DNA from: Actinomadura roseirufa
GTDB taxonomy: Bacteria > Actinomycetota > Actinomycetes > Streptosporangiales > Streptosporangiaceae
Length of the DNA stretch: 64,000 bases
Direction of reading: 5' to 3'
Assembly (NCBI RefSeq): GCF_900659635.1
Contig: NZ_CAACVB010000008.1
Span: 1-64,000, forward strand
Part shown: positions 1-64,000 of the stretch, piece after piece
Position numbering within the stretch: the stretch's first letter is position 1
How the letters are laid out: each line of letters opens with the position of its first letter
Translations under genes and position numbers: made by a program
Notes under the pieces: model-generated
What the model saw: the letters and a program-made list of their open reading frames with translations, nothing else
Databases searched by the model: none
Told to the model about the DNA's origin: nothing

Positions 1-540
1 CCCGGTGCGCCGGGCGGCGTCCGCGACGCCCTCCGCCAGGGCGCGGTCGGCGGGCCGCGCCGGGTCGAGCGGCCCGATCTCCCCGATCACCCCGGCGCGG
101 ACGCCGGCCACGCCGTCCCGCAGGTCGCGGACGATCTCCTCGGCGATCTCCGCGGCCGTCCGGCCCGCGACCGCGTCCGGGGAGTACCAGCCGCAGCCCA
201 TGACCACCGTGACCCCGGTGGCGCGGGCGAGCCGGGCCAGCGCCCCCGGGTCGCGTCCGCGGTCGGCGCCGGTCACCTCGACCACGGCGCCGCCGCCGCG
301 CGCGGCGAAGTCGGCGAGGTCGGGGCCGGTGACGTCCTCGGTGAGCCGCTCGTTGTCGCGGCTCCGCGCGCCCAGCGCGAGCGCGCCGAGCCGCTCCATG
401 GTCACCGGCGCGCCGTCCCCGTCGGGGCCGGGCGCGCCCGCCAGGTCGCCGACGAGGTGCACGGCGGTCGCGGTGGGACCGAGGGCGTCCGGCTCGACCG
501 GCCCGGTGACGCCGGCGACCCGTCCGCCCGAGGCGCTCAT
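1..540 (-). CDS. Phosphotriesterase-family hydrolase, N-terminal part (cut by window edge)
   Basis: The reading frame is open from an ATG at 540 to the window edge (180 codons seen, no stop). The start fits the family opening (VTGPVEPDALGPT, where relatives have VTGPI...LGPT.MHEH). Further in are MGCGWY, a run like AEEIVRDLRDGV, and GVIGEIG, the conserved strand of bacterial phosphotriesterase-like TIM-barrel metal hydrolases. At the usual first metal motif HxH this protein reads AVHLVGD, so only one His is visible. Substrate unknown; lactonase or esterase activity is possible. A palindrome lies 115 bp upstream. Confidence 0.7.
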   Translation of the reverse strand, partial: MSASGGRVAGVTGPVEPDALGPTATAVHLVGDLAGAPGPDGDGAPVTMERLGALALGARSRDNERLTEDVTGPDLADFAARGGGAVVEVTGADRGRDPGALARLARATGVTVVMGCGWYSPDAVAGRTAAEIAEEIVRDLRDGVAGVRAGVIGEIGPLDPARPADRALAEGVADAARRTG

Positions 541-654
541 CGGAGGTACCGCGCTTCCGGCCCGAGGCTGGTCGCCATCTGAGATCCCTTCCCGTCGACG
601 ACGCGCGCAGGAACGTCCCCCCGGGAGACGGGCGGGACCTGCACCCGAGCCCGC

Positions 655-666
655 ATCGTATACGAT
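655..666. promoter_or_regulatory. 12-bp palindrome, GntR-like operator candidate
   Basis: ATCGTATACGAT is a perfect palindrome with the GTATAC core common in FadR-subfamily GntR sites. It lies upstream of the phosphotriesterase-family gene. No GntR gene is visible on this side of the window, so the regulator is unknown. Confidence 0.4.
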
Positions 667-717
667 CCACCGCATGATCCGCTGCCCCTCGGCGCGGTGG
701 ACGACCAAGGGCGGAAC

Positions 718-903
718 CTACGTCCCGGCCCGTGCGAAGAGATCGTTGAGGACGTCGACCAGTTCGTCCTCCTCGTAGCGCAGGTGCGTCTCCAGTTCGC
801 CGGTCAGGCGGTCGATGTCGGCGCGCAGGACTTCTGGGAGATCTCCTCCAAGGCGGCCAGGCGATCCCGGACCTCATCCAGGATCCGCGCCACGACCACG
901 TCG
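718..903 (-). pseudogene. Hemerythrin-like (HHE) protein remnant, C-terminal part, frameshifted
   Basis: Reverse-strand translation gives VVVARILDEVRDRLAALEEIS in one frame and EVLRADIDRLTGELETHL, then RYEEDELVDVLN, in the next, ending with TAG at 718. The two halves join if one base is restored near 834. The pattern (amphipathic helices, LETHLRYEEDEL) matches the last helices of bacterial hemerythrin-domain proteins. The N-terminal two thirds are missing: at about 903 the frame runs into a TetR remnant on the other strand. Family call is by pattern only. Confidence 0.45.
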
Positions 904-905
904 GA

Positions 906-1471
906 CGGGGGGCCAAGGTCCGCGCGGCGGTGCACGCCGCGGCGCTCGCCGAGCTCGTCGACCGGGGGTACGCCGCCCTGACCGTCGAAGGCGTCGCCCA
1001 GCGCGCGGGCGTCCACAAGACGACCGTGTACCGCCGGTGGGGGGACCGCGAGAGCCTCGTCGTGGACGCGCTGGCCGAGCACATCGGGCCGACATCCCGA
1101 TCCCCGACACCGACGCCGTCGCGACCGACCTCGCCGCGGTGGCCCGGTCGCTGGTCGAGCACGCCACCGGGCCCGTCGGCCGGGCCGTCCAGTCCGCCCT
1201 GTTCTCCGACGCCGCCCGGCTGCCGGAGCCGGCCGGGGCGCGGCGCCGGATCTTCGCCGACCGGCTGCGCCGGGCCGAGCCGCTCGTCGTCCGGGCGGTC
1301 GAGCGCGGAGAGCTGCCGCCCGGGACGAGCCCCGCCGAGGTGCTGCGGACGCTCGCCGGGCCGATCTACTTCCGGCTGCCGGTGACCGCCGAGCCCGTCG
1401 ACGCGTCCACCGCCGACCAGGCCGCGCGGGTCGCCCTGGCGGCGGCGCGGGCGGGGGTGCTCACCGGATGA
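906..1471 (+). pseudogene. TetR-family regulator, 5'-truncated and frameshifted
   Basis: The N-terminal DNA-binding part (HAAALAELVDRGYAALTVEG, then RAGVHKTTVYRRW) reads in one frame to about 1085. The ligand-binding part (from PDTDAVATDLAAVARSL to GPIYFRLPVTAEPVD, stop 1469-1471) continues in another. One missing base near 1085 explains the shift. No ATG start with a ribosome site is seen upstream: the frame runs back into the hemerythrin-like remnant. The C-terminal half resembles the TetR_C_11-type domain. A sequencing error at the shift is possible, but the missing start supports real decay. Confidence 0.7.
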
Positions 1472-1531
1472 TCAGAGCACCGGACCGACGGGGGCCGGAG
1501 GCCCGGCGGAGGCGACCGCTATTGTCCGACC

Positions 1532-2155
1532 ATGACTGTCGGCCCGAGTGAGATCCTGGAAGAGTGCCGAGCGAGGTTCGGCCCGGCTCCCCGTTCCTTC
1601 GGCCGATGGGATCACTGGCGGCATCTGCGGCTGGCCCCGCCCCTGTGGCTCCAGCTGAACCGCGAGGATCTCCTCTGGGACGTCCTCGGCGGCCACCGCG
1701 ATGCGCTGACCCGCGGCCAGGTGGTGTGGGGGCACGTCGTCCGGGCGAACACGCCGCTGTTCGAGGCGGGCCGCGGCGACAGCCCGGCGTCGGTGGTCTA
1801 CAGCTTCGCGCCCGTCTTCGACGACGAGCCGGACGAGCTGGCCCTGGTCGCGCAGCGGCTCTTCCGGCTCTCGGGTTCCCCCCAGGAGGACCCCGAGCTG
1901 CGCAAACTCGCGACGAGCATCGCCGACGAGAAGGCCCGCGAACTGCGCGTGCCCGTCCCGCCGAGCCTGGCGGGCAGCGAGCCGGTGTTCCTGACCACCG
2001 TCCTGGTCTCCCGCCGCCACCTGCCGTCCGGCTACCTGAGCGCCTCGCAGTTCCCGCTGGTCGCGCACCCCGACGTCAAGGGCGCGATGATCCTTCCGAG
2101 CCGGTTCTGGCCGGAGTCCCTGATCAGGGACTGGACGAACCGTCCGTCGGGCTGA
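1532..2155 (+). CDS. Hypothetical protein, 207 aa
   Basis: I do not recognise the family. The protein is soluble-looking, with no signal peptide or membrane segment and many Trp/Arg residues at the N terminus (SFGRWDHWRHLRLAPPLW). TATTGT at 1520-1525 lies six bases before the ATG and there is no Shine-Dalgarno, so the mRNA is probably leaderless. The 3' end overlaps the convergent phosphatase gene by 32 bp. Confidence 0.75.
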   Translation: MTVGPSEILEECRARFGPAPRSFGRWDHWRHLRLAPPLWLQLNREDLLWDVLGGHRDALTRGQVVWGHVVRANTPLFEAGRGDSPASVVYSFAPVFDDEPDELALVAQRLFRLSGSPQEDPELRKLATSIADEKARELRVPVPPSLAGSEPVFLTTVLVSRRHLPSGYLSASQFPLVAHPDVKGAMILPSRFWPESLIRDWTNRPSG

Positions 2156-2606
2156 GCCGGCGCCCCGCCACCGGGAAGCGCGCCACCCAGCGGCGCTGCC
2201 AGGGGGTCTCGACGGCGCGGTGATGGTGGTGCTCGCGCGTCCAGCCGACGGCCTCGGACGGGTCCACCCCGGCGAGGACGGCGAGACAGGCGATCACGGT
2301 GCCAGTGCGGCCGACACCGCCGCCGCAGGCGACCTCGACCGCCTCCCCCGAGCGCGCGCGCCCGTACAGCGCCTGGATGTGCCCGACGGCCGCGTCCCGG
2401 TCACGGGGCAACAGGAAGTCGGGCCACTCGATCCACTCGGACGGCCAGGTGAGGCTGGCTTCGTGGCGACGGCGCAACCGTGCGGACCCGAGATACAGGC
2501 CGAACCCGGGAAGTGGGCCGTCCGGCAGAGGATGGCGGAGGCCCCGCCCCCGAACCCACGAGCCGTCCAGCAACTGGAGGGCGCCTGTAAGGGGCGGTGC
2601 GGTCAT
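2124..2606 (-). CDS. Protein-tyrosine/dual-specificity phosphatase-like protein
   Basis: 160 aa from the ATG at 2606. VACGGGVGRTGT holds the Cys-X5-Arg phosphatase loop, with C94 as nucleophile and R100 as phosphate binder. D68 or D71 in LPRDRDAA could be the general acid. The ATG overlaps the stop of the CGNR gene (ATGA), so the two genes are translationally coupled. Actinobacterial proteins of this type are usually annotated as protein-tyrosine phosphatase family; the substrate could equally be a small phosphate ester. Confidence 0.75.
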   Translation of the reverse strand: MTAPPLTGALQLLDGSWVRGRGLRHPLPDGPLPGFGLYLGSARLRRRHEASLTWPSEWIEWPDFLLPRDRDAAVGHIQALYGRARSGEAVEVACGGGVGRTGTVIACLAVLAGVDPSEAVGWTREHHHHRAVETPWQRRWVARFPVAGRRLSPTDGSSSP

Positions 2607-3178
2607 CGGGGCACCTCCATCCGCTGACGGGCGCGGTGGTTCGCAACGTTGAGGCGGTTCCCGCACACGTCGGGCCGGCAGTAGCGGCGGCGCCCGGCAC
2701 GGCTGGTGTCGGCCAGGACGCCCCGGCAGCCGGGCGCGGCGCAGGACCGGAAGCGCCCGTGGCCCAGGGCGCGGACGGTCCCGAGCAGCCCGATGCCGAT
2801 CACGGCGGCCAGTTCGGCGGCGAGCGGCGCGCCCGGCGCGGTCGGGACGTACCACTGCCACGGGCCGCCGCCGTCACGGCGCAGGACCGGCGCCAGCCCC
2901 GCGCGCGCGGCCAGCACGCACGCGCCCTCGACGGCCTGCGCGGCGGTCTCGGTCTCCAGGACCCCGCGCGCCTCGCGCCGCAGCAGGTGCACCTCGAACA
3001 GATCCCGATCCGTCGGCGCCCCCGCGTCCAGGACGAGCCCGTGCGCGGCGAGGAAGGCGGACAACACCCCGGTACCGGCAAGCCCGTCACCGGCCTCACC
3101 CCGAACGGTCGGCGAAGACGTGACCAGACCGGTCGCGACCGCGGCGCCCACCGCGTAGTCCGCGACGGAGATCTCCAC
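2603..3178 (-). CDS. CGNR zinc-finger protein (ABATE domain), probable transcription factor
   Basis: The C-terminal part carries the CGNR zinc ribbon: CAAPGC, then YCRPDVCGNRLNVANHRAR. The N-terminal about 130 residues match the stress-associated ABATE region. An ATG at 3184 directly abuts GGAGGG, so the GTG at 3178, six bases from the Shine-Dalgarno, is the better start (191 aa). It is the first gene of a two-gene operon with the phosphatase. Confidence 0.8.
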   Translation of the reverse strand: MEISVADYAVGAAVATGLVTSSPTVRGEAGDGLAGTGVLSAFLAAHGLVLDAGAPTDRDLFEVHLLRREARGVLETETAAQAVEGACVLAARAGLAPVLRRDGGGPWQWYVPTAPGAPLAAELAAVIGIGLLGTVRALGHGRFRSCAAPGCRGVLADTSRAGRRRYCRPDVCGNRLNVANHRARQRMEVPR

Positions 3179-3209
3179 CAGCATCCCTCCAAGTAAGACT
3201 TGAAAAGGA

Positions 3210-3215
3210 ACTATA
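3210..3215 (-). promoter_or_regulatory. -10 box for the CGNR/phosphatase operon
   Basis: Reverse-strand TATAGT lies about 25 bases upstream of the GGAGGG ribosome site, in the 35-bp gap after the TetR stop. The -35 region would fall in the 3' end of the TetR gene and is weak. Confidence 0.4.
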
Positions 3216-3219
3216 ACCC

Positions 3220-3867
3220 TTACTTGGCGGCGGTGACGAGGCCGGCGATCAGGACGTCGAGACCGTGCTCGAAGTCGCGTTCGGAGTCACCGCCTCCGAA
3301 GGTCGACAGCAGGTGACGCAACGCGGGGAGCCGGTCCGGCGCGACTCCCCGGGTGAAGAACTCCACCTGCTCGTCGCTCTGCTCGGCGAAGAAGTCCTCG
3401 ACCTGGAACCCGGCGGTGGACAGCACGAGCGAGCCGTAGACCAGGCCGCTGACCGCCAAGAAGGCCCGCCGGACGCCGGCGTCCGCGAAACCGGCGTCCA
3501 TGAGCGCGCCGGCCAGGGCGTCGAACGGCCGCAGCGCCGCCTCCGTGACCGGGTTGGCCTGGTCGGTGACCACCGCGAGCGCGACGGCGGGGTGGCGGCG
3601 CAGCGCGCGGTACATGCTCAGCGCCACGTCGCGGACCCGCTCCGGCCAGGGCAGCGCCGAGTCGGGAACGGCGATCTCGCCGAGGACCCGTCCCGCCATC
3701 GCGTCGAGCAGGTCGCCCTTGCTCGCGACGTGGTTGTACAGCGACATCGCCTCGACGCCCAGCGAGCGGGCCAGCCGCCGCATGGACAGGCCGTCCAGCC
3801 CCCCGTCGGCGGCCAGCACGAAGGCGGCGTCCAGGATCTTCTCGCGGCTCAGCGGCGCACGTGCCAT
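3220..3867 (-). CDS. TetR-family regulator (TetR_C-type ligand domain)
   Basis: 215 aa. The N-terminal helix-turn-helix spans roughly residues 8-54 (REKILDAAFVLAADGG, then GVEAMSLYNHVASKGDLLDA). The C-terminal part (ALRRHPAVALAVV, VYGSLVLSTAGFQ, FEHGLDVLIAGL) resembles the tetracycline-repressor-type core. It is divergent from the FAD monooxygenase with an inverted repeat between them, the standard layout of a local repressor and its target. Confidence 0.88.
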   Translation of the reverse strand: MARAPLSREKILDAAFVLAADGGLDGLSMRRLARSLGVEAMSLYNHVASKGDLLDAMAGRVLGEIAVPDSALPWPERVRDVALSMYRALRRHPAVALAVVTDQANPVTEAALRPFDALAGALMDAGFADAGVRRAFLAVSGLVYGSLVLSTAGFQVEDFFAEQSDEQVEFFTRGVAPDRLPALRHLLSTFGGGDSERDFEHGLDVLIAGLVTAAK

Positions 3868-3911
3868 CCGGTTCAGCGTCCCCTCGTTCGATCCGGCCCG
3901 GTTAACACGGA

Positions 3912-3946
3912 ACTTACACCGTATGTATTCTACTTACGGCGTAAGT
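3912..3946. promoter_or_regulatory. Double inverted-repeat operator between tetR-type gene and monooxygenase
   Basis: ACTTACG-G-CGTAAGT (3932-3946) is a perfect 7-bp inverted repeat. A degenerate copy (ACTTACA-C-CGTATGT, 3912-3926) has its centre exactly 20 bp upstream. This looks like a paired TetR dimer site over the divergent promoters. Confidence 0.6.
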
Positions 3947-3970
3947 TCTCATCGCCCGAGGAGGATGGAC

Positions 3971-5473
3971 ATGACCGATGTCATCGTGGTCGGAGCCGGA
4001 CCGGTCGGCTTACTGCTGGCCGCCGAGCTGAAGCTGGCGGGCGCCGACCCGCTGGTACTGGAGGCGGCGGACGGCTCCGTCCGCCGCGCCCGCAGCCTCG
4101 GCCTGCGGGCGATCAACACCCAGAGCCTGCGGACGCTGGCGCTGCGCGGGCTCACCGGACGGCTGCGCGAGGCCCAGGAGGCGCTGCTGGACGAACTCGG
4201 ACCGGCGGCGGACGCCCACCCCGACCGCGACGACATCGCCGCGACGATCCTGGACGCCGTCCGGCGGGGCCTCGGCCGCGGCCACTTCGCCGGACTCCCC
4301 CTGCGGGACGGCGCCGGAGCAAAGGACAAGCCCGCCGAGTACATCGTGGTCAGGCAGCACGTCCTGGAGCGGATCCTCGCCGACCACGCGGCGTCCCTCG
4401 GCGTCGAGGTCCGGACCGGCCACGAGGTGACCGACGTCGTCGACGAGGGCACGGCCGTGCGCGCGGCGCTCGCCGACGGCACCTCCCTCACCGCCGCGTA
4501 CCTGGTCGGATGCGACGGCGGCCGCAGCACGGTCCGCAAGCGGTCGGGCATCGCGTTCCCCGGCACCGCGCCGACGATGACGGGCCGGGTCGCGATCGCC
4601 GAGCTGGCCGAACCGGTCGCCTCGTCCATGCGGCATCCGGGCGGAGTGCTCAGCACCTCACTGGTGGTGGGGGAGATCCTCATCGCCGAGTTCGACGGCG
4701 GCCCCGGCGACCGCGCCGCGCCCGTGACCGCGACGGAGATCCAGGACAGCGCCCGCCGGGTGACCGGCCAGGACGTGACCGTCACGGAGATGGAGACGGG
4801 GATCCGCTTCAGCGACAACACCCGGCAGGCCGAGACGTACCGGCGCGGCCGCATCCTCCTGGCGGGCGACGCCGCGCACGTCCACTCCCCGGTCGGCGGC
4901 CAGGGCCTCAACCTCGGCTTGCAGGACGCGGCCAACCTCGGCTGGAAACTCGCCCTGGCGGCCACCGGCCGCGCCCCGGACGACCTGCTCGACACCTACA
5001 CCACCGAACGCCACCCCGTCGGCGCACGCGTCCTGAACGACACTCGCGCCCAGACGGCACTCCTGTTCCCCGGCCCACAGACAGAGGCGCTACGGGACGT
5101 GCTGGCCGAAGTCCTGGAATTCCCAGAGGTGCGCCGGCACTTCGTCGACCGGATGAACGGCCTGAACATCGACCACGCCCCGGACGCGCCCCACCCCCTG
5201 ACCGGCCGTTTCATCCCCATCCTGCCCCCGGACAGCCCAATCGCGGCGGCCCTGAAAGAAGGCCGAGGCGTCCTAGCAGGCCCGGGCAACGCCCAGGGCT
5301 TCACCGACCGCGTACAAGCGATCGGAACCCCCCTCCCCGGCACGACAACAGCCCTCATCCGTCCCGACGGCTACATAGCCTGGGCCTCCAACAACGAAGA
5401 CCCCCAAGCCCAAACCAAAGCCCTGTCCACCTGGTTCGGCCCAAGAACCCCAACCCCCCAGCCGACCAACTGA
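3971..5473 (+). CDS. FAD-dependent aromatic-type monooxygenase
   Basis: 500 aa. Motifs run in order: the dinucleotide-binding GAGPVG (G8-G13), the DG motif (VGCDGGRSTVRKRSG), and the GD motif (RILLAGDAAHVHSPVGGQG, then LNLGLQDAANLGWKLA). This is the PheA/TfdB-like group A flavin monooxygenase fold that hydroxylates phenols, polyketides or rifamycins with NAD(P)H and O2. ATG codons at 3965 and 3971 are in frame; GGAGG at 3960-3964 favours 3971. It is divergent from and probably repressed by the adjacent TetR protein. Substrate unknown; drug inactivation is plausible. Confidence 0.88.
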   Translation: MTDVIVVGAGPVGLLLAAELKLAGADPLVLEAADGSVRRARSLGLRAINTQSLRTLALRGLTGRLREAQEALLDELGPAADAHPDRDDIAATILDAVRRGLGRGHFAGLPLRDGAGAKDKPAEYIVVRQHVLERILADHAASLGVEVRTGHEVTDVVDEGTAVRAALADGTSLTAAYLVGCDGGRSTVRKRSGIAFPGTAPTMTGRVAIAELAEPVASSMRHPGGVLSTSLVVGEILIAEFDGGPGDRAAPVTATEIQDSARRVTGQDVTVTEMETGIRFSDNTRQAETYRRGRILLAGDAAHVHSPVGGQGLNLGLQDAANLGWKLALAATGRAPDDLLDTYTTERHPVGARVLNDTRAQTALLFPGPQTEALRDVLAEVLEFPEVRRHFVDRMNGLNIDHAPDAPHPLTGRFIPILPPDSPIAAALKEGRGVLAGPGNAQGFTDRVQAIGTPLPGTTTALIRPDGYIAWASNNEDPQAQTKALSTWFGPRTPTPQPTN

Positions 5474-5489
5474 CCCCTCCCACAAGCAC

Positions 5490-5518
5490 GGGTGGCCTCG
5501 CCCCTCCCGAGGCCACCC
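5490..5518 (+). terminator. Hairpin terminator after the FAD monooxygenase
   Basis: A perfect 11-bp stem (GGGTGGCCTCG / CGAGGCCACCC) encloses a 7-base loop, 17 bp after the stop codon. There is no clear U-tract, as is usual for actinomycetes. Confidence 0.8.
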
Positions 5519-5659
5519 GCCACAAGCAAGTCATACAGAACTGAACCTGTCTCCTGGCCTCTGGGACTCGTCGATCCTCAGCATCGGCGTGCCCACCAGG
5601 CGCCTTCGGATGGGCCAGGGGAGCATCCGGCGCGCAAGAGCTTCTGTGCAGGCGCCGGG

Positions 5660-5929
5660 CTAGAGGTCATGGTGCGGGGTGGGGGCGGCGACGATCAGGG
5701 GTGGAGGGTCGCGGGGGACTCTGGTCGCGAGCCACTCGGTGGCGTAGGCGGCGATCAGGCGCGTTGTCCCCGGGAGGAGGCCGTACCGGGCCATCGCGTG
5801 CGCGTAGGCCCGGTGCGCCTGCTCGGCCTTCGCGTGCTCCTCGGCGAGTTCAGCCGTGGTGGCCGCGAGGGCGCGTGCGAGTTGCTCCACGGTCGGGGTC
5901 CTGGCGCCGCGCGGGCTGCGGTCGGGCAT
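5660..5929 (-). CDS. Small hypothetical protein, 89 aa
   Basis: An Ala/Glu-rich helical protein (VEQLARALAATTAELAEEHA). AGGAAGG lies six bases before the ATG. It is the last gene of a three-gene reverse run beside the XRE/DUF397 module and overlaps the 3' end of the preceding small gene by 80 bp in another frame. Family not recognised. Confidence 0.55.
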   Translation of the reverse strand: MPDRSPRGARTPTVEQLARALAATTAELAEEHAKAEQAHRAYAHAMARYGLLPGTTRLIAAYATEWLATRVPRDPPPLIVAAPTPHHDL

Positions 5930-6059
5930 GGCGTGCCTTCCTGAAGTGGCGACGGCGGCTTTCCAGCAGGACGCCCAGGAACCCGCCGACCGCTCCGCAG
6001 GCGGCTCCGAACACCACCATGCTCATGGCCATGCGCATAAGTTCCCCGGACGAGATCAC
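5850..6059 (-). CDS. Small membrane protein, 69 aa
   Basis: A GTG start overlaps the stop of the upstream gene (GTGA), indicating translational coupling. One hydrophobic segment (MVVFGAACGAVGGFLGVLL, about residues 14-32) is followed by a strongly basic Arg-rich tail, so N-out/C-in topology is likely. The tail overlaps the next gene by 80 bp, and the real protein could be shorter through a different reading. Function unknown. Confidence 0.5.
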   Translation of the reverse strand: MISSGELMRMAMSMVVFGAACGAVGGFLGVLLESRRRHFRKARHARPQPARRQDPDRGATRTRPRGHHG

Positions 6060-6373
6060 GGCCGCACCGCGTGGCCGAGTTCGAGCGCGATCGCGTGCGC
6101 GACACCGTCACAGTCGTCCACGCTCCCGATGAGCGAGCCGTCCGACGCCCAGGCGAACCACGCCGCCCCGAACGCGTCCACGGCCGTGACCTCCACCGAA
6201 CGCCTCAGCGACCCGAGCCTGATGACGTTCAGCGCCGTGTCCCCGTCCAGCCGGACGACCCCGCAGGCCAGATCCGGCCGCCGGGACACCGCCCGATCAA
6301 GCCCGGCGATGTGACCGCGCAACCGCTCGCGCTCCATCCCCGACCATTCGGGCGTTTTATCAAAGACATCCAT
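6056..6373 (-). CDS. Hypothetical protein linked to XRE/DUF397 modules, 105 aa
   Basis: GGGAGGGG precedes the ATG by six bases. The protein reads as a compact alpha/beta domain (DLACGVVRLDGDTALNVIRL, WFAWASDGSLIGSVDDC). Small proteins of this sort often sit opposite XRE/DUF5753 genes in actinomycetes; the function is not known to me. It heads a three-gene reverse operon divergent from the XRE gene, with about 110 bp between starts. Confidence 0.7.
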   Translation of the reverse strand: MDVFDKTPEWSGMERERLRGHIAGLDRAVSRRPDLACGVVRLDGDTALNVIRLGSLRRSVEVTAVDAFGAAWFAWASDGSLIGSVDDCDGVAHAIALELGHAVRP

Positions 6374-6482
6374 TTTTGCCCCTCCCAGGGCATCGGCAAT
6401 GGAACTCTTTCACCACCCAGGGTGACCCCCCAGAGCTAGGCTCGCTACGTTCCGGAACGCCTCGCAACACAAGGGAGGGAAC

Positions 6483-7292
6483 ATGCACGCTCGGGATTCA
6501 CTTGACTCGGCAGGTTCGATCTGGCATCTCATAGCGGTTCACCTACGCCGCTACAGAGAAATGCACAATATGTCCGGCCAGGCGCTTGCCGACCTCCTCG
6601 GGTGCGACCGTTCCACTGTTTCCCGCTACGAGTCCAACCGGCTGAAGATCAGACGCGAGCACGCGGAGATCATTGATCGAACCTGGGGTACGAAGGGCAT
6701 GTTCACGGACCTGATCGGCTTCGCCGAGCGTGCGGACGAGGGCGACTGGCTCATGGAGCTGTCGGAGTACGAAGCGCGCGCCACACGCATCCGGATATGG
6801 GAGGCATCTGTGGTCCCTGGACTGCTCCAGACACCGGACTACGCCCGTGCCGCACTGACCGCCGGGACCGAGGACGACCCGGCGGCTGCGCTTGAGCGGC
6901 GGCTGGCCCGGCAGACGGCCGTGTTCGAGAAGATGAAGCCTCCGCGAGTGACCGCGTTCCTGAGCTGGGTCACTCTGGCTCAACAGGTCGGCTCCGCCGA
7001 GGTGATGCGCGGGCAGATCGCCCATCTACTCAAGCTGACCGAACTTCCGCTCGTCACTCTCCGGATAGTGGAGCGTCAAGCCGGCGCGCACCCAGGCCTG
7101 AACGGCTCATTCAAGCTTCTTACGGTTGACCATCGCGATCTCGCGTATACCGAGGCAGCGACCCGGGGCCGGTTCCTGACGGACCCTTTCGACGTCCAGG
7201 AGGTCTCAGTAAGGTACGACTGGATCAGCGACATAGCCGCCCCGGTCGACGCATCTCGGTCCATCCTGGAAGCTGAACTGGAGAAGTACTGA
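6483..7292 (+). CDS. XRE-family regulator with DUF5753
   Basis: 269 aa. A helix-turn-helix spans about residues 19-66 (LRRYREMHNMSGQALADLLG, then CDRSTVSRYESNRLK). The DUF5753 domain fills the rest (EASVVPGLLQTPDYARAAL, RLARQTAVFE, GAHPGLNGSFKLL, FDVQEVSVRYD). GGAGGGAAC is directly upstream. The stop overlaps the ATG of the first DUF397 gene. In streptomycetes such pairs act as a regulator with a small partner or antagonist, related to BldB/WhiJ systems. Confidence 0.92.
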   Translation: MHARDSLDSAGSIWHLIAVHLRRYREMHNMSGQALADLLGCDRSTVSRYESNRLKIRREHAEIIDRTWGTKGMFTDLIGFAERADEGDWLMELSEYEARATRIRIWEASVVPGLLQTPDYARAALTAGTEDDPAAALERRLARQTAVFEKMKPPRVTAFLSWVTLAQQVGSAEVMRGQIAHLLKLTELPLVTLRIVERQAGAHPGLNGSFKLLTVDHRDLAYTEAATRGRFLTDPFDVQEVSVRYDWISDIAAPVDASRSILEAELEKY

Positions 7293-7483
7293 TGAGCATT
7301 TGGCGCAAGTCCAGCCACAGTGGGACCACGGGCAACTCTGACTGCGTGGAGGTGGCCGACCTCGTCGGCAACATCGGCGTCCGCGACAGCAAAGACCCTC
7401 ACGGACCCACGCTCGCCCTACCCACCGCCAGCTTCCACGACCTGATCACCCGCATCAAGCACGGAGCACACGACACCCCCTGA
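7292..7483 (+). CDS. DUF397 protein, 63 aa
   Basis: Typical DUF397: WRKSSHSGTTGNSDCVEVA, then VRDSKDPHGPTLALP. It is coupled to the XRE/DUF5753 gene by stop/start overlap. Proteins of this family are thought to modulate the cognate XRE regulator. Confidence 0.92.
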   Translation: MSIWRKSSHSGTTGNSDCVEVADLVGNIGVRDSKDPHGPTLALPTASFHDLITRIKHGAHDTP

Positions 7484-7529
7484 GCAGCAGCGGTCCCGCA
7501 CTCAACTCATCCCCCTAGAGCGAGGGCGC

Positions 7530-7727
7530 ATGGAAAAGATCCAATGGCGCAAGTCGAGTCACAGCGGCTCAGGTGCGCAGTCTGACTGCGTGGAGGTTGC
7601 GAACCTCGCCGGAAACATCGGCGTTCGCGACAGCAAGGACCCTCACGGACCCACGATCGCGCTCCCCGCTGCGGGCTTTCGGGACCTGGTGGGGTGGATC
7701 AAGCGTGGGACGTACGACCTGAGCTGA
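7530..7727 (+). CDS. DUF397 protein, 65 aa, second copy
   Basis: A paralogue of the preceding gene: WRKSSHSGSGAQSDCVEVA and VRDSKDPHGPTIALP match nearly residue for residue. It lies 46 bp downstream and probably arose by tandem duplication. Two DUF397 partners for one XRE protein suggest alternative partners. Confidence 0.92.
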   Translation: MEKIQWRKSSHSGSGAQSDCVEVANLAGNIGVRDSKDPHGPTIALPAAGFRDLVGWIKRGTYDLS

Positions 7728-7910
7728 ACTTGGCGTCTTGACTCTGAGAATCCCAACCAGGACGTCAAGCCGCTGGTGTGGGCGTCCCGGGCCTCTTCGT
7801 CGGTGGGCCTGGCGTGCGGGCTTGGCGGCCGAGACCGGCAGGACGGCCGCCAGGACGGGGACCAGGTCAGGGACGGCGCCGAGCGGCTGGGGTGGCCTGG
7901 CTCCGGTGTC

Positions 7911-8723
7911 CTAGTTGACGGCTTGGAGGAGGTAGAGGGCGGCCAGCCCGGTGGCGAGGGCGCCGAGGGTGAGCCGGAGGCCGGTCTCGGGGAGGTGGGG
8001 CTGGAGCCGTGCGCCGATGTAGCCGCCGACCAGTCCGCCCAGGCCGCAGGTCAGTCCGAGGGACCAGTCGGGCGCGATGGTGCCGTGGGCGGTGAGGGAG
8101 AGCGCGGCGTAGGTGGCCGCACCGGTCAGCGAGGTGAGGAAGGTGGAGGCCAGGGCGGCGGGGGCGACTTGGGAGACGGGCATGCCCCGGCCGACGAGGA
8201 TGGGCCCGATGATGGAGCCGCCGCCGATGCCGTAGATGCCTCCGACGACGCCCACGGCGAGCGAAAGCGTGCCGACGAAGCGCGTGGACGGGGCGCCGGC
8301 CGGGACGCGGGGGTCGGGCGGGCGCAGGGTGCGAGCGCACAACCACAGGCCCAGCGGCAGCAACAGCAGGCCGACCAGGACGCGGAAGACGGTGGCGCCA
8401 GGGACGGCGAAGACCCGGATGACCGCTCCGGCGACGACGCCGGGCAGAGTACCGGCGATCAGCAGCCGGGTCAGCGGGCCGCCCAGGTGTCCCTGGCGGT
8501 GGTGGCGGGCCAGCGCGCCGGGACCCGCGACGACGTTGAACAGCAGGTTCGTCGGGGTGACCGCGGGGCTGGCGACGTGCAGCAGGCTGAGCTGGACCGG
8601 CAGCAGGAACACCGCTCCCGACACGCCGACCGGTGCGGTCACCACGGCGATCAGCGCGCCGGCCGCGAACCCGAACAGCTCCGCTTGCCCGGTCACGTCC
8701 TCGACTCCGCCGCCATCCGCCAT
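7911..8723 (-). CDS. TSUP (TauE/SafE) family membrane permease
   Basis: 270 aa with seven to eight hydrophobic segments. Two half-repeats are visible: APVGVSGAVFLLPVQ with TPTNLLFNVVAGPGA in the first half, and GGIYGIGGGSIIGPIL with ASTFLTSLTGAATY in the second. These are the family hallmarks. Members export sulfite, sulfoacetate or other organosulfonates. The ATG at 8723 follows GGCAGGC. It lies eight bases after the stop of an open frame that lacks a start codon. Confidence 0.85.
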   Translation of the reverse strand: MADGGGVEDVTGQAELFGFAAGALIAVVTAPVGVSGAVFLLPVQLSLLHVASPAVTPTNLLFNVVAGPGALARHHRQGHLGGPLTRLLIAGTLPGVVAGAVIRVFAVPGATVFRVLVGLLLLPLGLWLCARTLRPPDPRVPAGAPSTRFVGTLSLAVGVVGGIYGIGGGSIIGPILVGRGMPVSQVAPAALASTFLTSLTGAATYAALSLTAHGTIAPDWSLGLTCGLGGLVGGYIGARLQPHLPETGLRLTLGALATGLAALYLLQAVN

Positions 8724-8731
8724 AGCCTGCC

Positions 8732-8960
8732 TTACCGGACATTCAGCGCGGACGGCAGACCCCCACCGGCGGCGAGCCACGGTTCGCCAACGGAGCCCTG
8801 GCCGGACAGGGCGCGGCTGGGGCGATGGGCCACCAACGCCCACCAGCGCAGGGCTTCGGCGATCGCGCCGGGCCATAGTTGCTCGTGTTCCGAACGTGCG
8901 ATTGCCGCGCTCAGTGCGTTCGAGGCGTGCGGGAGGTTCGTGCCAGGGGCGTGTTCATCT
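8732..8960 (-). other. Protein-like open frame without a start codon; possible gene remnant
   Basis: Reverse translation in the frame ending at TAA 8732 reads like protein (ALSAAIARSEHEQLW, AIAEALRWWALVAHRPSRAL). No ATG, GTG or TTG with a ribosome site lies before it, and upstream it runs into the 3' end of the ATPase gene. It is either a remnant or an unusual start. Family not recognised. Confidence 0.3.
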
Positions 8961-11015
8961 AGGGCGGCGGGCGTCCAGTTCCTTTTGCCATAGGAGGTCG
9001 GTCAGGCGTTCTATGCCGGTGGCCAGGTGGCGGCGGTACGTCGTCATCGGCAGGCCCAGGAGTTCGGCCGCGAGTTGCTGGGTTCCGGCGGGGCGCAGGT
9101 AGGTGTGGTGCAGTGCGCGGAAGGCCCGCCGGTCGCGGGGGGACGCCTCCAGGCGGGCGGCGCCGTCGTGGAGGGCGTCGCGGAGGGCGGCGGTGCGCTC
9201 GGACGCGTCGCCGGGCGGGCCCGCCAGGCTCGTCCGGAGCAGGGCGGAGCCGCGCAGGCCGCCGGCTCGGCCGAGGCCGCGCAGGGCGGTCCGGACGGCC
9301 TCGGCGAACTCTTCCCGGTCCAGGAGCGGGTCGCCCGGCGGCGGGCCGGTCTCCCGGTCGGCCATGAGCGACATCCAGGCGAGGGGCGGGACGAGGCGCC
9401 AGTCGTGGCCGTACACGCCGTAGCGGTGGCCGCCGGACTCGACGGCGGCGGACGGGATCGGGTGGTAGTCGAGGTGGCGGCAGCCGTCCGCCCAGAAGCC
9501 CGGGTCGCGGAAGGTGAGGAACGTCCAGGCGAGGAAGGGCGTGGACAGGTACGACCGGGAGAACTGCAAGGTGATGAAGGTCTGGACGCGGGAGATGTCC
9601 TGGTAGGAGTCCCGGTCCATCCAGAAGCGGACGAGCCGGGCGGTCTCCGGTCCGCTCAGCCCGCCGTTGCGGTCCACGTGCGCGGCGACGGCGGCGGCGA
9701 GGGGGTCGGCGCGCCGGTCGCGGTCGTCCATCTCCTCGATCGAGAGCTGGAGCGAGAACCCGGCGGGTTCGCCCTCGGAGTCGCGGACCACCAGGAACCC
9801 TCCGGGCCGGCGTCCCGCCCAGTGGTCGAACAGCCGGGCGGACGCGGGTCCCTCGTGCGCCTCGACCCACGACCGCAAGATCGGGTGGTCGCTCTCCGTC
9901 GCCGTCGTCGCCTGGAGGGTGTCGGCGTCGGTGCCGCCCGGTCCCATCTTCCCGAGGAAGGGCTTCAGCACGGACCTGTCGCGGTGCAGGTAGGCGAAGT
10001 CCAGCAAGAGGTCCTGCCGCTCGGCGGGCGCGGCCCGCTGGAACAGCTCGCGGTAGTGGGCGGCGGCCCGGCGCTGGACGGCGGCGTGCCCGCCCGGGTC
10101 CCGCCAGCGCGCCTCGGCGGCGAGGACCTCCCGGACGAGGTCGTGCGGGTAGAGCCCGCGCGGCCCGTGCTCGATGATCGACAGGCCGCGCAGCCAGTCG
10201 AACAGCGGCGCGGCGGCGGGCCGGTCGAGCATCGCGGCCAGCAGCGGTTCGGTGAGCCCGAGGACCTGGGCGCAGGCTTCGAGCGCGGCCCGGTGATCGG
10301 ACGACGGGACGGTGTCCACGAGGCTTCGCAGCAGGGCGGCGATGACGTCGGGCGCGGCCGGGGCGGCGCCCGGACGGCGGTGGACGCGGGCGTCGGCGAC
10401 CAGGGCCAGGGCCAGCGGATGGCCCCGGGTGAAGTCGAGCGCGGCGTCGCTGCCCGCCTCGGGGAAGCCGCGCGCGGCCAGCATGCGGCGCCCGTCGGCC
10501 GGATCGAGGTTGCCCAGCGGCATCGGCTCCAGCAGCTCGCGCCAGCCGGGGTCGGCGCGCCACCCGAGCGACGGCCGCTCCCGCCCGGACAGGACGGCCA
10601 GCGCGCCGTCCGGCAGCCGGGGCATCAGCTCCTCGCGCAGCCAGCGGTCCAGCGGCGCGAGCGCCTCCAGCGTGTCGATGAGGAGCAGCAGGTCCGGCAC
10701 CTCGCCGAGCGCGGCGAGCGGGTCGTCGCCGGGCCCGCGGCCGAGCTGGACGCGCAGCGCCGCGACCACCGCGGACGCCACCGGGGCGAGCTCGCGGCCG
10801 TCCAGCCGGACTAGGCGGCGGCCCGCCCGTTCCCCCATCCAGCCGAACTGGTGGAGCAGCGCCGTCTTGCCCACTCCCCCGGGGCCGTGGACGAACACCA
10901 CGCGCGGCGCGTCCGGGTCGGCCAGGAGGGTCCTGAACCGCGCGAGTTCCCCGTGCCGGCCGACGAAGCCGCGGCGGCGGGCGGTGGCGAGACGGTCGGC
11001 GAGCCGCTGACCCAT
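8955..11015 (-). CDS. P-loop ATPase with C-terminal HTH-like region, 686 aa
   Basis: The N terminus GFVGRHGELARFRTLL is typical of LAL/STAND-like ATPases. Walker A is GPGGVGKTALL and Walker B is LLLLIDTLEAL. A sensor-like FTRGHPLALALVA follows. The central part (HPILRSWVEAHEGP, FLVVRDSEGEPAGFSLQL) may be a GNAT-like sensor. The last 60 residues (LAAELLGLPMTTYRRHLATG) look like a sigma/HTH domain of uncommon form. The role is probably ATP-dependent signal sensing or transcription control. It is monocistronic, with no obvious target nearby. Confidence 0.75.
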   Translation of the reverse strand: MGQRLADRLATARRRGFVGRHGELARFRTLLADPDAPRVVFVHGPGGVGKTALLHQFGWMGERAGRRLVRLDGRELAPVASAVVAALRVQLGRGPGDDPLAALGEVPDLLLLIDTLEALAPLDRWLREELMPRLPDGALAVLSGRERPSLGWRADPGWRELLEPMPLGNLDPADGRRMLAARGFPEAGSDAALDFTRGHPLALALVADARVHRRPGAAPAAPDVIAALLRSLVDTVPSSDHRAALEACAQVLGLTEPLLAAMLDRPAAAPLFDWLRGLSIIEHGPRGLYPHDLVREVLAAEARWRDPGGHAAVQRRAAAHYRELFQRAAPAERQDLLLDFAYLHRDRSVLKPFLGKMGPGGTDADTLQATTATESDHPILRSWVEAHEGPASARLFDHWAGRRPGGFLVVRDSEGEPAGFSLQLSIEEMDDRDRRADPLAAAVAAHVDRNGGLSGPETARLVRFWMDRDSYQDISRVQTFITLQFSRSYLSTPFLAWTFLTFRDPGFWADGCRHLDYHPIPSAAVESGGHRYGVYGHDWRLVPPLAWMSLMADRETGPPPGDPLLDREEFAEAVRTALRGLGRAGGLRGSALLRTSLAGPPGDASERTAALRDALHDGAARLEASPRDRRAFRALHHTYLRPAGTQQLAAELLGLPMTTYRRHLATGIERLTDLLWQKELDARRPR

Positions 11016-11166
11016 GCGTGGTGGCCCCCCTCGACCACGACAAAGCCTGGCTTTTCACCAGACACCGCCCATCCTTCCGGCATCCGGCCTTACCTGGGAG
11101 GGAGGTCAGTCTCACACGCGGGTGCGGGCCCGTCCGATTCCGGACGGGCCCGCACCCCGGGCATGC

Positions 11167-11574
11167 TCAGACCGTGTCGATGGTGACGTAGTTCAGGCGC
11201 ACGTCGACCGTGCCGTTGTTCTTGGCGCACGCGGTGTAGTCCCCGGGGCCCTGCCAGTTGGCCCAGCCCGCCTGGGTCTGGGCGCTCCAGGACGTCACCG
11301 GGCCGGGCGACCCGCTGCCGGTGACCACGACGCCGGTCTGACCGATGATCTTGAACTTCAGGCCCGGCGTGTTGGCGCTCCCGGTGCCGGTCACCGAGGA
11401 CTCGGCGTGCGCCGCCACGCACGCCTCGCCGCCCGGGTGGATCCAGATGTTGGAGATCGTGCCGCCGCCGGCGAACGCCGTGCCCGGCAGGGCCACCGCG
11501 CCGAGCGCCGCCGCGCCCGCTACCGCCAGCCCGGCCGCGGCGCGCCGTCCCGTCCGCTTCCTGGTCGTGCTCAT
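11167..11574 (-). CDS. Secreted protein, 135 aa
   Basis: A clear Sec signal peptide: basic n-region (STTRKRTGRRAAA), hydrophobic core (GLAVAGAAALGAVALPG), cleavage near TAFA-GGG. The mature part of about 100 residues has two Cys (EACVAAHA, DYTACAKN), probably one disulfide, and a beta-rich look. Family not recognised. The ATG at 11574 with upstream GAGG is preferred over a longer frame whose N terminus does not look coding. Confidence 0.75.
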   Translation of the reverse strand: MSTTRKRTGRRAAAGLAVAGAAALGAVALPGTAFAGGGTISNIWIHPGGEACVAAHAESSVTGTGSANTPGLKFKIIGQTGVVVTGSGSPGPVTSWSAQTQAGWANWQGPGDYTACAKNNGTVDVRLNYVTIDTV

Positions 11575-11749
11575 CGCCTCAGTCCTCTCCACGGCCCCGC
11601 CGGGTCTCCCCGATGGGCCGCCGGTCCTCGGCCGTCCGCCCCGCCGGCGTCCGGCCCGTCCTGCGATGCGAGGAAGGTACGGCCGGGCCGCGTCCACATA
11701 GGAGCCCGTTCTCCCGCCACTTTCCGTCCGATCCGCGCCCACGGGACGG

Positions 11750-12136
11750 TCAGGGCCGGAGCACGTACCGGCCGCGCACCCCGCCCTCGGCCACGGCGCG
11801 GTGGACGTCGGCGACCCGGTCCAGCGGCACGACCGCGTGAATCCGGGCGGGCAACTCGCCGGACGCGGTACGGGCGAGCAGGCCGTCCAGCCGGGCGCCG
11901 TCGGGACGGGAGACCACGACGCGCACGGTGATCCCGCGCTCGGCGGCCGGTGGGGCGCTCGGCTGGACGCCGACGAAGACCCCGCCGTCGCGGACCAGGG
12001 CGAGGCCCCGTTCCTGCATCACCGCGGCGTCGGCGACCGCGTCCCAGCCCGGCTCGGCCCGCGCGGTGAACCCGGCGCCGAGACCGCGCACGAACTCGCC
12101 GTGCGGATACAGCAATGCGGGGGCGGGGGGCTCGCG
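11750..12136 (-). pseudogene. NADP-dependent quinone oxidoreductase (MDR) remnant, C-terminal third
   Basis: The frame matches the end of medium-chain dehydrogenases: GWDAVADAAVM, DGGVFVGVQ, ITVRVVVSRPDGARLDGLLA, PLDRVADVHRAVAEG, VRGRYVLRP. The catalytic domain and the Rossmann GxGxxG are absent. The only start candidates are a TTG at 12115 and none with a ribosome site. A short upstream extension (PAPALLYPHGEFVRGLG) shows the domain is cut inside. Confidence 0.7.
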
Positions 12137-12229
12137 CTGCCGCCCCTGCTTCCGTTCCTCGGGCCGTGAACGGCCCTGCGGTACGGGTCGGGGTTGCCCT
12201 CGATCTGAGGACCGTGCCGGGTGAAGTGA

Positions 12230-12262
12230 AGGGGCCCCCGAGTCCTCCGCCCGGGGGCCCCT
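12230..12262. terminator. Hairpin terminator, 11-bp perfect stem
   Basis: AGGGGCCCCCG / CGGGGGCCCCT with an 11-base loop. It lies downstream of the reverse gene pair at 12.5-13.1 kb and before the dehydrogenase remnant. Confidence 0.7.
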
Positions 12263-12467
12263 CCGCCGTGTCCGCCCGCCGTTGCCTGCCGGGTCGCCCC
12301 CCGGAGTGGCCCTGTGGCGGACACGCGACCCCGACGCCAGGGTTCACCGGGGGCAGATGAACCCACCCGGCAGCGTCGGAGCCAGCCTGCGCGGGGGCGC
12401 CGTCCCCATGCAAGCCGTTCGGATGCGCCTGCCAGCGTCGCGCCGATCTCGAAGGCTCGCGCTGTGC

Positions 12468-12785
12468 CTACGCGCGAGGCAGGTTCAGCGCCCCGCCGAT
12501 CACCTCGGCCGCCTGCTCAGCGGTCACGCCGACCTGCTCGCCGTGGTCGGGTTCGCCGTACCAGACGTAGGCCGACCGGCACCGCGACCACAGGACGTAC
12601 CGGGGCCCGGCGCCGGAGCGGATCAGGTACAGCGTGCTCCCACCGCCCGGACGGCGCGCGTAGACGCCGGAGAACCGCCGCGCCAGCAGGGCCGCCAACT
12701 CGTCGAGACGCTCGGCCGATGAAGCGGACGCGGGGGGATCTGCCGCCTTACCCGTCCCCCCGCGCCCACGCTCGAACTCACTCAC
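12468..12785 (-). CDS. 'Gene B' of a two-gene family of unknown function, 105 aa
   Basis: The GTG start at 12785 overlaps the stop of gene A by 8 bp (GTGAGTGA), exactly as in the copy at 59006. The protein has a low-complexity N terminus (SEFERGRGGTGKAADPPA), a helix (ERLDELAALLARRFSGV), a small beta domain (TLYLIRSGAGPRYVLW, SAYVWYGEPDHGEQVG) and a last helix (AEQAAEVIGGALNLP). I know no named family. Always paired with gene A here. Confidence 0.8.
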   Translation of the reverse strand: MSEFERGRGGTGKAADPPASASSAERLDELAALLARRFSGVYARRPGGGSTLYLIRSGAGPRYVLWSRCRSAYVWYGEPDHGEQVGVTAEQAAEVIGGALNLPRA

Positions 12786-13140
12786 CCGCGCCACTCTCGG
12801 ACGTGGGCGCACCCAGGGTCGTCGCCACCGTGAGAGCCGCGTCCACGATGTGGCTCGCCTCCGCGATCGGCTTGCCCCACGACGTGAAGAACCACGCCCG
12901 TCCGCCATCGTCCTCACGCGGCCCGCACGTGATCGTGTCCGCAGGCTGCGGCGCACCCTCACAGCACCCCGGAAGGTTCGGGTTGATCACGATCAGGCTG
13001 CGCCGCTGAAGAACCGTCTTCAGCCCGTAGACGTGAAGCCTCGACATCAGCGCCCCCAGCCGCGCGTAGGCGTCCGGGTAATTGGTTTGGTCGAGACGCT
13101 CGCTCATGGGCGACTCGGCGTCTTGGCTGACTTGGCTCAT
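12778..13140 (-). CDS. 'Gene A' of the same two-gene family, 120 aa
   Basis: Conserved core shared with the copies at 49859 and 58651: PDAYARLGALMSRLHVYGL, TVLQRR-LIVINP, PGCC, ADTITC, RAWFFTSWGKPIA, HIVDAA. Three Cys in PGCC and TITC could bind metal. AAAGG lies seven bases before the ATG. It is divergent from an XRE-TPR regulator. The AWFFTSWG segment suggests a small beta-sheet domain. Function unknown. Confidence 0.8.
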   Translation of the reverse strand: MSQVSQDAESPMSERLDQTNYPDAYARLGALMSRLHVYGLKTVLQRRSLIVINPNLPGCCEGAPQPADTITCGPREDDGGRAWFFTSWGKPIAEASHIVDAALTVATTLGAPTSESGAGE

Positions 13141-13182
13141 AACCTAACCTTTCGGGCCGTTTTCGCGTCGTTCACGTTCACA

Positions 13183-13229
13183 GCTCCGATCCGTCCGTTT
13201 CGGAGCAACAACCGCTGTCCGTGACGGAC
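13183..13229. promoter_or_regulatory. Two inverted repeats between gene A and the XRE regulator
   Basis: GCTCCGA-N10-TCGGAGC (13183-13206) and GTCCGT-G-ACGGAC (13217-13229) are both perfect. They lie in the 186-bp divergent intergenic region and are candidate sites for the XRE protein. Confidence 0.45.
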
Positions 13230-13326
13230 TGTCCAGCCGAACTCACTGGTGGCAAGCTATGGGCGTGTAGGAGCCACAACCCGGAAAGAAAATCCGGGGT
13301 CATGCTGCGAAGGGTGGACACCCACC

Positions 13327-14547
13327 ATGGCCGATCGGCCCGACGGTCTGACGCCAGGTCAGCGCGTCGCATGGCACCGTGTTCGGCGCGGTATGTCTCA
13401 GACCGTTCTCGCCGGTCTCGTAGACCGCACCGAAGATTGGCTCAGCAAGATCGAGAATGACCGTGCGGTACTCGACCGGCTGTCAGTGATCAGGGCACTC
13501 GCCGATGCGCTGGGCGTCTCCGTCCTCGACCTGATCGGAGAGTCCTCCGCGAACGCAGTTGTGCATGAACCCGCAGGCGTCGCCGAGATCCGTGCCGCGC
13601 TCATGGACTACCGGCAACTCTCTCCGCTGCTCGCCGCGATCGAAGCCGAGGGCCAAGCGCCCAGGATCGAGCACTTGCGCCGGGACGTCGTTGAGGTCAT
13701 GGACGCCTACCAGCGGTCGAAGTACGCCCACATGCTCAGACGCGTTCCTGAACTGCTCACCCAGACCCAACTCGCTGCTCGCGAGTACACCGAGGACGAC
13801 CGGATCACTGCCGAACGCATGGCCGCTCTCGCCGGCCAGTCAGCCGCGATGATCCTCACGAAGCTCGGTCAATCCGATCTGGCGTGGATCGCAGCCCAAC
13901 GTGGCCTCTCCGCTGCCGAACGGTCAGGGGACCCCGTCGTAATCGGGTCTCTCTTCCGTTCTGCCGTGCACGCGCTCCACACGCACAACCGGTTCAAGGA
14001 CGCCACGGCCATGGCCCGTCGAGCGGCGGACTACCTACGCCGGGAACACGTTCCCACCGAGCCGAGGATCGTTTCCATCTACGGCTCGTTGCTCCTGCCC
14101 GGAGCGGTGGCCGCCGCCCGTGCGGGCGACCGGGGAACGGCAGCGGACTACCTAGACGAAGCCGAGGGCATGGCCGCGTTGATCGGCTCGGACTCCAACC
14201 GGCTTTGGACCGCGTTCGGACCGACCAACGTGCGCATTCATCGAGTGACCACGGCTATGGCCCTGGGAGATGTACAGGTCGCGCTGGATCTCATCCCCGG
14301 CATCGATACCACGGGGCTGCCGACCGAACGCCGCGTTCGCCACTCGCTCGAAGTCGTCAACGCCTATCACGCCCGGAACAAGGTCGGCCGGGCGATCGAT
14401 GAGCTTCTCACCGCCGAACGTCGAGCACCCGAACAGGTCCATGAGCACGTCATGAGCCGCCAACTCGTCCTCAGTCTCCGAGCCACCACGCTGGGCAAGC
14501 GGAGCCGCAGCCTCGCGAGCCTTGCTCGCCGGATGAGGCTGATATAG
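13327..14547 (+). CDS. XRE-family regulator with TPR-like domain, 406 aa
   Basis: A helix-turn-helix lies near residues 9-63 (TPGQRVAWHRVRRGMSQTVL, then VDRTEDWLSKIENDRAVLDR). The rest is helical repeats (LAWIAAQRGLSAAERSGDP, ATAMARRAADYLRRE, GTAADYLDEAEGMAALIG) of the type seen in sensor regulators. The ATG at 13327 sits in a small GGTGG/CCACC hairpin that may limit initiation. It is divergent from gene A/B, and the Nudix gene follows after 22 bp. Confidence 0.85.
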   Translation: MADRPDGLTPGQRVAWHRVRRGMSQTVLAGLVDRTEDWLSKIENDRAVLDRLSVIRALADALGVSVLDLIGESSANAVVHEPAGVAEIRAALMDYRQLSPLLAAIEAEGQAPRIEHLRRDVVEVMDAYQRSKYAHMLRRVPELLTQTQLAAREYTEDDRITAERMAALAGQSAAMILTKLGQSDLAWIAAQRGLSAAERSGDPVVIGSLFRSAVHALHTHNRFKDATAMARRAADYLRREHVPTEPRIVSIYGSLLLPGAVAAARAGDRGTAADYLDEAEGMAALIGSDSNRLWTAFGPTNVRIHRVTTAMALGDVQVALDLIPGIDTTGLPTERRVRHSLEVVNAYHARNKVGRAIDELLTAERRAPEQVHEHVMSRQLVLSLRATTLGKRSRSLASLARRMRLI

Positions 14548-14569
14548 CCGCATCTCATACAGTCGTCCT

Positions 14570-15040
14570 GTGACTACAGATCCAGCAGAGAGCTTCGCCA
14601 CGCCCCGCGCTGCCGCCGGTGTCCTGTTCTTCGACCAGGCGGACAACGTCCTGTTGGTCGTCCCGTCGTACAAGAACTACCGGGACATCCCAGGCGGATA
14701 CATCGAGCGTGGCGAGACGCCGAAGGAGGCTGCCGCTCGCGAGGTTGAAGAGGAACTCGGCATCACTCCGCCGATCGGACGGCTCTTGGTCACCGACTGG
14801 GCACCCAACCAGACCGAGGGAGACAAGGTGCTGTTCCTCTTCGACGGAGGAACGCTGACGCCGGAGTATCTCGACCGGATCCAGCTTGACCCCGCCGAAC
14901 TCACCTCCTACGAGTTCCACGAGGTGGTCAAAGTCCACGAACTGACCATCACCCGACTCGCGCGCAGGATCGTGCACGGCCACGAAGCCCGCGCGGACGG
15001 ATCAACCCGCTACCTCGAACACGGCAAGCTGACCGGCTGA
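14570..15040 (+). CDS. Nudix hydrolase
   Basis: 156 aa from a GTG start. The Nudix box is complete: GGYIERGETPKEAAAREVEE followed by ELGI (Gx5Ex7REuxEExGu), so metal-dependent cleavage of a nucleoside-diphosphate-linked compound is expected. It is 22 bp after the XRE-TPR gene and probably co-transcribed. Substrate unknown. Confidence 0.88.
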   Translation: MTTDPAESFATPRAAAGVLFFDQADNVLLVVPSYKNYRDIPGGYIERGETPKEAAAREVEEELGITPPIGRLLVTDWAPNQTEGDKVLFLFDGGTLTPEYLDRIQLDPAELTSYEFHEVVKVHELTITRLARRIVHGHEARADGSTRYLEHGKLTG

Positions 15041-15133
15041 ACTACCACGACACCAGACCAAGGGGCGGGGCGCATCGTTGCGCGGCCCGTCCCGTCTCGG
15101 CAAGCACGAACTGTGCCGTCTTGGTCAGTCGTT

Positions 15134-15190
15134 ACGCCAGACGGGTTCGAGGAGGTCGGGGTTGAAGGCCGCCCGCCCCTTGCCCGCCGG
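15134..15190. repeat. Imperfect direct repeat flanking recombinase debris, copy 1
   Basis: The block around GACGGGTTCGAGGAGGTCGG, GGTTGAAGGCCGC and CCGCCGG recurs at 15628-15683 with a few mismatches. On the reverse strand it would encode AAFNPDLLEPVWR. Confidence 0.6.
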
Positions 15191-15263
15191 ATGAACGATC
15201 ACCGCGCGAAAAGCTTCCCGCATGTACGTCCGCTTCACGGAGATTGGAAGGCCGCCGTCCGCT

Positions 15264-15660
15264 TCAGCCAGATACCAACGCCCGGTTCTTCTCAGTGCGT
15301 AGACGGTTGATCTCCTCTTCCAAACCGGGGAGAAGATCGAAATAGGTCTCAGCCGTCATCTTCCGCGCCGCGAACCGCCGAGACGCCTGGTCTCGATTCT
15401 CCACCGCTTGTTTCAGTTCGTCATCCTTCGACCAAAGGGGCGCCTCATTCAGGGTAGTCACGCGCCGTTGTTCCAGCTTGGAGAACACGGCCTCTGAGAG
15501 GAACTCGTCCACCTTGTCGCCACGTCGTCCAATGCCACCACAGCCACCAGCAGCCTTGTCCGGGCAGTAGTAGATGTGCCCCCTCTTACCCTTGGTGGCG
15601 CCAACCCGCAGCGGCACGTTACACATCGCGCCAGACCGGTTCGAGGAGATCGGGTTGAAG
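15264..15660 (-). pseudogene. Large serine recombinase remnant (zinc ribbon and coiled coil)
   Basis: Reverse translation gives MCNVPLRVGATKGKRGHIYY with CPDKAAGGCGGIGRRGDKVD, then EFLSEAVFSKLEQRR and a helical tail (LEEEINRLRTEKNRALVSG, stop at 15264). This is the recombinase zinc beta-ribbon followed by the coiled-coil region of phage or ICE integrases. The catalytic resolvase domain and most of the recombinase domain are missing. Confidence 0.65.
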
Positions 15661-15683
15661 GCCGCACGGTCCTTGGCCGCCGG
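15628..15683. repeat. Imperfect direct repeat flanking recombinase debris, copy 2
   Basis: Second copy of the block at 15134-15190, at the upstream border of the recombinase fragment. It ends just before the cobalamin riboswitch region. Confidence 0.6.
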
Positions 15684-15734
15684 TTTCGGGTCGGGGCGTT
15701 CGCGTGGGGGTCGGGTGTCGTAGGGTTTGGGGTG

Positions 15735-15922
15735 TGGACGGTTCGTCCGCCTCCCTTGGGGGCGGGCGTCGTAAGAGGGAACCCGGTGCGAATCCGGGAC
15801 TGCCCCGCAGCGGTGAGTGGGAACGACCGCCGTCACCACGCACTGGGCCGCACGGCCTGGGAAGCGACGGCCAGTAGGACGCTTCGCGACGAAGCGGCGC
15901 CCGCGAGTCCGAAGACCTGCCG
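15735..15922 (+). ncRNA. Cobalamin (B12) riboswitch of metE
   Basis: The ordered core elements are present: GTCGTAAGAGGGAA, CCCGGTGCGAATCCGGGACT, GCCCCGCAGCGGTGAG, and the B12 box AGTCCGAAGACCTGCC at the 3' end, about 140 bp before metE. With B12 present the switch should shut off the B12-independent methionine synthase. The metE leader after the box is GC-rich and could hold the expression platform (GCGCGCCGGCCGGCGCGC-like pairing near 15930-15950). Confidence 0.92.
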
Positions 15923-16059
15923 CCACCCGCGCGCCGGCCGGCGCGCGGCGGTCTGCGGCCTCGCGGGAGGGCTCGCGGCGCGCACGGCGTGCTTGGGCAC
16001 GGGCGTGCGCCGTGCCGTCCGCTCGCGGGTCCGCCTGTGGCTCAGCGAGGGAAGCTGCC

Positions 16060-18297
16060 ATGAACACGACGATCCTCGGGTATCCGCGCATCGGTCCGCG
16101 CCGCGAACTGAAGGTCGCGACGGAGGACCACTGGGCGGGACGCGCCGACGACGCGGCCCTGCTGGAGACCGGGGCCCGGCTGAGGGCCCAGGTGTGGACG
16201 ACGCTCCGCGACGCCGGGCTCGACGGGATCCCGTCGAACACGTTCTCCTTCTACGACCAGGTCCTCGACACCAGCGTCCTGGTCGACGCGGTCCCCGCGC
16301 GGTACCGGCACCTGTCGGGGCTCGACCGCTACTTCGCGATGGCGCGCGGCGTCCAGGACGTCCCCGCGCTGGAGATGACCAAGTGGTTCGACACCAACTA
16401 TCACTACATCGTCCCTGAAATCGGGCCGGACACTCGGTTCCGGCTGGCCGAGGGGTCGGCGTCCAAGCCGCTGGTGGAGTACCGGGAGGCGAAGGCGCTG
16501 GGGGTGGACACGCGTCCGGTCCTCGTCGGGCCGCTGACGTACCTGCTGCTCGCCAAGCCCGCGCCGGGCGCGCCCGCCGGGTTCCGGCCGCTCGACCTGC
16601 TCGACGGGCTCGTCGACGTGTACGCCGAGCTGCTCGAACGGCTCAGCGGCGCGGGCGCCAGCTGGGTACAGCTCGACGAGCCCGCGCTCGTCGCGGACCG
16701 GTCCGCGGAGGAGATCGAGGCGCTCGGCCGCGCGTACGCGCGGCTCTCGGGGCTGACGAGCCGGCCCCGCCTGCTCGTCGCCACCTACTTCGGGTCGGTC
16801 GGCGCGGACGCCCTGCGCGTCCTCGCGGGCACCGGCGTCGAGGGCATCGGCCTGGACCTCGTCGCGGGCCCCGGGAACCTGGACGTGCTCGCGTCGGTCG
16901 GCGGGGTACCGCGCAAGACCGTTGTGGCGGGCGTGGTGGACGGGCGGAACGTCTGGCGCGCCGACGCGCGCCGGGCGAAGGCCGCCTGCGCGGCGCTGCT
17001 CGGGCTGGCCGACCGGGTCGTGGTCGGCACGTCGTGCTCGCTGCAGCACGTACCGCTCGACCTGGAGGCCGAGACGTCCCTTGACCCGTCGGTGCGAGAG
17101 CGGCTCGCGTTCGCCCGGCAGAAGGTGGACGAGGTCGTCGCGCTGGGGCGGGCCCTGAACACGGACGTCCGCACCACCCCTGAAGGTCCTGCCCCCTCTG
17201 CGGGGATCGACCATCGCGTGCGCGCGCGCCTGGACATGCTCGGGGACGCGCACCGCGGCGACCGCGCGACCCGGTTCGCCGTGCAACGCGCCGCGCTGGG
17301 CCTCCCCGACCTCGCCACGACCACGATCGGGTCGTTCCCGCAGACGCGGGAGATCCGCCGCGCGCGCGCCGACCACCGGGCCGGACGCATCTCCGGCGAG
17401 GTCTACACCGGCCTGATGCAGGACGAGATCGCCAGGGTCATCGCCTTCCAGGAGAAACTCGGGCTGGACGTACTGGTGCACGGTGAGCCCGAGCGCAACG
17501 ACATGGTCCAGTACTTCGCCGAGCAGCTCGACGGGTTCGCGGCGACCGAGCACGGGTGGGTGCAGTCCTACGGGTCGCGGTACGTCCGGCCCCCGATCCT
17601 GCACAGCGACGTCGCGCGGCCCCGGCCGATGACGGTGCGGTGGGCCACGTACGCGCAGTCGCTGACGGACCGTCCGGTGAAGGGCATGCTCACGGGGCCG
17701 GTGACGATGCTCGCGTGGTCGTTCGTCCGCGACGACCAGCCGCTCGCCGACACCGCCCGGCAGGTCGCCCTGGCGCTGCGCGACGAGATCGGCGACCTGG
17801 AGTCGGCGGGCATCCGGATCATCCAGGTGGACGAGCCGGCGCTGCGCGAGCTGCTGCCGCTCCGGTCGGGCGGCCACGCGGCCTACCTCGCCTGGGCGGT
17901 GGCCGCGTTCCGGCTGGCCACCTCGGGCGTCGCCGACTCCACGCAGATCCACACGCACATGTGCTACTCGGAGTTCGGTGAGATCATCGAGGCGATCGGC
18001 GCGCTGGACGCGGACGTCACCAGCGTGGAGGCGGCGCGTTCGCACATGGAACTGGTCGCCGACCTCCGCGCGGCGGGCTACGCCAACGGCATCGGCCCCG
18101 GCGTGTACGACATCCACTCCCCGCGCGTCCCGTCGGTCGAGGAGATGGAAGAGAACCTGCGCCGCGCGCTCCAGGCCGTCGAGCCCTCCAGGCTGTGGGT
18201 GAACCCCGACTGCGGCCTGAAGACCCGCGCCTACCCGGAAACGGAGGCGTCCCTACGCACCATGGTCGAAGCCGCCCACCGCGTCCGCCAAGCCTAA
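16060..18297 (+). CDS. metE: Cobalamin-independent methionine synthase
   Basis: 745 aa, normal length. It transfers a methyl group from 5-methyltetrahydropteroyltriglutamate to homocysteine. Both halves are present: N-terminal [19 protein letters not shown] and C-terminal [17 protein letters not shown]. Zinc ligands are visible as THMC (His and Cys), the Glu of YSEF, and the Cys of [16 protein letters not shown] precedes the ATG by six bases. It is controlled by the upstream B12 riboswitch, so the host likely also has a B12-dependent MetH. Confidence 0.97.
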
Positions 18298-18309
18298 AGA
18301 CGTGGCCCC

Positions 18310-18344
18310 CCGTGCCCGGCCGAACCCCCCAAGGCCGGGCACGG
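18310..18344 (+). terminator. Hairpin terminator after metE
   Basis: A perfect 12-bp stem CCGTGCCCGGCC / GGCCGGGCACGG with an 11-base loop, 12 bp after the metE stop. Confidence 0.85.
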
Positions 18345-18368
18345 CAGCCTCAACAACGCCCCAACCTG

Positions 18369-18500
18369 TCACGCGAGCGCGCGACCTGACCGGCGGGGGC
18401 GAAGCCGGAGGCGAGCACCCGCCCAACCGCGCAATACGGTCCAGTGCCCATCTCACAACGGCCTCAGCGATCACGCGAGCGCGCGACCTGACCGGCGGGG
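18369..18500. repeat. Pair of identical 30-bp direct repeats
   Basis: The 30-bp block beginning TCACGCGAGCGCGCGACCTG and ending ACCGGCGGGG occurs at 18369-18398 and 18471-18500 without mismatch, 102 bp apart. Both are followed by degenerate GAAGGCGAGC text. No gene is seen between 18345 and 18629. Confidence 0.85.
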
Positions 18501-18559
18501 CAATGCCGAAGGCGAGCCCCGCCGGGAAGATCGCGAAGCGATTCGCGCTCGCACAAGCC

Positions 18560-18665
18560 CGGTCACGAAGCGAGCGCAAGCGAGCGAAGTGGGCCGGGGT
18601 TGCAATGAACACCGGTCACGAAGCGAGCGCTAGCGAGCGAAGTGGGCCGGGGTTGCAATCAACAC
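18560..18665. repeat. Tandem 53-bp repeat, two units
   Basis: Units 18560-18612 and 18613-18665 differ at two positions. Each contains GAAGCGAGCG, GCGAGCGAAGTGGGCC and GGGGTTGCAAT. The second unit runs into the 3' end of the BNR-protein gene and supplies its last residues and stop codon. Confidence 0.9.
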
Positions 18666-19745
18666 AGCAACGCGGCCCTTCTCGCCCGCGGCCCAGCAGC
18701 CGCCGTCGTCCGCGCAGTCGACGGTGTCGAAGCTTCCGGTGTCGAACCGGGTCCACGACCGGCCGCCGTCGAGGGTGGCGTCGCTGCCCGTCGGGCCCAC
18801 CGCGAGCGCCACCGGGCCCGCGTACACCGGCCATACGACCCCGGAGCGGTACTCGGCGGGCGGACGGGGCGCGGCGCGCCACGTCCGGCCGCCGTCGCTG
18901 GTCGTCGCGGCGGCCGTCGGGGACGGCTGGCCCGGCCGGTAGTCACCGCCGACCGCGATGCCGTGCCGGGAGTCGCGGAACGCCACCCCGAACACGCCCT
19001 GGGACGAGCCGCTGGGCAGCGGCGTGTCCGCGACGGTCCAGGTGCGGCCGCGGTCGCGCGAGTGGAACACGCGTGCTCGCGACCCGCCGCCGGTCGCGAG
19101 CCACACGTCCCGCGACCCGTGGCTCACCAGGCACTGCCCGCTGGCCGCGAACGCGGACTCGCCCTCCAGCGCCGCGGGCATCCCCGCGCCGGGCAGCACC
19201 CGCCAGCTCCGCCCGCCGTCGGCGGTGGCGATGAGCCGGAAGCGCCCGTCCACCGGGTCGCTGACGGCGAGCCCGCGGCGGGAGTCGAAGAACGTCACGC
19301 AGTCGTAGAACGCCTTGGGCTCGGTGTTCTTGAAGCCGAGCGTCCAGGTGCGGCCGCCGTCGGAGGTCCGGTAGACGCGGGACGCCTCGCCCTCGCCGAT
19401 GGCCAGCACCACGGCGCGCTTCGCGTCGAACGCCTCGATGTCGCGCAGTTCCAGGCCCGCCGCGTCGGGCGGCCCGACCTTCTGCCAGTTCCGCCCCGCG
19501 TCGGTCGTCCGCAGGACGGTCCCGCCGCTGCCCGCGGCCCAGGCGACCGTCCGGCCGACGGCGGCGAGCCCGCGCAGCCGCGCGTCGGACCCGGTGGGCG
19601 TGAGCCGCCACGCGGGCCGGGCCGCCGGGGCCCGTTCCGGGGCCTGCGCGCTCGCGGTGCCCGGCGCCATCAGGGACGCCGTGACCACCGCGCCGCAGAT
19701 TCCGGCGAACGACACTTTCCGCACCATTGCGAGCATCGCTGTCAT
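18630..19745 (-). CDS. Secreted BNR/Ycf48-like beta-propeller protein
   Basis: An N-terminal signal peptide (MVRKVSFAGICGAVVTASLM, cleavage near TASA-QA) precedes about six repeats with the Asp-box pattern (TTDAGRNWQKV, TSDGGRTWTLG, TADGGRSWRVL, SRDRGRTWTVA, TSDGGRTWRAA, TLDGGRSWTRF). These are sialidase/Ycf48-type blades; enzymatic activity is not implied. An ATG at 19745 is preferred to the TTG at 19754. The last residues (IATPAHFAR) come from the 53-bp repeat, so the native end was probably replaced just after GRVAVL. Confidence 0.85.
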   Translation of the reverse strand: MTAMLAMVRKVSFAGICGAVVTASLMAPGTASAQAPERAPAARPAWRLTPTGSDARLRGLAAVGRTVAWAAGSGGTVLRTTDAGRNWQKVGPPDAAGLELRDIEAFDAKRAVVLAIGEGEASRVYRTSDGGRTWTLGFKNTEPKAFYDCVTFFDSRRGLAVSDPVDGRFRLIATADGGRSWRVLPGAGMPAALEGESAFAASGQCLVSHGSRDVWLATGGGSRARVFHSRDRGRTWTVADTPLPSGSSQGVFGVAFRDSRHGIAVGGDYRPGQPSPTAAATTSDGGRTWRAAPRPPAEYRSGVVWPVYAGPVALAVGPTGSDATLDGGRSWTRFDTGSFDTVDCADDGGCWAAGEKGRVAVLIATPAHFAR

Positions 19746-19986
19746 GCCCCGCAAGCTAACGAACGAAGATCACCACGTCCAGCCCCCAAAACCCGGACGA
19801 CCGGTGGCCCTCCGTCAGCGGACCCCGGCCCGCCTCCCCCCGCCGCGCGGCGTGTACGACCCGGGTTTGACCAAGGTGGCCGTCGGTCATCCTCCGGGGC
19901 GATGCGATGCCGCCCGCGTCGTCCCATGATGCGCAGTACGCGGAACAACACTGCACGGACAACGCCGCACGGATCGAGGGAGGATC

Positions 19987-21465
19987 ATGCACCGGATACT
20001 GGCGGTGGCCCTGGCGGGGACCATGGGAGCGGCACCGCTCGCGGTCACCGCGGGGGCAGGGGCGGAGACGGGAAGCGCGGCGAGAACGGGAGCCGCCGGG
20101 GACGATCCGGTCGCGGCCGTCCGGATCGATCCACCGGCGTGGCGGCCGTGCGGGGAGCACGGGGCCGAGTGCGGGTCGGTCCGGGTACCGCTCGACTGGA
20201 GCCGCCCGCGCGGACGGCGGATCACGCTGGCGGTGAGCCGGCTCCGGGCCGCCGCCCCGTCCCGCCGGATCGGCGCGGTGTTCTTCAACCCCGGCGGCCC
20301 CGGCGGGAAGGCGATGGCGATCGTGCGGGACGTCCCCGGTGTCTTCCCCGAGGAGTTGCGGAACCGGTTCGACGTCATCGGCCTCGATCCGCGCGGCGTC
20401 GGCGCGAGCGTCCCCGCGATCGCCTGCGAGAAGCCCACGCTCGACCCGCGGATCGGGCAGTTCCCGCGGACCGCGGCGCAGTACCGGCGGCTCGTCTCCT
20501 ATAACCGCGAGGTCGGCGCGGGGTGCCGCCGCGCGACCGGCCCGCTGATCGACCACGTCGACACCGTCAGCGCGGCGCGCGACGTCGAGGCCGTCCGGGT
20601 CGCGCTCGGCGGCGGGAAGCTGAACTGGCTGGGACTGTCGTACGGCACCCTGCTCGGCGCCACCTACGCCGAGCTGTACCCGCACCGGGTGAGGGCCGCG
20701 GTCCTGGACGGCGCGGTGGACCACTCCCTCCGGCCCCGGCGCATGGTCGCCGACGAGGCCGCGGCCACCGAGGAGGCGTTCGCCCGGTTCGCCCGCTGGT
20801 GCGACGCCGACCGGGCCTGCGCGATGCACGGGCGGGACGTGCGGGCCGAGTACCGCGCGCTGCTGGCCCGCGCGCGCCGGCATCCGGTCCCGGCGAAGGG
20901 ACATCCGGAGGGCGTCACCGCCGAGCAGATCGGCTACGGCGTCTACTCCCTGCTCACGGTGCCCGCCCAGACACGGGTGCGGCTGGCCGGGGCGCTGGCC
21001 GGCGCGACCGCGGCGGTCCCCGACGCGGCGGGCTTCGCCGAGCCGGTGGACAGCTCGCCCGCCTACCGGGCCATCACCTGCCACGACTTCCCGTCCGACG
21101 TCCGCGGTCCCGCCGACCTCGCCGCCCGCGAGCGGGAGGCGAACCGGGTCGCGCCGACCACCGGCGGCTACGTCGAGGGCTGGGACGTGCAGGCCGGATG
21201 CATCGGCTGGCCCGTCCGCGCCGCGAACCCGTGGGGGCCGACGCCGGTGCGCGGCGCGCCGCCGCTGCTGGTCGTCAGCGGTGAGAACGACCCGGCCACG
21301 CCGTACCCGTGGGGCGTCGGGCTGGCCCGGCAGATCCAGGGCTCGCGGCTGCTGTCCTGGCGCGGCACCGGGCACACCGCCTACCTCAACGACGAGGCCG
21401 TGCGGGGCCAGGAGATCCGGTATCTGATCGATCCGAATTCACCGTTGGGGACGGTCCGCGGGTAA
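19987..21465 (+). CDS. Secreted TAP-like alpha/beta hydrolase (tripeptidyl aminopeptidase family)
   Basis: 492 aa with a Sec signal (MHRILAVALAGTMGAAPLAV). The oxyanion loop FFNPGGPGG, the nucleophile elbow GLSYGT (S218), the acid in SGENDPATPY and the histidine in GTGHTAY match the Streptomyces SlpD/Tap family, which removes N-terminal peptides from secreted proteins. Cys residues (PCGEHGAECG, AIACEKP) suggest disulfides outside the cell. GGAGG lies shortly before the ATG. Confidence 0.88.
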   Translation: MHRILAVALAGTMGAAPLAVTAGAGAETGSAARTGAAGDDPVAAVRIDPPAWRPCGEHGAECGSVRVPLDWSRPRGRRITLAVSRLRAAAPSRRIGAVFFNPGGPGGKAMAIVRDVPGVFPEELRNRFDVIGLDPRGVGASVPAIACEKPTLDPRIGQFPRTAAQYRRLVSYNREVGAGCRRATGPLIDHVDTVSAARDVEAVRVALGGGKLNWLGLSYGTLLGATYAELYPHRVRAAVLDGAVDHSLRPRRMVADEAAATEEAFARFARWCDADRACAMHGRDVRAEYRALLARARRHPVPAKGHPEGVTAEQIGYGVYSLLTVPAQTRVRLAGALAGATAAVPDAAGFAEPVDSSPAYRAITCHDFPSDVRGPADLAAREREANRVAPTTGGYVEGWDVQAGCIGWPVRAANPWGPTPVRGAPPLLVVSGENDPATPYPWGVGLARQIQGSRLLSWRGTGHTAYLNDEAVRGQEIRYLIDPNSPLGTVRG

Positions 21466-21558
21466 GGGCGAGGTCACCGCCGCAGCCAGCATGAGCTGCC
21501 CCGCCCAAGGCCCCGCCGCCCGCATCTTTGCGCAGGTCACAGGGTATTGCTACGCACT

Positions 21559-22503
21559 GTGAGCAACCAGAAGCGCATTGAGATCGCCTGGCCTGGAGTG
21601 GGCGTTACCGTAACCGCCGACCTCGACGACCGTAACGCCGTCCTGGCGCAGGCGGTCTGGGACGCCCTGCCGTACCGGAGTCTCCAGGGCCACGCTCTGG
21701 TGGCAGGGCACCACCTCTACCACGTCGCCCCGATTCACGACATCCTGCACCTGCCCGCCGCGTACCGGGTCGACCGCCGGACGGTCCCGGACGGCACCGT
21801 GTTCGCCTCCCGCCTCCAGCACCTCGGGCTGAAGTACGGCCCGCTGACCGAGCCCATGACCGCGACGCCCATCGGCCAGGTCGCCGACGCGGACATCGAC
21901 GCGCTCACCGACGCCGGGCGCGCGGTGTGGGAGTCGGTCTACACCTCCAAGAAGCCGCTGGTCGTCGAGGTGCGCCGCGCGGGCGAGACGAGCGGGCACC
22001 GCCTGCCGCGGCTCACCGCCGCCGACCCCGCGACCAACGCCCTCGTCGAGGACGTGTACGCCGAGACCGCGCGGATCTGGCTGGAGCCGCCGGAGGAGCT
22101 CGTCGACCTGCACGACGGGCGCATCAGGTCCGGCGCGGGCAGCTACGGCACGGTCCTGACGACGCTGCTGTTCGTCAACGGCGAGACGAGACCGCTCGGC
22201 TACAACTCCTACAGCGGCCTGGTGCGGGCCGCGCACGAGGGCATGCCGATGGAGTCCCTGCGGCACATGGCGCGGACGGTCGTCGGCGTCCCGGCGGAGT
22301 TCCTCGCCTACTGCGGCCTGGAACGGCTGGGCGCGTTCACCGAGCGGGTCCTCGACCGGCTGGAGCACCTGGACGTCCGGGACGACTTCGTCGCGCTCAT
22401 GGCCCACATGGCGCTGTACCTCAACTGCCTGGGCGGATGGAACCTGCACCTGTTCCCCTGGCAGGTCGGCGACCATCTCCGCCAGCCCGAGGCGGCCCAG
22501 TGA
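21559..22503 (+). CDS. Cucumopine-synthase-like protein (cyclophilin-like domain plus C-terminal helical bundle)
   Basis: 314 aa. The N-terminal part (RIEIAWPGVGVTVTADL, ALPYRSLQGHALVAGHHLYH, VAPI) matches the DUF3830/cyclophilin-like fold of cucumopine synthase. The C-terminal part (GLVRAAHEGMPMESLRHMA, HMALYLNCLGGWNLHLFPW) matches its helical bundle. Cucumopine synthase condenses L-histidine with 2-oxoglutarate into an imidazopyridine opine. The GTG at 21559 follows TATTGC by eight bases, suggesting a leaderless start; a TTG at 21547 is less likely. It is the first gene of a four-gene overlapping operon. Confidence 0.7.
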   Translation: MSNQKRIEIAWPGVGVTVTADLDDRNAVLAQAVWDALPYRSLQGHALVAGHHLYHVAPIHDILHLPAAYRVDRRTVPDGTVFASRLQHLGLKYGPLTEPMTATPIGQVADADIDALTDAGRAVWESVYTSKKPLVVEVRRAGETSGHRLPRLTAADPATNALVEDVYAETARIWLEPPEELVDLHDGRIRSGAGSYGTVLTTLLFVNGETRPLGYNSYSGLVRAAHEGMPMESLRHMARTVVGVPAEFLAYCGLERLGAFTERVLDRLEHLDVRDDFVALMAHMALYLNCLGGWNLHLFPWQVGDHLRQPEAAQ

Positions 22504-23627
22504 CCAGAGCGGGCACCGGACCGAAGGGGACGGCGCTGACCAGCGCCGACGCGGCCGTGATCGGCGGCGGGGTCATCGGGCTGTCGGTCGCCTGCCACCT
22601 CGCCGAGGCGGGCGTCGGCACCGTCCTGCTGGAACGGGACGAGCTGGGCTCCGGCGCGTCCCGGGCCACCGCGGACATGGTGCGGACGTTCTTCCCCGGC
22701 AACCCCGTCAGCTCGGCGATGGCCGTGCGGAGCCTCGCGGTGTACCGGTCCTTCGAGGCGCGGACCGGGGTGGCGCTGCCGCTGCGGCGGGTCGGCTACC
22801 TCGTCGTGTACACCACCCGCGAGCAGATCGCGGCGTTCGAGGCCGACCTGCCCGCCCAGCGCGCCGCCGGGGTGGACGTCGCGCTGGTCGGCGCGGCCGA
22901 GGCCCGGCGGCGCAACCCGCTGCTCGGCGGCCTGGACGTGCTGGCCGCGGCGTGGTCGCCGGACGCGTACGTGTCGGACACCGCCGCGATCGTCGGCGGC
23001 TTCGCGGCGGCGGCCCGGCGGGCGGGCGCGCGGCTGCTGACCGGGCGTCCCGTCACCGCGGTCGACACGACCGCCGGGCGGCTGGACACCCCGGCGGGCC
23101 CGGTGCGGGCGGGCGCCGTCATCTGCGCCGCCGGAGCCTGGTCGGCGCCGCTCGCCCGCTCGGCCGGGGTGGACCTGCCGTTCACCGAGCCGGTCGAGCA
23201 GGAGCTGCTGACCACCGGCGACCCGCCGCCCGGCGTCGTCGTGCCCGGCATCCCGATGACGCTCGTGGCGGCGAGCGGCCTGCTCGTCCGCAAGCGCGGG
23301 AACGGGCTGCTCGTCGGCATGGGCTATCCGGGCCCCGAGCGGGACGGCTGGCGGGCGCGGGTGCGCGAGCGGCTCGACGCCACGTACCCGGCGCTGGCGG
23401 GGGTGGAGCTGCGGACGGCCTTCACCGGCGTCCGCGACGCCAGCCCCGACCGGACGGCGTTCATCGGCCGGCTGCCCGGCGCGACGCCGTTCCTGTACGC
23501 CGCCGGGTTCTCCGGGCACGGCTTGTGCACCGCCCCCGCGGCGGGTGAGCTGGTACGCGACCTGTACTTCGGCCGGGAGCCGGAGGTCGACGCCCGGCGC
23601 CTGGCCGCCGGACCGGAAAGGGTGTGA
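22500..23627 (+). CDS. FAD-dependent amine/amino-acid oxidoreductase (DAO family)
   Basis: 375 aa. GTG start overlaps the previous stop (GTGA). The FAD-binding GGGVIG (G22-G27) is followed by VLLERDELGSGASRATADM, where the Ser/Ala-rich loop often contacts flavin, and near the end by SPDRTAFIGRLPG and GFSGHGLCTAPAAGELV of the sarcosine/D-amino-acid oxidase family. It probably oxidises a secondary amine or amino-acid-like intermediate, fitting a cyclic amine made by the upstream enzyme. That link is inference. Confidence 0.85.
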   Translation: MTRAGTGPKGTALTSADAAVIGGGVIGLSVACHLAEAGVGTVLLERDELGSGASRATADMVRTFFPGNPVSSAMAVRSLAVYRSFEARTGVALPLRRVGYLVVYTTREQIAAFEADLPAQRAAGVDVALVGAAEARRRNPLLGGLDVLAAAWSPDAYVSDTAAIVGGFAAAARRAGARLLTGRPVTAVDTTAGRLDTPAGPVRAGAVICAAGAWSAPLARSAGVDLPFTEPVEQELLTTGDPPPGVVVPGIPMTLVAASGLLVRKRGNGLLVGMGYPGPERDGWRARVRERLDATYPALAGVELRTAFTGVRDASPDRTAFIGRLPGATPFLYAAGFSGHGLCTAPAAGELVRDLYFGREPEVDARRLAAGPERV

Positions 23628-24853
23628 GGTGCGTGGAACCCGCACGTTTCGTCCTGGAGCCCGCCCCCGTGGACGTGCACGCCGAGAGCGCGCGGCTGCG
23701 GGAGGCCGGGCCCATCGTGCCGGTGGAGGTGGAGGGCGTGCGCGCCTGGGCGGTCACCCGGTACGCGACGCTGGAGACCGTCCTCACCCATCCGGATCTG
23801 TCCCGTGACATCCGGCACTGGGCGCTGGAGGGCCGCCGGTGCCTGCGGCCGGACGGGTCGCTCGCCCGGATCGTCGCGGTCTCCACGATGCTCAACGCCG
23901 AGGGGGACGAGCACCGGCGGCTGCGCGGCCCGCTGACCCGGGTCTTCTCGCCCCGCCGGGTGGGCGTCCTGCGCCCGCGGGTCGAGGAGATCACCGCGCG
24001 GCTGGTCGGCCGGCTGGCCTCCATCCCCGCCGGCCCGGACGACCCGGTCGACCTGCGCGCGGAGTTCGCCCACCCGCTGCCCTTCGAGGTCATCTCCGAC
24101 CTCCTGGGGATCCCGCCCGAGCGGCGGGACGAGCTGTACGAGCTGGACCGCGTCAACACCACGACCCGCGACGACGACGCCACGGTCGCCCGTGCCCGCG
24201 CCGCGCAGGACGACCTGCTCGGCGAGGTCGTCGCCGAGCGCCGTCGCGCCCCCGCCGACGACCTGATCAGCGTGCTGGTCGGCCAGGAGGGCGAGGCGCT
24301 CACGACCCGGGAGGTGCTCGACACCGTCGAGGAGGTGTTCGTCGCCGGGCACGTCACCACGGTCAACCTCATCACCAACGCCACCCGCCTGCTCCTGACC
24401 GTGCCCGGTCAGCTCGACCTGATCCGGTCCGGTGCGCGGCCGTGGAGCGCCGCCGTCGAGGAGGCCCTCCGCCTGGAGTCGCCGATCCGCCACTTCCCCA
24501 TGCGCTACGCCGTCCGGGACGTGCGCATCGACGGTGTGCTGATCCGCAAAGGGGAAGCGGTCCTCGGCTGCCACGCCTCGGCCGGACGCGACCCGGGCCG
24601 GTACGGCGACCGAGCCGCCCGGTTCGACGTCGCCGCCGAGACGGAGACGCACCTGTCCTTCGGCCTGGGCCGCCATTTCTGCCTGGGCGCGCCCCTGGGC
24701 CGCCTGCAAGGGGAAGTGGCGCTGGACGCGCTGTTCACGGCGTTCCCCGACATGGCGCTCGCCGCGCCGCCGGAGGATTTACGGAACCTGAACACCGTCG
24801 TCGCCCTCAGCACCCGGACCCTCCCCGTCCGGCTCGGCCGGAGGGTCCGATGA
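23624..24853 (+). CDS. Cytochrome P450 with atypical I helix
   Basis: 409 aa. Heme loop FGLGRHFCLG (ligand C353), ExxR at E280-R283 (EEALRLESP), and an I-helix AGHVTT at 241-246. Most bacterial P450s have AGxxT preceded by Asp or Glu (AGxD/ETT); here that acidic residue is Val, so proton delivery to the heme may differ. GTG start overlaps the previous stop; a GTG at 23633 is possible. No ferredoxin gene is adjacent, so redox partners come from elsewhere. Confidence 0.9.
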   Translation: MRCVEPARFVLEPAPVDVHAESARLREAGPIVPVEVEGVRAWAVTRYATLETVLTHPDLSRDIRHWALEGRRCLRPDGSLARIVAVSTMLNAEGDEHRRLRGPLTRVFSPRRVGVLRPRVEEITARLVGRLASIPAGPDDPVDLRAEFAHPLPFEVISDLLGIPPERRDELYELDRVNTTTRDDDATVARARAAQDDLLGEVVAERRRAPADDLISVLVGQEGEALTTREVLDTVEEVFVAGHVTTVNLITNATRLLLTVPGQLDLIRSGARPWSAAVEEALRLESPIRHFPMRYAVRDVRIDGVLIRKGEAVLGCHASAGRDPGRYGDRAARFDVAAETETHLSFGLGRHFCLGAPLGRLQGEVALDALFTAFPDMALAAPPEDLRNLNTVVALSTRTLPVRLGRRVR

Positions 24854-26334
24854 GCGCCGGGCTCGGCGCGGCCGTCGTCGCCGGGCTCCGCGAGGCCGGG
24901 TCGCGCGAGGTGCTGGTCCGCGGAGACCGGCGGCTGACGGGCGAGGAGGTGCTGGCGATGGTGGCGACGGCGACCGCCCGGCTCACGGCGGCGGGCGTCC
25001 GGCCCGGCGACACGGTCGCCTGCCTGTACGGATCCGAGCTGGAGTCGCCCATCGGCCGGGTGGTGGCGCTCGCGCTCGGGTTACGGTACGTCCACGTGCT
25101 GCGCGGCGTGCCCGTCACGGTGGCGGGCCAGGTCATGCGGACTCTGCGGACGTCGGCGCTGCTGTACGAGCCGTCCCGGGGGGACGAGGTGGCCGCGCTG
25201 CTGGAGGCGTGCCCCGTCCCGATCGTCCGGGGTCTGGACGCGGACCTCTTCGGGCCCCCGCGGGAGGGCGTGGTGACCGCGCCGGACCTCGGCGACTCCC
25301 CCGAGATCGCCTGGGTCACCTTCAGCAGCGGTTCGACGGGCGAGCGCAAGGCCGTCGCCTACGAGCACCGCGCCGAGGCGGCGCAGTACAGGGTGGCGCG
25401 GGCGGTGTTCGGGCGCGAGCGCTGGCGGCTCCTGGTGATCCCCCTCCCCCGCTACCTCCCGGACGTCTTCGTCCTGTGGGCGCTCGCGAGCGGCGGCACC
25501 GCGATCCTCGAACCGGACGGGCGGCCGGAACGGCTGGCCGACGTCGCCGAGCGGGAGAACGTCACGCACCTGATGGCGGGCTGCCCGGCCGAGCTGTACG
25601 AGCTCGCCGACCATCTGGAGACGCGGCCCGCCGACCCGCCGGACCTGCGGCTGGTGATCTACGGTGGCGCCGGTCCCGTCCCGTCGCGCGGCGCGCGGGC
25701 GGCGCGGCGGCTGGGCGCGGTGCTGATGCAGACGTACGGGACCTCCGAGGGCGGCCTGCTGACCTCCCTCGGCCCGCGCGACCACGCGCGCCCGGACCTG
25801 CTCGCCTCCGTCGGCCGGGCCGTCCCGGGCGTCGAGCTGCGGATCCGCGGCAAGGACGGCGCGGACCTGCCGAGCGAGGCGGTCGGCGAGATCTGGGTCC
25901 GCACCGACCAGCGGATGCGCGGCTACGTGGACGCCGCGATCGGCACCGCCCCCGTCACCGGCGACGGCTGGGTGCGCACCGGCGACCTCGGTCACCTGGA
26001 TTCGTCCGGATACCTGTTCCTGCTCGGCCGGACGGAGGAGGGCCTTCCGGAGGGCCTCCACTCCCGCCCGATCGAGGACGTCCTCACCGGGCATCCGGCC
26101 GTGATGGGCGCGGCGGTGTTCGCCGTCCCCGGTCCCGCCGGGCCGGTGCTGGAGGGCGCCGTCGTCGCCCGCGAGGGACAGCGGCCCGACCTGGACGAGC
26201 TGCGCGGGCTCGTCCGTGCCTCCCTCGGCCACGACCATGAGCCCCGCCGCCTCCACCTCGTCGACGAGATCCCGTGCGGCCCGTCCGGCAAACCGAACAA
26301 ACCCGCCCTGACCTCGCGATTCACCCACCCTTGA
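24850..26334 (+). CDS. AMP-dependent acyl/aryl ligase (ANL superfamily)
   Basis: 494 aa. ATG overlaps the P450 stop (ATGA). The P-loop A3 is FSSGSTGERKAV, A5 is MQTYGTSEGG, A7 is WVRTGDLG, and the A10 lysine is in CGPSGKPNKPAL. It activates a carboxylate as acyl-AMP for amide or thioester formation. There is no carrier protein or condensation domain nearby, so it may join the acid to a free amine or CoA. The last gene of the operon, followed directly by a GntR-type operator for the next unit. Confidence 0.9.
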   Translation: MSAGLGAAVVAGLREAGSREVLVRGDRRLTGEEVLAMVATATARLTAAGVRPGDTVACLYGSELESPIGRVVALALGLRYVHVLRGVPVTVAGQVMRTLRTSALLYEPSRGDEVAALLEACPVPIVRGLDADLFGPPREGVVTAPDLGDSPEIAWVTFSSGSTGERKAVAYEHRAEAAQYRVARAVFGRERWRLLVIPLPRYLPDVFVLWALASGGTAILEPDGRPERLADVAERENVTHLMAGCPAELYELADHLETRPADPPDLRLVIYGGAGPVPSRGARAARRLGAVLMQTYGTSEGGLLTSLGPRDHARPDLLASVGRAVPGVELRIRGKDGADLPSEAVGEIWVRTDQRMRGYVDAAIGTAPVTGDGWVRTGDLGHLDSSGYLFLLGRTEEGLPEGLHSRPIEDVLTGHPAVMGAAVFAVPGPAGPVLEGAVVAREGQRPDLDELRGLVRASLGHDHEPRRLHLVDEIPCGPSGKPNKPALTSRFTHP

Positions 26335-26336
26335 CC

Positions 26337-26352
26337 ATGTAGCATGTTACAT
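26337..26352. promoter_or_regulatory. GntR-type operator, site 1
   Basis: ATGTAGCATGTTACAT, one base from the perfect palindrome found at 36049. It lies two bases after the AMP-ligase stop and about 85 bp before the nitrilase ATG. It probably governs the nitrilase gene by the GntR protein at 35.2-36.0 kb. Confidence 0.75.
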
Positions 26353-26437
26353 GCGATCATCCGGGTAGAGTGCGGCGCGCGCGAGAAGACGTCCGCGCGC
26401 CGCGGCATCATGGCGAGCGGGTGGAGGAACCTCGACG

Positions 26438-27253
26438 ATGACTCGGATGGCCGTTGCCCAGATCGGCGCGCAGGCGGCGCGTCCCGCCGCGAACCTCGTG
26501 CGCGTCGAGTCCAAGATCCGGCAGGCCGCCGCCGCGGGGGCCGCGCTGGTCGTGTTCCCCGAATGCGCCCTCACCGGCTACATGCTCGGCAGCCGGGAGG
26601 AGGCCGAGGCGGCGGCGCTGCGCGCGGACGGCCCGGAGGTCGCGGCGCTCACCGCGCTGTGCGCGGAGCTCGGCGTCCACGCGGTCGCCGGGCTGCTGGA
26701 GCGCGACGGCGGGATGCTCTACAACACGGCCCTGCTCATCGGCCCGGACGGCGTCGCCGGACGGCACCGCAAGCGGCACCTGCCGCACCTCGGCGCGGAC
26801 CGCTTCACCGACGAGCCCGAGCCCGGCGGCCCCTCGGTGTTCGAGACGCCGTTCGGCGCCGTCGGCATCGAGATCTGCTACGAGGTCCGCTTCCCGGAGG
26901 TGGCGCGGACCCTCGCGCTCGCCGGAGCGGACGTCATCGCCGTGCCCACCAACTGGCCCGTCCAGTCCCGCAACCTCGCCGAGCAGTTCACGGCGGTCCG
27001 GGCGGCGGAGAACCTGGTCTACCTGCTCGCCGCCAACCGTCCCGACCGCGAGGGGGACGCGGACTTCGTCGGGCTCAGCCGCATCGTCGACCCCTCGGGC
27101 AGAGTGCTCGTGACGGCGGGCGAGGACGGCGAGGACCTCCTGGTCGCCGACATCGACGTCGAGCGGGCACGCGACAAGAGCATCGTGTTCGAGGAGGACA
27201 CCTTCGTCGTCCGCCCGTTCGCCGACCGCCGCCCCGAAACGTACGCGTTGTAA
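26438..27253 (+). CDS. Carbon-nitrogen hydrolase (nitrilase-superfamily amidase)
   Basis: 271 aa. Catalytic triad E42 (VFPECALTGY), K112 (HRKRHLP) and C147 (GIEICYEVRFPE). The family hydrolyses amides or carbamoyl groups to acid plus ammonia. GGAGG lies ten bases before the ATG. The upstream operator groups it with the catabolic regulon rather than with the operon that precedes it. Substrate unknown. Confidence 0.9.
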   Translation: MTRMAVAQIGAQAARPAANLVRVESKIRQAAAAGAALVVFPECALTGYMLGSREEAEAAALRADGPEVAALTALCAELGVHAVAGLLERDGGMLYNTALLIGPDGVAGRHRKRHLPHLGADRFTDEPEPGGPSVFETPFGAVGIEICYEVRFPEVARTLALAGADVIAVPTNWPVQSRNLAEQFTAVRAAENLVYLLAANRPDREGDADFVGLSRIVDPSGRVLVTAGEDGEDLLVADIDVERARDKSIVFEEDTFVVRPFADRRPETYAL

Positions 27254-27326
27254 ATCGCGGAACCGGCTGTATTCACTGCGCGCTCGCGTGACGGCCGGCC
27301 ACCCTGAGAAAGGGCCTCGAACTGCA

Positions 27327-27364
27327 CGGCAACGGCCCGGGACATCCGTCCCGGGCCGTTGCCG
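27327..27364. terminator. Strong bidirectional terminator
   Basis: A perfect 17-bp stem (CGGCAACGGCCCGGGAC / GTCCCGGGCCGTTGCCG) with a 4-base loop is followed on the + strand by TTTGTGTTGTTCTTT. It separates the convergent nitrilase and ABC-transporter genes. Confidence 0.95.
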
Positions 27365-27383
27365 TTTGTGTTGTTCTTTCTGG

Positions 27384-28379
27384 TCAGGCGGCTTCCCGGG
27401 CGCGGCGGTGGTCCCAGGCTCCGTTCGCCACGATCGCCACCAGCAGGACGACGCCGTAGGCGATCTGGAGTACGAACGACGACACCTGCAGGAAGCTCAG
27501 CAGGTTCTGGATCAGGAACAGCGAGGCGCCTCCGGCGGCGGCACCGAGCAGGCCACCGCGTCCGCCGGAGAGGCTGACCCCGCCGAGCGCCACGCCCGCG
27601 ATGGCGACCAGCGTGTAGGACGGCCCCACCGTCGCGTCGGCGCCGCCGAGAACCGCCGCGATGAGCAGCCCGGCGACACCGGTGATGGCGCCGCCGATCA
27701 CGTAGGCGGTGAAGCGCGTCCACGCGACCGGGACGCCCGCGGTGTAGGCCGCCCGGTCGTTGCTGCCCGAGGCGCGCAGGTTGCGGGCGAAGGCGGTGCG
27801 CAGGACCGCCTGCCACGCCACCGCGAACAGCACGAGGACGAGGAGCACGCCGGCGGTGCCCGCCGCGGACCCGCTCGCCAGGTCGGCGAGCGCGGGCGGC
27901 ACCGCGCCGCCCGGCGTCGGCATCAGCCGGGTGGCCAGGCCCGTGTACACCAGGTACGTCCCGAGCGTCGCGATGATCGGCGGCACCCGCAGGCCCGTCA
28001 CCAGCGCGCCGTTGACGGCGCCCGCCAGCGCTCCCGCGCCGACCGCGATCGCGACCAGCAGCGGGACGCTCTCGACCCCGCGCGGCACGACGATGCCGCC
28101 GATCAGCACGGAGATCAGCCCGGCGGCGGGCCCGACCGACAGGTCGATCCCGCCGCCGCCGGACATGACGACGGGCGCCTCCGCCATCGCCAGCAGGACG
28201 AGCGGCAGCGCGCTCGCGGCGGCGAGCTGCCAGCCGCCCTGGGCGAGGAAGCCGGGGTTCACCACGGCCGTCAGCGCGACGAGCCCGGCCGCCAGCACGA
28301 CGGCGGGCACGAAGTACGGAACGGTGCGCGCCGGGGCGCGGGTGCGCGCCGCCGCCGGTTCCACGGTCGACGCGGTCAT
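27384..28379 (-). CDS. Ribose-type ABC transporter permease 2
   Basis: 331 aa, about nine hydrophobic segments, of the BPD_transp_2 family. Family motifs: GGGGIDLSVGPAAGLISVLI and GGVSLSGGRGG. The ATG at 28379 overlaps the stop of the ATPase gene (ATGA). Last gene of a four-gene importer operon transcribed leftward from 32.25 kb. Confidence 0.9.
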   Translation of the reverse strand: MTASTVEPAAARTRAPARTVPYFVPAVVLAAGLVALTAVVNPGFLAQGGWQLAAASALPLVLLAMAEAPVVMSGGGGIDLSVGPAAGLISVLIGGIVVPRGVESVPLLVAIAVGAGALAGAVNGALVTGLRVPPIIATLGTYLVYTGLATRLMPTPGGAVPPALADLASGSAAGTAGVLLVLVLFAVAWQAVLRTAFARNLRASGSNDRAAYTAGVPVAWTRFTAYVIGGAITGVAGLLIAAVLGGADATVGPSYTLVAIAGVALGGVSLSGGRGGLLGAAAGGASLFLIQNLLSFLQVSSFVLQIAYGVVLLVAIVANGAWDHRRAREAA

Positions 28380-29962
28380 CGCGCCGCCTCCTTTCCCTCG
28401 TGCCGTCCCGCGTGTCCGTCCGGCTGGCCGAACATCGCGTGCAGGACGGCGTCGTGGCCGAGCCGGTCGCCGCCGAGGACGGCGAACACCGACCGGTCCC
28501 GGAAGACCGCCACCCGGTCGCACACCGCCACCAGCTCATCGATCTCGGTCGAGAGCAGGACGATCGCGACCCCCTCGGCGGCGAGCCCGCGCAGCAGCGC
28601 GTACATCTCCACCTTGGTGTTCTGGTCGACGCCCCGGGTGGGGTCGTGCATGACCAGGACCTTCGGTTCCAGGGCGAGCCACCGGCCGACCAGGACCTTC
28701 TGCTGGTTGCCGCCGCTCAGCCGCTCCACCGGGCCGTCGGGGTCGGCGGCGGTGACCCGCAGCCGGCGGCCGAACTCGGCGGTGATCTCCCGTGCCCGGC
28801 GCCGGGAGTACAGCCCGAACCGCGCGATGCGGGGCAGCACCGCCAGGACGAGGTTGTCGACCACGGGCAGGGAGGCGAACAGCCCCTCCGCCTGCCGGTT
28901 GCCGGGCACGAAGACGACGCCGTCGCCGACGGCGCGCCGGTAGCCGCGCACGCGCGCCCAGCCGTCGCCGGTCCGCACGCTCACCTCGCCGGTGGGGCTG
29001 TCGCGCAGCCCGGCGAGCACCCGCAGGAACTCGCCGCCGCCGTGCCCCTCCAGCCCCGCCACACCGAAGATCTCCCCGTCCCGCACCTCCAGCGCGACGG
29101 GCTCGGACCGGGCGGTCACCCGCACGTCCCGGCAGCGCAGCCGCACGTCCCCGGTGGTCGCGCCGGTGTCCCGAGCCTTGCCCGGTGCCGGGTCGGCCGG
29201 TCCGGCCGTCCCGGTCCGCGGGCTCATCAGCCGCAGCAGCCGCGCCGTCGTCGCCTCCTTCTTGGCGAGCGTCGCGACGCTCTCGCCGAGCCGCAGGACG
29301 GTCGCGCTGTCGCAGAGCAGCTCCAGCTCCTCCATCCGGTGCGAGACGAACAGGACGCTCCGCCCGTCGGATCGCCGCCGGTCGATGAGCTGGAAGAGCC
29401 GGTCGCGCGCCTCCAGGTCGAGGGCGGAGGTGGACTCGTCCAGGATGAGCAGCTTCCAGGGGCGCACCAGGGCGCGGGCGATCGTCACGAGCTGCCGGAC
29501 GGCCAGCGACTGGCCGCGGGCGGGCCGGTCGAGCAGCCGCGGGTCGAGGCCGAGCGCCTCGAACGCCTCCTCGGCGGCGTCCCGCCCGCCGCCGGCGGCG
29601 CGGCGCCGGAAGAGGCCGTCGCCGCCGAGCCGCACGTTGTCGCGCACCGACAGCTCGTCGGCGATCAGCGTCTCCTGGAAGACCGTCACGACGCCGTGGT
29701 CCTGCGCGGCGCGGGGCGAGTGGAACACGGCCGGCTCGCCCGCGACCGCGAGGTTCCCCCCGGACGGCACGACCACCCCGCTGAGCACCTTCACCAGCGT
29801 GCTCTTGCCGGAGCCGTTCTCCCCGATGAGGCCGTGGACCTGACCGGGCATGATGTCGAACGAGCAGTGCCGCAGCGCGACGGTGCTCCCGTAGGAATGC
29901 CGCACGTCACAGACCGAGACCAGTGGTTCCGGGCCGGCCGCGCGTTCCTTCGTCGATGGCAT
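28376..29962 (-). CDS. Ribose-type ABC transporter ATPase (two nucleotide-binding domains)
   Basis: 528 aa. The first domain has Walker A GENGSGKST and Walker B LLILDESTSAL, with a divergent signature (ARGQSLAVRQLVTIARAL). The second has a degenerate Walker A (GLEGHGGGE), a good signature LSGGNQQKVLVGRWL and VLVMHDPTRGVD. This is the RbsA/MglA architecture. GAGGGAAG precedes the ATG. Confidence 0.93.
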   Translation of the reverse strand: MPSTKERAAGPEPLVSVCDVRHSYGSTVALRHCSFDIMPGQVHGLIGENGSGKSTLVKVLSGVVVPSGGNLAVAGEPAVFHSPRAAQDHGVVTVFQETLIADELSVRDNVRLGGDGLFRRRAAGGGRDAAEEAFEALGLDPRLLDRPARGQSLAVRQLVTIARALVRPWKLLILDESTSALDLEARDRLFQLIDRRRSDGRSVLFVSHRMEELELLCDSATVLRLGESVATLAKKEATTARLLRLMSPRTGTAGPADPAPGKARDTGATTGDVRLRCRDVRVTARSEPVALEVRDGEIFGVAGLEGHGGGEFLRVLAGLRDSPTGEVSVRTGDGWARVRGYRRAVGDGVVFVPGNRQAEGLFASLPVVDNLVLAVLPRIARFGLYSRRRAREITAEFGRRLRVTAADPDGPVERLSGGNQQKVLVGRWLALEPKVLVMHDPTRGVDQNTKVEMYALLRGLAAEGVAIVLLSTEIDELVAVCDRVAVFRDRSVFAVLGGDRLGHDAVLHAMFGQPDGHAGRHEGKEAAR

Positions 29963-29971
29963 GGGCTTCCC

Positions 29972-30973
29972 TCAGATCCGCTGTGCGATGTGCTTGTCAC
30001 GGCCGTAGAGCGCGACGAGGACGAGGATCAGCAGCCCCAGCAGCACCTGCTGCATGCTCGCGTCCAGGTCGAACCCGATCAGCAGCATCGTCATCTCGAT
30101 GGTGACGAGCACGCCGGAGATGGTGCGCGGGTAGCCGCCCCGGCCGCCGAGCAGCGACGTGCCGCCCACCACGACGGCGGTGATGGTGGAGAACAGGTAG
30201 GGCGCGCCGATGTCGGCGGACGCGCCGCCGCTGAACCCGCCGAGCAGCACCCCCGCGACCGCCGCGCCGAGCGCGCTGACGGTGTACACCGCGACGCGCG
30301 TCCGCATCGGCCTGACCAGCGCGAGCGACGCGGCGGTGCGGTTGGTGCCGAGCGCGTAGACGTGCCGGCCGAGGACGCCGCGCCGCTCGACCAGCACCAC
30401 GACGGCGGCCAGCACGACCCACAGCACGAGCGCCAGCGGCACCGGGAACGGTCCCGTCCGGCCGCCGGGCGACACCGCCTCGGTGACGAACCCGGGAACC
30501 TTCCCGCCGGTGTCGCCGTGCGTCGCCTGGAGCACCGCGCCGGTCGTGATCGCGCCGGTGGCCAGCGTCACGATCAGCGGGTGCAGGCCGAGGACGCTGG
30601 AGCCGATGCCGTTGGCGACGCCGATGACGACGGCCAGCACGGCGATCAGCAGGAAGGTCGCGGTGGGGCTCCACCCGGCGGCGTAGCGGGTGGTGAGCAG
30701 CACGTCCGCCATGCCCATCACGGCCGGGATCGACAGGTCGATCCCGCCGATCAGGACGGCCCAGGTCTGGCCGATCGCCGCGATGCCCAGGATCGAGGCC
30801 AGCAGCAGCAGGGACAGCAGCCCGGTGCGCGAGAACACGCTGGGCAGGGTGGCCAGCAGGACGAGCAGCAGCCCCGCCGGCGCCAGGTGCACGAGGGCGG
30901 CGGGGGCGACCAGGCGGCTGCACGCCCGCCTCGCCCACACGGGGCGCTCAGTCGTGGTCGTGAGTGAGGCCAT
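29972..30973 (-). CDS. Ribose-type ABC transporter permease 1
   Basis: 333 aa, BPD_transp_2 family. GGIDLSIPAVMGMADVLL and VVVGGTSLLGGRGGYPRTIS are the conserved loops. Two different permeases imply a heterodimeric channel. It overlaps no neighbour but lies 3 bp before the substrate-binding gene and 9 bp from the ATPase. Confidence 0.9.
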   Translation of the reverse strand: MASLTTTTERPVWARRACSRLVAPAALVHLAPAGLLLVLLATLPSVFSRTGLLSLLLLASILGIAAIGQTWAVLIGGIDLSIPAVMGMADVLLTTRYAAGWSPTATFLLIAVLAVVIGVANGIGSSVLGLHPLIVTLATGAITTGAVLQATHGDTGGKVPGFVTEAVSPGGRTGPFPVPLALVLWVVLAAVVVLVERRGVLGRHVYALGTNRTAASLALVRPMRTRVAVYTVSALGAAVAGVLLGGFSGGASADIGAPYLFSTITAVVVGGTSLLGGRGGYPRTISGVLVTIEMTMLLIGFDLDASMQQVLLGLLILVLVALYGRDKHIAQRI

Positions 30974-30976
30974 GGG

Positions 30977-32248
30977 TCACCTCTGTCCGGTCATCGGGTC
31001 GAGGGCCGGGGCGGGCGAGCCCCCGGTGAACAGGGCGTCGTAGTAGGCGTCGGCGACGGGCCGCCCGTCGGTGGGCTCGGCCGTCCCGGCGCTGTTGACG
31101 GTCATGCCGGGCGCCGCGTACTTGGGGAAGTCCTTCGTGTCCGCCACGGGGATGGGGTAGAGCAGCGTGTTCACCCGCGGCTTCTGGCCCGACAGCATCC
31201 GCGTCGCCACGACGAACGCCTCGTACACGCAGCTGCGGGGACCGTGGATGAGGCTGGTCGAGGGCCGGTCACCGGCGTCGCGGGAGAAGGCCAGCCAGGA
31301 GTCGGTCAGGTCGTAGGCGGCGATCGGCGGCACGGGCCGGTGCGCCTGCTGGAACGCCTGGCCCATGGGCGTCGCGCAGTTCCCCGAGTCCCAGGCCCCG
31401 GCCACCTTGCCCGGGTGGGTCGCGAGGTAGCGCAGCGTCTGCGCCTTGACGGTGGACGGCGTCCAGTCCCCGTTGATCGTGTCGACCCGCAGGCCGGCGG
31501 CCTCGAAGGCGCGCCGGGCGGCCGACTCGCGCGTCTCCGCCGCCGTGACCCCGGGGATCCCGCGGCACAGCAGGACCGTGTCGCCGCGCCCGGCCCGCTG
31601 CGCGAGCCAGCGCGCGGTCGTCCCGGCGGCGGCGTACTCCCCGATGTCGGACTGGATGACGTTCGTGCACGTGGTCCCGGTCTGCATGACGACGACCAGG
31701 GACCCCGCGCGCTGCGCCTTCTGGAACGCCGAACACAGCCCGGTGGACGGCGGCTGCATCACCAGGATCACGTCGCAGTTCCGCTGCACCATGTTGCTGA
31801 TCTGCGTGGACTGGAGCATCGTGCTGTTGTTGGCGTCCGCCGAGGTCAGCGTGCCTTTGGCCAGCCCCTTGGCCTTGAGCTGGCCGAACAGGCGCTGCGC
31901 CTGGTCGAGCCCGGCGACGCGCCACGGGTTGCCCTGGTAGGCGCTGCTGTAGCAGAAGCTCCACGGCGCTTTGCCGGGCTTCCACTTGTCGTAGGGATTG
32001 GGGCCCAGGCGGGCGAAGTTCCAGAAACCGTCGTAGTTCGGCCGGACGGAGCCCGGCAACGCGTCAAGGGCCTTCGTGTGCTCGGCCGCGGCCGGTTTGC
32101 CGGGCGCCAGCGCCGTGTAGACGGCGCCGGCCCCCGAGCCGGCCGCGTCGCAGGCGCCGAGGAAGGCCGCCATGAGGAGCGCCGACACGGCGAGCGAGAG
32201 CCACGGCCGCTTCGAGCGGTCGCCGGGGCTCGTGCTGGTTGAGGTCAT
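30977..32248 (-). CDS. Substrate-binding lipoprotein of the ABC importer
   Basis: 423 aa. The signal peptide ends in the lipobox FLGAC (C33 would be lipidated). The body is a periplasmic-binding-protein type 1 fold (FCYSSAYQGNPWRVAGLDQA, CDVILVMQPPSTGLCSAFQK, VAGAWDSGNCATPMGQAFQQ). Several Cys are unusual for the class and may form disulfides. GGAGG precedes the ATG at 32248. First gene of the importer operon; its promoter region holds operator site 2. Confidence 0.88.
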   Translation of the reverse strand: MTSTSTSPGDRSKRPWLSLAVSALLMAAFLGACDAAGSGAGAVYTALAPGKPAAAEHTKALDALPGSVRPNYDGFWNFARLGPNPYDKWKPGKAPWSFCYSSAYQGNPWRVAGLDQAQRLFGQLKAKGLAKGTLTSADANNSTMLQSTQISNMVQRNCDVILVMQPPSTGLCSAFQKAQRAGSLVVVMQTGTTCTNVIQSDIGEYAAAGTTARWLAQRAGRGDTVLLCRGIPGVTAAETRESAARRAFEAAGLRVDTINGDWTPSTVKAQTLRYLATHPGKVAGAWDSGNCATPMGQAFQQAHRPVPPIAAYDLTDSWLAFSRDAGDRPSTSLIHGPRSCVYEAFVVATRMLSGQKPRVNTLLYPIPVADTKDFPKYAAPGMTVNSAGTAEPTDGRPVADAYYDALFTGGSPAPALDPMTGQR

Positions 32249-32364
32249 GAAGCCGCACCTCCAGAGGGGCGAACGGCGGGTTTTCGGGCTGGCTGGGTCA
32301 CGGGAGCCCTTCGCGTGCCGGGATCGTCCGACACGGTCGTTTGCCCAGTTCAAGCAGTATTGAT

Positions 32365-32380
32365 ATGTAGCATGCGACAT
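32365..32380. promoter_or_regulatory. GntR-type operator, site 2 (divergent promoter)
   Basis: ATGTAGCATGCGACAT, one base from the perfect palindrome at 36049. It lies between the leftward importer operon and the rightward catabolic operon, placed to control both. Confidence 0.8.
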
Positions 32381-32422
32381 GTCAATATGCTGACGGAAGC
32401 TCGAGCACGAAAGGAACGACCG

Positions 32423-33292
32423 ATGACCGAACTGACCACCGGCATGGCGGCGGTGAACGGCATACGCATGCACTACACGCGTGCGGGGACCGACGGTCCG
32501 CTGCTTGTCCTGCTGCACGGCTGGCCGCAGACGGGGTACATGTGGCGGCACCTGATCGAACCGCTCGCGGAGAAGTACGTCGTGGTGGCGCCGGACCTGC
32601 GCGGCTACGGGCACAGCGACAAGCCGCTCTCCGGCTACGACAAGCGGACGATGGCCGAGGACGTCTCCGCGCTCATGCGGCACCTCGGCCACGAGAATGC
32701 GTCGGTGATCGGGCATGACCGCGGCGGACGGGTCGCGCACCGCTGGGGCCTCGACCGGCCGGACGAGGTCGAGCAGGTCGTGATCCTCGACATCATCCCG
32801 ACCCGCGAGGTGCTGGAGCGGCTCGACCGCGACTACGCCGCCCGGCAGTGGCACTGGATGTTCCATCTCCAGGGGGACCTGCCGGAGCTGCTCGCGGGCT
32901 CGAACATCGGCGCCTACCTCGGCTACTTCTTCGAGAAGTGGACCTTCAACCGGTCCGTGTTCGACCCCGAGACCGTCGCCCGCTACGTCGCGGCGTTCTC
33001 CGCTCCGGGGGCGCTGCGGGCGTCCTTCGACGACTACCGCGAGTCCTGGGGCACCGACGCCGAGCACGACAACGCCGACCACGAGGCCGGGCGCAAGCTG
33101 ACCATGCCGCTGCAGGTCCTGTGGGGCGCGACCGGCTCCAGCGCGGCGCTGCCGACGGTCGACATCTGGTCCCAGTACGCCGAGAACGTGATCGGCGCGC
33201 CGATCCCGGAGTGCGGCCACTTCCTGCCGGAGGAGCGCCCCGACGAGGTGCTCGCCGAGCTGCGGACCTTCCTGACCGCGTTCACGGCCTAG
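32423..33292 (+). CDS. Haloacetate (fluoroacetate) dehalogenase-like alpha/beta hydrolase
   Basis: 289 aa. HDRGGRVAHR places the nucleophile D99 with R100 and R103; D123 (LDIIPT) and a late His (CGHFLPEE) follow. WHW at 143-145 gives H144 and W145, and Y205 is in DDYRES. These match the catalytic, carboxylate-binding and halide-binding residues of the fluoroacetate dehalogenase family in order and nearly in spacing. Epoxide hydrolases share the fold but not this whole set. The real substrate may be a non-halogenated relative. AAAGGAA precedes the ATG. First gene of the operon 32.4-35.1 kb. Confidence 0.8.
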   Translation: MTELTTGMAAVNGIRMHYTRAGTDGPLLVLLHGWPQTGYMWRHLIEPLAEKYVVVAPDLRGYGHSDKPLSGYDKRTMAEDVSALMRHLGHENASVIGHDRGGRVAHRWGLDRPDEVEQVVILDIIPTREVLERLDRDYAARQWHWMFHLQGDLPELLAGSNIGAYLGYFFEKWTFNRSVFDPETVARYVAAFSAPGALRASFDDYRESWGTDAEHDNADHEAGRKLTMPLQVLWGATGSSAALPTVDIWSQYAENVIGAPIPECGHFLPEERPDEVLAELRTFLTAFTA

Positions 33293-33324
33293 CGCCCGCC
33301 CGTCCACGAGCACCAGGAGTAAAG

Positions 33325-34338
33325 ATGGACGACCGGTTCCGCGTCGGAGTCACCCGGGACTTCCTCAACCCGGACGGAGAGATCGGCTGGGGCGACATCG
33401 GCCTCGGCGAGCTGGAGGCCCGCCCCGGGGTCGAGTGGGAGTTCATCGCGGCGGACGGCCCGTACCTGCCGCCCGGCTCCCTCGCCGGGTACGACGCGCT
33501 GCTGTCACTGACCCCGCGAATCGACGCGGCGTCGCTGCGCGGCGCCGACCGGCTGCGCATCATCTCGCGGTTCGGCGTCGGCTACGACATGCTCGACGTC
33601 GAGGCGTGCACCGCGGCGGGCGTCGCGGTGAGCATCACGCCGGACGGCGTGCGGCGGCCGGTCGCGGTCGCCGCGCTGATGATGATGCTCGCCGTGGGCC
33701 ACCGCGTCCGGCAGAAGGACGCGCTGGTGCGCACCGGCGGCTGGTTCGACCGGCTCGACCACATGGGCTCCGGCGTCACCGGCCGGACGCTCGGCCTCGT
33801 CGGCTGGGGCAACATCGGCCGCGAGATCACCCGGCTCACCGCGCCGCTGGAGATGGACCAGTTCGCCTTCGACCCGTACGCCGACAAGGCCGCGGCAGAG
33901 GCGGCGGGGGTGCGGCTCGGGGGCCTGGACGAGGTCCTCGCCGCCTCCGACTTCGTGATCGTCTCGTGCGCGCTCACGCCGGAGACGCGCCACCTGCTGA
34001 ACGCCGGGCGCTTCGCGGTGATGAAGCCGACGGCGTTCCTGGTCAACGTCGCCCGCGGCGGCGTCGTGGACCAGCCGGCGCTCACCGACGCCCTGCTGGA
34101 CGGGGTGATCGCCGGCGCCGCGCTCGACGTCTTCGAGGAGGAGCCGATCGCGCCGGACGACCGGCTCCTGGCGCTGGAGAACGTCCTGCTGGCACCGCAC
34201 TCGATCGCGTGGACCGACGAGTTCGCGCGGCGCACCGGCACCGCGGCGATCGAGGCGATCCTCGCGGTGGCGGACGGGCGGGCACCGCGGACGCTCGTCG
34301 ACCGCAAGGTCCTCGACCACCCCGCCTTCCGCCGGTGA
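33325..34338 (+). CDS. D-isomer-specific 2-hydroxyacid dehydrogenase
   Basis: 337 aa. NAD-binding GLVGWGNIGREITRL, the Arg of VNVARGGVVD, the Glu in DVFEEEP and the His in LAPHSIAWTDE form the family set. It interconverts a 2-oxoacid and a D-2-hydroxyacid. AGGAG lies five bases before the ATG. It may reduce or oxidise the glycolate-like product of the preceding hydrolase or a sugar-acid intermediate. Confidence 0.9.
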   Translation: MDDRFRVGVTRDFLNPDGEIGWGDIGLGELEARPGVEWEFIAADGPYLPPGSLAGYDALLSLTPRIDAASLRGADRLRIISRFGVGYDMLDVEACTAAGVAVSITPDGVRRPVAVAALMMMLAVGHRVRQKDALVRTGGWFDRLDHMGSGVTGRTLGLVGWGNIGREITRLTAPLEMDQFAFDPYADKAAAEAAGVRLGGLDEVLAASDFVIVSCALTPETRHLLNAGRFAVMKPTAFLVNVARGGVVDQPALTDALLDGVIAGAALDVFEEEPIAPDDRLLALENVLLAPHSIAWTDEFARRTGTAAIEAILAVADGRAPRTLVDRKVLDHPAFRR

Positions 34339-35057
34339 GCGGGCCGGACGCCGCGCGGGAGACCACCGTGCCGGGTGAGGGCGGGGCCCGGCCGCGGCTG
34401 CCGCACCGGCCCGGCAAGGTGGTCGGCATCGGGCTGAACTACCGCGCGCACGCGGGCGACCTGGACGCCGCCCTGCCGGTGAACGCGCCGGTCTCGTTCT
34501 TCAAGGCCGAGCACACCTGGATCGGGGACGGCGAACCGATCGCGGTACCGGACGGCGTCGGGCGGGTGACCGCCGAGGCCGAGCTGGGCCTGGTGATCGG
34601 ACGGCCGTGCCGCGAGGTCACCGAGGGGAACGCGCTCGACCATGTCTCCGGCGCGTGCGCGGTCCTCGACCAGACCGCCGAGGAGGAGCTGCTCAAGAAT
34701 CCCCGGTACCTGTCGTTCACGAAGAACTACGCCACGTTCTTCGCGTTCGGCCCGCGGATCATGCCGATCTCCGACGTGCTCGCGCGCACCGGGGACCTGT
34801 CGCGGATCAGCGTCTCGACCGTGCTCAACGGAACGGTCCAGCGACAGGACACCGTCGCGGGGATGCTGATCCCCCCGGCGCGGCTGATCGCCTTCCTCAG
34901 CCACGTCATGCCGCTCGAACCGGGGGACGTCATCTCGACGGGCACGCCCGGCGCGGTGCCGATCAAGCCCGGCGACGAGGTCGCGGCCGTCCTGGACGGC
35001 ATCATGACGCTCCGCAACCCGGTCGTCCGGGGCGGCCGGGGCCGGCCAGCCGAGTAG
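34335..35057 (+). CDS. Fumarylacetoacetate hydrolase (FAH) family protein
   Basis: 240 aa from a GTG overlapping the dehydrogenase stop (GTGA). GIGLNYRAHAGDL, FFKAEHTWIGDGEPI, the metal-binding AEAELGLVIGR and GDVISTGTPGAV are family hallmarks. FAH-family enzymes cleave 2,4-diketoacids; the LRA6-type hydrolases of deoxysugar-acid pathways belong here. Alternatives are an oxaloacetate decarboxylase or acylpyruvase. Confidence 0.9.
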   Translation: MSGPDAARETTVPGEGGARPRLPHRPGKVVGIGLNYRAHAGDLDAALPVNAPVSFFKAEHTWIGDGEPIAVPDGVGRVTAEAELGLVIGRPCREVTEGNALDHVSGACAVLDQTAEEELLKNPRYLSFTKNYATFFAFGPRIMPISDVLARTGDLSRISVSTVLNGTVQRQDTVAGMLIPPARLIAFLSHVMPLEPGDVISTGTPGAVPIKPGDEVAAVLDGIMTLRNPVVRGGRGRPAE

Positions 35058-35083
35058 TTCACCGGGGCGTGGGTTCTCCGGGC

Positions 35084-35128
35084 GGGGCGGTTCGCCAGGT
35101 GGACGCGATTCGCCTGGTGAGACGCCCC
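35084..35128. terminator. Interrupted hairpin, bidirectional terminator
   Basis: GGGGCG...CCAGG and CCTGG...CGCCCC form nested stems between the convergent FAH and GntR genes. Internal loops make it weaker than the one at 27.3 kb. Confidence 0.5.
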
Positions 35129-35174
35129 GTCCTGTGGGCTCGTCCGAGTCCGGAGGGCGGGGCGGCGGCGGGTC

Positions 35175-35960
35175 TCAGGCCGGGTCCGCGCCGGGGGCGG
35201 GGGGCTCGTCCGAGGCCGGAGCCGTGCCGGACGCGGGGTCGATGCCCGAGGTGAACAGGTCGATCCAGGGCAGCTCGAACGTGCTCTCCGTGCCGTGCAT
35301 GCCGACCTCCTGGCCGAGGAGCAGCCGGGCGGTACCGGAGATGTGGTCGGCCATGGCCCGCGCGGCGCCGTGGGCGTCCCCGCGCTCGGCGCAGCGGAAC
35401 ACTTTCGAGTGCTCCTCCCAGATCGTCGACAGGTCGCGGGTCGTCCCCGCCGTCCAGACGCCGCGGACCATCTGCACGTCGCGCATCGTGTCGACGATGT
35501 TGACCAGGCGGAGGTTCCCGGACGCCTCCAGCAGGACGCGGTGGAAGCGCGCGTCCCGTTCGAGGTGCTCCTTGGCGGTCGGCTCCGGCGACTCGGCGGT
35601 CTCCTTCAGGTCGTCCAGCGCGGTGCGGAGCTCGTCCAGCCGGGCCGGTGTCATGAGCCGCACGGCCCGGAAGGTCGCCGGCACCTCCAGCAGCAGCCGC
35701 AGCGAGAAGACCTCTTCGAGATCGTGGATCGTGGTGGCGAGGATCACCACGCCGCGGTTGCGCTGGAACTCGACCATGCCCTGGTCGGCCAGCTTCAGCA
35801 GCGCCTCGCGCACCGGCGTGCGCGAGACGTTGAGCTTCTCGGCGAGCTGGTACACCGAATGGCGGCTGCCCGGCACGAGCTCGCCCATCACGATGGCGTC
35901 GCGGATGGTGCTGTAGACGCGGTCCTTGAGGCTTTCACGATCCGTGGTTATCGGTTCCAT
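35175..35960 (-). CDS. GntR-family regulator, FCD subfamily
   Basis: 261 aa from the ATG at 35960 (GAGGAAAG eight bases upstream). The winged helix spans about residues 9-75 (LKDRVYSTIRDAIVMGELVP, VSRTPVREALLKLADQGMVE). The FCD domain has the metal/ligand residues D...H...H...H (ERDARFHRVLLEASGN, EEHSKVF, ADHISGTARLL). It is divergent from the cyclase operon and next to the perfect palindrome at 36049, so it is the best candidate to bind the shared operator. Confidence 0.92.
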   Translation of the reverse strand: MEPITTDRESLKDRVYSTIRDAIVMGELVPGSRHSVYQLAEKLNVSRTPVREALLKLADQGMVEFQRNRGVVILATTIHDLEEVFSLRLLLEVPATFRAVRLMTPARLDELRTALDDLKETAESPEPTAKEHLERDARFHRVLLEASGNLRLVNIVDTMRDVQMVRGVWTAGTTRDLSTIWEEHSKVFRCAERGDAHGAARAMADHISGTARLLLGQEVGMHGTESTFELPWIDLFTSGIDPASGTAPASDEPPAPGADPA

Positions 35961-36048
35961 CGCCGCGCTTTCCTCGTCGGGGGAGGCAGGACGTCCACAC
36001 ATGCCATGTCACATGTTAGCTCACAGCGCCCGGGACGATTGCATTGAC

Positions 36049-36064
36049 ATGTAGCATGCTACAT
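36049..36064. promoter_or_regulatory. GntR-type operator, site 3 (perfect 16-bp palindrome)
   Basis: ATGTAGCATGCTACAT reads the same on both strands. It lies between the GntR gene and the cyclase-IlvD-aldolase-SDR operon. A weak related half-site is at 36006-36021. It implies autoregulation plus control of the operon. Confidence 0.85.
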
Positions 36065-36104
36065 GCCAGACTCCGAGGCATCGGCGCAGGTGAAGGAGAT
36101 GTCC

Positions 36105-37079
36105 ATGTGCGTTCCGACCATGATCGACGAGATCACCAAGAGCAAGATCGCCGCTTTCAGCGCCCGGTTCCGCGAGGTGACCCAGAGTCCCTTCGGCAAG
36201 GACGACGAGATCGGCATGCTCAACCTGATGGACGCCGCCTCCCGGCGCGCCGTGCTGGGCGCGGCCGACCACGGCACCGTCTTCGACCTGTCCGTCGACT
36301 ACTTCATCGGCATGCCCTCGTGGACGAAGGTGGGCGACCCGGGCTACCAGATCTGGATGACCCACACGCCGCCCGGCAGCGTGATCGACGACGCCATGGG
36401 CGTCGGGCGCGAACAGGAGCGGCTCGTCGCCTACTCGGGCGACGCCATCTCCATGTACACGCACTGCGGCACGCACATCGACACGCTCACCCACTTCGGC
36501 TACAACGGGCGGATCTTCAACGGGTTCAGCGCCGAGGAGCACCTCGGGAGCCGGCACTGGACGGTGGCGGGCGCCGACAAGCACCCGCCGGTGATCGCCC
36601 GGGGGATCATGCTCGACGTGGCGGCGCTCCACGGCGTGGACATGCTGCCCGACGGCTACGGGATCGGGCGCGCCGACCTTGAGGGCTGCCTGCGCAGGCA
36701 GGGCATCGAACTGCGCCCGGGGGACGTGGTGCTGGTCCGCACGGGCCGGATGCGGGCCTGGCCCGACCACACCGCCTACGCCGAGCGGACCCCCGGCCTC
36801 GCCCTCGACGGCGCGGTCTTCCTCGCCCAGGGCGGCGCGATCCTCATCGGCACCGACTCGCTGAGCGTGGAGCAGGCGCCGTCGGCCGACCCGGAGAACT
36901 ACAACAACGTCCACACCTACCTTCTCGGCGAGGCGGGCGTGACGATCATGGAGGTCGCCCAGCTGGAGGCCCTCGCGGGCGAGCGCGTGTACGAGTTCGC
37001 CTTCGTCGGCGCCTGCCTGCGGCTGCGCGGCGCCACCGGCGCGCCGATGCGCCCGGTCGTCATGCCGCTGCTGAAGTGA
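36105..37079 (+). CDS. Cyclase-family (kynurenine formamidase-like) metal hydrolase
   Basis: 324 aa. HCGTHIDTLTH (120-130) is the HxGTHxDxxxH metal motif of the cyclase family (PF04199). An ATG at 36063 overlaps the operator and is rejected; GAAGGAG six bases before the ATG at 36105 decides the start. Members open lactam, lactone or formamide bonds. In the operon context a lactone or cyclic intermediate of the catabolised acid is plausible. Confidence 0.88.
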   Translation: MCVPTMIDEITKSKIAAFSARFREVTQSPFGKDDEIGMLNLMDAASRRAVLGAADHGTVFDLSVDYFIGMPSWTKVGDPGYQIWMTHTPPGSVIDDAMGVGREQERLVAYSGDAISMYTHCGTHIDTLTHFGYNGRIFNGFSAEEHLGSRHWTVAGADKHPPVIARGIMLDVAALHGVDMLPDGYGIGRADLEGCLRRQGIELRPGDVVLVRTGRMRAWPDHTAYAERTPGLALDGAVFLAQGGAILIGTDSLSVEQAPSADPENYNNVHTYLLGEAGVTIMEVAQLEALAGERVYEFAFVGACLRLRGATGAPMRPVVMPLLK

Positions 37080-38848
37080 CCCCCGTTCCCGCGACCGTTG
37101 GGTGGCAGACCTTGACAGACGACAGCCTCGCGATCGAGAACGGGTACGCCGCCTACGGCGACCCGGGCTTCAGCCGCTACCTGCGCCGGGCGATCCTCGC
37201 CAGCGCCGGATACGACGGCGACGACCTCTCCCGCCCGCTGATCGGGATCACCGACCTCACCTCGGACTTCAACCCGTGCCACGCCCGCATGCCGGAGCTG
37301 ATCGAGGCGATCAAGCGCGGCGTGCTGGAGGCGGGCGGCGTCCCGTTCGTGTTCCCCACGATGAGCCTGGGCGAGAGCTTCCTCACCCCCACCTCCATGC
37401 TCTACCGCAACCTCCTGGCGATGGAGACCGAGGAGCTCGTCCGCGCGCAGCCCATGGACGGCGTCGTCCTGCTCGGCGGCTGCGACAAGACGGTCCCCGC
37501 CCAGCTCATGGCCGCCGCCGTGACGAACGTCCCCGCCATCCTGGAGGTCGTCGGCCCGACGATGACCGGCTCCTGGCGCGGGAACCGGCTCGGTGCCTGC
37601 ACCGACTGCCGCCGGTTCTGGTCGGAGTACCGCGGCGGGACGATCGACGACGGCGAGATCGCGGAGGTCGAGAGCTCGCTGGTCAACACCGCCGGAACCT
37701 GCACGGTGATGGGCACCGCCTCGTCCATGGCGGTGCTCGCCGAGACGCTCGGCATGATGCTGCCCGGCGGCGCGAGCGCGCCGTCCCCGACCGGCGCCCG
37801 CCTGCGGCACGCCACCGCGACCGGACGGCGCGCGGTGGAGCTGGCCCGCGAGCGCGTCACCCCCGGCCAGATCCTGACCGGCGCGGCCTTCGACAACGCG
37901 CTGCGCGTCCTGGCCGCGATCGGCGGGTCCACCAACGCCGTCGTGCACCTGCTCGCCATCGCCCGCCGCGCGGGCGTCGACCTGCGGCTGGACGACTTCG
38001 ACACCGCCGCCCGCAAGATCCCGCTGCTCGTGGACGTCAAGCCGTCCGGCGAGCTGTACATGGAGGACTTCCATCACGCCGGCGGCGTGCCCGCGCTGCT
38101 CGCCGCCCTCGCCTCGGAACTGGACCTCGACCACCTCGGGGTGAGCGGCCGGACCCTCGGTGAGCAGCTCGCCGGCACCGAGCCCGGTACCTGGCAGCGG
38201 ACGATCCGCACGCTCGACGACCCGGTCGGCCCCACCGGCGCCCTCGCCGCCCTGTACGGTTCCCTCGCCCCCGACGGCGCGGTGATCAAGGCGTCGGCGG
38301 CGTCGCCGGAGCTGCTGCGGCACGAGGGCCCCGCCGTCGTGTTCGACTCCCCCGAGGACGCCGCCGCGCGGCTGGACGACCCGTCGCTCGGGCTGACGCG
38401 CGACCACGTCCTCGTCCTGCGCAACGCCGGGCCGGTCGCCGCCGGGATGCCGGAGGCGGGCTCGCTGCGCATCCCCCGGCACCTGGCCGAACAGGGCGTC
38501 CGCGACATGGTCCGCGTCTCGGACGCGCGCATGAGCGGGACGTCCTACGGCACCGTCGTGCTGCACTGCGCGCCGGAGAGCGCCGCGGGAGGGCCGCTGT
38601 CGCTGGTTCGCGACGGCGACATCGTGCGGCTGGACGTCCCCGCGCGGCGCATCGACCTGCTCGTGGACGAGGCAGAACTCGACCGGCGCCGCGCCGCGGC
38701 GGCGCCCGCCCCCGTCCGGCCGCCCGAGCGCGGCTGGCGCCGGCTGTACGCCGAGACCGTGACGTCGGCGAGCGACGGCGCGGACCTGGCGTTCCTGGCC
38801 GCCGTCCCCCGGACCGCCGCCGTCGCAGACCAAGGAGAAGGATCATGA
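37076..38848 (+). CDS. IlvD/Edd-family dehydratase (sugar-acid dehydratase-like)
   Basis: 590 aa, within the sugar-acid dehydratase range. Fe-S cluster Cys are C68 (NPCHARMPEL), C136 (GGCDKTVPAQ) and C209 (NTAGTCTVMG). The GTG start overlaps the cyclase stop by 4 bp. Such enzymes dehydrate aldonates (arabonate, xylonate, galactonate) to 2-keto-3-deoxy acids. Biosynthetic IlvD is unlikely given the operon. Confidence 0.9.
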   Translation: MTPVPATVGWQTLTDDSLAIENGYAAYGDPGFSRYLRRAILASAGYDGDDLSRPLIGITDLTSDFNPCHARMPELIEAIKRGVLEAGGVPFVFPTMSLGESFLTPTSMLYRNLLAMETEELVRAQPMDGVVLLGGCDKTVPAQLMAAAVTNVPAILEVVGPTMTGSWRGNRLGACTDCRRFWSEYRGGTIDDGEIAEVESSLVNTAGTCTVMGTASSMAVLAETLGMMLPGGASAPSPTGARLRHATATGRRAVELARERVTPGQILTGAAFDNALRVLAAIGGSTNAVVHLLAIARRAGVDLRLDDFDTAARKIPLLVDVKPSGELYMEDFHHAGGVPALLAALASELDLDHLGVSGRTLGEQLAGTEPGTWQRTIRTLDDPVGPTGALAALYGSLAPDGAVIKASAASPELLRHEGPAVVFDSPEDAAARLDDPSLGLTRDHVLVLRNAGPVAAGMPEAGSLRIPRHLAEQGVRDMVRVSDARMSGTSYGTVVLHCAPESAAGGPLSLVRDGDIVRLDVPARRIDLLVDEAELDRRRAAAAPAPVRPPERGWRRLYAETVTSASDGADLAFLAAVPRTAAVADQGEGS

Positions 38849-39741
38849 CGCACCTCGCCCCCGGAGTGTGGGGAGTCCTCCCCACCCCGTTCCACGACAG
38901 CAACCTCGCCGTGGACCACGCCTCGATCGTCCGGGCCGTGGACCTCTACCGCACGCTCGGCGCGACCGGCGTCGTCGGCCTCGGCGTCTTCGGTGAGGCG
39001 GCGCGGCTCGAACGGGACGAGCGGCTCGGCGTCCTGCGGACCGTCGTGGACGCCGCCCGGGGCGAGCTGGGCATCGTCGCGGGCATCACCTACAGCGACA
39101 CCGCCGCTGCCGCCGCGGAGGCCGAAGCGCTGACCGCCGTGGCGGGCGACCGGCTCACCGCCGTCATGGTCCAGGTCAACAGCCCCGAGCCGGGCGAGCT
39201 GGAGCGGCACTTCGCGACCGTCCACGAGGCGTGCGGGCTCGGCGTCGTCGCCCAGGACTACCCGGTCGCGACCGGCGTCGTCGTGGAGCCCGCGGCGCTC
39301 GCCAAGGCCGTCGCCGGACGGCCGTGGCTGGCCGCGGTGAAGTGCGAGAGCCCCCCGACCTCCCCGGCGATCGCGCGGCTGGCCGAGCTCGTCGACGCGC
39401 CGCTGTTCGGCGGGCTCGGCGGGATCGGCCTGCTGGACGAGCTGATGGCCGGCGCGGCGGGCGCGATGACCGGGTTCTCCCACCCCGAGGTGCTGTTGGC
39501 GACGGTCGAGGCGTACCGGACGGGCGGTCACCGCGCCGCCCGGCGGGCCATCGAGCCGTGGCTTCCCCTCATCAATTTCGAAGCGCAGGTCAAGGTCGGC
39601 CTTGCGATCCGCAAGGAGAACCTCCGCCGGCGGGGCGTCCTGTCCTCCGGCGCGGTCCGGCCACCGGCGCTCCCACTGCCGTCCGGCCTCGCCTCTCTCG
39701 TCGAGGCGCACTGGACGTCCCGACCGGAGGAGGCGGCCTGA
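38845..39741 (+). CDS. DHDPS/NAL-family aldolase or dehydratase
   Basis: 298 aa. Schiff-base lysine K166 (LAAVKCE) and Tyr139 (QDYPVATG) fit the TIM-barrel lyase family (KDG aldolase, KDX/L-KDA dehydratase, 4-hydroxy-2-oxoglutarate aldolase). ATG overlaps the IlvD stop (ATGA). It would act on the 2-keto-3-deoxy acid made by the preceding dehydratase. Confidence 0.9.
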   Translation: MTHLAPGVWGVLPTPFHDSNLAVDHASIVRAVDLYRTLGATGVVGLGVFGEAARLERDERLGVLRTVVDAARGELGIVAGITYSDTAAAAAEAEALTAVAGDRLTAVMVQVNSPEPGELERHFATVHEACGLGVVAQDYPVATGVVVEPAALAKAVAGRPWLAAVKCESPPTSPAIARLAELVDAPLFGGLGGIGLLDELMAGAAGAMTGFSHPEVLLATVEAYRTGGHRAARRAIEPWLPLINFEAQVKVGLAIRKENLRRRGVLSSGAVRPPALPLPSGLASLVEAHWTSRPEEAA

Positions 39742-40514
39742 TGGATCTGGCGATCAAGGGAAAGGTCGCGCTGGTGGCCGGCGCGTCCAGCGGACTCGGC
39801 CTGGCGGCGGCGCGCGCGCTCGCCGCCGAAGGCGCCCGGGTGGCGCTGGCGGGCCGGCGGACCGACGTCCTCGACACCGAGGCGTCCGCCCTGGGCGACG
39901 CCATCGCCGTCCCGATGGACCTGACCGACGAGGAGAGCATCGTGCGGGGCGCGGCGCGCGTCCGCGCGGCGCTCGGCCCCATCGGCATCCTCGTCCTCAA
40001 CGGCGGCGGGCCCGCCCCCGGCACCGCCGCCGACCTGGACCCGGGCACCGCCCGCCGGGACGCCGAACTGCTGCTCCACGGGCCGATGCGGCTCGTCCGG
40101 ACCTGCCTGCCCGACATGTGGGAGGCAGGCTGGGGCCGCGTCGTCGCCATCGGGTCGAGCGCGGTGCAGCAGCCGATCCCGGCGCTGGCGAGCTCCAGCG
40201 TGCTGCGCGGCGCGCTCGCGTCCTACCTCAAGCTGCTCGCCGAGGACGTGGCGCCGCGCGGCGTCACCGTGAACATGGTGCTGCCGGGCCGGATCGCCAC
40301 GCCGCGCGCGGTCCAGCTCGACCAGGCGCGGGCCGAGCGCGAGAACCGCGACGTCGCCGACGTGCGCGCGGCGTCCGAGCGCACGATCCCGCTCGGCCGC
40401 TACGGCACGCCCGAGGAGTTCGCGGCGATGGTCGCGTTCCTGTGCGGCGAGCCCGCCTCGTACGTGACGGGCGAGCAGTTCCGCGTCGACGGCGGCCTCG
40501 TGCGCGTCCCGTGA
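39741..40514 (+). CDS. SDR-family protein lacking the usual catalytic Tyr-Lys
   Basis: 257 aa; start overlaps the aldolase stop (TGATG). Cofactor motif VAGASSGLGLAAA and NGGG are present, as is the C-terminal YVTGEQFRVDGG. At the active site AIGSSAVQQP gives the Ser, but where classical SDRs have YxxxK this one reads SSVLRGAL, that is SxxxR. A subgroup with this change is known; its members may still reduce or may use another acid. Last gene of the operon. Confidence 0.88.
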   Translation: MDLAIKGKVALVAGASSGLGLAAARALAAEGARVALAGRRTDVLDTEASALGDAIAVPMDLTDEESIVRGAARVRAALGPIGILVLNGGGPAPGTAADLDPGTARRDAELLLHGPMRLVRTCLPDMWEAGWGRVVAIGSSAVQQPIPALASSSVLRGALASYLKLLAEDVAPRGVTVNMVLPGRIATPRAVQLDQARAERENRDVADVRAASERTIPLGRYGTPEEFAAMVAFLCGEPASYVTGEQFRVDGGLVRVP

Positions 40515-40579
40515 GCGGCTGACCCACCGGCGGGCGCGGCACCGATCGAGGGCGGGGCCGTGCCGGGTGCGGTGCCGGG

Positions 40580-41320
40580 TCAGCCGGGTCGTGTGCCGGC
40601 CGCGTCCGGCCAGGGCGGGCCCGGAAGGCCCGGCACCGCGCCGATCTCCCGCTCCACCAGCAGGCTGCACGTCAGCGCGATGTGGCCGTGCATCTCCCGC
40701 GCGGCCCCGGCGGCGTCACCGGCCACGACCCGCCGGCAGATCCGCTCGTGGTCGGCGATGACCTCGGCCAGCGGCCGGACCCGGTCCGCGGTGGACGCCC
40801 CGCGGACCATCTGCAGGTCGCGCAGCCCGTCCACGTAGTCGGCCAGCCGCAGGTTGCCCGACGCCCGCAGGATCACCCGGTGGAACGCCGCGTCCCGGCG
40901 CAGCAGCTCACGCGGGTTAGGCAGCGCCGCCGGCACCGCCTGCAGCGCCTTCAGGGCGTCCCGCATGCGGCGGTGGTCGGTCTCGCGCATCAGCGTCGTC
41001 GCCCGGTAGACGGCGCGCGGCTCCAGCAGCAGCCGAAGCTCGTAGATCTCCATCAGGTCGTGCGTGGAGGTCTCCAGGATCCGCATCCCGCGCCGGTGCT
41101 CGACCCGCACCATCCCCTGGTCGACGAGCCGCGTCACGGCCTGCGCGACCGGCGTGCGCGACACCTTGAGCTGCGTGGAGAGCTCGTTCATCGAGTACAG
41201 CTCGCCGGGGACCAGGTCCCCGGCGACGATGAGGCCGCGCAGCCTCCGGTAGACCTCCTCCTCGAGGGTCGGCGCCGGCGGCGGCAACGGATTGATCTTC
41301 ACGGCGTCATTCTCCCCCAC
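40580..41320 (-). CDS. GntR-family regulator, FCD subfamily, second
   Basis: 246 aa from a GTG at 41320, seven bases after GGGAGG; a GTG at 41302 also has a fair ribosome site. HTH (LEEEVYRRLRGLIVAGDLVP, VSRTPVAQAVTRLVDQGMVR) and FCD domain (LLRRDAAFHRVILRASGN, DHERICRRVV, MHGHIALTCSLL). It is clearly paralogous to the GntR at 35.2 kb (shared NLRL, DLQMVRG, TAD/TAG). It probably controls the adjacent enolase-superfamily gene. Confidence 0.9.
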   Translation of the reverse strand: MGENDAVKINPLPPPAPTLEEEVYRRLRGLIVAGDLVPGELYSMNELSTQLKVSRTPVAQAVTRLVDQGMVRVEHRRGMRILETSTHDLMEIYELRLLLEPRAVYRATTLMRETDHRRMRDALKALQAVPAALPNPRELLRRDAAFHRVILRASGNLRLADYVDGLRDLQMVRGASTADRVRPLAEVIADHERICRRVVAGDAAGAAREMHGHIALTCSLLVEREIGAVPGLPGPPWPDAAGTRPG

Positions 41321-41428
41321 GTGTCCGCCTCCCGCCGCCGGTCCATACCCGCCGGTTCGTGTTCGCCTGCTGGTTTCTGTCGCTTTTGCGCCCGCCGCTT
41401 CTGGGCCTGTCGCTCCTGTGCGGGCTGG

Positions 41429-42562
41429 TCAGTCCACGACGAACGAGGCGACGGCCGCCTCGTCGAACTCGATGCCGAGCCCCGGCCCGTCCCCGAGGTG
41501 GACGGCGCCGTCCGCCGCCCGCAGCCGGGTCTCCGGGGTGAGCAGCCGCTCGAAGTTGTAGATGTCCTTGTCCGCCGCGAAATGCTCGACGGCCAGCGTG
41601 TTGGGCGTCGCCGCGGCCAGATGGGCGTGCAGGTTCGCGTGCCAGTGCGGCGCCACCTGAAGCCCGAACGTGCTCGCGGCGTTCGCCACCCGCAGGTACT
41701 CGGTCACCCCGCCCAGCACCCCGGCGTCGGGTTGCAGCAGGTCGGCGGCCCGGTGCTCGATCAGCGCGCGGAACTCGTGCCGCGTCTGGTGGATCTCACC
41801 CGTCGCCACCGGCGTCTCCAGCACCCGCGCCAGTTCCGCGTGCCCGGCGATGTCGTCCGGCGACAGCGGCTCCTCGAACCACCACAGGCCGGCCTCCCCC
41901 GCGGCGCGCTCGAACGCGCGGGCCGCCCGCAGCGCCTCCGCGGCGTCGCGGTAGGCGTTGTTGGCGTCCAGCGCCAGCCGCCCCTCCGCGCCGATCACCT
42001 CGGCCGCCGCCCGCACCCGCGCCGCGTCCTCGGCCACCGGCAGCCGGCCGACCTTGATCTTGTGATCGGTGAAGCCCGCCGCGCGGTTCGCCTCGATCTC
42101 GCGCGCCACCGCCTGCGCGTACGGGCCGTCGTCGGGCCGGTAGTACCCGCCCGAGGCGTACGCCGGGACGGGCCGCCGCACCGACCCGCCGAGCAGCACC
42201 GCCAGCGGAACCCCGCACTCCTTCGCCCGCAGGTCCCACAGCGCGATGTCCACCGCGCTGATCGCCCGCAGCACCGCGCCCCGCCGTCCCGCCAGCAGGG
42301 ACTCCTGGTACATGAGCTCCCACAGCCCCTGGACGTCCTCCGCCTCCGCGCCCTCCAGCACCGGCCCGGCCAGATCCTTGACGGCCTCGACCAGCAGCGG
42401 CCCGCCGCTCGTCCCGGCGTAGGCGTACCCGACCCCGCTCCCGCCGCCCGCCTCCACCTCGACGAGCACGTAGTGCCGCTCCCGCATCGTCCGCGTGGCC
42501 ATCTGCGTGAGCCGCCCGACCGGCACCGCCACCGCTCTAGCCCGGACCCGCGTGATCTTCAT
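41429..42562 (-). CDS. Mandelate racemase/muconate lactonizing (enolase superfamily) enzyme
   Basis: 377 aa. Catalytic DHKIKVGR (KxK), metal ligands D in LALDANNAYRD, E in WFEEPL and E in ATGEIHQTRHEF, and a His in APHWHANLHAHL as the opposing base. This arrangement suits a sugar-acid dehydratase or a racemase. GAGGAG six bases before the ATG at 42562 sets the start. An inverted repeat at 42595 lies in its promoter. Confidence 0.9.
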   Translation of the reverse strand: MKITRVRARAVAVPVGRLTQMATRTMRERHYVLVEVEAGGGSGVGYAYAGTSGGPLLVEAVKDLAGPVLEGAEAEDVQGLWELMYQESLLAGRRGAVLRAISAVDIALWDLRAKECGVPLAVLLGGSVRRPVPAYASGGYYRPDDGPYAQAVAREIEANRAAGFTDHKIKVGRLPVAEDAARVRAAAEVIGAEGRLALDANNAYRDAAEALRAARAFERAAGEAGLWWFEEPLSPDDIAGHAELARVLETPVATGEIHQTRHEFRALIEHRAADLLQPDAGVLGGVTEYLRVANAASTFGLQVAPHWHANLHAHLAAATPNTLAVEHFAADKDIYNFERLLTPETRLRAADGAVHLGDGPGLGIEFDEAAVASFVVD

Positions 42563-42594
42563 CCGCATCTCCTCACCTCGGTTCCCCATGAGCC

Positions 42595-42611
42595 TTGCAT
42601 GTAAGATGCAA
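42595..42611. promoter_or_regulatory. Inverted repeat upstream of the enolase-superfamily gene
   Basis: TTGCAT-GTAAG-ATGCAA, perfect 6-bp arms, 33 bp upstream of the ATG. It differs from the ATGTAGCATGCTACAT sites and may be read by the second GntR protein. It contains a TGTAAGAT core that still resembles GntR sites. Confidence 0.55.
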
Positions 42612-42827
42612 GACAGTCAACACCCGTCCCGGCGAACTGACCGGGACGAGACGCGGCCGGCGCGGCACGTCACCGGCGCGAATCGCACTCGCCAAAACGG
42701 CGATACACCACAATTAACGGAAAGCGGGCACCGAAGCCGGAAAGAACGAGATCCCGTTCCAAAAAACGATCAATACCCGTCCCGCTAGGCTGAGAAGTCC
42801 ACGCACACCCCCATTCCGACCCGCTCC

Positions 42828-42938
42828 ATGGGCAAACACGAGAAGCCCACGAGCACGAGGACGGAAAAGGTCGCGACCACCCTTGTCCATGACAGCAGGC
42901 CCCAACCGGACGACTACACGCATACGGTCTCCGATTGA
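42828..42938 (+). CDS. Candidate ATP-grasp RiPP precursor (C-terminal part), 36 aa
   Basis: ATG to TGA encodes MGKHEKPTSTRTEKVATTLV and a further 16 residues ending HTVSD. The stop overlaps the ATG of the ATP-grasp remnant (TGATG). Precursors paired with actinobacterial ATP-grasp maturases often have an MGKH segment followed by a Thr/Ser/Asp-rich tail, and a short in-frame extension upstream (THTPIPTRS) fits, but a TAG at 42786 closes it. So this is either a truncated precursor or a very short one. No Shine-Dalgarno is seen. Confidence 0.35.
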   Translation: MGKHEKPTSTRTEKVATTLVHDSRPQPDDYTHTVSD

Positions 42939-43245
42939 TGGGCGCACACACCATCCTCATGCTCGCCGAACAGTCAGACGGAGAGGCCGATTCCGTCTCC
43001 GATGCCCTATCGCGGAATGGCGCCCGACTCATGTGGCTCGACACGGCTTGGTTTCCGACACGAGCCGACGTCAGCGCCCGCCTGGGGCAGGACGGCTGGC
43101 GCGGTGAGGTCCCTTTCGGCTCGCTGGGTGTCGCACCCGGCACGCCTGGCGGATGCCGAGTACCGGCCCCTTCAGATGGCCACGGCCGCACGCTGCGGAT
43201 TCGCGGTTCCCAAGAGCCTCATCACCAACCACCCCGGCAACGCTC
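42938..43245 (+). pseudogene. ATP-grasp RiPP maturase remnant (N-terminal part, frameshifted)
   Basis: The first frame reads GAHTILMLAEQSDGEADSVS, RNGARLMWLDTAWFP and LGQDGWRGEV, like the N-terminal domain of MvdD/TgmB-type ATP-grasp ligases. After about 43130 the match continues in another frame (HPARLADAEYRPLQMATAAR, then CGFAVPKSLITN) and stops near 43245. About 50 residues are missing between the two pieces and the whole ATP-binding half is gone. Confidence 0.6.
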
Positions 43246-43246
43246 G

Positions 43247-43579
43247 CTGTGGGCGGCGATCGGGTTCCTGCTGCGACGGGCGGCCTTTCCGGTCGACGCC
43301 GTGTTCGGAGAACGGGAGATCCTCGCGCCCGGCCGCGAGCCGCTGGGATATCTGGACCCCGAGCAGGTCGCGGCGGCGGCGCGGACGTTGAACGGCACCT
43401 CCTTCGCGGCTCTGACGGACGGTCTCGACGCGGCCGACCTCACCGCCGCCGACATCTATCCGCTGATCTGGGACGAGCCCGACAGCCTGGTCTGGGTGCA
43501 GGCGTCCTACGAGCCGCTCCGCCGGTTCTTCCGCGCGGCCGCCCGCGAGCGTGAGGGAATGCTGACCTGGGTGAACTGA
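43247..43579 (+). pseudogene. DUF1877 (YfbM-like) protein remnant, C-terminal part
   Basis: From LWAAIGFLLRRAAFPVDAVF through YLDPEQVAAAARTL, ADIYPLIWDEPDSLVWVQAS and YEPLRRFFRAAAREREGML the frame matches the C-terminal two thirds of DUF1877 proteins. It is fused at about 43245 to the ATP-grasp remnant, so the first third is missing. A continuous 214-codon frame runs over both parts but mixes unrelated sequences. Confidence 0.65.
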
Positions 43580-43695
43580 CCGGCGCCGACGTGGTCCGGT
43601 TCGGACGAGGGTCCCCGATGAGTTCCGGTCGCGTCGTGAGTCTGTTTCTGGTGACCGTACGACGGTCTCCGACACGAGACACCACGGAGGACACC

Positions 43696-44478
43696 ATGGC
43701 CACCAAGCCGGACGACCCGACCACCGCGCTGCCCGGCCGCCCGCCCGTGGTCGACATGGCCACCTGGGAGGCCGCCCGCGACGAGCTTCTGATCCGCGAG
43801 AAGGCCCACACCCGTGAGGGCGACGCCCTCGCCGCCGCCCGCCGCCAACTGCCGATGGTGGAGTTCGACGGGACGGTCGAGGTCGTCGGCCCCGACGGCG
43901 CGGTCCCGTTCCTGGACCTGTTCCAAGGCCGCGACGAACTCGTGGTCTACAAGCACATGTGGTACGACGGCGCGCCGCACCAGGGGCAGTGCGAAGGCTG
44001 CACCACCGTCGCCTGGCATCTGAAGGACGCGGTCTACCTCAACGCCCGGGGCGTCTCGTTCGCCTTCCTGACCACGGGCCGGTGGGACGAGGTGGCCGCC
44101 TACGTCGAGTTCATGGGCTACACCCAGCCCTGGTACTCGGTGCGCGATGTGGCGGCGCCGGTCGGCGAACCCATGGGGCACCTCACCAGCTTCCTGCGCG
44201 ACGGCGACCGCACGTTCCTCACCTACTCCTCGACGGCCCGCGGCATCGAGGCGGTCAGCGGGTCCTTCGCCGTGCTCGACAGGACGCCCTACGGCCGCGG
44301 CGAGGTGTGGGAGGAGAAGCCCGCGGGCTGGCCCGAGGGGGAACGCGCGTGCTGGTCCTGGCGGTCGGACGCGAACGGGCACGCCACCTGGGGCCCGACC
44401 AGCCGTCCCGTCCCGCAGTGGACCCGCCCCGGCGCGACCCCCGTGGAGACCCTCGGCCGGAACGGCGACCACCACTGA
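43696..44478 (+). CDS. DUF899 thioredoxin-like protein
   Basis: 260 aa. WEAARDELLIREKAHTREGD, FQGRDELVVYKHMWYDG and CEGCTTVAWHL are the family's conserved blocks; DUF899 has a thioredoxin-like fold, here with a CxxC in GQCEGC. GGAGG lies five bases before the ATG at 43696. Function of the family is not established. Confidence 0.88.
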   Translation: MATKPDDPTTALPGRPPVVDMATWEAARDELLIREKAHTREGDALAAARRQLPMVEFDGTVEVVGPDGAVPFLDLFQGRDELVVYKHMWYDGAPHQGQCEGCTTVAWHLKDAVYLNARGVSFAFLTTGRWDEVAAYVEFMGYTQPWYSVRDVAAPVGEPMGHLTSFLRDGDRTFLTYSSTARGIEAVSGSFAVLDRTPYGRGEVWEEKPAGWPEGERACWSWRSDANGHATWGPTSRPVPQWTRPGATPVETLGRNGDHH

Positions 44479-44552
44479 CGCACGAAGACCCCAGGCGGAG
44501 CCCGCCCGAAAGGCCAGGCCCGCCTAGAGTTCCGGGTGCGCGTACCGTCCGA

Positions 44553-44807
44553 TTACCGCAACACCGCCAGGTCCGCGGCGCCCTCCAGCACGTCCAGCGC
44601 CCGTGCCGCCGGCCCCCGGCGCTGTGCCGCCGCGCGTTCGGCGGCGCCGCCGCCCGCCGCCGCCACCGGCAGCACCGCCCAGCACACCGCCACGCCCGCG
44701 GCGCCGCACACCACCGCCGCCACCGCGGGCAGCAGGCAGCGCAGCAGCAGATCCTGGACGGCGTCCGCTCTGCGGCGGCGCGTCTCCCCCGGTTGGACGA
44801 GGGGCAT
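44553..44807 (-). CDS. Small predicted membrane protein, 84 aa
   Basis: One or two hydrophobic stretches (LLLRCLLPAVAAVVCGAAGV, AVCWAVLPVAAAGGG) followed by an Ala/Arg-rich tail. It lies 58 bp after the MarR-like gene on the same strand. The tail is low in information and the gene may be spurious. Confidence 0.4.
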   Translation of the reverse strand: MPLVQPGETRRRRADAVQDLLLRCLLPAVAAVVCGAAGVAVCWAVLPVAAAGGGAAERAAAQRRGPAARALDVLEGAADLAVLR

Positions 44808-44865
44808 GGGCGCCGGTGCTCCTCGTCGGGGAACACCGGCCGTCGTCGCCGTGCTCGCCCGGGGC

Positions 44866-45318
44866 TCAAGTGCCGCGTTCGGCGCGCCAGCGGTCGATCA
44901 GGGCGGGCATCTCGCGGAACATGAAGCCGTAGAAGTCGCGCATCTCCTCCAGCCGGCGGGCGGCCGGGCTGTCCGGTCCCGCGGCGGCGATGCCCTGGTC
45001 CGCGGCCTCGAACATGGACTGGACCATGCCGTTCTGCGTCGACATCAAGATGGCCCAGGCGCCCTCGCGGACGCGGTAGTGCTCGCGGCGGCTGCCCGGC
45101 GCGGGGGCCCGTTCGATCAGCCCGACGGTGGACAGCATCTTGATCGCGCCCGACACGCTGCCGGAGCTGATGCCCAGCCGGTCGGCCAGATCGGGCGCGG
45201 TGACGCTGTCCTCGTCGGCGAACATGAACGCCGCCAGCACCCGAGAGGTCGCCTTCTGCAGCCCGCCCTGGACCAGGACCAGGGCCAGTCGCTCGGCCGC
45301 CTCGGTGGTGTCCGCCAC
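44866..45318 (-). CDS. MarR/GbsR-type regulator of the adjacent ABC exporter
   Basis: 150 aa from a GTG. Winged helix: GLQKATSRVLAAFMFAD, VTAPDLADRLGISSGSVSGA, IKMLSTVGLIERAP, REHYRVREGAW. The C-terminal helices (FYGFMFREMPALIDRWRAE) resemble GbsR-like dimerisation segments. It is divergent from an ABC exporter with an inverted repeat over the promoter. Confidence 0.85.
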   Translation of the reverse strand: MADTTEAAERLALVLVQGGLQKATSRVLAAFMFADEDSVTAPDLADRLGISSGSVSGAIKMLSTVGLIERAPAPGSRREHYRVREGAWAILMSTQNGMVQSMFEAADQGIAAAGPDSPAARRLEEMRDFYGFMFREMPALIDRWRAERGT

Positions 45319-45368
45319 CGTCGTCCCCCCATCTCACGACCTTGACAGGATCCTAACAGCTCCAACTC

Positions 45369-45398
45369 TTCAGAAATCTCTGAAAGTTCCAATATTGT
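45369..45398 (+). promoter_or_regulatory. Operator and leaderless promoter of the ABC exporter
   Basis: TTCAGA-AATC-TCTGAA (45369-45384) is a perfect inverted repeat. TATTGT at 45393-45398 is a -10 box seven bases before the ATG at 45406, so the mRNA starts at or next to the start codon. A repressor on the repeat would block the -35 region. Confidence 0.65.
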
Positions 45399-45405
45399 CT
45401 TGGGC

Positions 45406-46308
45406 ATGACGACCACGGCGATCGAACTCGATCACCTCACCAAGACCTACGGCGCCCGCCGCGGCCTGGCGGGGCTGTCCATGCAGGTGCGCGCGGGCGA
45501 GGTGTTCGGCTACCTGGGGCCCAACGGCGCCGGCAAGTCCACCACCATCCGGCTGCTGCTGGACCTGATCCGTCCCACGTCCGGAACGGCCCGCGTGCTG
45601 GGCCTGGACCCGCGCACCGACGCGGTCGCGCTGCACCGCCGCCTCGGCTACCTGGCCGGCGACTTCGTCGTCGACGGCCGCCAGCGCGCCGGGGAGTGCC
45701 TGACGTTCCTGGGCAACCTGCGCGGCGGCGTCCCCGCCGCGCGGATCACCGAGCTGGCCGACCGGCTGGAGCTGGACCTGAACGCCCGGATCAAGAGCCT
45801 GTCCAAGGGCAACCGGCAGAAGGTCGGCCTGGTCCAGGCGTTCATGCACCGTCCCGAACTGCTGATCCTGGACGAGCCCACCTCCGGCCTGGACCCCCTG
45901 GTGCAGCAGACCTTCCTCGACATGGTGACCGAGGCCAAGGACGACGGCAGGACGGTGTTCATGTCCAGCCACATCATGAGCGAGGTCGAGGCGGTCGCCG
46001 ACCGCGTCGCCATCATCCGCGAGGGCGAGCTGGTCGCCCTGGACACCGTCGCCGACCTGCGCGCCCGCTCGTTCCTGACGGTGCGGATCACCTTCGCCGC
46101 CCCGGTGGCCGCCACCGAGTTCGCCGACCTGGACGGCGTCACCGTCCAGGAGACCGAGGGGTCCACGCTGACCTTCCGCGTCGACGGCTCCCCGGACGCG
46201 CTGGTCAAGGCCGCGGCCCGGCACACCGTCACCGGCCTGCGCGCCGACACCCAGGACCTCGAAGAGCTCTTCTACGCCTACTACACCGGCGCCGCGGCGA
46301 CCGCCTGA
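45406..46308 (+). CDS. ABC exporter ATPase
   Basis: 300 aa. Walker A GPNGAGKST, signature LSKGNRQKVGLVQAFM, Walker B LLILDEPTSGLD, H-loop SSHIMSEVE. DrrA/CcmA-like type with a C-terminal extension (TVRITFAAPVAATEF). The signature LSKGN in place of LSGGQ is common in this group. The ATG at 45406 follows the -10 box directly; a TTG at 45400 is rejected. Confidence 0.93.
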   Translation: MTTTAIELDHLTKTYGARRGLAGLSMQVRAGEVFGYLGPNGAGKSTTIRLLLDLIRPTSGTARVLGLDPRTDAVALHRRLGYLAGDFVVDGRQRAGECLTFLGNLRGGVPAARITELADRLELDLNARIKSLSKGNRQKVGLVQAFMHRPELLILDEPTSGLDPLVQQTFLDMVTEAKDDGRTVFMSSHIMSEVEAVADRVAIIREGELVALDTVADLRARSFLTVRITFAAPVAATEFADLDGVTVQETEGSTLTFRVDGSPDALVKAAARHTVTGLRADTQDLEELFYAYYTGAAATA

Positions 46309-46348
46309 CCTCCGTCATCCGAACCCCGACCTGCGAAACGGCGGACCC

Positions 46349-47173
46349 ATGACCACCACGACGGTTCCCGGCGTCTCCGGCGCCGCCCGCGCCTGCACCG
46401 GCTCGATCTTCGCCAAGACCCTGTACGACAACCGGCGCGTCTTCACCGCCTGGGCCCTCGCCACGGGCGTCCTGGCGATGATGTACGGCGCGTTCTACCC
46501 GCAGACCTCGAAGGATTCCCTGTCCTCGGTGCCGAAGGCCATGGAGGGCTTCGGGCTCAACGACTCCTCCAGCGCCGCCGGATACCTTCAGGGCCCGGTG
46601 TTCGGCCTGCTCATCCCGCTCCTGGCGACCTTCTACGGCGCCGCCACCGGAGCCCGCATGATCTCCGCCGACGAGGAGTCCGGCTACCTGGACCTGCTGC
46701 TGGCCCATCCCCTCGGCCGCACCCGCCTGCTGCTGCACCGCTTCGCCGCCCTGGCCACCGGCGCGGTCGTCATCGCCGCCGCCGTGCTGGCCGGGATGCT
46801 GCTCATCCGCTCCAGCGCCAAGCTCGACACCATCAGCATCGGCCACTTCACCGCCCAGGCGACCCACCTGGCGTTGCTGACCATCCTGTTCGGCGCGCTG
46901 GCCACCGGCCTCGGCGCCGCGACCGGCAAGGGCCGTCCAGCCGTCTTCGGCGTCACCGCCGGTATCGGCGTCGCGGGCTACGCCCTGTACGGCTTCGCCC
47001 CCCAGATCGGCGCCGACTGGCTCGGCCACCTGACCCCGTACCACTACTACATCGCCGGTGAACCGCTCAAGAACGGCTTCCGGCTCGCCGACATCGCCGT
47101 CCTGATCGCCATCACGGCCGCCCTGATCACCGCCGGAGCCTGGCGTCTCAACCACCGCGACCTGGCCCGCTGA
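46349..47173 (+). CDS. ABC-2 type exporter permease
   Basis: 274 aa with six hydrophobic segments (AWALATGVLAMMYGAFY, GPVFGLLIPLLATFYGAA, GAVVIAAAVLAGMLLI, ALLTILFGALATGLGAA, VFGVTAGIGVAGYALYGF, IAVLIAITAALITAGAW). RMISADEESGYLDLLLAHPL is typical of ABC-2 permeases. With the ATPase it forms an exporter, possibly for a drug or lipid. Confidence 0.9.
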   Translation: MTTTTVPGVSGAARACTGSIFAKTLYDNRRVFTAWALATGVLAMMYGAFYPQTSKDSLSSVPKAMEGFGLNDSSSAAGYLQGPVFGLLIPLLATFYGAATGARMISADEESGYLDLLLAHPLGRTRLLLHRFAALATGAVVIAAAVLAGMLLIRSSAKLDTISIGHFTAQATHLALLTILFGALATGLGAATGKGRPAVFGVTAGIGVAGYALYGFAPQIGADWLGHLTPYHYYIAGEPLKNGFRLADIAVLIAITAALITAGAWRLNHRDLAR

Positions 47174-47196
47174 CCCAACCCGGGGCCCGTCTTGAT

Positions 47197-47237
47197 GCAA
47201 CCAACCGGTTGCCATACTATGGCAACCGATTGGTTGC
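47197..47237 (+). promoter_or_regulatory. 41-bp near-perfect palindrome over the SRPBCC-ArsR promoter
   Basis: Two 20-bp arms (47197-47216 and 47218-47237) around a central C differ at one base pair. Inside are GGTTGCCATA and TATGGCAACC; the outer arms end in GCAACCAA / TTGGTTGC. A promoter fits in it: TTGATG at 47193-47198 and TACTAT at 47215-47220, 16 bp apart. It looks like two nested dimer sites, probably for the ArsR protein of this operon. Confidence 0.8.
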
Positions 47238-47255
47238 CATGAATTGGAGGCTGCG

Positions 47256-47687
47256 ATGACGTTCCCCGACCGGATCGAGCGGAGCGTGAAGCTCACGAGC
47301 CCGCCTGAGCGGGTGTGGGCCGCGCTCACCACGTCCGAGGGCCTGTCGTCCTGGCTCGGGGAAGGGGCGACGATCGACCTGCGACCCGGCGGAGCCGCCC
47401 GGCTGACGGTCAGGAGCGGGCTCACCGTCGACATGCGGGTCGAACGGGTCGAGGAACCGTCGGTGTTCGGGTTCACCTGGCGGCTCCCCGATCTCGCCGA
47501 CGATGATCCGCGCCGTACCTACGTCGAGTTCACCCTCGAAGCGGCCGGCTCCGGCACACGCCTGCGGGTCGTCGAGACCGGCTTCGCGCAACTGCCCGAC
47601 GGCTTCCGGCACAAGATCTACGAAAGCCACGTCGAGGGATGGACGAGCAAACTCGACGCACTGGCCGGCCACTGTGCCACCGCCTGA
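47256..47687 (+). CDS. SRPBCC (AHSA1-like) protein
   Basis: 143 aa. IERSVKLTSPPERVWAALTT, GLSSWLGEGATIDLRPGG and TRLRVVETGFAQLP match the AHSA1 START-like fold, which holds a hydrophobic ligand. The ATG at 47256 follows GGAGG. First gene of an operon with an ArsR regulator and a second SRPBCC protein. Confidence 0.88.
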   Translation: MTFPDRIERSVKLTSPPERVWAALTTSEGLSSWLGEGATIDLRPGGAARLTVRSGLTVDMRVERVEEPSVFGFTWRLPDLADDDPRRTYVEFTLEAAGSGTRLRVVETGFAQLPDGFRHKIYESHVEGWTSKLDALAGHCATA

Positions 47688-48099
47688 CATCGAGGCGATC
47701 GCGGAGCAGGTCTTTCAAGCCCTGGCCGACCCCACCCGGCGAGCGATCCTGGCGAGGCTGGCGGCACAGGGCCCGGCCACCGCCACCGATCTGGCCGATG
47801 GCCTCCCGATCACGCGCCAGGCGATCGCCAAACACCTCGTCCTGCTGGCCGACGCGGGTCTGGTCACCCCCGAACCCGGCGAGCGGCGGCGCGTGCGTTA
47901 CCGGCTCCATTCCGCGCCCGTGCGGCTCGCGCAGCAATTCCTGGCGGCGCTGGCCCACGACTGGGACGACCGTCTCCAGGCGCTGAGCGACCACCTCGAC
48001 AAGCCTGCCCCTGTGCAGCGCCACGACAACCTGAAAGGACCCGGCCATGACGAGCACCGCGGACTACCAGACGACCCTGCGGGTGAAAGCCACTCCTGA
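47674..48099 (+). CDS. ArsR-family regulator
   Basis: 141 aa from a GTG overlapping the SRPBCC gene by 14 bp. Winged helix: QALADPTRRAILARLAAQG, TATDLADGLPITRQAIAKHL, LADAGLVTPEPGERRRVRY. No metal-binding Cys motif, as usual for SRPBCC-linked ArsR proteins. The last 18 codons overlap the next gene. Likely autoregulator binding the 41-bp palindrome. Confidence 0.88.
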   Translation: MPPPDIEAIAEQVFQALADPTRRAILARLAAQGPATATDLADGLPITRQAIAKHLVLLADAGLVTPEPGERRRVRYRLHSAPVRLAQQFLAALAHDWDDRLQALSDHLDKPAPVQRHDNLKGPGHDEHRGLPDDPAGESHS

Positions 48100-48532
48100 C
48101 GCCCTCTTCGAGGCGCTCACCACCACCACGGGGCTCGCGGCCTGGTGGAACCCGGCGACCGGGTCCGGCGCGACCGGCGGCGAGCTCCAGTTCCTCATGA
48201 ACACCCCCGAACCACTCGTGATCCACGTCGAGGAGGCGGCCCGGCCCACGTCGGTGCGCTGGACCGTCGTCGACTGCCCCTTCCTGCCCGACTGGATCGG
48301 CACCAGGCCCACGTTCACCATCACCCGGGTCGACGGCGACACATCCGAGCTCGTCTTCCGCCACCAGGGCCTGAGCGAGGGCCTGGAGTGCTTCGGCATG
48401 TGCACCCGCAGCTGGCAGCACTACATGACGAGTCTGCGCGACTACCTGGAGGCCGGCGAAGGCAGCCCGTTCGGCAGCCCCGGGGACAATGCCCGCCGAC
48501 AAGCCCAGGCAGCCAGCACGCCCAACCATTAG
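48047..48532 (+). CDS. SRPBCC (AHSA1-like) protein, second
   Basis: 161 aa. YQTTLRVKATPDALFEALTT, GLAAWWNPATGSGATGGEL and LVFRHQGLSEGLECFGMCTR match the family. Overlaps the 3' end of arsR-type gene by 53 bp; AAAGG lies nine bases before the ATG. The protein has a low-information C-terminal tail (NARRQAQAAS). Confidence 0.85.
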   Translation: MTSTADYQTTLRVKATPDALFEALTTTTGLAAWWNPATGSGATGGELQFLMNTPEPLVIHVEEAARPTSVRWTVVDCPFLPDWIGTRPTFTITRVDGDTSELVFRHQGLSEGLECFGMCTRSWQHYMTSLRDYLEAGEGSPFGSPGDNARRQAQAASTPNH

Positions 48533-48540
48533 GAGCCCCT

Positions 48541-48600
48541 CGCCGGTCAGGCCGCGCAACTCCCGCCCCACCGAAAGCCTCCGCGCGCGCTCCGGGACTC
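48541..48600 (-). pseudogene. Scrap of the 453-aa XRE gene 3' end
   Basis: The reverse strand matches the last codons of the XRE gene at 54708 (shared bases include CCGAAAGC and CGCGCGCGCTCCGGGA on the + strand). Only about 60 bp remain. It is the most reduced of the four copies in the window. Confidence 0.5.
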
Positions 48601-48617
48601 AGGAGGGTGCAGGGCCT

Positions 48618-49396
48618 ATGCCTGACGATAACGGTGAGCTTGGTGGCCTGATCGCGGATGGTCACAAAATCGACTAGCCGAGCGACTTTGCCTCTCGGCC
48701 GAGCGCGCCACGATCACGCGTCATGACGTCTCTCGGTGGGAACGCGGCATCCGCACCCCCGGTACGTTCTGGCTCACACACCTCGCGGACGTGCTCGACA
48801 CACCGGTAGAAGTTTTGGAGGCCGCACGAGTGAAGCGACGCCGATTCCTTACCGCGAGCGCCATTGCAGGCGGGGCGACCCTCATGGGCGGGCAATCCGA
48901 TGCCCCCGAGGAGGAGCTGTTCAGCTCCATCGCGGGTGGAGACATGATGCCCTTAAGCCGTGTGCAGACCTCGCACCGGATCGACCTGACGATCTCTGCC
49001 CTGACCGAAAAAGACCGGCCGAGCCTGCTACGCCTCGCCCGATGGGCCCAGGATGCCGACACGGCGGTAGCTCGCGTGAACGCGACCGGGATCATCGCCA
49101 AGACTCACACCGATCTCGTCGAGCGAGTGCCCGTCATCCTCGCTCATGACCGGGAGGCGCGAGAGTTGTACGTCTCGGCAGTGCTCGCGCGAGTCGGGGA
49201 TGACACCGATGCCCTCGCTTCGGAAGTCTGCAACCCGCGCGACGCCGGCGCCCGCTGGTGCGCAGCGCGCATGCTAGCCCAGCGCGGTGGACGCCGGGCC
49301 GACGCTGCGATGCTGCGTGCCCTGCGCGTCGAGCCGGTACGAGAGAACGTGCGCGCCTATGCCCTGCTGCTGAATGGAGATGATCCATGCACATGA
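48618..49396 (+). pseudogene. XRE-family regulator, frameshifted in the HTH
   Basis: An ATG with AGGAGG upstream starts PDDNGELGGLIADGHKID and meets TAG at 48675. The HTH continues in another frame (LAERLCLSAERATITRHDVS, RWERGIRTPGTFWL), then KRRRFLTASAIAGGATLMGG and a helical domain to TGA 49396. Restoring one base before TAG at 48675 joins both parts. The downstream half alone could be expressed from an internal start, but it would lack the first HTH helices. Confidence 0.7.
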
Positions 49397-49716
49397 TCGA
49401 GATCGCGGGCGGGCCGCTCGTGGAAGCTCTTACGGCGAAGGTGGCCGAGTTGGGCATCACGTCTGGGGCGATCGTGTCACTGATCGGTGCCGTCGACGAG
49501 TTCACGATCTCGACCATGCCAGAGGATGACGCGTCCAAAGACATCGTCAGCACCTACGCTATTCCCGCCGAAATGCACGGAACAGGCGAAATTGTGAACG
49601 GCGTGCCGCACATTCACGCCACGTTCGCGGTAGCGGGAGATCGCGGACTGGCGGGTCATCTCCACGAGGTGATAGTGGGACACTGGTTCGCCCGGATTTA
49701 TGTGATTCCTTCCTAA
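49387..49716 (+). CDS. PPC/DUF296-domain protein, 109 aa
   Basis: GITSGAIVSLIGAVDEFTIS, VPHIHATFAVAGDRGLAGHL and HEVIVGHWFARIYV match the PPC (DUF296) trimeric domain. The HIHATF and GHLHE histidines could bind metal. ATG overlaps the stop of the XRE remnant by 10 bp, so its translation may once have been coupled to that gene. Function of bacterial members is not settled. Confidence 0.8.
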   Translation: MHMIEIAGGPLVEALTAKVAELGITSGAIVSLIGAVDEFTISTMPEDDASKDIVSTYAIPAEMHGTGEIVNGVPHIHATFAVAGDRGLAGHLHEVIVGHWFARIYVIPS

Positions 49717-49858
49717 TTTCCTGGCCTCGCGCGGGTCTTGGCTCACAGTTTGGCCCCTCCGATAAGAGGTGCCGGCTGCGCATCATGTGACGCATGACGC
49801 ACACGCAGCCATTGGACGCCAAGAGGTGCCAGGGCGTGCCCTCGAAGGGCGGGCGGTC

Positions 49859-50276
49859 ATGACGACGACGGCCCAGAGCACCGGCGCCCAGCCGGAGCCC
49901 GAGCACCCGGACGCCTACGCGCGGCTTGGGGCGTTGATGTCCCGGCTCCACGCCTACGGGCTGGAGACCGTCCTCCAGCGGCGCAAGCTGATCGTGTTCA
50001 ACCCGAAGGCGCCGGGATGCTGCCCGGACGTGCCGCGTCCGGCGGACACGATCACGTGCAAGGCGCGTCAGGACGACGACGGGCGGGCCTGGTTCTTCAC
50101 GTCCTGAGGCAAGCCCATCGCCCAGGCGAACCACATCGTGGACGCGGCCTTGATCGTGGCCACCACCCTCGGCGCGCCGACGGAACGGACCCGACCACGG
50201 GACACAAACCGGCACGACCGCCGACAAGGCCGCCGAGAACATCGGACGAATGCTCCGCCTACCGCCCACCTGAACA
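49859..50276 (+). pseudogene. Broken gene A/gene B copy
   Basis: The frame from ATG 49859 matches gene A (PDAYARLGALMSRLHAYGLE, NPKAPGCCPDVPRPADTITC) up to WFFTS, where TGA replaces the Trp codon TGG of the intact copy at 58651. The text continues as gene A for about 80 bp (GKPIAQANHIVDAALIVATT), then jumps by deletion to the last 30 codons of gene B (GPDHGTQTGTTADKAAENIG). Confidence 0.8.
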
Positions 50277-50296
50277 CCACACGAACCGCCCAGACC

Positions 50297-50348
50297 GGCG
50301 CGGTGGTGCGGGTTGACGCCGCCCCCGAGGTCCCCGCACCGCCGCGCC
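50297..50348 (+). terminator. Hairpin terminator of the broken gene A/B copy
   Basis: Arms GGCGCGGTGGTGCGGG and CCCGCACCGCCGCGCC pair over 16 bp with one G-T. The same hairpin, perfect, follows the intact pair at 59347. Confidence 0.75.
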
Positions 50349-50389
50349 TTCCGAGCAGGGGATGAGAGGACGCGCGCGACCTGTCCGCC

Positions 50390-50585
50390 CCGGCCCGCTC
50401 GCCGTGGAGCGGGCGACGCCGGGAATAGTGACGTGGCTGCCTCACTGCGCAGGTGGGTGCGGATGGCGCGGGAACTGTAGGCCGTGTCGGCGATGATGTG
50501 GCCGGGCCGGGTGCGGGGGCGTCCCGGTCCCCGGCCCGGGCACGTGGAGTGTGCTGGTCAGCCCGCAGCGGAACCGCGGCCGAGC
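50390..50585 (-). pseudogene. IS5-family transposase scrap
   Basis: Reverse translation includes RPGHIIADTAYSSRAIRTHL, the stretch around the second catalytic Asp of IS5-type DDE transposases. No terminal repeats or other domains remain. Confidence 0.5.
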
Positions 50586-50659
50586 GGTTGCCGGTTTGTC
50601 CCCGCACTAAAACCGACAAATTCAACCTCAGCAAGGGTAATGCAGACCTTCTCCGGGGG

Positions 50660-51091
50660 CTACTTCTGGCGGTCAGTGTCGGTGTTGAAGACGATGGTGC
50701 CGCCCTTAGGGATGCACGAGACGGGGATTTTCTTCGGGATTTTCTCGGCGGCCCCGGCTCCTCCGGTGCTGAACTTCTCGCCTTCGAACAGGTCACCGAA
50801 GCCGTGGATGTTCACACCGCGCTTGTCGCCCTTGAGGACGGGCTTGGTGCCCTTGGGCCACACGGGTGCCTTGCGCTCTCCGGATTCGAACTCGAAGTGC
50901 AGGCAGCGGCTGGCGGGATCGTAGACGAGTTTCCCCACGTACATGACCCTGGGCCAGTTGTCTCCGTAACCATGGTGAACCAGGATACGCGGATCGTGCC
51001 CGGTGAAGTCGATGCCCTTTCCGCTTCCTCCGCATGCGGCGGCCGCCAGGACCAGTGTGACGGCGACGGCCGTCGCCCACGGGGTCTTCAT
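50660..51091 (-). CDS. Small lipoprotein, 143 aa
   Basis: MKTPWATAVAVTLVLAAAAC is a lipoprotein signal with C20 as the modified residue. The mature part is beta-rich and polar (RVMYVGKLVYDPASRCLHFE, KGTIVFNTD-like end). AGGAG lies seven bases before the ATG at 51091. It is downstream of the secreted protease on the same strand, with a terminator between. Family not recognised. Confidence 0.8.
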   Translation of the reverse strand: MKTPWATAVAVTLVLAAAACGGSGKGIDFTGHDPRILVHHGYGDNWPRVMYVGKLVYDPASRCLHFEFESGERKAPVWPKGTKPVLKGDKRGVNIHGFGDLFEGEKFSTGGAGAAEKIPKKIPVSCIPKGGTIVFNTDTDRQK

Positions 51092-51117
51092 ATCGGACTC
51101 CTGCACGGTAAGTCCCG

Positions 51118-51144
51118 AGGGCCGTCACATGGCGTGACGGCCCT
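51118..51144 (-). terminator. Hairpin terminator after the secreted protease
   Basis: Perfect 11-bp stem AGGGCCGTCAC / GTGACGGCCCT with a 5-base loop, between the protease stop and the lipoprotein start. Confidence 0.8.
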
Positions 51145-51169
51145 GCGAGGCGTTCTTTACTTGGAAATC

Positions 51170-52429
51170 TCAGGACAGGTATACGGAGACGCCCATCGCC
51201 TCGTACATTCCCGCCACGGGGGTGAACAAGTCCCGACTCTTGAGGTTGATGCGCTTTTCGCCCGAGAGGATGCCATAGGCGTCATTTCCCCAGTACCAGG
51301 GGCCGCCGCTGTCACCCTTCCTCGTCGGCGCGTTGGTCACAGCGGTCAGGCCGCAGTACTTGGGGAGCCCCGGGTACTTGATGCACTGTCCGTTCTTGTA
51401 GACCTTGGTGCATTTGGCGTTGGTGGTGCGGCCGTAGTTACAGATCTTTTGACCGGACTTGGGCCACTTATACAGGTTGACCTTACGGGTCTTATTCGGG
51501 GCGTAGTAGAACCAGGGAACGGCCTTGTATCTACCCGGGGAGTACCATGCCATGTCGCCGTAACGACCCCCGTGGGAGCCGCGGAGGCTGATGGTCGTGG
51601 ATCGCCCTTGGTGATTGTGGTTGTAGAACTGGAACCGCGAGTTTCCCGACGCGCAATGATGGGCGGTGGCGATGCCCAGTGTCCTGCCTTTCCGGACGGT
51701 GAAGGCTGCGGTGCATGCTCCATTGCCGTTAAGAAAGCCGCCGCCGTACATGTTAATCTTCGGACCAGCTTCCACCTTGTCGGTGAGGGTGACGTTGACG
51801 GTGATCGGAGAACCGATCCGGCTTCTCACCGGCTGGAGGCGGGAGAGCAACCGTCGGCGTCCGGGCTTGTCAAGCGGCGTGCGTGGGGCCGCGGAGATAT
51901 TGATCGCTCCGCTGGTGATCTCGTATCCGCCCTCGGCCGTGCCGACGTCGGCGTGGTCGGCGACGCGGGAGAAGTTGTTGACGGTGGCGTCGTTCAGTTC
52001 CTTCTCGGAGAAGCCCTTGTTTCCGATGAGCCTGACCGGCACCGGCAGCGTGCGCGCCAGTGTGATCGCTTCAGGCGGGATCGGGCCTTTGAAGCCGATC
52101 CACGCCCCGCTACCCTCGCCGGTGATCTCGGATCCCGAATAGGATCCCGGATGCTTGGCCTGGAGCTTGTCGGCGACGTTCACGAAGGAGTTCTGCCAGC
52201 CCCAACGCCGAACCGCCTCCTTAAAGCTGATTCCGTCGCTCTGCGCGACGAGCTTCAGGTCCTCCAGTTCGGCTGGCGCCGGCTTCGCCGGACGAGTCCT
52301 CGCAGGTTGCACCGTGACGATAACGGGCTTCGTCCCTGGCGTTCCTGGCGCGGCTAACGTGACCGGTCCTGTGGCCGAAACCAGTGACACAGTCATAACG
52401 AGCGAGGTCAATGCAGCCCGGATCCGCAT
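51170..52429 (-). CDS. Secreted trypsin-like serine protease
   Basis: 419 aa from ATG 52429 (GGGAG upstream). Signal peptide MRIRAALTSLVMTVSLVSAT. A propeptide-like region of about 190 residues is followed by the catalytic domain: His in GIATAHHCASG, Asp in YGDMAWYSPG, Ser in RKGDSGGPWYWG. Cys pairs surround it. This is the S1 (alpha-lytic/streptogrisin-like) plan of actinomycete extracellular proteases. Base composition is lower in GC than the neighbours, hinting at transfer. Confidence 0.85.
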   Translation of the reverse strand: MRIRAALTSLVMTVSLVSATGPVTLAAPGTPGTKPVIVTVQPARTRPAKPAPAELEDLKLVAQSDGISFKEAVRRWGWQNSFVNVADKLQAKHPGSYSGSEITGEGSGAWIGFKGPIPPEAITLARTLPVPVRLIGNKGFSEKELNDATVNNFSRVADHADVGTAEGGYEITSGAINISAAPRTPLDKPGRRRLLSRLQPVRSRIGSPITVNVTLTDKVEAGPKINMYGGGFLNGNGACTAAFTVRKGRTLGIATAHHCASGNSRFQFYNHNHQGRSTTISLRGSHGGRYGDMAWYSPGRYKAVPWFYYAPNKTRKVNLYKWPKSGQKICNYGRTTNAKCTKVYKNGQCIKYPGLPKYCGLTAVTNAPTRKGDSGGPWYWGNDAYGILSGEKRINLKSRDLFTPVAGMYEAMGVSVYLS

Positions 52430-52689
52430 AAGCTCCCTGAACCCCCGATGTACTGGCGTTTGGGATGAAGTGAACCAGAGGGGCCGAGCGGAGATCAACC
52501 GCATTGTTCACCGGATCAAGTGACCGTCCGTGTCAGCAGATGTTCACTTTGAGAAAGTCTCCAAGTCAGAAGACGGTTGTGATCGCGGTTTCTCGGTGGA
52601 GCGGCCTGATGATGGCCTCATCAGGCCACGAAATCTCTGACTCTTCGTTTCTCGCCCTCCCTTGACCGGTGTCGAACCGCTCCGGGATC

Positions 52690-52840
52690 GGGGGAGTGAT
52701 GTTCTGCACGTAGATGGAGTCGGGTTTCTGGACTCGGCATGCGCCATCATTAGCCGCTACGACAAACTTGACCGCCGCTACCAAGCAGCCATCACCCTGA
52801 TCAGCGCCCTAGTCCGGATCACCACGGCATCTGCCGGACC
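52690..52840 (+). pseudogene. Transposase C-terminal scrap
   Basis: The frame reads SACAIISRYDKLDRRYQAAI then TLISALVRI, resembling the C-terminal end of IS5-like transposases (SRYDKxxxxYxxxxxLA). A stop and the N-terminal part are not seen. The stretch 52430-52689 holds nothing I recognise. Confidence 0.4.
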
Positions 52841-52972
52841 GGCCCTGGCAATGCGCATCGCGACAGGCGCCGGGCAGGTGTCCGGGCCCGGGGCGGCTCG
52901 ACTCCGGGCCGGGCCTTGCCCGATGCGCGCCAGTTCTGCAGGGCGGGGATCCTTCCAGAATGCCCCGCGAGG

Positions 52973-53340
52973 TCAGGCACCGGCCAGTGACCGAGCATCG
53001 TCTGTCTCTCTGAGGGAGGCCGACAGGGCGCGGGCCTCGTGTTCGGTCATCCGGGACGTGTCGTACGGCACGGCGTTGACCCAACGCTGGGTCAGCCGGG
53101 CGATCCGCTCGCCGGGCCGCTGCGCGGTGATCAGGTCGCCGCGCGATCCGGCCTGCTCCGGCCCTTGGTCCGCGTCACTCTGGCTCATCAAGCCCAGCCA
53201 TGAGCCCAGCCGGTTCACATCGTCGCGGGAGCCACCGTTCCAGTTGTTGCCCGGCGTGTCGCGCACGCCGATCCACTGCATGCCTCGTTCACGCTCGGCC
53301 CTCCATTCATCCGCCGAAGCGTCCGCAAGATTATGGAAGT
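52973..53340 (-). pseudogene. Flavodoxin/FMN-reductase-like gene remnant, C-terminal part
   Basis: DEWRAERERGMQWIGVRD then DTPGNNWNGGSRDDVNRLGS and WLGLMSQSDADQ read like the end of flavodoxin-family NAD(P)H-dependent reductases, followed by QRWVNAVPYDTSRMTEHEA. The N-terminal flavin-binding half is missing: upstream is the 3' end of the next gene. A second copy of the tail is at 60672. Family call by pattern only. Confidence 0.5.
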
Positions 53341-54080
53341 CGGACTACGGCGGACCAGGACTGGGCCTCACCGAACTGCCACGCCGCGATCACCGAGCGG
53401 GGAGGTTCGAAACCCGGATCCCGAGCGCCGAGGTAGAGCGCGCCGTTGCTGCGGGCACTGTCCATGGTCCGGCACAGATGGCGGAAGTGGTCCCTTACTC
53501 CGGGGTGGGCGACGGCCGCGAGCCGCTGGTCCCATTCGGGGTCGGCCCCCCAGTCGGGCGAGAACGGGAACATGTGGTCGGGGCCGCGCGTCGTTCCCGT
53601 GGCCGTCCGCATGGCGTCGGTCAACGTCCCGTCGGTGTGCGCCCGGAACTCGATTTCGGGATACGCCTTGCAAAGGTCCGGTGGGGTGAGGCCGCGCTCG
53701 GTGAGGATCCGCCCGAGGTCCGCACCGAGCAGCCCAGTGTCCAGCTCGGCCACGCCGAGCTCGGCGCCGCTGCCCGGTTCACCGGCGTAGAAGACCGACC
53801 GGCCGAGGTCGATACTCCAGTGCGGGGCGATCATGTCCCAGCCTTCGAGGAGCGTGCCCAGGATCGGGATCGTCGCGAACGGCGGGTGAACAATCTCGCC
53901 GGCGGCCAGCGGCCCGACGTCGAAGCCGTCCGCGAACAGCTCGCCGGCCAGGTCGCCGCAACTGTAATAGACGGCGTACGACGCGTCCGGGTCGAACTCG
54001 TCCAACGGGCGTCCGAGCAGGATGGAGAACGCCTTGGCCAATGCGTCCTGCCAGTCGTCGGACTGCGGCGAGACGGTCAT
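53331..54080 (-). CDS. Hypothetical protein, 249 aa
   Basis: GGAGG lies five bases before the ATG at 54080. Acidic, no signal or membrane segment (WQDALAKAFSILLGRPLDEF, YAVYYSCGDLAGELFADGFD, FEPPRSVIAAWQFGEAQSW). I do not recognise the family. Its stop falls at the border with the flavodoxin-like remnant. Confidence 0.7.
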   Translation of the reverse strand: MTVSPQSDDWQDALAKAFSILLGRPLDEFDPDASYAVYYSCGDLAGELFADGFDVGPLAAGEIVHPPFATIPILGTLLEGWDMIAPHWSIDLGRSVFYAGEPGSGAELGVAELDTGLLGADLGRILTERGLTPPDLCKAYPEIEFRAHTDGTLTDAMRTATGTTRGPDHMFPFSPDWGADPEWDQRLAAVAHPGVRDHFRHLCRTMDSARSNGALYLGARDPGFEPPRSVIAAWQFGEAQSWSAVVRLP

Positions 54081-54619
54081 CTGTACCTCCACGTGACGCG
54101 CAACGGCCAGGGCACCAACTCTGCCGCACGCCGAGGGGTGGATCGGACCGGGCGAGCATAGCCAGGAGCGCGCAGTCCAAAAGCGACGCGCGACGGACAT
54201 GAGAGAAAGCCGCGTAGAGCGCACCCCGCTGGCACCGATCCCCGCGACTCTCCTCACAGTCGATCTCCGGCGGGCTTGAGCCGCGTTGTCCGGCACCGGC
54301 ATGCCCATTCGACCTGCTCTAACAGGTGAAGCGGAAGAACCGCTGTCGGCCGACCGAGCACGCCGAGCCGCTCGCCGAGCGACCGATCTAGCAGGTCTTG
54401 ACTCTGACTTATGCGAGACCGGCACATCGAATGCGGCGACTTCACGCGCCGGGCTGGACTTCACCGGAAGAGAGGCCCGGCTAGGCCCGCTCGCCAAACT
54501 CTGGTAGCGCGGACCGCCCACAGCCCGCAGCCCCGGCACGACCACAACAAGGTCGCCAAGCGCATCGGTCGTGCCCTCGGCTCGGCCCTCGCCCAGACAC
54601 CGCGTGAGTCACCAAGACC
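54081..54619. other. Non-coding or decayed stretch
   Basis: No convincing gene on either strand. Around 54535-54600 the + strand faintly resembles the end of gene B (GGCACGACCACAACAAGGTC, GCATCGGTCGTGCCCTCGG), which would be a further decayed copy. The rest is GC-rich text without codon structure I trust. Confidence 0.35.
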
Positions 54620-54662
54620 GGCGCGGCAGTGCGCGAGGTCCCCGAAACCGTCGCGCCGCGCC
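54620..54662 (-). terminator. Hairpin terminator of XRE copy 1
   Basis: GGCGCGGC / GCCGCGCC, 8-bp stem, 46 bp after the stop of the XRE gene at 54708. It lies in a degenerate copy of the gene-B terminator text. Confidence 0.45.
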
Positions 54663-54707
54663 CAGGACACGACCAGGCGCGGCGCGAACGGTACGTCGTA
54701 CCCCTGA

Positions 54708-56069
54708 TCAGGTGACGGCGGTCAAGGCTCGCAGCTCCCGCGCCGCCGAAAGCTTCCGCGCGCGCTCCGGGACCACGTTGAGGACGATCCGCCCAAGCGT
54801 CATGTGTTTTGTGCGGCGTCGTTCGGCGGGAATGCCCTGGATGATCCGCGAGGCTTCTTCCATGCCGGCCGCAGGATCACTTCGCGCCTCCAGCACCGCG
54901 CGGTGAAGGCTGATCGAGATCGCTCCCCCCACATCGGATTTGGGGTACCGATCTTGAGCTTCGGTGGCGCGCCTGACGTCTCCCGCCAAGGTGTAGACCA
55001 CGCTCTTGTCGAACCACAACCCTTGTTCACGTCGCGCCCAGTCGTCCTCGACGATCATGGGTGTGGTCATGTGGTCGAAGCTGAACTCGGCCTTCCTCAG
55101 TGCGGCGATCGCGTCGTCGTACCTCCCCATGTGGGCGAGAATCTGAGCCTGGGACGCCAATGCCGAGACGAGCGGCACGCTGTGCCGGTCCCCCGCCAAG
55201 CGTTCCGCGTCCTGAGCGACGGCAAGCACGTTGGCCAGATCCTCGCCCGGGAAGCCATGACGGTAGAGAGCCTCTCTGCCGCGTAACCACGACGCGAGCA
55301 GCGGGTCGCCGGATTCATTCCCGAGCGCGCGGGTCTTGTTCCACCAGCGTCGAGACTGCCGATGGTCGCCCAGGTCAACGAGCTTGCCCGCGATCAACAT
55401 CGCGTACTGCGCGGCGGCATGGGTCAGGTCACGTCGAACACCCTCGGGTTGTGGACGGGCGAGGTGGGGGGCCATCGCCATGAAGTCGGCCGCCAGCGCC
55501 GCGAGGGCGACCGTGGGCGCCTCCACCCGGGCACGCTGCGTGTGTACGCCGACCGCGTCTTCCCAATCGTCGATCATGTCTTGAGAGAGGCTCGCCCCGG
55601 CGAGGACCGGTTCGCTGTCCTGCCACCCCTGGGTCAGGGCGGCGAAGACCGGCGCGGCGGCCGCGCCTGCGGTCAGGGCTGTGACGTTCTGGAGGAGATC
55701 CCTGCGATTCACGTCGCCGTCCCCATGGTCGGGAGTTGGACTCGGTTCTACGGTACCCCCCGGTATGCCGGGTGACTCTTCGACCGGGAGCCCCGACGCG
55801 GATTGCGCGCGCCTTTCCAGCTCGTCACCGAAAAGATCTTCCTTCGTCATCTCGAAGACGGTCGCGTAAACGTCCGCCCAGATGTCGGGAAAGTGGATGC
55901 CCTTTTCCCACCTGTAGATCTGGGCACCGGTACCTCTGACCCCCGCAGGGGTCAGAGGCAAGCTCAGAGCGCCCCGCAAGCGGCGGGCCAGGTCATACTT
56001 ACCCCAGCCTCGATCCAGACGTTCCGTTTCCAGGCGAATCGCCCATTGGGGGCGCGGTCTCTGGGACAT
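54708..56069 (-). CDS. XRE-family regulator with TPR-like domain, copy 1 (453 aa)
   Basis: Start ATG 56069. HTH-bearing N terminus (WAIRLETERLDRGWGKYDLA, GAQIYRWEKGIHFPDIWADV, MTKEDLFGDELERR) is nearly identical to copy 2 at 56445. After about residue 130 the two diverge; here DVNRRDLLQNVTALTAGAAA is followed by helical repeats (SRRWWNKTRALGNESGDP, DAERLAGDRHSVPLVSALAS). The last residues (KLSAARELRALTAVT) match copy 2 again. NRRDLLQ resembles a twin-Arg-like start of a C-terminal module seen in such actinomycete regulators. Confidence 0.85.
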   Translation of the reverse strand: MSQRPRPQWAIRLETERLDRGWGKYDLARRLRGALSLPLTPAGVRGTGAQIYRWEKGIHFPDIWADVYATVFEMTKEDLFGDELERRAQSASGLPVEESPGIPGGTVEPSPTPDHGDGDVNRRDLLQNVTALTAGAAAAPVFAALTQGWQDSEPVLAGASLSQDMIDDWEDAVGVHTQRARVEAPTVALAALAADFMAMAPHLARPQPEGVRRDLTHAAAQYAMLIAGKLVDLGDHRQSRRWWNKTRALGNESGDPLLASWLRGREALYRHGFPGEDLANVLAVAQDAERLAGDRHSVPLVSALASQAQILAHMGRYDDAIAALRKAEFSFDHMTTPMIVEDDWARREQGLWFDKSVVYTLAGDVRRATEAQDRYPKSDVGGAISISLHRAVLEARSDPAAGMEEASRIIQGIPAERRRTKHMTLGRIVLNVVPERARKLSAARELRALTAVT

Positions 56070-56220
56070 GGCTTCTACACCCTTCCGCAGACGCTTGGCA
56101 TTGCCATTGTCAACGGTGCGCGACCGATTGCGCAGGGCTTTAACCCTGACGAGAGCGGCGCTCAGGCATCGAGTTGACGTCAAGCCGGTACAGATCCCCG
56201 CACGGCAGACAAAGCGACCC
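56070..56220. repeat. Upstream repeat of the XRE genes, copy 1
   Basis: About 150 bp upstream of the ATG is shared with 57807-57960 and 58446-58610. Conserved blocks include TTCTACACCCTTCCGC, GCGCAGGGCTTTAACCCTGA and CAGATCCCCGCACGGCAGAC. On the reverse strand it holds TTGACA (near 56112-56117), a possible -35 box. Confidence 0.75.
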
Positions 56221-56350
56221 CGGCCCCAGTGATCTCAAGCACCGAGCGCGACATCATCGAAAAAAAGAGGCCCGCTACAGGAAAGGCCAAGTGAAGCCGT
56301 CCTACACAGCCCCGGGCAAGCCAGAAGCCGCGAGTCGCCTAGACCGGCGC

Positions 56351-56392
56351 GGTGATACGGGGTCACCTCCGCCCCGTGTCCGCCGCATCACC
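56351..56392 (-). terminator. Hairpin terminator of XRE copy 2
   Basis: Nested stems GGTGAT...ATCACC and ACGGGG...CCCCGT, 53 bp after the stop of the XRE gene at 56445. Confidence 0.55.
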
Positions 56393-56444
56393 GAGAACGA
56401 GGGGCGACCAAGCGGGGCGCGTGATCGGCACGTCGTGATCGCGA

Positions 56445-57806
56445 TTAGGCGGTGACGGTCAGGGCACGGAGTTCCCGTGCCGCCGGAAGCGCCCGCGCTT
56501 GTGGATCGGGTAGCGCCCTGATGATCTCGCCGGCCACTCTGCGCCGTGCGGTGCTCCCAGGGACTCCTTGAACCGCAGCCACCGCCCTCTCCAACCCCTC
56601 GGCGATCTCCCCTTCCCGGACGAGCACTATTGGCCGCATCAGCTGGAGGTTCGTTCGCGTCCCTTCCCGTTCAAGGGGAGAGAGCTCCAAGGCGCGATCA
56701 ATCGCGGTGTTGGCCTGCCGAGTCTTGCCGAGCATCGCATACGAGAGAGATTCGGTGAATCTGAGATACTCCTCCGGCCAGCCCCACGGAGTTATGTGAT
56801 CGCCAGTGGTGGGGCTCGAAAGTTTCTCGAAGACTCCTCGCAGCCTCGCCAGCGATTCTTCAGCCCCCGCCGAATCTCCCTGTGCGGCACGGGATTCGGC
56901 TTGTGTCTGCAGAGCCGTCGCCAGGCCCACGCTCGGGGCCGGCCCGGCACGCCCGATTGCCTCGCCGAGCAGGGAATCGACGAGAGCAGCGGGACGTCCT
57001 TCACAGGCGGCTCGGGCGGCGTTGTAGGCGTGCACCCAGATGATCAGTTCTTGATCACCAGACGCCTCGGCCGCTCCGATCGCCGACTGAAATGCTCGAC
57101 GAGCCGCGCGCAGGTTTCCCAAGTCGCTCAACTCTTGCGCCAAGTAGGCCGAAAGCTGGGCACCGACCCTGAGGAGATTTTTCCTGTGCGCTTCGGGTAG
57201 GTTCTTGCCGAGAGTCGCGCCAATCGACGCCAGATCCCAGGTGAGATCCTGCGCAAGCGCACCCGTAGGCTTCACCCAAATCGTTTGGGAGTACTCCCAC
57301 GCGGCCTCTTCCCAGTGAGGCCGGAGTGGAGTCGCGGATTCGCTCACGGAACCATCGATGCCCGACAGTACGGATTCGAAGGCTCCCGGGGGGATCGCCG
57401 TCCCCGCGCCGAGTGCGGCGATGACCTGTAGTGCGGCGCGTCGGTTCATGTCGTCGTCCCCGTGGTCGGGAGTTGGACCGTCTTCCACGGTACCGCCCGG
57501 TATGCCGCGCGCGTCGTCAGGTGGAGGCCCCGATGCGGAGGGTGAGCGCCTTTCCAACTCGTCGCCGAAAAGATCTTCCTTCGTCATCTCGAACACGGTC
57601 GCGTAAACGTCCGCCCAGATCTCGGGGAAGTGGATGCCCTTTTCCCACCTGTAGATCTGGGCACCGGTACCTCTGACCCCCGCAGGAGTCAGAGGCAAGC
57701 TCAGAGCGCCCCGCAAGCGGCGGGCCAGGTCATACTTACCCCACCCCCGATCCAGACGCTCCGTTTCCAGACGAATCGCCCACCGAGGGCGTGATTGCTG
57801 AGACAT
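56445..57806 (-). CDS. XRE-family regulator with TPR-like domain, copy 2 (453 aa)
   Basis: Start ATG 57806; same length as copy 1. The first about 130 residues match copy 1 almost exactly (MSQQSRPRWAIRLETERLDR, GTGAQIYRWEKGIHFPEIWA). The middle is different (GSVSESATPLRPHWEEAAWE, ARRAFQSAIGAAEASGDQEL) and the end (PAARELRALTVTA) is shared. So the DNA-binding part is fixed while the sensor part varies. Confidence 0.85.
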   Translation of the reverse strand: MSQQSRPRWAIRLETERLDRGWGKYDLARRLRGALSLPLTPAGVRGTGAQIYRWEKGIHFPEIWADVYATVFEMTKEDLFGDELERRSPSASGPPPDDARGIPGGTVEDGPTPDHGDDDMNRRAALQVIAALGAGTAIPPGAFESVLSGIDGSVSESATPLRPHWEEAAWEYSQTIWVKPTGALAQDLTWDLASIGATLGKNLPEAHRKNLLRVGAQLSAYLAQELSDLGNLRAARRAFQSAIGAAEASGDQELIIWVHAYNAARAACEGRPAALVDSLLGEAIGRAGPAPSVGLATALQTQAESRAAQGDSAGAEESLARLRGVFEKLSSPTTGDHITPWGWPEEYLRFTESLSYAMLGKTRQANTAIDRALELSPLEREGTRTNLQLMRPIVLVREGEIAEGLERAVAAVQGVPGSTARRRVAGEIIRALPDPQARALPAARELRALTVTA

Positions 57807-57960
57807 GGCTTCTACACCCTTCCGCGGACGCATTGCGTTGCCATTGTCAACGGAACGCGACCGATCGCGCAGGGCTTTAACCCTGAGGAGTACGAAGCCC
57901 GCGCATCGAGTTGGCGGCAACCCGATACAGATCCCCGCACGGCAGACAAAGCGACCCCAG
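57807..57960. repeat. Upstream repeat of the XRE genes, copy 2
   Basis: Second copy of the block described at 56070. Followed at 57961-58052 by GC-rich text without a gene. Confidence 0.75.
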
Positions 57961-58052
57961 ACACAGCGATCTCACGCGCCGGGGCGGGACCTGATGACGG
58001 GTCGTTCTCGACGGGTACGCCCTGTCGGCGCGCGCCCGGGCGGGTACTGCGG

Positions 58053-58137
58053 GCTCGACCAGGGGGCACAGATCAGCACGACCGCCGAGCAGGCCGCCGA
58101 GAACATCGGACGGACGTTCGGGCCGCCGCCCGCCTGA
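58053..58137 (+). pseudogene. Gene B remnant, last 28 codons
   Basis: GLDQGAQISTTAEQAAENIG then RTFGPPPA and TGA match the end of gene B at 59006. The following CGAACCGCCCAGACCGGCGC is the shared downstream text. No gene A part remains. Confidence 0.65.
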
Positions 58138-58200
58138 CCACCTCACGAACCGCCCAGACCGGCGCGGCCAAGGGCTACGCGATCGGTACATCGTGACCGC

Positions 58201-58560
58201 GATCAGGCAGTGGCGATCATCGCTCGCGACTCCCGCGCCGCCGGATGCGCCCCCGCTTGTGGGATCGGGCAGCGACCGGAGGATTTCCCGGGCCGCTCTG
58301 CGTGGAACCATCGATCCCCCCAGAGTGCGGATTTGAAGGCTCCTGGGGGATCGCCGTTCCTGCGTCCTGTGCGGCGATGACCTGTAGTGCGGCGCGTCGA
58401 TTCACTTCGTCGTCCCCGTGGTCGGGAGCTGGACTTCCTTTCGCTTGATGGCACCCTCCCGCAGACGCATTGCGTTGCCCTTGCCCACGGTGCGCGACCG
58501 ATCGCGCAGGGCTTTGACTCTGACGAGTGCGGGGCCCGCGCATCGAGTTGATGGCAACTC
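58201..58560 (-). pseudogene. XRE gene copy 3, internally deleted
   Basis: Reverse translation shows PAPDHGDDEVNRRAALQVIA and a tail like PRRAAREILRSLPDP, both matching copy 2, plus the upstream text VRVKALRDRSRTVGKGNAMR. The whole HTH region and most of the helical domain are missing and frames do not connect. Confidence 0.7.
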
Positions 58561-58610
58561 GGCGCAGATCCCCGCATGGCAGACAAGCGACCCCCGGATT
58601 CGGCGAGCTC
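58446..58610. repeat. Upstream repeat of the XRE genes, copy 3
   Basis: Third copy of the block described at 56070 (GCGCAGGGCTTTGACTCTGA, CAGATCCCCGCATGGCAGAC). It lies between the XRE remnant and the intact gene A/B pair, which therefore are divergent as at 13 kb. Confidence 0.75.
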
Positions 58611-58650
58611 CAACCGCCGGCCGGGAACTGACCGGAGGAGAAATCCGGCT

Positions 58651-59013
58651 ATGAGCGAGGACGGCCAGGCAGGCGAGTCGGGCGTGAGTGAACGCCCGGA
58701 CGATGCCGAGCACCCCGACGCCTACGCGCGGCTTGGGGCGTTGATGTCCCGGCTCCACGTCTACGGGCTGGAGACCGTGCTGCAGCGGCGCAAGCTGATC
58801 GTGATCAACCCGAAGGCGCCGGGGTGCTGCCCGGACGTGCCGCGTCCGGCGGACACCATCACGTGCAAGGCGCGTGAGGACGACGGCGGGCGGGCCTGGT
58901 TCTTCACGTCCTGGGGCAAGCCCATCGCCCAGGCGAACCACATCGTGGACGCGGCCTTGATCGTGGCCACCACCCTCGGCGCGCCGACGGAACACGGCTG
59001 CGCCGGTGAGTGA
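58651..59013 (+). CDS. 'Gene A' intact copy, 120 aa
   Basis: GGAGGAG lies ten bases before the ATG. It shares PDAYARLGALMSRLHVYGLE, TVLQRRKLIVINP, PGCCPDV, ADTITC and RAWFFTSWGKPIAQ with the copies at 12778 and 49859, with about 70-80 percent identity by eye. It overlaps gene B by 8 bp. Function unknown. Confidence 0.82.
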   Translation: MSEDGQAGESGVSERPDDAEHPDAYARLGALMSRLHVYGLETVLQRRKLIVINPKAPGCCPDVPRPADTITCKAREDDGGRAWFFTSWGKPIAQANHIVDAALIVATTLGAPTEHGCAGE

Positions 59014-59323
59014 ATCCGAGCGTGGACGCGGGGGGACGGGTGACGCGGCAGAGCCCCCCGCGTCCACTTCACCCGGCGAGCGGCTGACCGAACTGGCGAC
59101 TCTGCTGCGCAGGCGCTTCTCCGGCATCGCGCCGATCCTGCCGCACGGGACGGAGATTCTGCATCTCATCCGCTCCGGAAAAGGACCCCACTACGTCGTC
59201 TGGGCCCGCCACCGCTGCGCCTACCTCTGGTACTGCGGACCCGACCACGGCGCACAGATCGGCACGACCGCCGACCAGGCCGCCGCGACCATCGGCCGGA
59301 CGCTCGGGCTGCCACCCGCCTGA
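59006..59323 (+). CDS. 'Gene B' intact copy, 105 aa
   Basis: GTG start within GTGAGTGA, the same overlap as in the 12.5-kb pair. SESERGRGGTGDAAEPPAS, ERLTELATLLRRRFSGI, LIRSGKGPHYVVWARHRCAY, WYCGPDHGAQIGTTADQAAA. Same length as the other copy. Strong terminator follows. Confidence 0.82.
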   Translation: MSESERGRGGTGDAAEPPASTSPGERLTELATLLRRRFSGIAPILPHGTEILHLIRSGKGPHYVVWARHRCAYLWYCGPDHGAQIGTTADQAAATIGRTLGLPPA

Positions 59324-59346
59324 AACACCTACGAACCACCCAGACC

Positions 59347-59398
59347 GGCGCGGTGGTGCGGGTCGACGCCGCCCCCGAGGTCCCCGCACCACCGCGCC
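59347..59398 (+). terminator. Hairpin terminator of the gene A/B pair
   Basis: Perfect 16-bp stem GGCGCGGTGGTGCGGG / CCCGCACCACCGCGCC, 23 bp after the gene B stop. Confidence 0.85.
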
Positions 59399-59480
59399 CT
59401 TCCACGGCCCGGACCGAGTCGAGCACCTGGCCGAGAGATCGGCCGGGTCGGCTGCTTGCGGCGTAGTAGCGTGCGCCAGC

Positions 59481-60236
59481 GTGATGATCTTTTCCGAGCG
59501 GGTGGACGCGCTTCGGGTGGCGGCGCAGGCCGGCGACGGCGAGGCCGCCCGGGAGTACGGACGGTTGCTGACCCTGCTTCCGGAGGCGGCGGAGAACGAA
59601 CCGGTCTGGGCCGGTGAACCGTGGTTGCGCGCTGCGGTCGCCGCCCTGCCCGACGACGCGCTTGCCCGCACGCTGCTGGGGAGCCTGCTGGTCACGCAGG
59701 TCGCGGCCTGGCAGAACATCATCGACCTCGACCACAATGCCGACGGGGAGGAGATCGAGGCCGCGAACACGCGGCGGCGGGAGGAGGCGGAGGAGCTGCT
59801 CGGCGGCGTCCTGCGCGCGGACCCCGAAGCGCCCACGCCCAAGGCGTGCCTGGCGGCGCTGGCCGAAGTGTTCGACGAAGGCGCCTACCCGGAGAGCGAA
59901 GACGGAGCCTTCCCTTACGACTACCACCACGTCCAGACGGACCTGTGGAGCGGCTCGGTATGCACCACGCTTCAACTGGTCGTCACCGATCCCGAAGAAT
60001 TGCGCTGGGCCTGCGACCAATGGTTGGCGAACTACGAAGACTGGACGGACGGGCTCACCCTTACCTCGTACTCCCGGGGTAAGGAGATCGGCAATGTGAC
60101 CCTTTCAGAAGGCTCGGCAAAGGCCATCGACTGGGACGCGGTGACCATTCCGCCCTTGGCGGGCACCCCGCTGCCTCCGGGGCACCCTGCACCACACTGG
60201 CGTACCTACTACGGGTTCAGCGCCGAGGTCGGCTGA
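59481..60236 (+). CDS. Hypothetical protein, 251 aa
   Basis: GTG 59481 and ATG 59484 are adjacent; TAGTAG upstream and no ribosome site suggest a leaderless mRNA starting at one of them. The first half is helical and repeat-like (RVAAQAGDGEAAREYGRLLT, EEAEELLGGVLRADPEAP), the second half alpha/beta (SGSVCTTLQLVVTDPEELRW). Family not recognised. Confidence 0.7.
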   Translation: MMIFSERVDALRVAAQAGDGEAAREYGRLLTLLPEAAENEPVWAGEPWLRAAVAALPDDALARTLLGSLLVTQVAAWQNIIDLDHNADGEEIEAANTRRREEAEELLGGVLRADPEAPTPKACLAALAEVFDEGAYPESEDGAFPYDYHHVQTDLWSGSVCTTLQLVVTDPEELRWACDQWLANYEDWTDGLTLTSYSRGKEIGNVTLSEGSAKAIDWDAVTIPPLAGTPLPPGHPAPHWRTYYGFSAEVG

Positions 60237-60442
60237 ACAGTGGAAACAGTGAGCTTCTGAGAATCGCGTCCCACCTTACGGTGCCCGGGTCGAGTTCAGG
60301 CTGCCAGGGGCACTGGACGGTGAACCCGTGCGGCCGGCACGCGGCCCGTCCGGGCGAACAGGGTCCGCTCGTCGCGTAGAGCCGGGGTGGCGCCGCCTTC
60401 CGATCGCTGCGGCCCGGCGGCGCCACCCCTACTAGCGACAAT

Positions 60443-60692
60443 CGCAGGTCTTACGGGCTGGAGCCCCGACCGGCACGCCCCCCTTTCGACCCGCCGCCCC
60501 TCCTCGTCGAGTGCCCGCCGGTCCTTCGATCACCCCCGGCGAGGAACAGACGCCGGTCAGCGTGACGACCGCAAATCCCACGGGCTGGAGCCCAGACCGG
60601 CGCGGCCTCCTGTTTCGGGTCGCTGCCGTCCTTGCCGGGTGCAGTCCGGTCGTTCGGATCGTCCCGCGAGGTCAGACGCCGGTCAGCGCCGC
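60443..60692. repeat. Degenerate tandem duplication, period about 127 bp
   Basis: CGCAGGTCTTACGGGCTGGA (60443) recurs as CGCAAATCCCACGGGCTGGA (60570), and GACGCCGGTCAGCG at 60549 recurs at 60675. The unit overlaps the end of a flavodoxin-like tail; similar text (CCGCGAGGTCAGGC) follows the other tail copy at 52973. No gene is seen in 60237-60671. Confidence 0.6.
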
Positions 60693-60800
60693 CGGGGCGT
60701 CGCCGGGCTCCCGGAGGGAGGCCAACAGGGCGTGGGCCTCGTGTTCGGTCATCCGGGACGTGTCGTACGGGACGCCGTTGACCCAGCGCTGGGTCCGCGT
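60672..60800 (-). pseudogene. Second copy of the flavodoxin-like gene tail
   Basis: QRWVNGVPYDTSRMTEHEAH then ALLASLREPGD and a TGA stop at 60672, matching the tail at 52973-53110. Upstream it is cut by the LysR remnant on the other strand. Confidence 0.6.
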
Positions 60801-60802
60801 CC

Positions 60803-61150
60803 GAACTGTCCACCGCCGATCTGCTCACCTGGCCGCATCAGATCAACAGCGGTCTCTGTGACCGGCTCCTGTCCGCCTTCCACATCGGCGGAGCCGATCT
60901 GCGCATCGTCCGGACCGCCGACAGCGTGCACGCCATCGCCGCGCATGTCGCCGCGGGCACGGGCATCGGCATCGCGGTCGAATCCGCGCTCGACCACCGG
61001 CCGCCCGGCCTGCGCGTCATCCCCCTCAGCGGCCCTTCGACCACCGCCGACCAGGTCGTCCTCACGCCCGCCGAGCCGTCGGACACCGCCACGGCACTGC
61101 GCGACCTGCTGCTGGACGCCTCGGCGGAGTCGCCTTCCGTCGGCCGCTGA
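60803..61150 (+). pseudogene. LysR-family regulator remnant, effector-domain part
   Basis: LSTADLLTWPHQINSGLCDR, ADLRIVRTADSVHAIAAHVA, AGTGIGIAVESALD and VIPLSGPSTTADQVVLTPAE read as the second half of a LysR effector domain. The HTH and first half are missing and there is no start codon with a ribosome site. Confidence 0.65.
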
Positions 61151-61185
61151 CGGGCGGTGCGGGCGCGCTGGCTACGATGATGATC

Positions 61186-61941
61186 ATGTTGCCTCGGACG
61201 GAGATCGACGGGCATCCCCCGCGCGCTGACGACCTGCTGGCCCCGGCCCTGGTGAACTACGGCCACGTCACCGTCATGCAGGTGCGTGACCGGGCCGTCC
61301 GTGGGCTCGACCCGCATTTGGCGCGCCTGGACGCGGCCAACCGCGAGCTGTTCGGCGCCGGGCTCGACGGCGAACGGGTCCGCGAGCACGTCCGGCACGC
61401 GCTCGGCGAAGTGGCCGATGCCACCGTGCGCGTCACCGTGTTCCAGAACGGTGAACAGGTATCAGTGATGGTCACGGTCAGGCAGCCCTCGGAGGCGCCG
61501 ACCGTCCCCCAGGGCCTTCGGTCCGTCGACTACCAGCGGCCGGTCCCGCACATCAAGCACACCGGGACCTTCGGCCAGATCCACTACGGCACGCTCGCCG
61601 AACGCGAGGGCTACGACGACGCCCTGCTCGTCGACCACGACGACGCCGTGATCGAGGCCGGGATCGCGAACGTCCTCTGCCACGACGGCGACGCCTTCGT
61701 GTGGCCCGACGCACCGGCCCTGCCCGGGATCACGATGCTCCTGCTGGACCGGGCCGGGCTCGGAGCCCGCCGCCGCAGGATCCGCCGCACCGACCTGACG
61801 TCCTGCGCGGCGGTCTTCGTCACGAACTCCAGGGGAGTCTCCCCCGTCGGCCGCGTCGACGACATGGAGATCCCGCAGGACCAGGACATCGCCGCGCGGC
61901 TGACCGGCCTCTACGCCTCGATCCCATGGGACGTCATCTAG
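61186..61941 (+). CDS. Aminotransferase class IV-family protein
   Basis: 251 aa. VMQVRDRAVRGLDPHLARLD, the PLP-lysine candidate in VPHIKHTGTFGQIHYG, EAGIANVLCHDGDAFVWPDA and VTNSRGVSPVGRVDD follow the class IV (branched-chain aminotransferase/aminodeoxychorismate lyase) plan. ATG codons at 61177, 61180 and 61186 are in frame; TACGAT at 61173-61178 puts a leaderless start at 61186. Confidence 0.82.
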   Translation: MLPRTEIDGHPPRADDLLAPALVNYGHVTVMQVRDRAVRGLDPHLARLDAANRELFGAGLDGERVREHVRHALGEVADATVRVTVFQNGEQVSVMVTVRQPSEAPTVPQGLRSVDYQRPVPHIKHTGTFGQIHYGTLAEREGYDDALLVDHDDAVIEAGIANVLCHDGDAFVWPDAPALPGITMLLLDRAGLGARRRRIRRTDLTSCAAVFVTNSRGVSPVGRVDDMEIPQDQDIAARLTGLYASIPWDVI

Positions 61942-61970
61942 GCCGTACCGGGAAGCACATGCCGCCTCGG

Positions 61971-61986
61971 CGGCCATAACCGGCCG
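61971..61986. promoter_or_regulatory. Inverted repeat upstream of AraC gene 1
   Basis: CGGCC-ATAACC-GGCCG, centred 43 bp before the GTG. The same element lies at the same distance before AraC gene 2. Confidence 0.6.
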
Positions 61987-62020
61987 TCCTGGCATTTTCT
62001 CGGGGTGGGATGATCGTCTG

Positions 62021-62881
62021 GTGAACCACACCGGAATGCATACGCTTTTATGGGGGGACGTAATAGCGGACGGCTTGTTCAGCCTGCACGTCGGCGCCGT
62101 TGATCCGGCGTGCAAGAGAGCGGGCCTCAGTTGGACGGGCGTGCGTCGAGATGACGTGTGGGTCGATGTGCCCATGGGCACGGTCTCCCTCTTTTTCAAC
62201 CTCACCGGTGCGGCACTCAAAGTGCCCGACCCCGAACGGCCCGGTCACACCGTGGTCGCCGCCGACGCGTGGGTGGCCGGGCCGCTCGACCACCACACCG
62301 TGACCGAAGGCCCCGCCGATATCGACCTGCTCCGGGTCGAGATGAACCCATGGGACGCCCACCGGCTGTTCGGCGGGCGGCCGATACGCGAGATCGCCAA
62401 CGCGGACATCCCTATGGAGGACCTCCTCGGCCGGTGGTCGACCGGGATGCTGCACCGGCTCCAGGACACCGAGGACCCTCGCGACCGGGTCCACTGCCTC
62501 CGCACCGCCTTGGCCGCGCGGCTGAGCGACGGCCCCGGCCCCGATCCGGCCGTGCTCCACATCTGGCGGCGGATCCGCGCGTCCGGCGGACGGGTCCCGA
62601 TCGGCGAACTGGCCGCGGAGATGGGCTGGACACGGCGGCACCTGACCCGCAAGTTCACCCAGCACGCCGGCCTGCCGCCCAAGAGCATGGCACGGATCCG
62701 GCGCCTGCACCTCGCCCTCGGCCTGCTGGCGACCGGCCCGGAGATCGCCATGAGCGACCTCGCCGTCCGATCCGGCTACAGCGACCAACCCCACCTGACA
62801 CGCGAGATAAGGGCCCTGACCGGAAGGACGCCGTCACGCCTGTTCACCGACCTCGTCGACCTGTGCGGAGACCCCGACTAG
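62021..62881 (+). CDS. AraC-family regulator, copy 1
   Basis: 286 aa from a GTG. The C-terminal double HTH is complete (GELAAEMGWTRRHLTRKFTQ, MSDLAVRSGYSDQPHLTREI, RALTGRTPSRL). The N-terminal part (VWVDVPMGTVSLFFNL, DAWVAGPLDHHTVTEGPADI) resembles the ligand-sensing cupin-like half of the DUF6597/AraC group. GATGAT eight bases before the GTG suggests a leaderless mRNA. Confidence 0.88.
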   Translation: MNHTGMHTLLWGDVIADGLFSLHVGAVDPACKRAGLSWTGVRRDDVWVDVPMGTVSLFFNLTGAALKVPDPERPGHTVVAADAWVAGPLDHHTVTEGPADIDLLRVEMNPWDAHRLFGGRPIREIANADIPMEDLLGRWSTGMLHRLQDTEDPRDRVHCLRTALAARLSDGPGPDPAVLHIWRRIRASGGRVPIGELAAEMGWTRRHLTRKFTQHAGLPPKSMARIRRLHLALGLLATGPEIAMSDLAVRSGYSDQPHLTREIRALTGRTPSRLFTDLVDLCGDPD

Positions 62882-62945
62882 CTCCGCGTCTCCACTTCGT
62901 CCAAAACCCACCCGTCCCGAGAACGGCCCGGATCGGAACATCCCG

Positions 62946-62961
62946 CGGCCATAAGCGGCCG
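62946..62961. promoter_or_regulatory. Inverted repeat upstream of AraC gene 2
   Basis: CGGCC-ATAAGC-GGCCG, same arms and same distance (35 bp) from the GTG as before AraC gene 1. GGGTGGGATGATC between repeat and start is also shared. Confidence 0.6.
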
Positions 62962-62995
62962 CTCTGACATCGCGTCAGGGTGGGATGATCAGTCG

Positions 62996-63916
62996 GTGAC
63001 TCGCATCGGAATACAAGCGCTTTGGTGGGGTGACGTAAGAGCGAACGGCCTGTTCAACTTGGGCGATGGCACGGCGGGGTCATCGCGTAACAAGGTGGGC
63101 CCCAATTTGACCGGCGTGCGGCGAGATAATGTGTGGGTCGATGTGCCCATGGGCACGGTCTCCCTCTTTTTCAACCTCTCCTGTGCGGGGCTCAAAGTGC
63201 CCGACCCGCAACGGCCCGGTCGCGTCCTGATCGCCCCCGACGCGTGGGTGGCCGGGCCGCTCGACCACCACATCGTGACCGAAGGCCCCGCCGAGGTCGA
63301 CCTGCTCCGGATCGAGATGAGCCCCTGGGAGGCCTACCGCCTGCTCGGCGGGACGCCGATTCGGGAGATCGCCAACACGGACCTTCCCATGGAGGAGTTC
63401 CTCGGCCGGTGGGCGACCGAAATGCTGTACCGGCTCCACGACATCAAAGATCACCGCGACCGGGCCCGCTGCCTCCGCGCGGCCCTCGCCGCGCGGCTGA
63501 GTGACGCCCCCGGCCCCGACCCGGCCGTGCTCCACATCTGGCAGCGGATCCGCGCCTCCGGTGGACGGGTCCAGATCGGCGAACTGGCCGCGGAGATGGG
63601 CTGGACGCGCCGGCACCTGACCCGCAAGTTCACCCAGCACGCCGGCCTGCCCCCCAAGTCCATGGCACGGATCCGGCGCCTGCACCTCGCCCTCGACCTG
63701 CTGGCCACCGGCTCGGGAATGGCCATGAGCGACCTCGCCGTCCAATGCGGCTACAGCGACCAACCCCACCTGACACGCGAGATGAGGGCCCTGACCGGAA
63801 GGACACCATCGCACCTGCTCCCCGACCTCATCGACCGGCGTGAGGACGAGGACGAACTCGGCACGTCCCATTCATTCAAGACCTCACCCGCTCCCGGGAA
63901 CTACATTCGGCCCTAG
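62996..63916 (+). CDS. AraC-family regulator, copy 2
   Basis: 306 aa from a GTG. About 75 percent identical by eye to copy 1, with an almost unchanged HTH (GELAAEMGWTRRHLTRKFTQ) and more changes in the first 40 residues (GIQALWWGDVRANGLFNLGD). It has a C-terminal extension (EDEDELGTSHSFKTSPAPGN). A tandem duplication with divergence in the sensor half. Nothing is recognised in 63917-64000. Confidence 0.88.
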   Translation: MTRIGIQALWWGDVRANGLFNLGDGTAGSSRNKVGPNLTGVRRDNVWVDVPMGTVSLFFNLSCAGLKVPDPQRPGRVLIAPDAWVAGPLDHHIVTEGPAEVDLLRIEMSPWEAYRLLGGTPIREIANTDLPMEEFLGRWATEMLYRLHDIKDHRDRARCLRAALAARLSDAPGPDPAVLHIWQRIRASGGRVQIGELAAEMGWTRRHLTRKFTQHAGLPPKSMARIRRLHLALDLLATGSGMAMSDLAVQCGYSDQPHLTREMRALTGRTPSHLLPDLIDRREDEDELGTSHSFKTSPAPGNYIRP

Positions 63917-64000
63917 TTCCTCCCGGGCTCGCCGCACAGGGGCCCGGAGGGCTCGTCAGACCACGTGAACGGCCCGCACCCGGTCTCCTGGTTCCGCCGA

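Follow-up and report, generated by a model that had tools for sequence, protein, structure and literature searches.

A four-gene operon of Actinomadura roseirufa very likely directs the synthesis of a modified 1-substituted β-carboline-3-carboxylic acid from tryptophan, substrates and product that we infer from the relatives of its enzymes. The operon lies on the + strand of the stretch of 64,000 nucleotides analysed here (the window). Gene 1 (CS; 21559–22503, 314 aa, GTG start) encodes a McbB-type Pictet-Spenglerase composed of an N-terminal half and a helical Cucumopine_C C-terminal half (Pfam, 151 bits, cut-off 27). It is followed by gene 2 (22500–23627, 375 aa, GTG start), an FAD-dependent oxidoreductase of the DAO family (204 bits) and proposed tetrahydro-β-carboline aromatase; by gene 3 (23624–24853, 409 aa, GTG start), a cytochrome P450 (p450, 67 bits) nearest to CYP154A1; and by gene 4 (24850–26334, 494 aa, ATG start), an ANL ligase (AMP-binding, 145 bits; AMP-binding_C, 45 bits) from a divergent subclade nearest to the amide bond synthetases. 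At all three junctions the stop of one gene overlaps the start of the next by 4 bp, as described in the initial annotation. A sigma-70 consensus scan found 0 sites 5′ of gene 1, the sole promoter-like match being 3′ of the operon. The families, gene order, co-occurrence and conserved residues of the operon were read directly from the sequences.

Gene 1, which has a single match in its own genome, had been presented as a cucumopine synthase-like enzyme, to be checked against the Cucumopine_C and DUF3830 profiles; the former match was found, whereas DUF3830 gave no Pfam match at E values up to 0.1. A search of the PDB instead aligned residues 5–308 of gene 1 to residues 23–331 of McbB (3x27, 309 bits), that is, over the full length, with the N-terminal half of one protein on the N-terminal half of the other. 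Identity is 48% over 309 columns to the protein of locus L042, which is itself identical to the 3x27 fragment. In the alignment, McbB R72, H87 and E97, which we take to be active-site residues, are all kept in gene 1 and in 75/75 McbB-type sequences. We conclude that gene 1 is a McbB-type β-carboline Pictet-Spenglerase, and its homology with McbB makes tryptophan the probable substrate. The class of Pictet-Spenglerases also takes other arylethylamines, a breadth that would allow equivalent chemistry on a different aromatic amino acid, such as tyrosine or DOPA giving a tetrahydroisoquinoline. However, the accessible text of one study reports tryptophan as the substrate of McbB, together with decarboxylation and ring oxidation by McbB itself (PMC7024544), and the three residues tested, of which Glu97 is named in the accessible part of another paper (PMC9366743), do not vary; we therefore regard a substrate other than tryptophan as quite improbable.

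A true opine pathway, in which gene 1 would cyclise histidine with 2-oxoglutarate, was the framing of the initial annotation. The name of the Pfam family speaks for it, as does the presence of E97 in two Agrobacterium cucumeris Ri-plasmid relatives. These cucumopine-type proteins belong to the same sequence family as gene 1, but they are about 29% identical to it, against 48% for McbB, and lack R72 and H87. The 15 plasmid matches other than Nonomuraea are likewise 26.6–30.3% identical to gene 1. The Ri-plasmid genes (annotated as DUF3830 family and hypothetical protein) also have hutH, hutC and an ABC transporter as neighbours, whereas no hut-type family was detected among eight window genes scanned and the ABC permease of the window (27384–28523, on the strand opposite the operon) does not recur beside relatives. 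On identity, the R72/H87 residues and gene context, we rejected the opine reading, which is very improbable, in favour of the β-carboline assignment.

The nearest PDB entry to gene 2 is 1y56_B (119 bits), followed by dimethylglycine dehydrogenase (about 96 bits) and glycine oxidase (76–83 bits), and among its closest family members are enzymes for secondary or tertiary amino acids (sarcosine, dimethylglycine, N-methyltryptophan), which are similar to a tetrahydro-β-carboline. Aromatisation by an FAD and/or F420 oxidoreductase was also proposed, in the accessible text, by the authors who described a putative pyridindolol cluster (PMC7955054). Within the same β-carboline route, the DAO could instead supply the carbonyl partner, such as an oxoaldehyde or oxoacid made from an amine or amino acid, and take no part in ring aromatisation; glycine oxidases are among its relatives, its Arg312, kept in 49/51 sequences, lines up with an arginine in glycine oxidase 4ysh, and ring oxidation by McbB itself has been reported. 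The three McbB-like loci L042, L043 and L044 (48–50% identity) hold no relative of the window DAO at E 1e-15 in the fetched stretch, which, with that report, indicates that a separate DAO is no strict requirement. Given the amino acid substrates of its nearest family members and the published proposal, we nevertheless consider a carbonyl-supplying DAO unlikely and favour ring aromatisation. L042 and L044 carry a flavin amine oxidase of another kind (Pfam Amino_oxidase), at distances from the ligase of about 3 kb and 1 kb, respectively. The AlphaFold model of the DAO (5 sequences) was poor (pLDDT 56.1), and no result was drawn from it.

Gene 3 matches 1odo in the PDB (282 bits) and possesses the heme Cys and ExxR. 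Its I-helix reads AGHVTT and so is missing the usual acid before Thr, an acid lost in 45/51 P450 sequences (a set that takes in L105, outside the 52 loci counted below), which makes plain hydroxylation less certain.

For gene 4 the closest PDB entries are ShABS (8pyy, 8pyx and 8ppp) and McbA (6sq8 and 6h1b), at 283–289 bits, the next being at 114 bits; Foldseek with the predicted model (pLDDT 72.6, used for fold ranking only) placed McbA and ShABS at all of ranks 1–15. The catalytic Lys near the C terminus is kept, GKPNK in the window aligning with GKPDK (K483 in McbA, K492 in ShABS). The position of McbA D201, which has a proposed role in amine activation (PMC10804368, accessible text), is D in L042, L044 and ShABS, whereas it is Y in gene 4 and Y, H, F or V in 18/18 subclade ligases. 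Similarly, the position of McbA E400 is a gap in 18/18 subclade ligases and E, D and E in the controls L042, L044 and ShABS, and the A8 segment has 16 residues in 17/17 complete subclade ligases (leaving out L087, which is truncated) versus 19 in the three controls. The A8 lengths come from aligned segments; a regex control was too loose and labelled short loops as full. With McbA D201, E400 and the A8 length all missing, amide formation by gene 4 is uncertain.

Of 52 loci, 13, among them the window, have the order CS-DAO-P450-ligase on one strand, confirming that the four-gene operon is real and not a chance arrangement, and that its order is conserved elsewhere, as the initial annotation had anticipated. 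From these 52 we left out loci that duplicate longer ones or are short versions of them (L001–L005, L007–L018, L031–L035 and L045–L066), McbB-like comparison loci (L042–L044), weak, partial or swapped-domain matches (L006, L036–L039 and L104–L106) and L107 (Nonomuraea gerenzanensis); gene starts in relatives were picked automatically and spacing counts are approximate. The DAO is present in 51/52 loci, being located on another contig in the 52nd, and the P450 in 50/52, with the strand not always the same. The ligase is optional (18/52 loci), so the core here is the three genes CS-DAO-P450. Copies of gene 2 at 60% identity or more occur in exactly the same genomes as gene 1 (12/65 of the own genus and 38/54 of genus g4), and the divergence of the four operon proteins is correlated (Pearson 0.87–0.95). 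In genus g45, a relative of gene 2 adjoins a relative of gene 1 in 20/20 fetched loci (20 of 21 loci, G915 left out), and this Pictet-Spenglerase–DAO pair is all that the g45 loci have in common with the window operon, as judged with a frame filter that misses some neighbour genes. A search for family f19 added no locus (1/35 matched, G332, already known).

The genes flanking the operon show no such conservation. The ABH gene (19987–21465) and the CN_hydrolase gene (26438–27253) were rejected as operon members; neither these nor the METE and permease genes, the four window flanking genes tested, recur beside relatives at E 1e-15, except for one weak ABH match in L074. Conserved flanks of g4 loci, identified by eye from sequence and including an ABC ATPase, a TetR-like regulator and a mannose-6-phosphate isomerase, do not extend to g1 and were set aside. 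Amine oxidases, P450s and acyl-AMP ligases all occur in catabolic pathways, and some g4 loci have in common a nearby TetR-like regulator (in 7 loci) or ABC ATPase (in 4), both recognised by eye; on these grounds an operon degrading an aromatic amino compound could be imagined. Gene 1, however, belongs to the same family as a bond-forming Pictet-Spenglerase, and among the 30 largest neighbour groups none besides the operon genes spans both g1 and g4, within a frame filter that misses some genes. We hold a catabolic role to be extremely improbable and retain the biosynthetic one.

Comparison with known systems shows that the pathway class is already known, gene 1 being McbB-type and gene 4 nearest to McbA and ShABS; of the earlier proposal of a new small-molecule pathway, the real and conserved operon stands and the novelty of the class does not. 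The marinacarboline genes mcbABC of Marinactinospora thermotolerans share with the window the Pictet-Spenglerase family (48% identity) and a ligase of the amide-bond-synthetase type. This mcb locus is apparently L042, as 20 checked residues of its ligase fit McbA numbering; there the ligase comes first, then a PLP decarboxylase, and the 19 kb fetched revealed no relative of the window DAO or P450, whereas DAO and P450 are core in the window, whose ligase is without D201 and E400. The eight genes scanned across the operon and its surroundings include no PLP decarboxylase, and none of the 5 Pyridoxal_deC matches in the genome is on the window contig C8.

According to the accessible text of PMC7955054, the Pictet-Spenglerase of the putative pyridindolol cluster of Streptomyces sp. 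ID38640 is listed beside an FAD-binding oxidoreductase of 370 aa and an AMP-binding enzyme. Identity to the streptonigrin protein StnK2 is 49% for the Pictet-Spenglerase, and to StnP2 39% for the oxidoreductase; the presumed fate of the 3-carboxyl there is reduction, with an AMP-binding enzyme of 352 aa and an aldehyde dehydrogenase of 453 aa. The g45 loci L143, L146 and L148 contain Pictet-Spenglerase, DAO, AMP-binding and aldehyde dehydrogenase frames and are 64–67% (gene 1) and 53–55% (gene 2) identical to the window. In L143 the last three measure 370, 352 and 453 aa, and loci of this type resemble the putative pyridindolol cluster, a match by gene order and sizes and not by accession comparison. 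In place of the carboxyl-reduction genes, the window has a P450 and an ANL ligase of two domains. The same source gives a precedent for the remark that rule-based cluster finders may miss such an operon, since antiSMASH did not report the related putative pyridindolol cluster (PMC7955054). In the cyanogramide pathway of Actinoalloteichus, an amide bond synthetase (AcABS) is accompanied by the P450 CyaH, which forms the spirooxindole (PMC10804368 and PMC8260726, accessible text, citing Zhu 2020); its likeness to the window is by description, not sequences.

In the route that we propose, gene 1 would condense L-tryptophan with a carbonyl compound, possibly a 2-oxoaldehyde or 2-oxoacid, to a tetrahydro-β-carboline-3-carboxylate, and gene 2, a relative of oxidases that act on N-substituted amino acids, would oxidise the new ring through the dihydro to the aromatic β-carboline. 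Gene 3 may then oxidise the C1 side chain or the ring, and gene 4 would adenylate the 3-carboxylate and join it to a nucleophile, with an amide as the probable product. The initial annotation had already guessed ring aromatisation and carboxyl activation, both of which form part of this putative route. No published gene cluster of exactly this kind was found in the open-access literature among the matches listed; most subscription papers were outside this scope, and we do not claim that it is unpublished. Counting against the route, no known β-carboline producer was linked to the operon in this analysis.

Relatives without gene 4 would leave the free 3-acid, as in the nonocarbolines A–E of Nonomuraea sp. 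1808210CR, which are 1-acyl-β-carboline-3-carboxylic acids, two of them with a hydroxylated chain (PMC7148486, accessible text). That text assigns no gene cluster to them and calls for its elucidation. The CS-DAO pair is held by 38 of the 54 Nonomuraea genomes searched, and 30 of these 38 loci are without the ligase that the window operon has in addition, which fits free 3-acids with two hydroxylated chains; the Nonomuraea CS-DAO-P450 core is a candidate source of these orphan compounds. More tentatively, the gene 4 subclade might carry out a new second half-reaction, with a different nucleophile or route than McbA, beside a P450 without the I-helix acid, giving new C3 and C1 decoration, with the CS-DAO-P450 core as the missing nonocarboline locus.

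A subclade of amide-bond-synthetase-like ligases without the presumed amine-activating residue is of interest for biocatalytic amide synthesis. The Pictet-Spenglerase and DAO pair points to a common core of variously decorated loci, with P450 and ligase, carbamoyltransferase or carboxylate reduction. Finally, the orphan nonocarbolines can now be linked to a candidate gene set in 38 of the 54 Nonomuraea genomes searched, making the link directly testable.

The four overlapping genes described in the initial annotation were all found at the positions claimed, on the forward strand and with 4-bp overlaps: gene 1 (21559–22503, with an alternative TTG start at 21547), gene 2 (22500–23627; Pfam DAO), gene 3 (23624–24853; Pfam p450) and gene 4 (24850–26334; Pfam AMP-binding and its C-terminal domain). 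For gene 1, Pfam gives a match to Cucumopine_C. The closest solved structure to this protein is 3x27 (309 bits, full length), a structure of McbB (PMC11015028), an enzyme reported to perform the Pictet-Spengler step of marinacarboline synthesis as well as decarboxylation and ring oxidation (PMC7024544). The protein of L042, a comparison locus in genome G298, is identical to the 3x27 fragment, so L042 is the mcb locus or a locus with the same McbB. Gene 1 is 48% identical to this McbB over 309 columns; alignments with two Ri-plasmid relatives from Agrobacterium cucumeris, of 299 and 138 columns, give 29%. In McbB numbering, checked against L042, the active-site residues R72, H87 and E97 are kept in 75/75 McbB-type sequences; the Agrobacterium proteins retain only E97, with R72 falling in a gap and H87 replaced by K. 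Glu97 is also named in PMC9366743. The gene 1 tree separates the McbB-like loci L042–L044 (83/87) from the 52 sequences of the window clade (91/91, drawn open), a split that the long-branch warning for the tree leaves only moderately supported. A carbon-nitrogen hydrolase gene (26438–27253), not conserved with the operon, follows gene 4 after a 103-bp gap that contains a sigma-70-like match.

The own genome gave one match only to gene 1. Across the family it was matched in 56 of 341 genomes: strongly in 12/65 Actinomadura, 38/54 Nonomuraea, one Thermocatellispora genome (G682) and, at 48%, G298 and G433, and only weakly in the three genomes G480, G532 and G600. Matches were found in 11 of 394 genomes of a class-wide sample (four of them weak) and in 1/35 genomes of another family, f19. 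In another genus, g45, which from its pyridindolol-type loci is probably Streptomyces, 21 of the 295 genomes sampled carry Cucumopine_C. One McbB-like gene, in G332 (L034/L043), is 50% identical and has one in-frame TGA within the match.

The 52 window-clade loci comprise the window, 11 other Actinomadura, 38 Nonomuraea, G682 and G406. The gene order is conserved elsewhere, 13/52 loci having the Pictet-Spenglerase (PSase), DAO, P450 and ligase genes in this order on the same strand (window, L019–L023, L067–L070, L075, L081 and L098). A DAO gene is at the locus in 51/52 (in G035 it is on another contig), a P450 in 50/52 and a ligase in 18/52 (10/12 Actinomadura, 8/38 Nonomuraea). Variants include a ligase preceding the P450 (L025), a divergent P450 (L027, L029 and L030, the DAO being also divergent in L027 and L030), a locus without P450 (L087) and one with neither P450 nor ligase (L041). 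In L087 (G583), perhaps a decaying copy, the ligase frame ends early in the A8 region and no relative of the P450 was found. DAO copies of at least 60% identity have precisely the same genome distribution as gene 1 (12/65 and 38/54), the next DAOs reaching at most 46%; under random pairing this overlap has P = 2.5e-13 and 4.7e-14, a significance overstated because the genomes are related. Pairwise distances of the four operon proteins are correlated (Pearson 0.87–0.95). At L105 (G623:C114, ~9000–14150), a PSase-like gene has its two domains in swapped order; a methyltransferase domain is encoded nearby, as are a P450 with 55% identity to gene 3, an amidohydrolase and a GFO/IDH oxidoreductase.

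The closest solved chains to gene 2 are sarcosine oxidase-like, dimethylglycine dehydrogenase and glycine oxidase, and its nearest NCBIfam models, ThiO and N-methyltryptophan oxidase, score far under cut-off. Arg312, kept in 49/51 sequences, lines up with a presumed carboxylate-binding Arg in glycine oxidase 4ysh; this residue and these relatives would suit a cyclic N-substituted amino acid as substrate, without proving it. Against a role of gene 2 in aromatisation, ring oxidation is reported for McbB alone, and no relative of gene 2 was found in the stretches fetched for L042–L044, although both L042 (14775–16304) and L044 (5579–6949) encode another flavin amine oxidase (Pfam Amino_oxidase) near their McbB/McbA-type genes, at ~3 kb and ~1 kb from the ligase, respectively. 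Rather than aromatising the ring, the DAO could supply the carbonyl partner. In g45, a DAO gene adjoins the gene 1 homologue in 20/20 loci fetched (of 21), and flanks it on both sides in L149 and L150 (gene 1 at 50%). In L149, these genes are followed by an aminotransferase and a methyltransferase-looking frame without Pfam hit. Differently decorated loci join a carbamoyltransferase-like frame to PSase-DAO in 15/21 loci compared (L131–L142, L144, L147 and, in G406, L041 at 5914–9844), by frame grouping, with Pfam only for L041. L143, L146 and L148 instead have AMP-binding and aldehyde dehydrogenase frames (Pfam for L143) and, on the opposite strand, a frame that by eye resembles a phosphatase. 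The published putative pyridindolol cluster shares frame sizes of 370, 352 and 453 aa with L143 and a PSase size of 322 aa with L148; the study describing it put forward a PSase reaction on Trp and, also as a proposal, aromatisation by an FAD and/or F420 oxidoreductase, and remarked that the cluster was missing from the antiSMASH output (PMC7955054). The pairing of a PSase with an FAD oxidase is thus already in print as a proposal, which makes aromatase the natural reading for the DAO here.

Gene 3, closest to CYP154A1 among solved structures, has intact heme and ExxR motifs. Its I-helix (24338–24361) reads AGHVTT, and the acid preceding the I-helix Thr is replaced by Val, Ala or Ile in 45/51 P450 sequences, window included, Glu being kept in six (L026–L030, L093); loss of this acid may alter oxygen activation. 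Gene 4 is closest to two solved amide bond synthetases (ABS), ShABS and McbA, in agreement with its predicted fold, and retains the catalytic Lys. In McbA, changing D201 to Ala lowers activity, and the residue may activate the amine (PMC10804368). This position is Tyr in the window and Tyr, His, Phe or Val across 18/18 subclade ligases, which have also lost E400; the A8 segment is 16 residues long in the 17/17 complete ones vs 19 in McbA (L042), ShABS and L044, and the 18 form one group (93/100, drawn open) that excludes the three ABS controls. We therefore consider gene 4 ABS-like in its first step and do not file it as a McbA member, amide formation being a candidate activity.

A Nonomuraea strain yields nonocarbolines A–E, a set of 1-acyl-beta-carboline-3-carboxylic acids with a chain hydroxyl in C and D and an acetoxy group in E; the study describing them suggested a McbB-like route and stated that the gene cluster was still to be found (PMC7148486). 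The ligase is missing from 30/38 Nonomuraea loci; ligase-free loci fit these free acids, and the P450 of the core fits their chain oxidation. For KslB of kitasetaline, the reported substrates are Trp and 2-oxoglutarate (PMC12513458). We infer a link between the operon and a nonocarboline-type product: in the window, a 1-substituted beta-carboline-3-acid of this type would be made, activated at its carboxyl and joined to a nucleophile.
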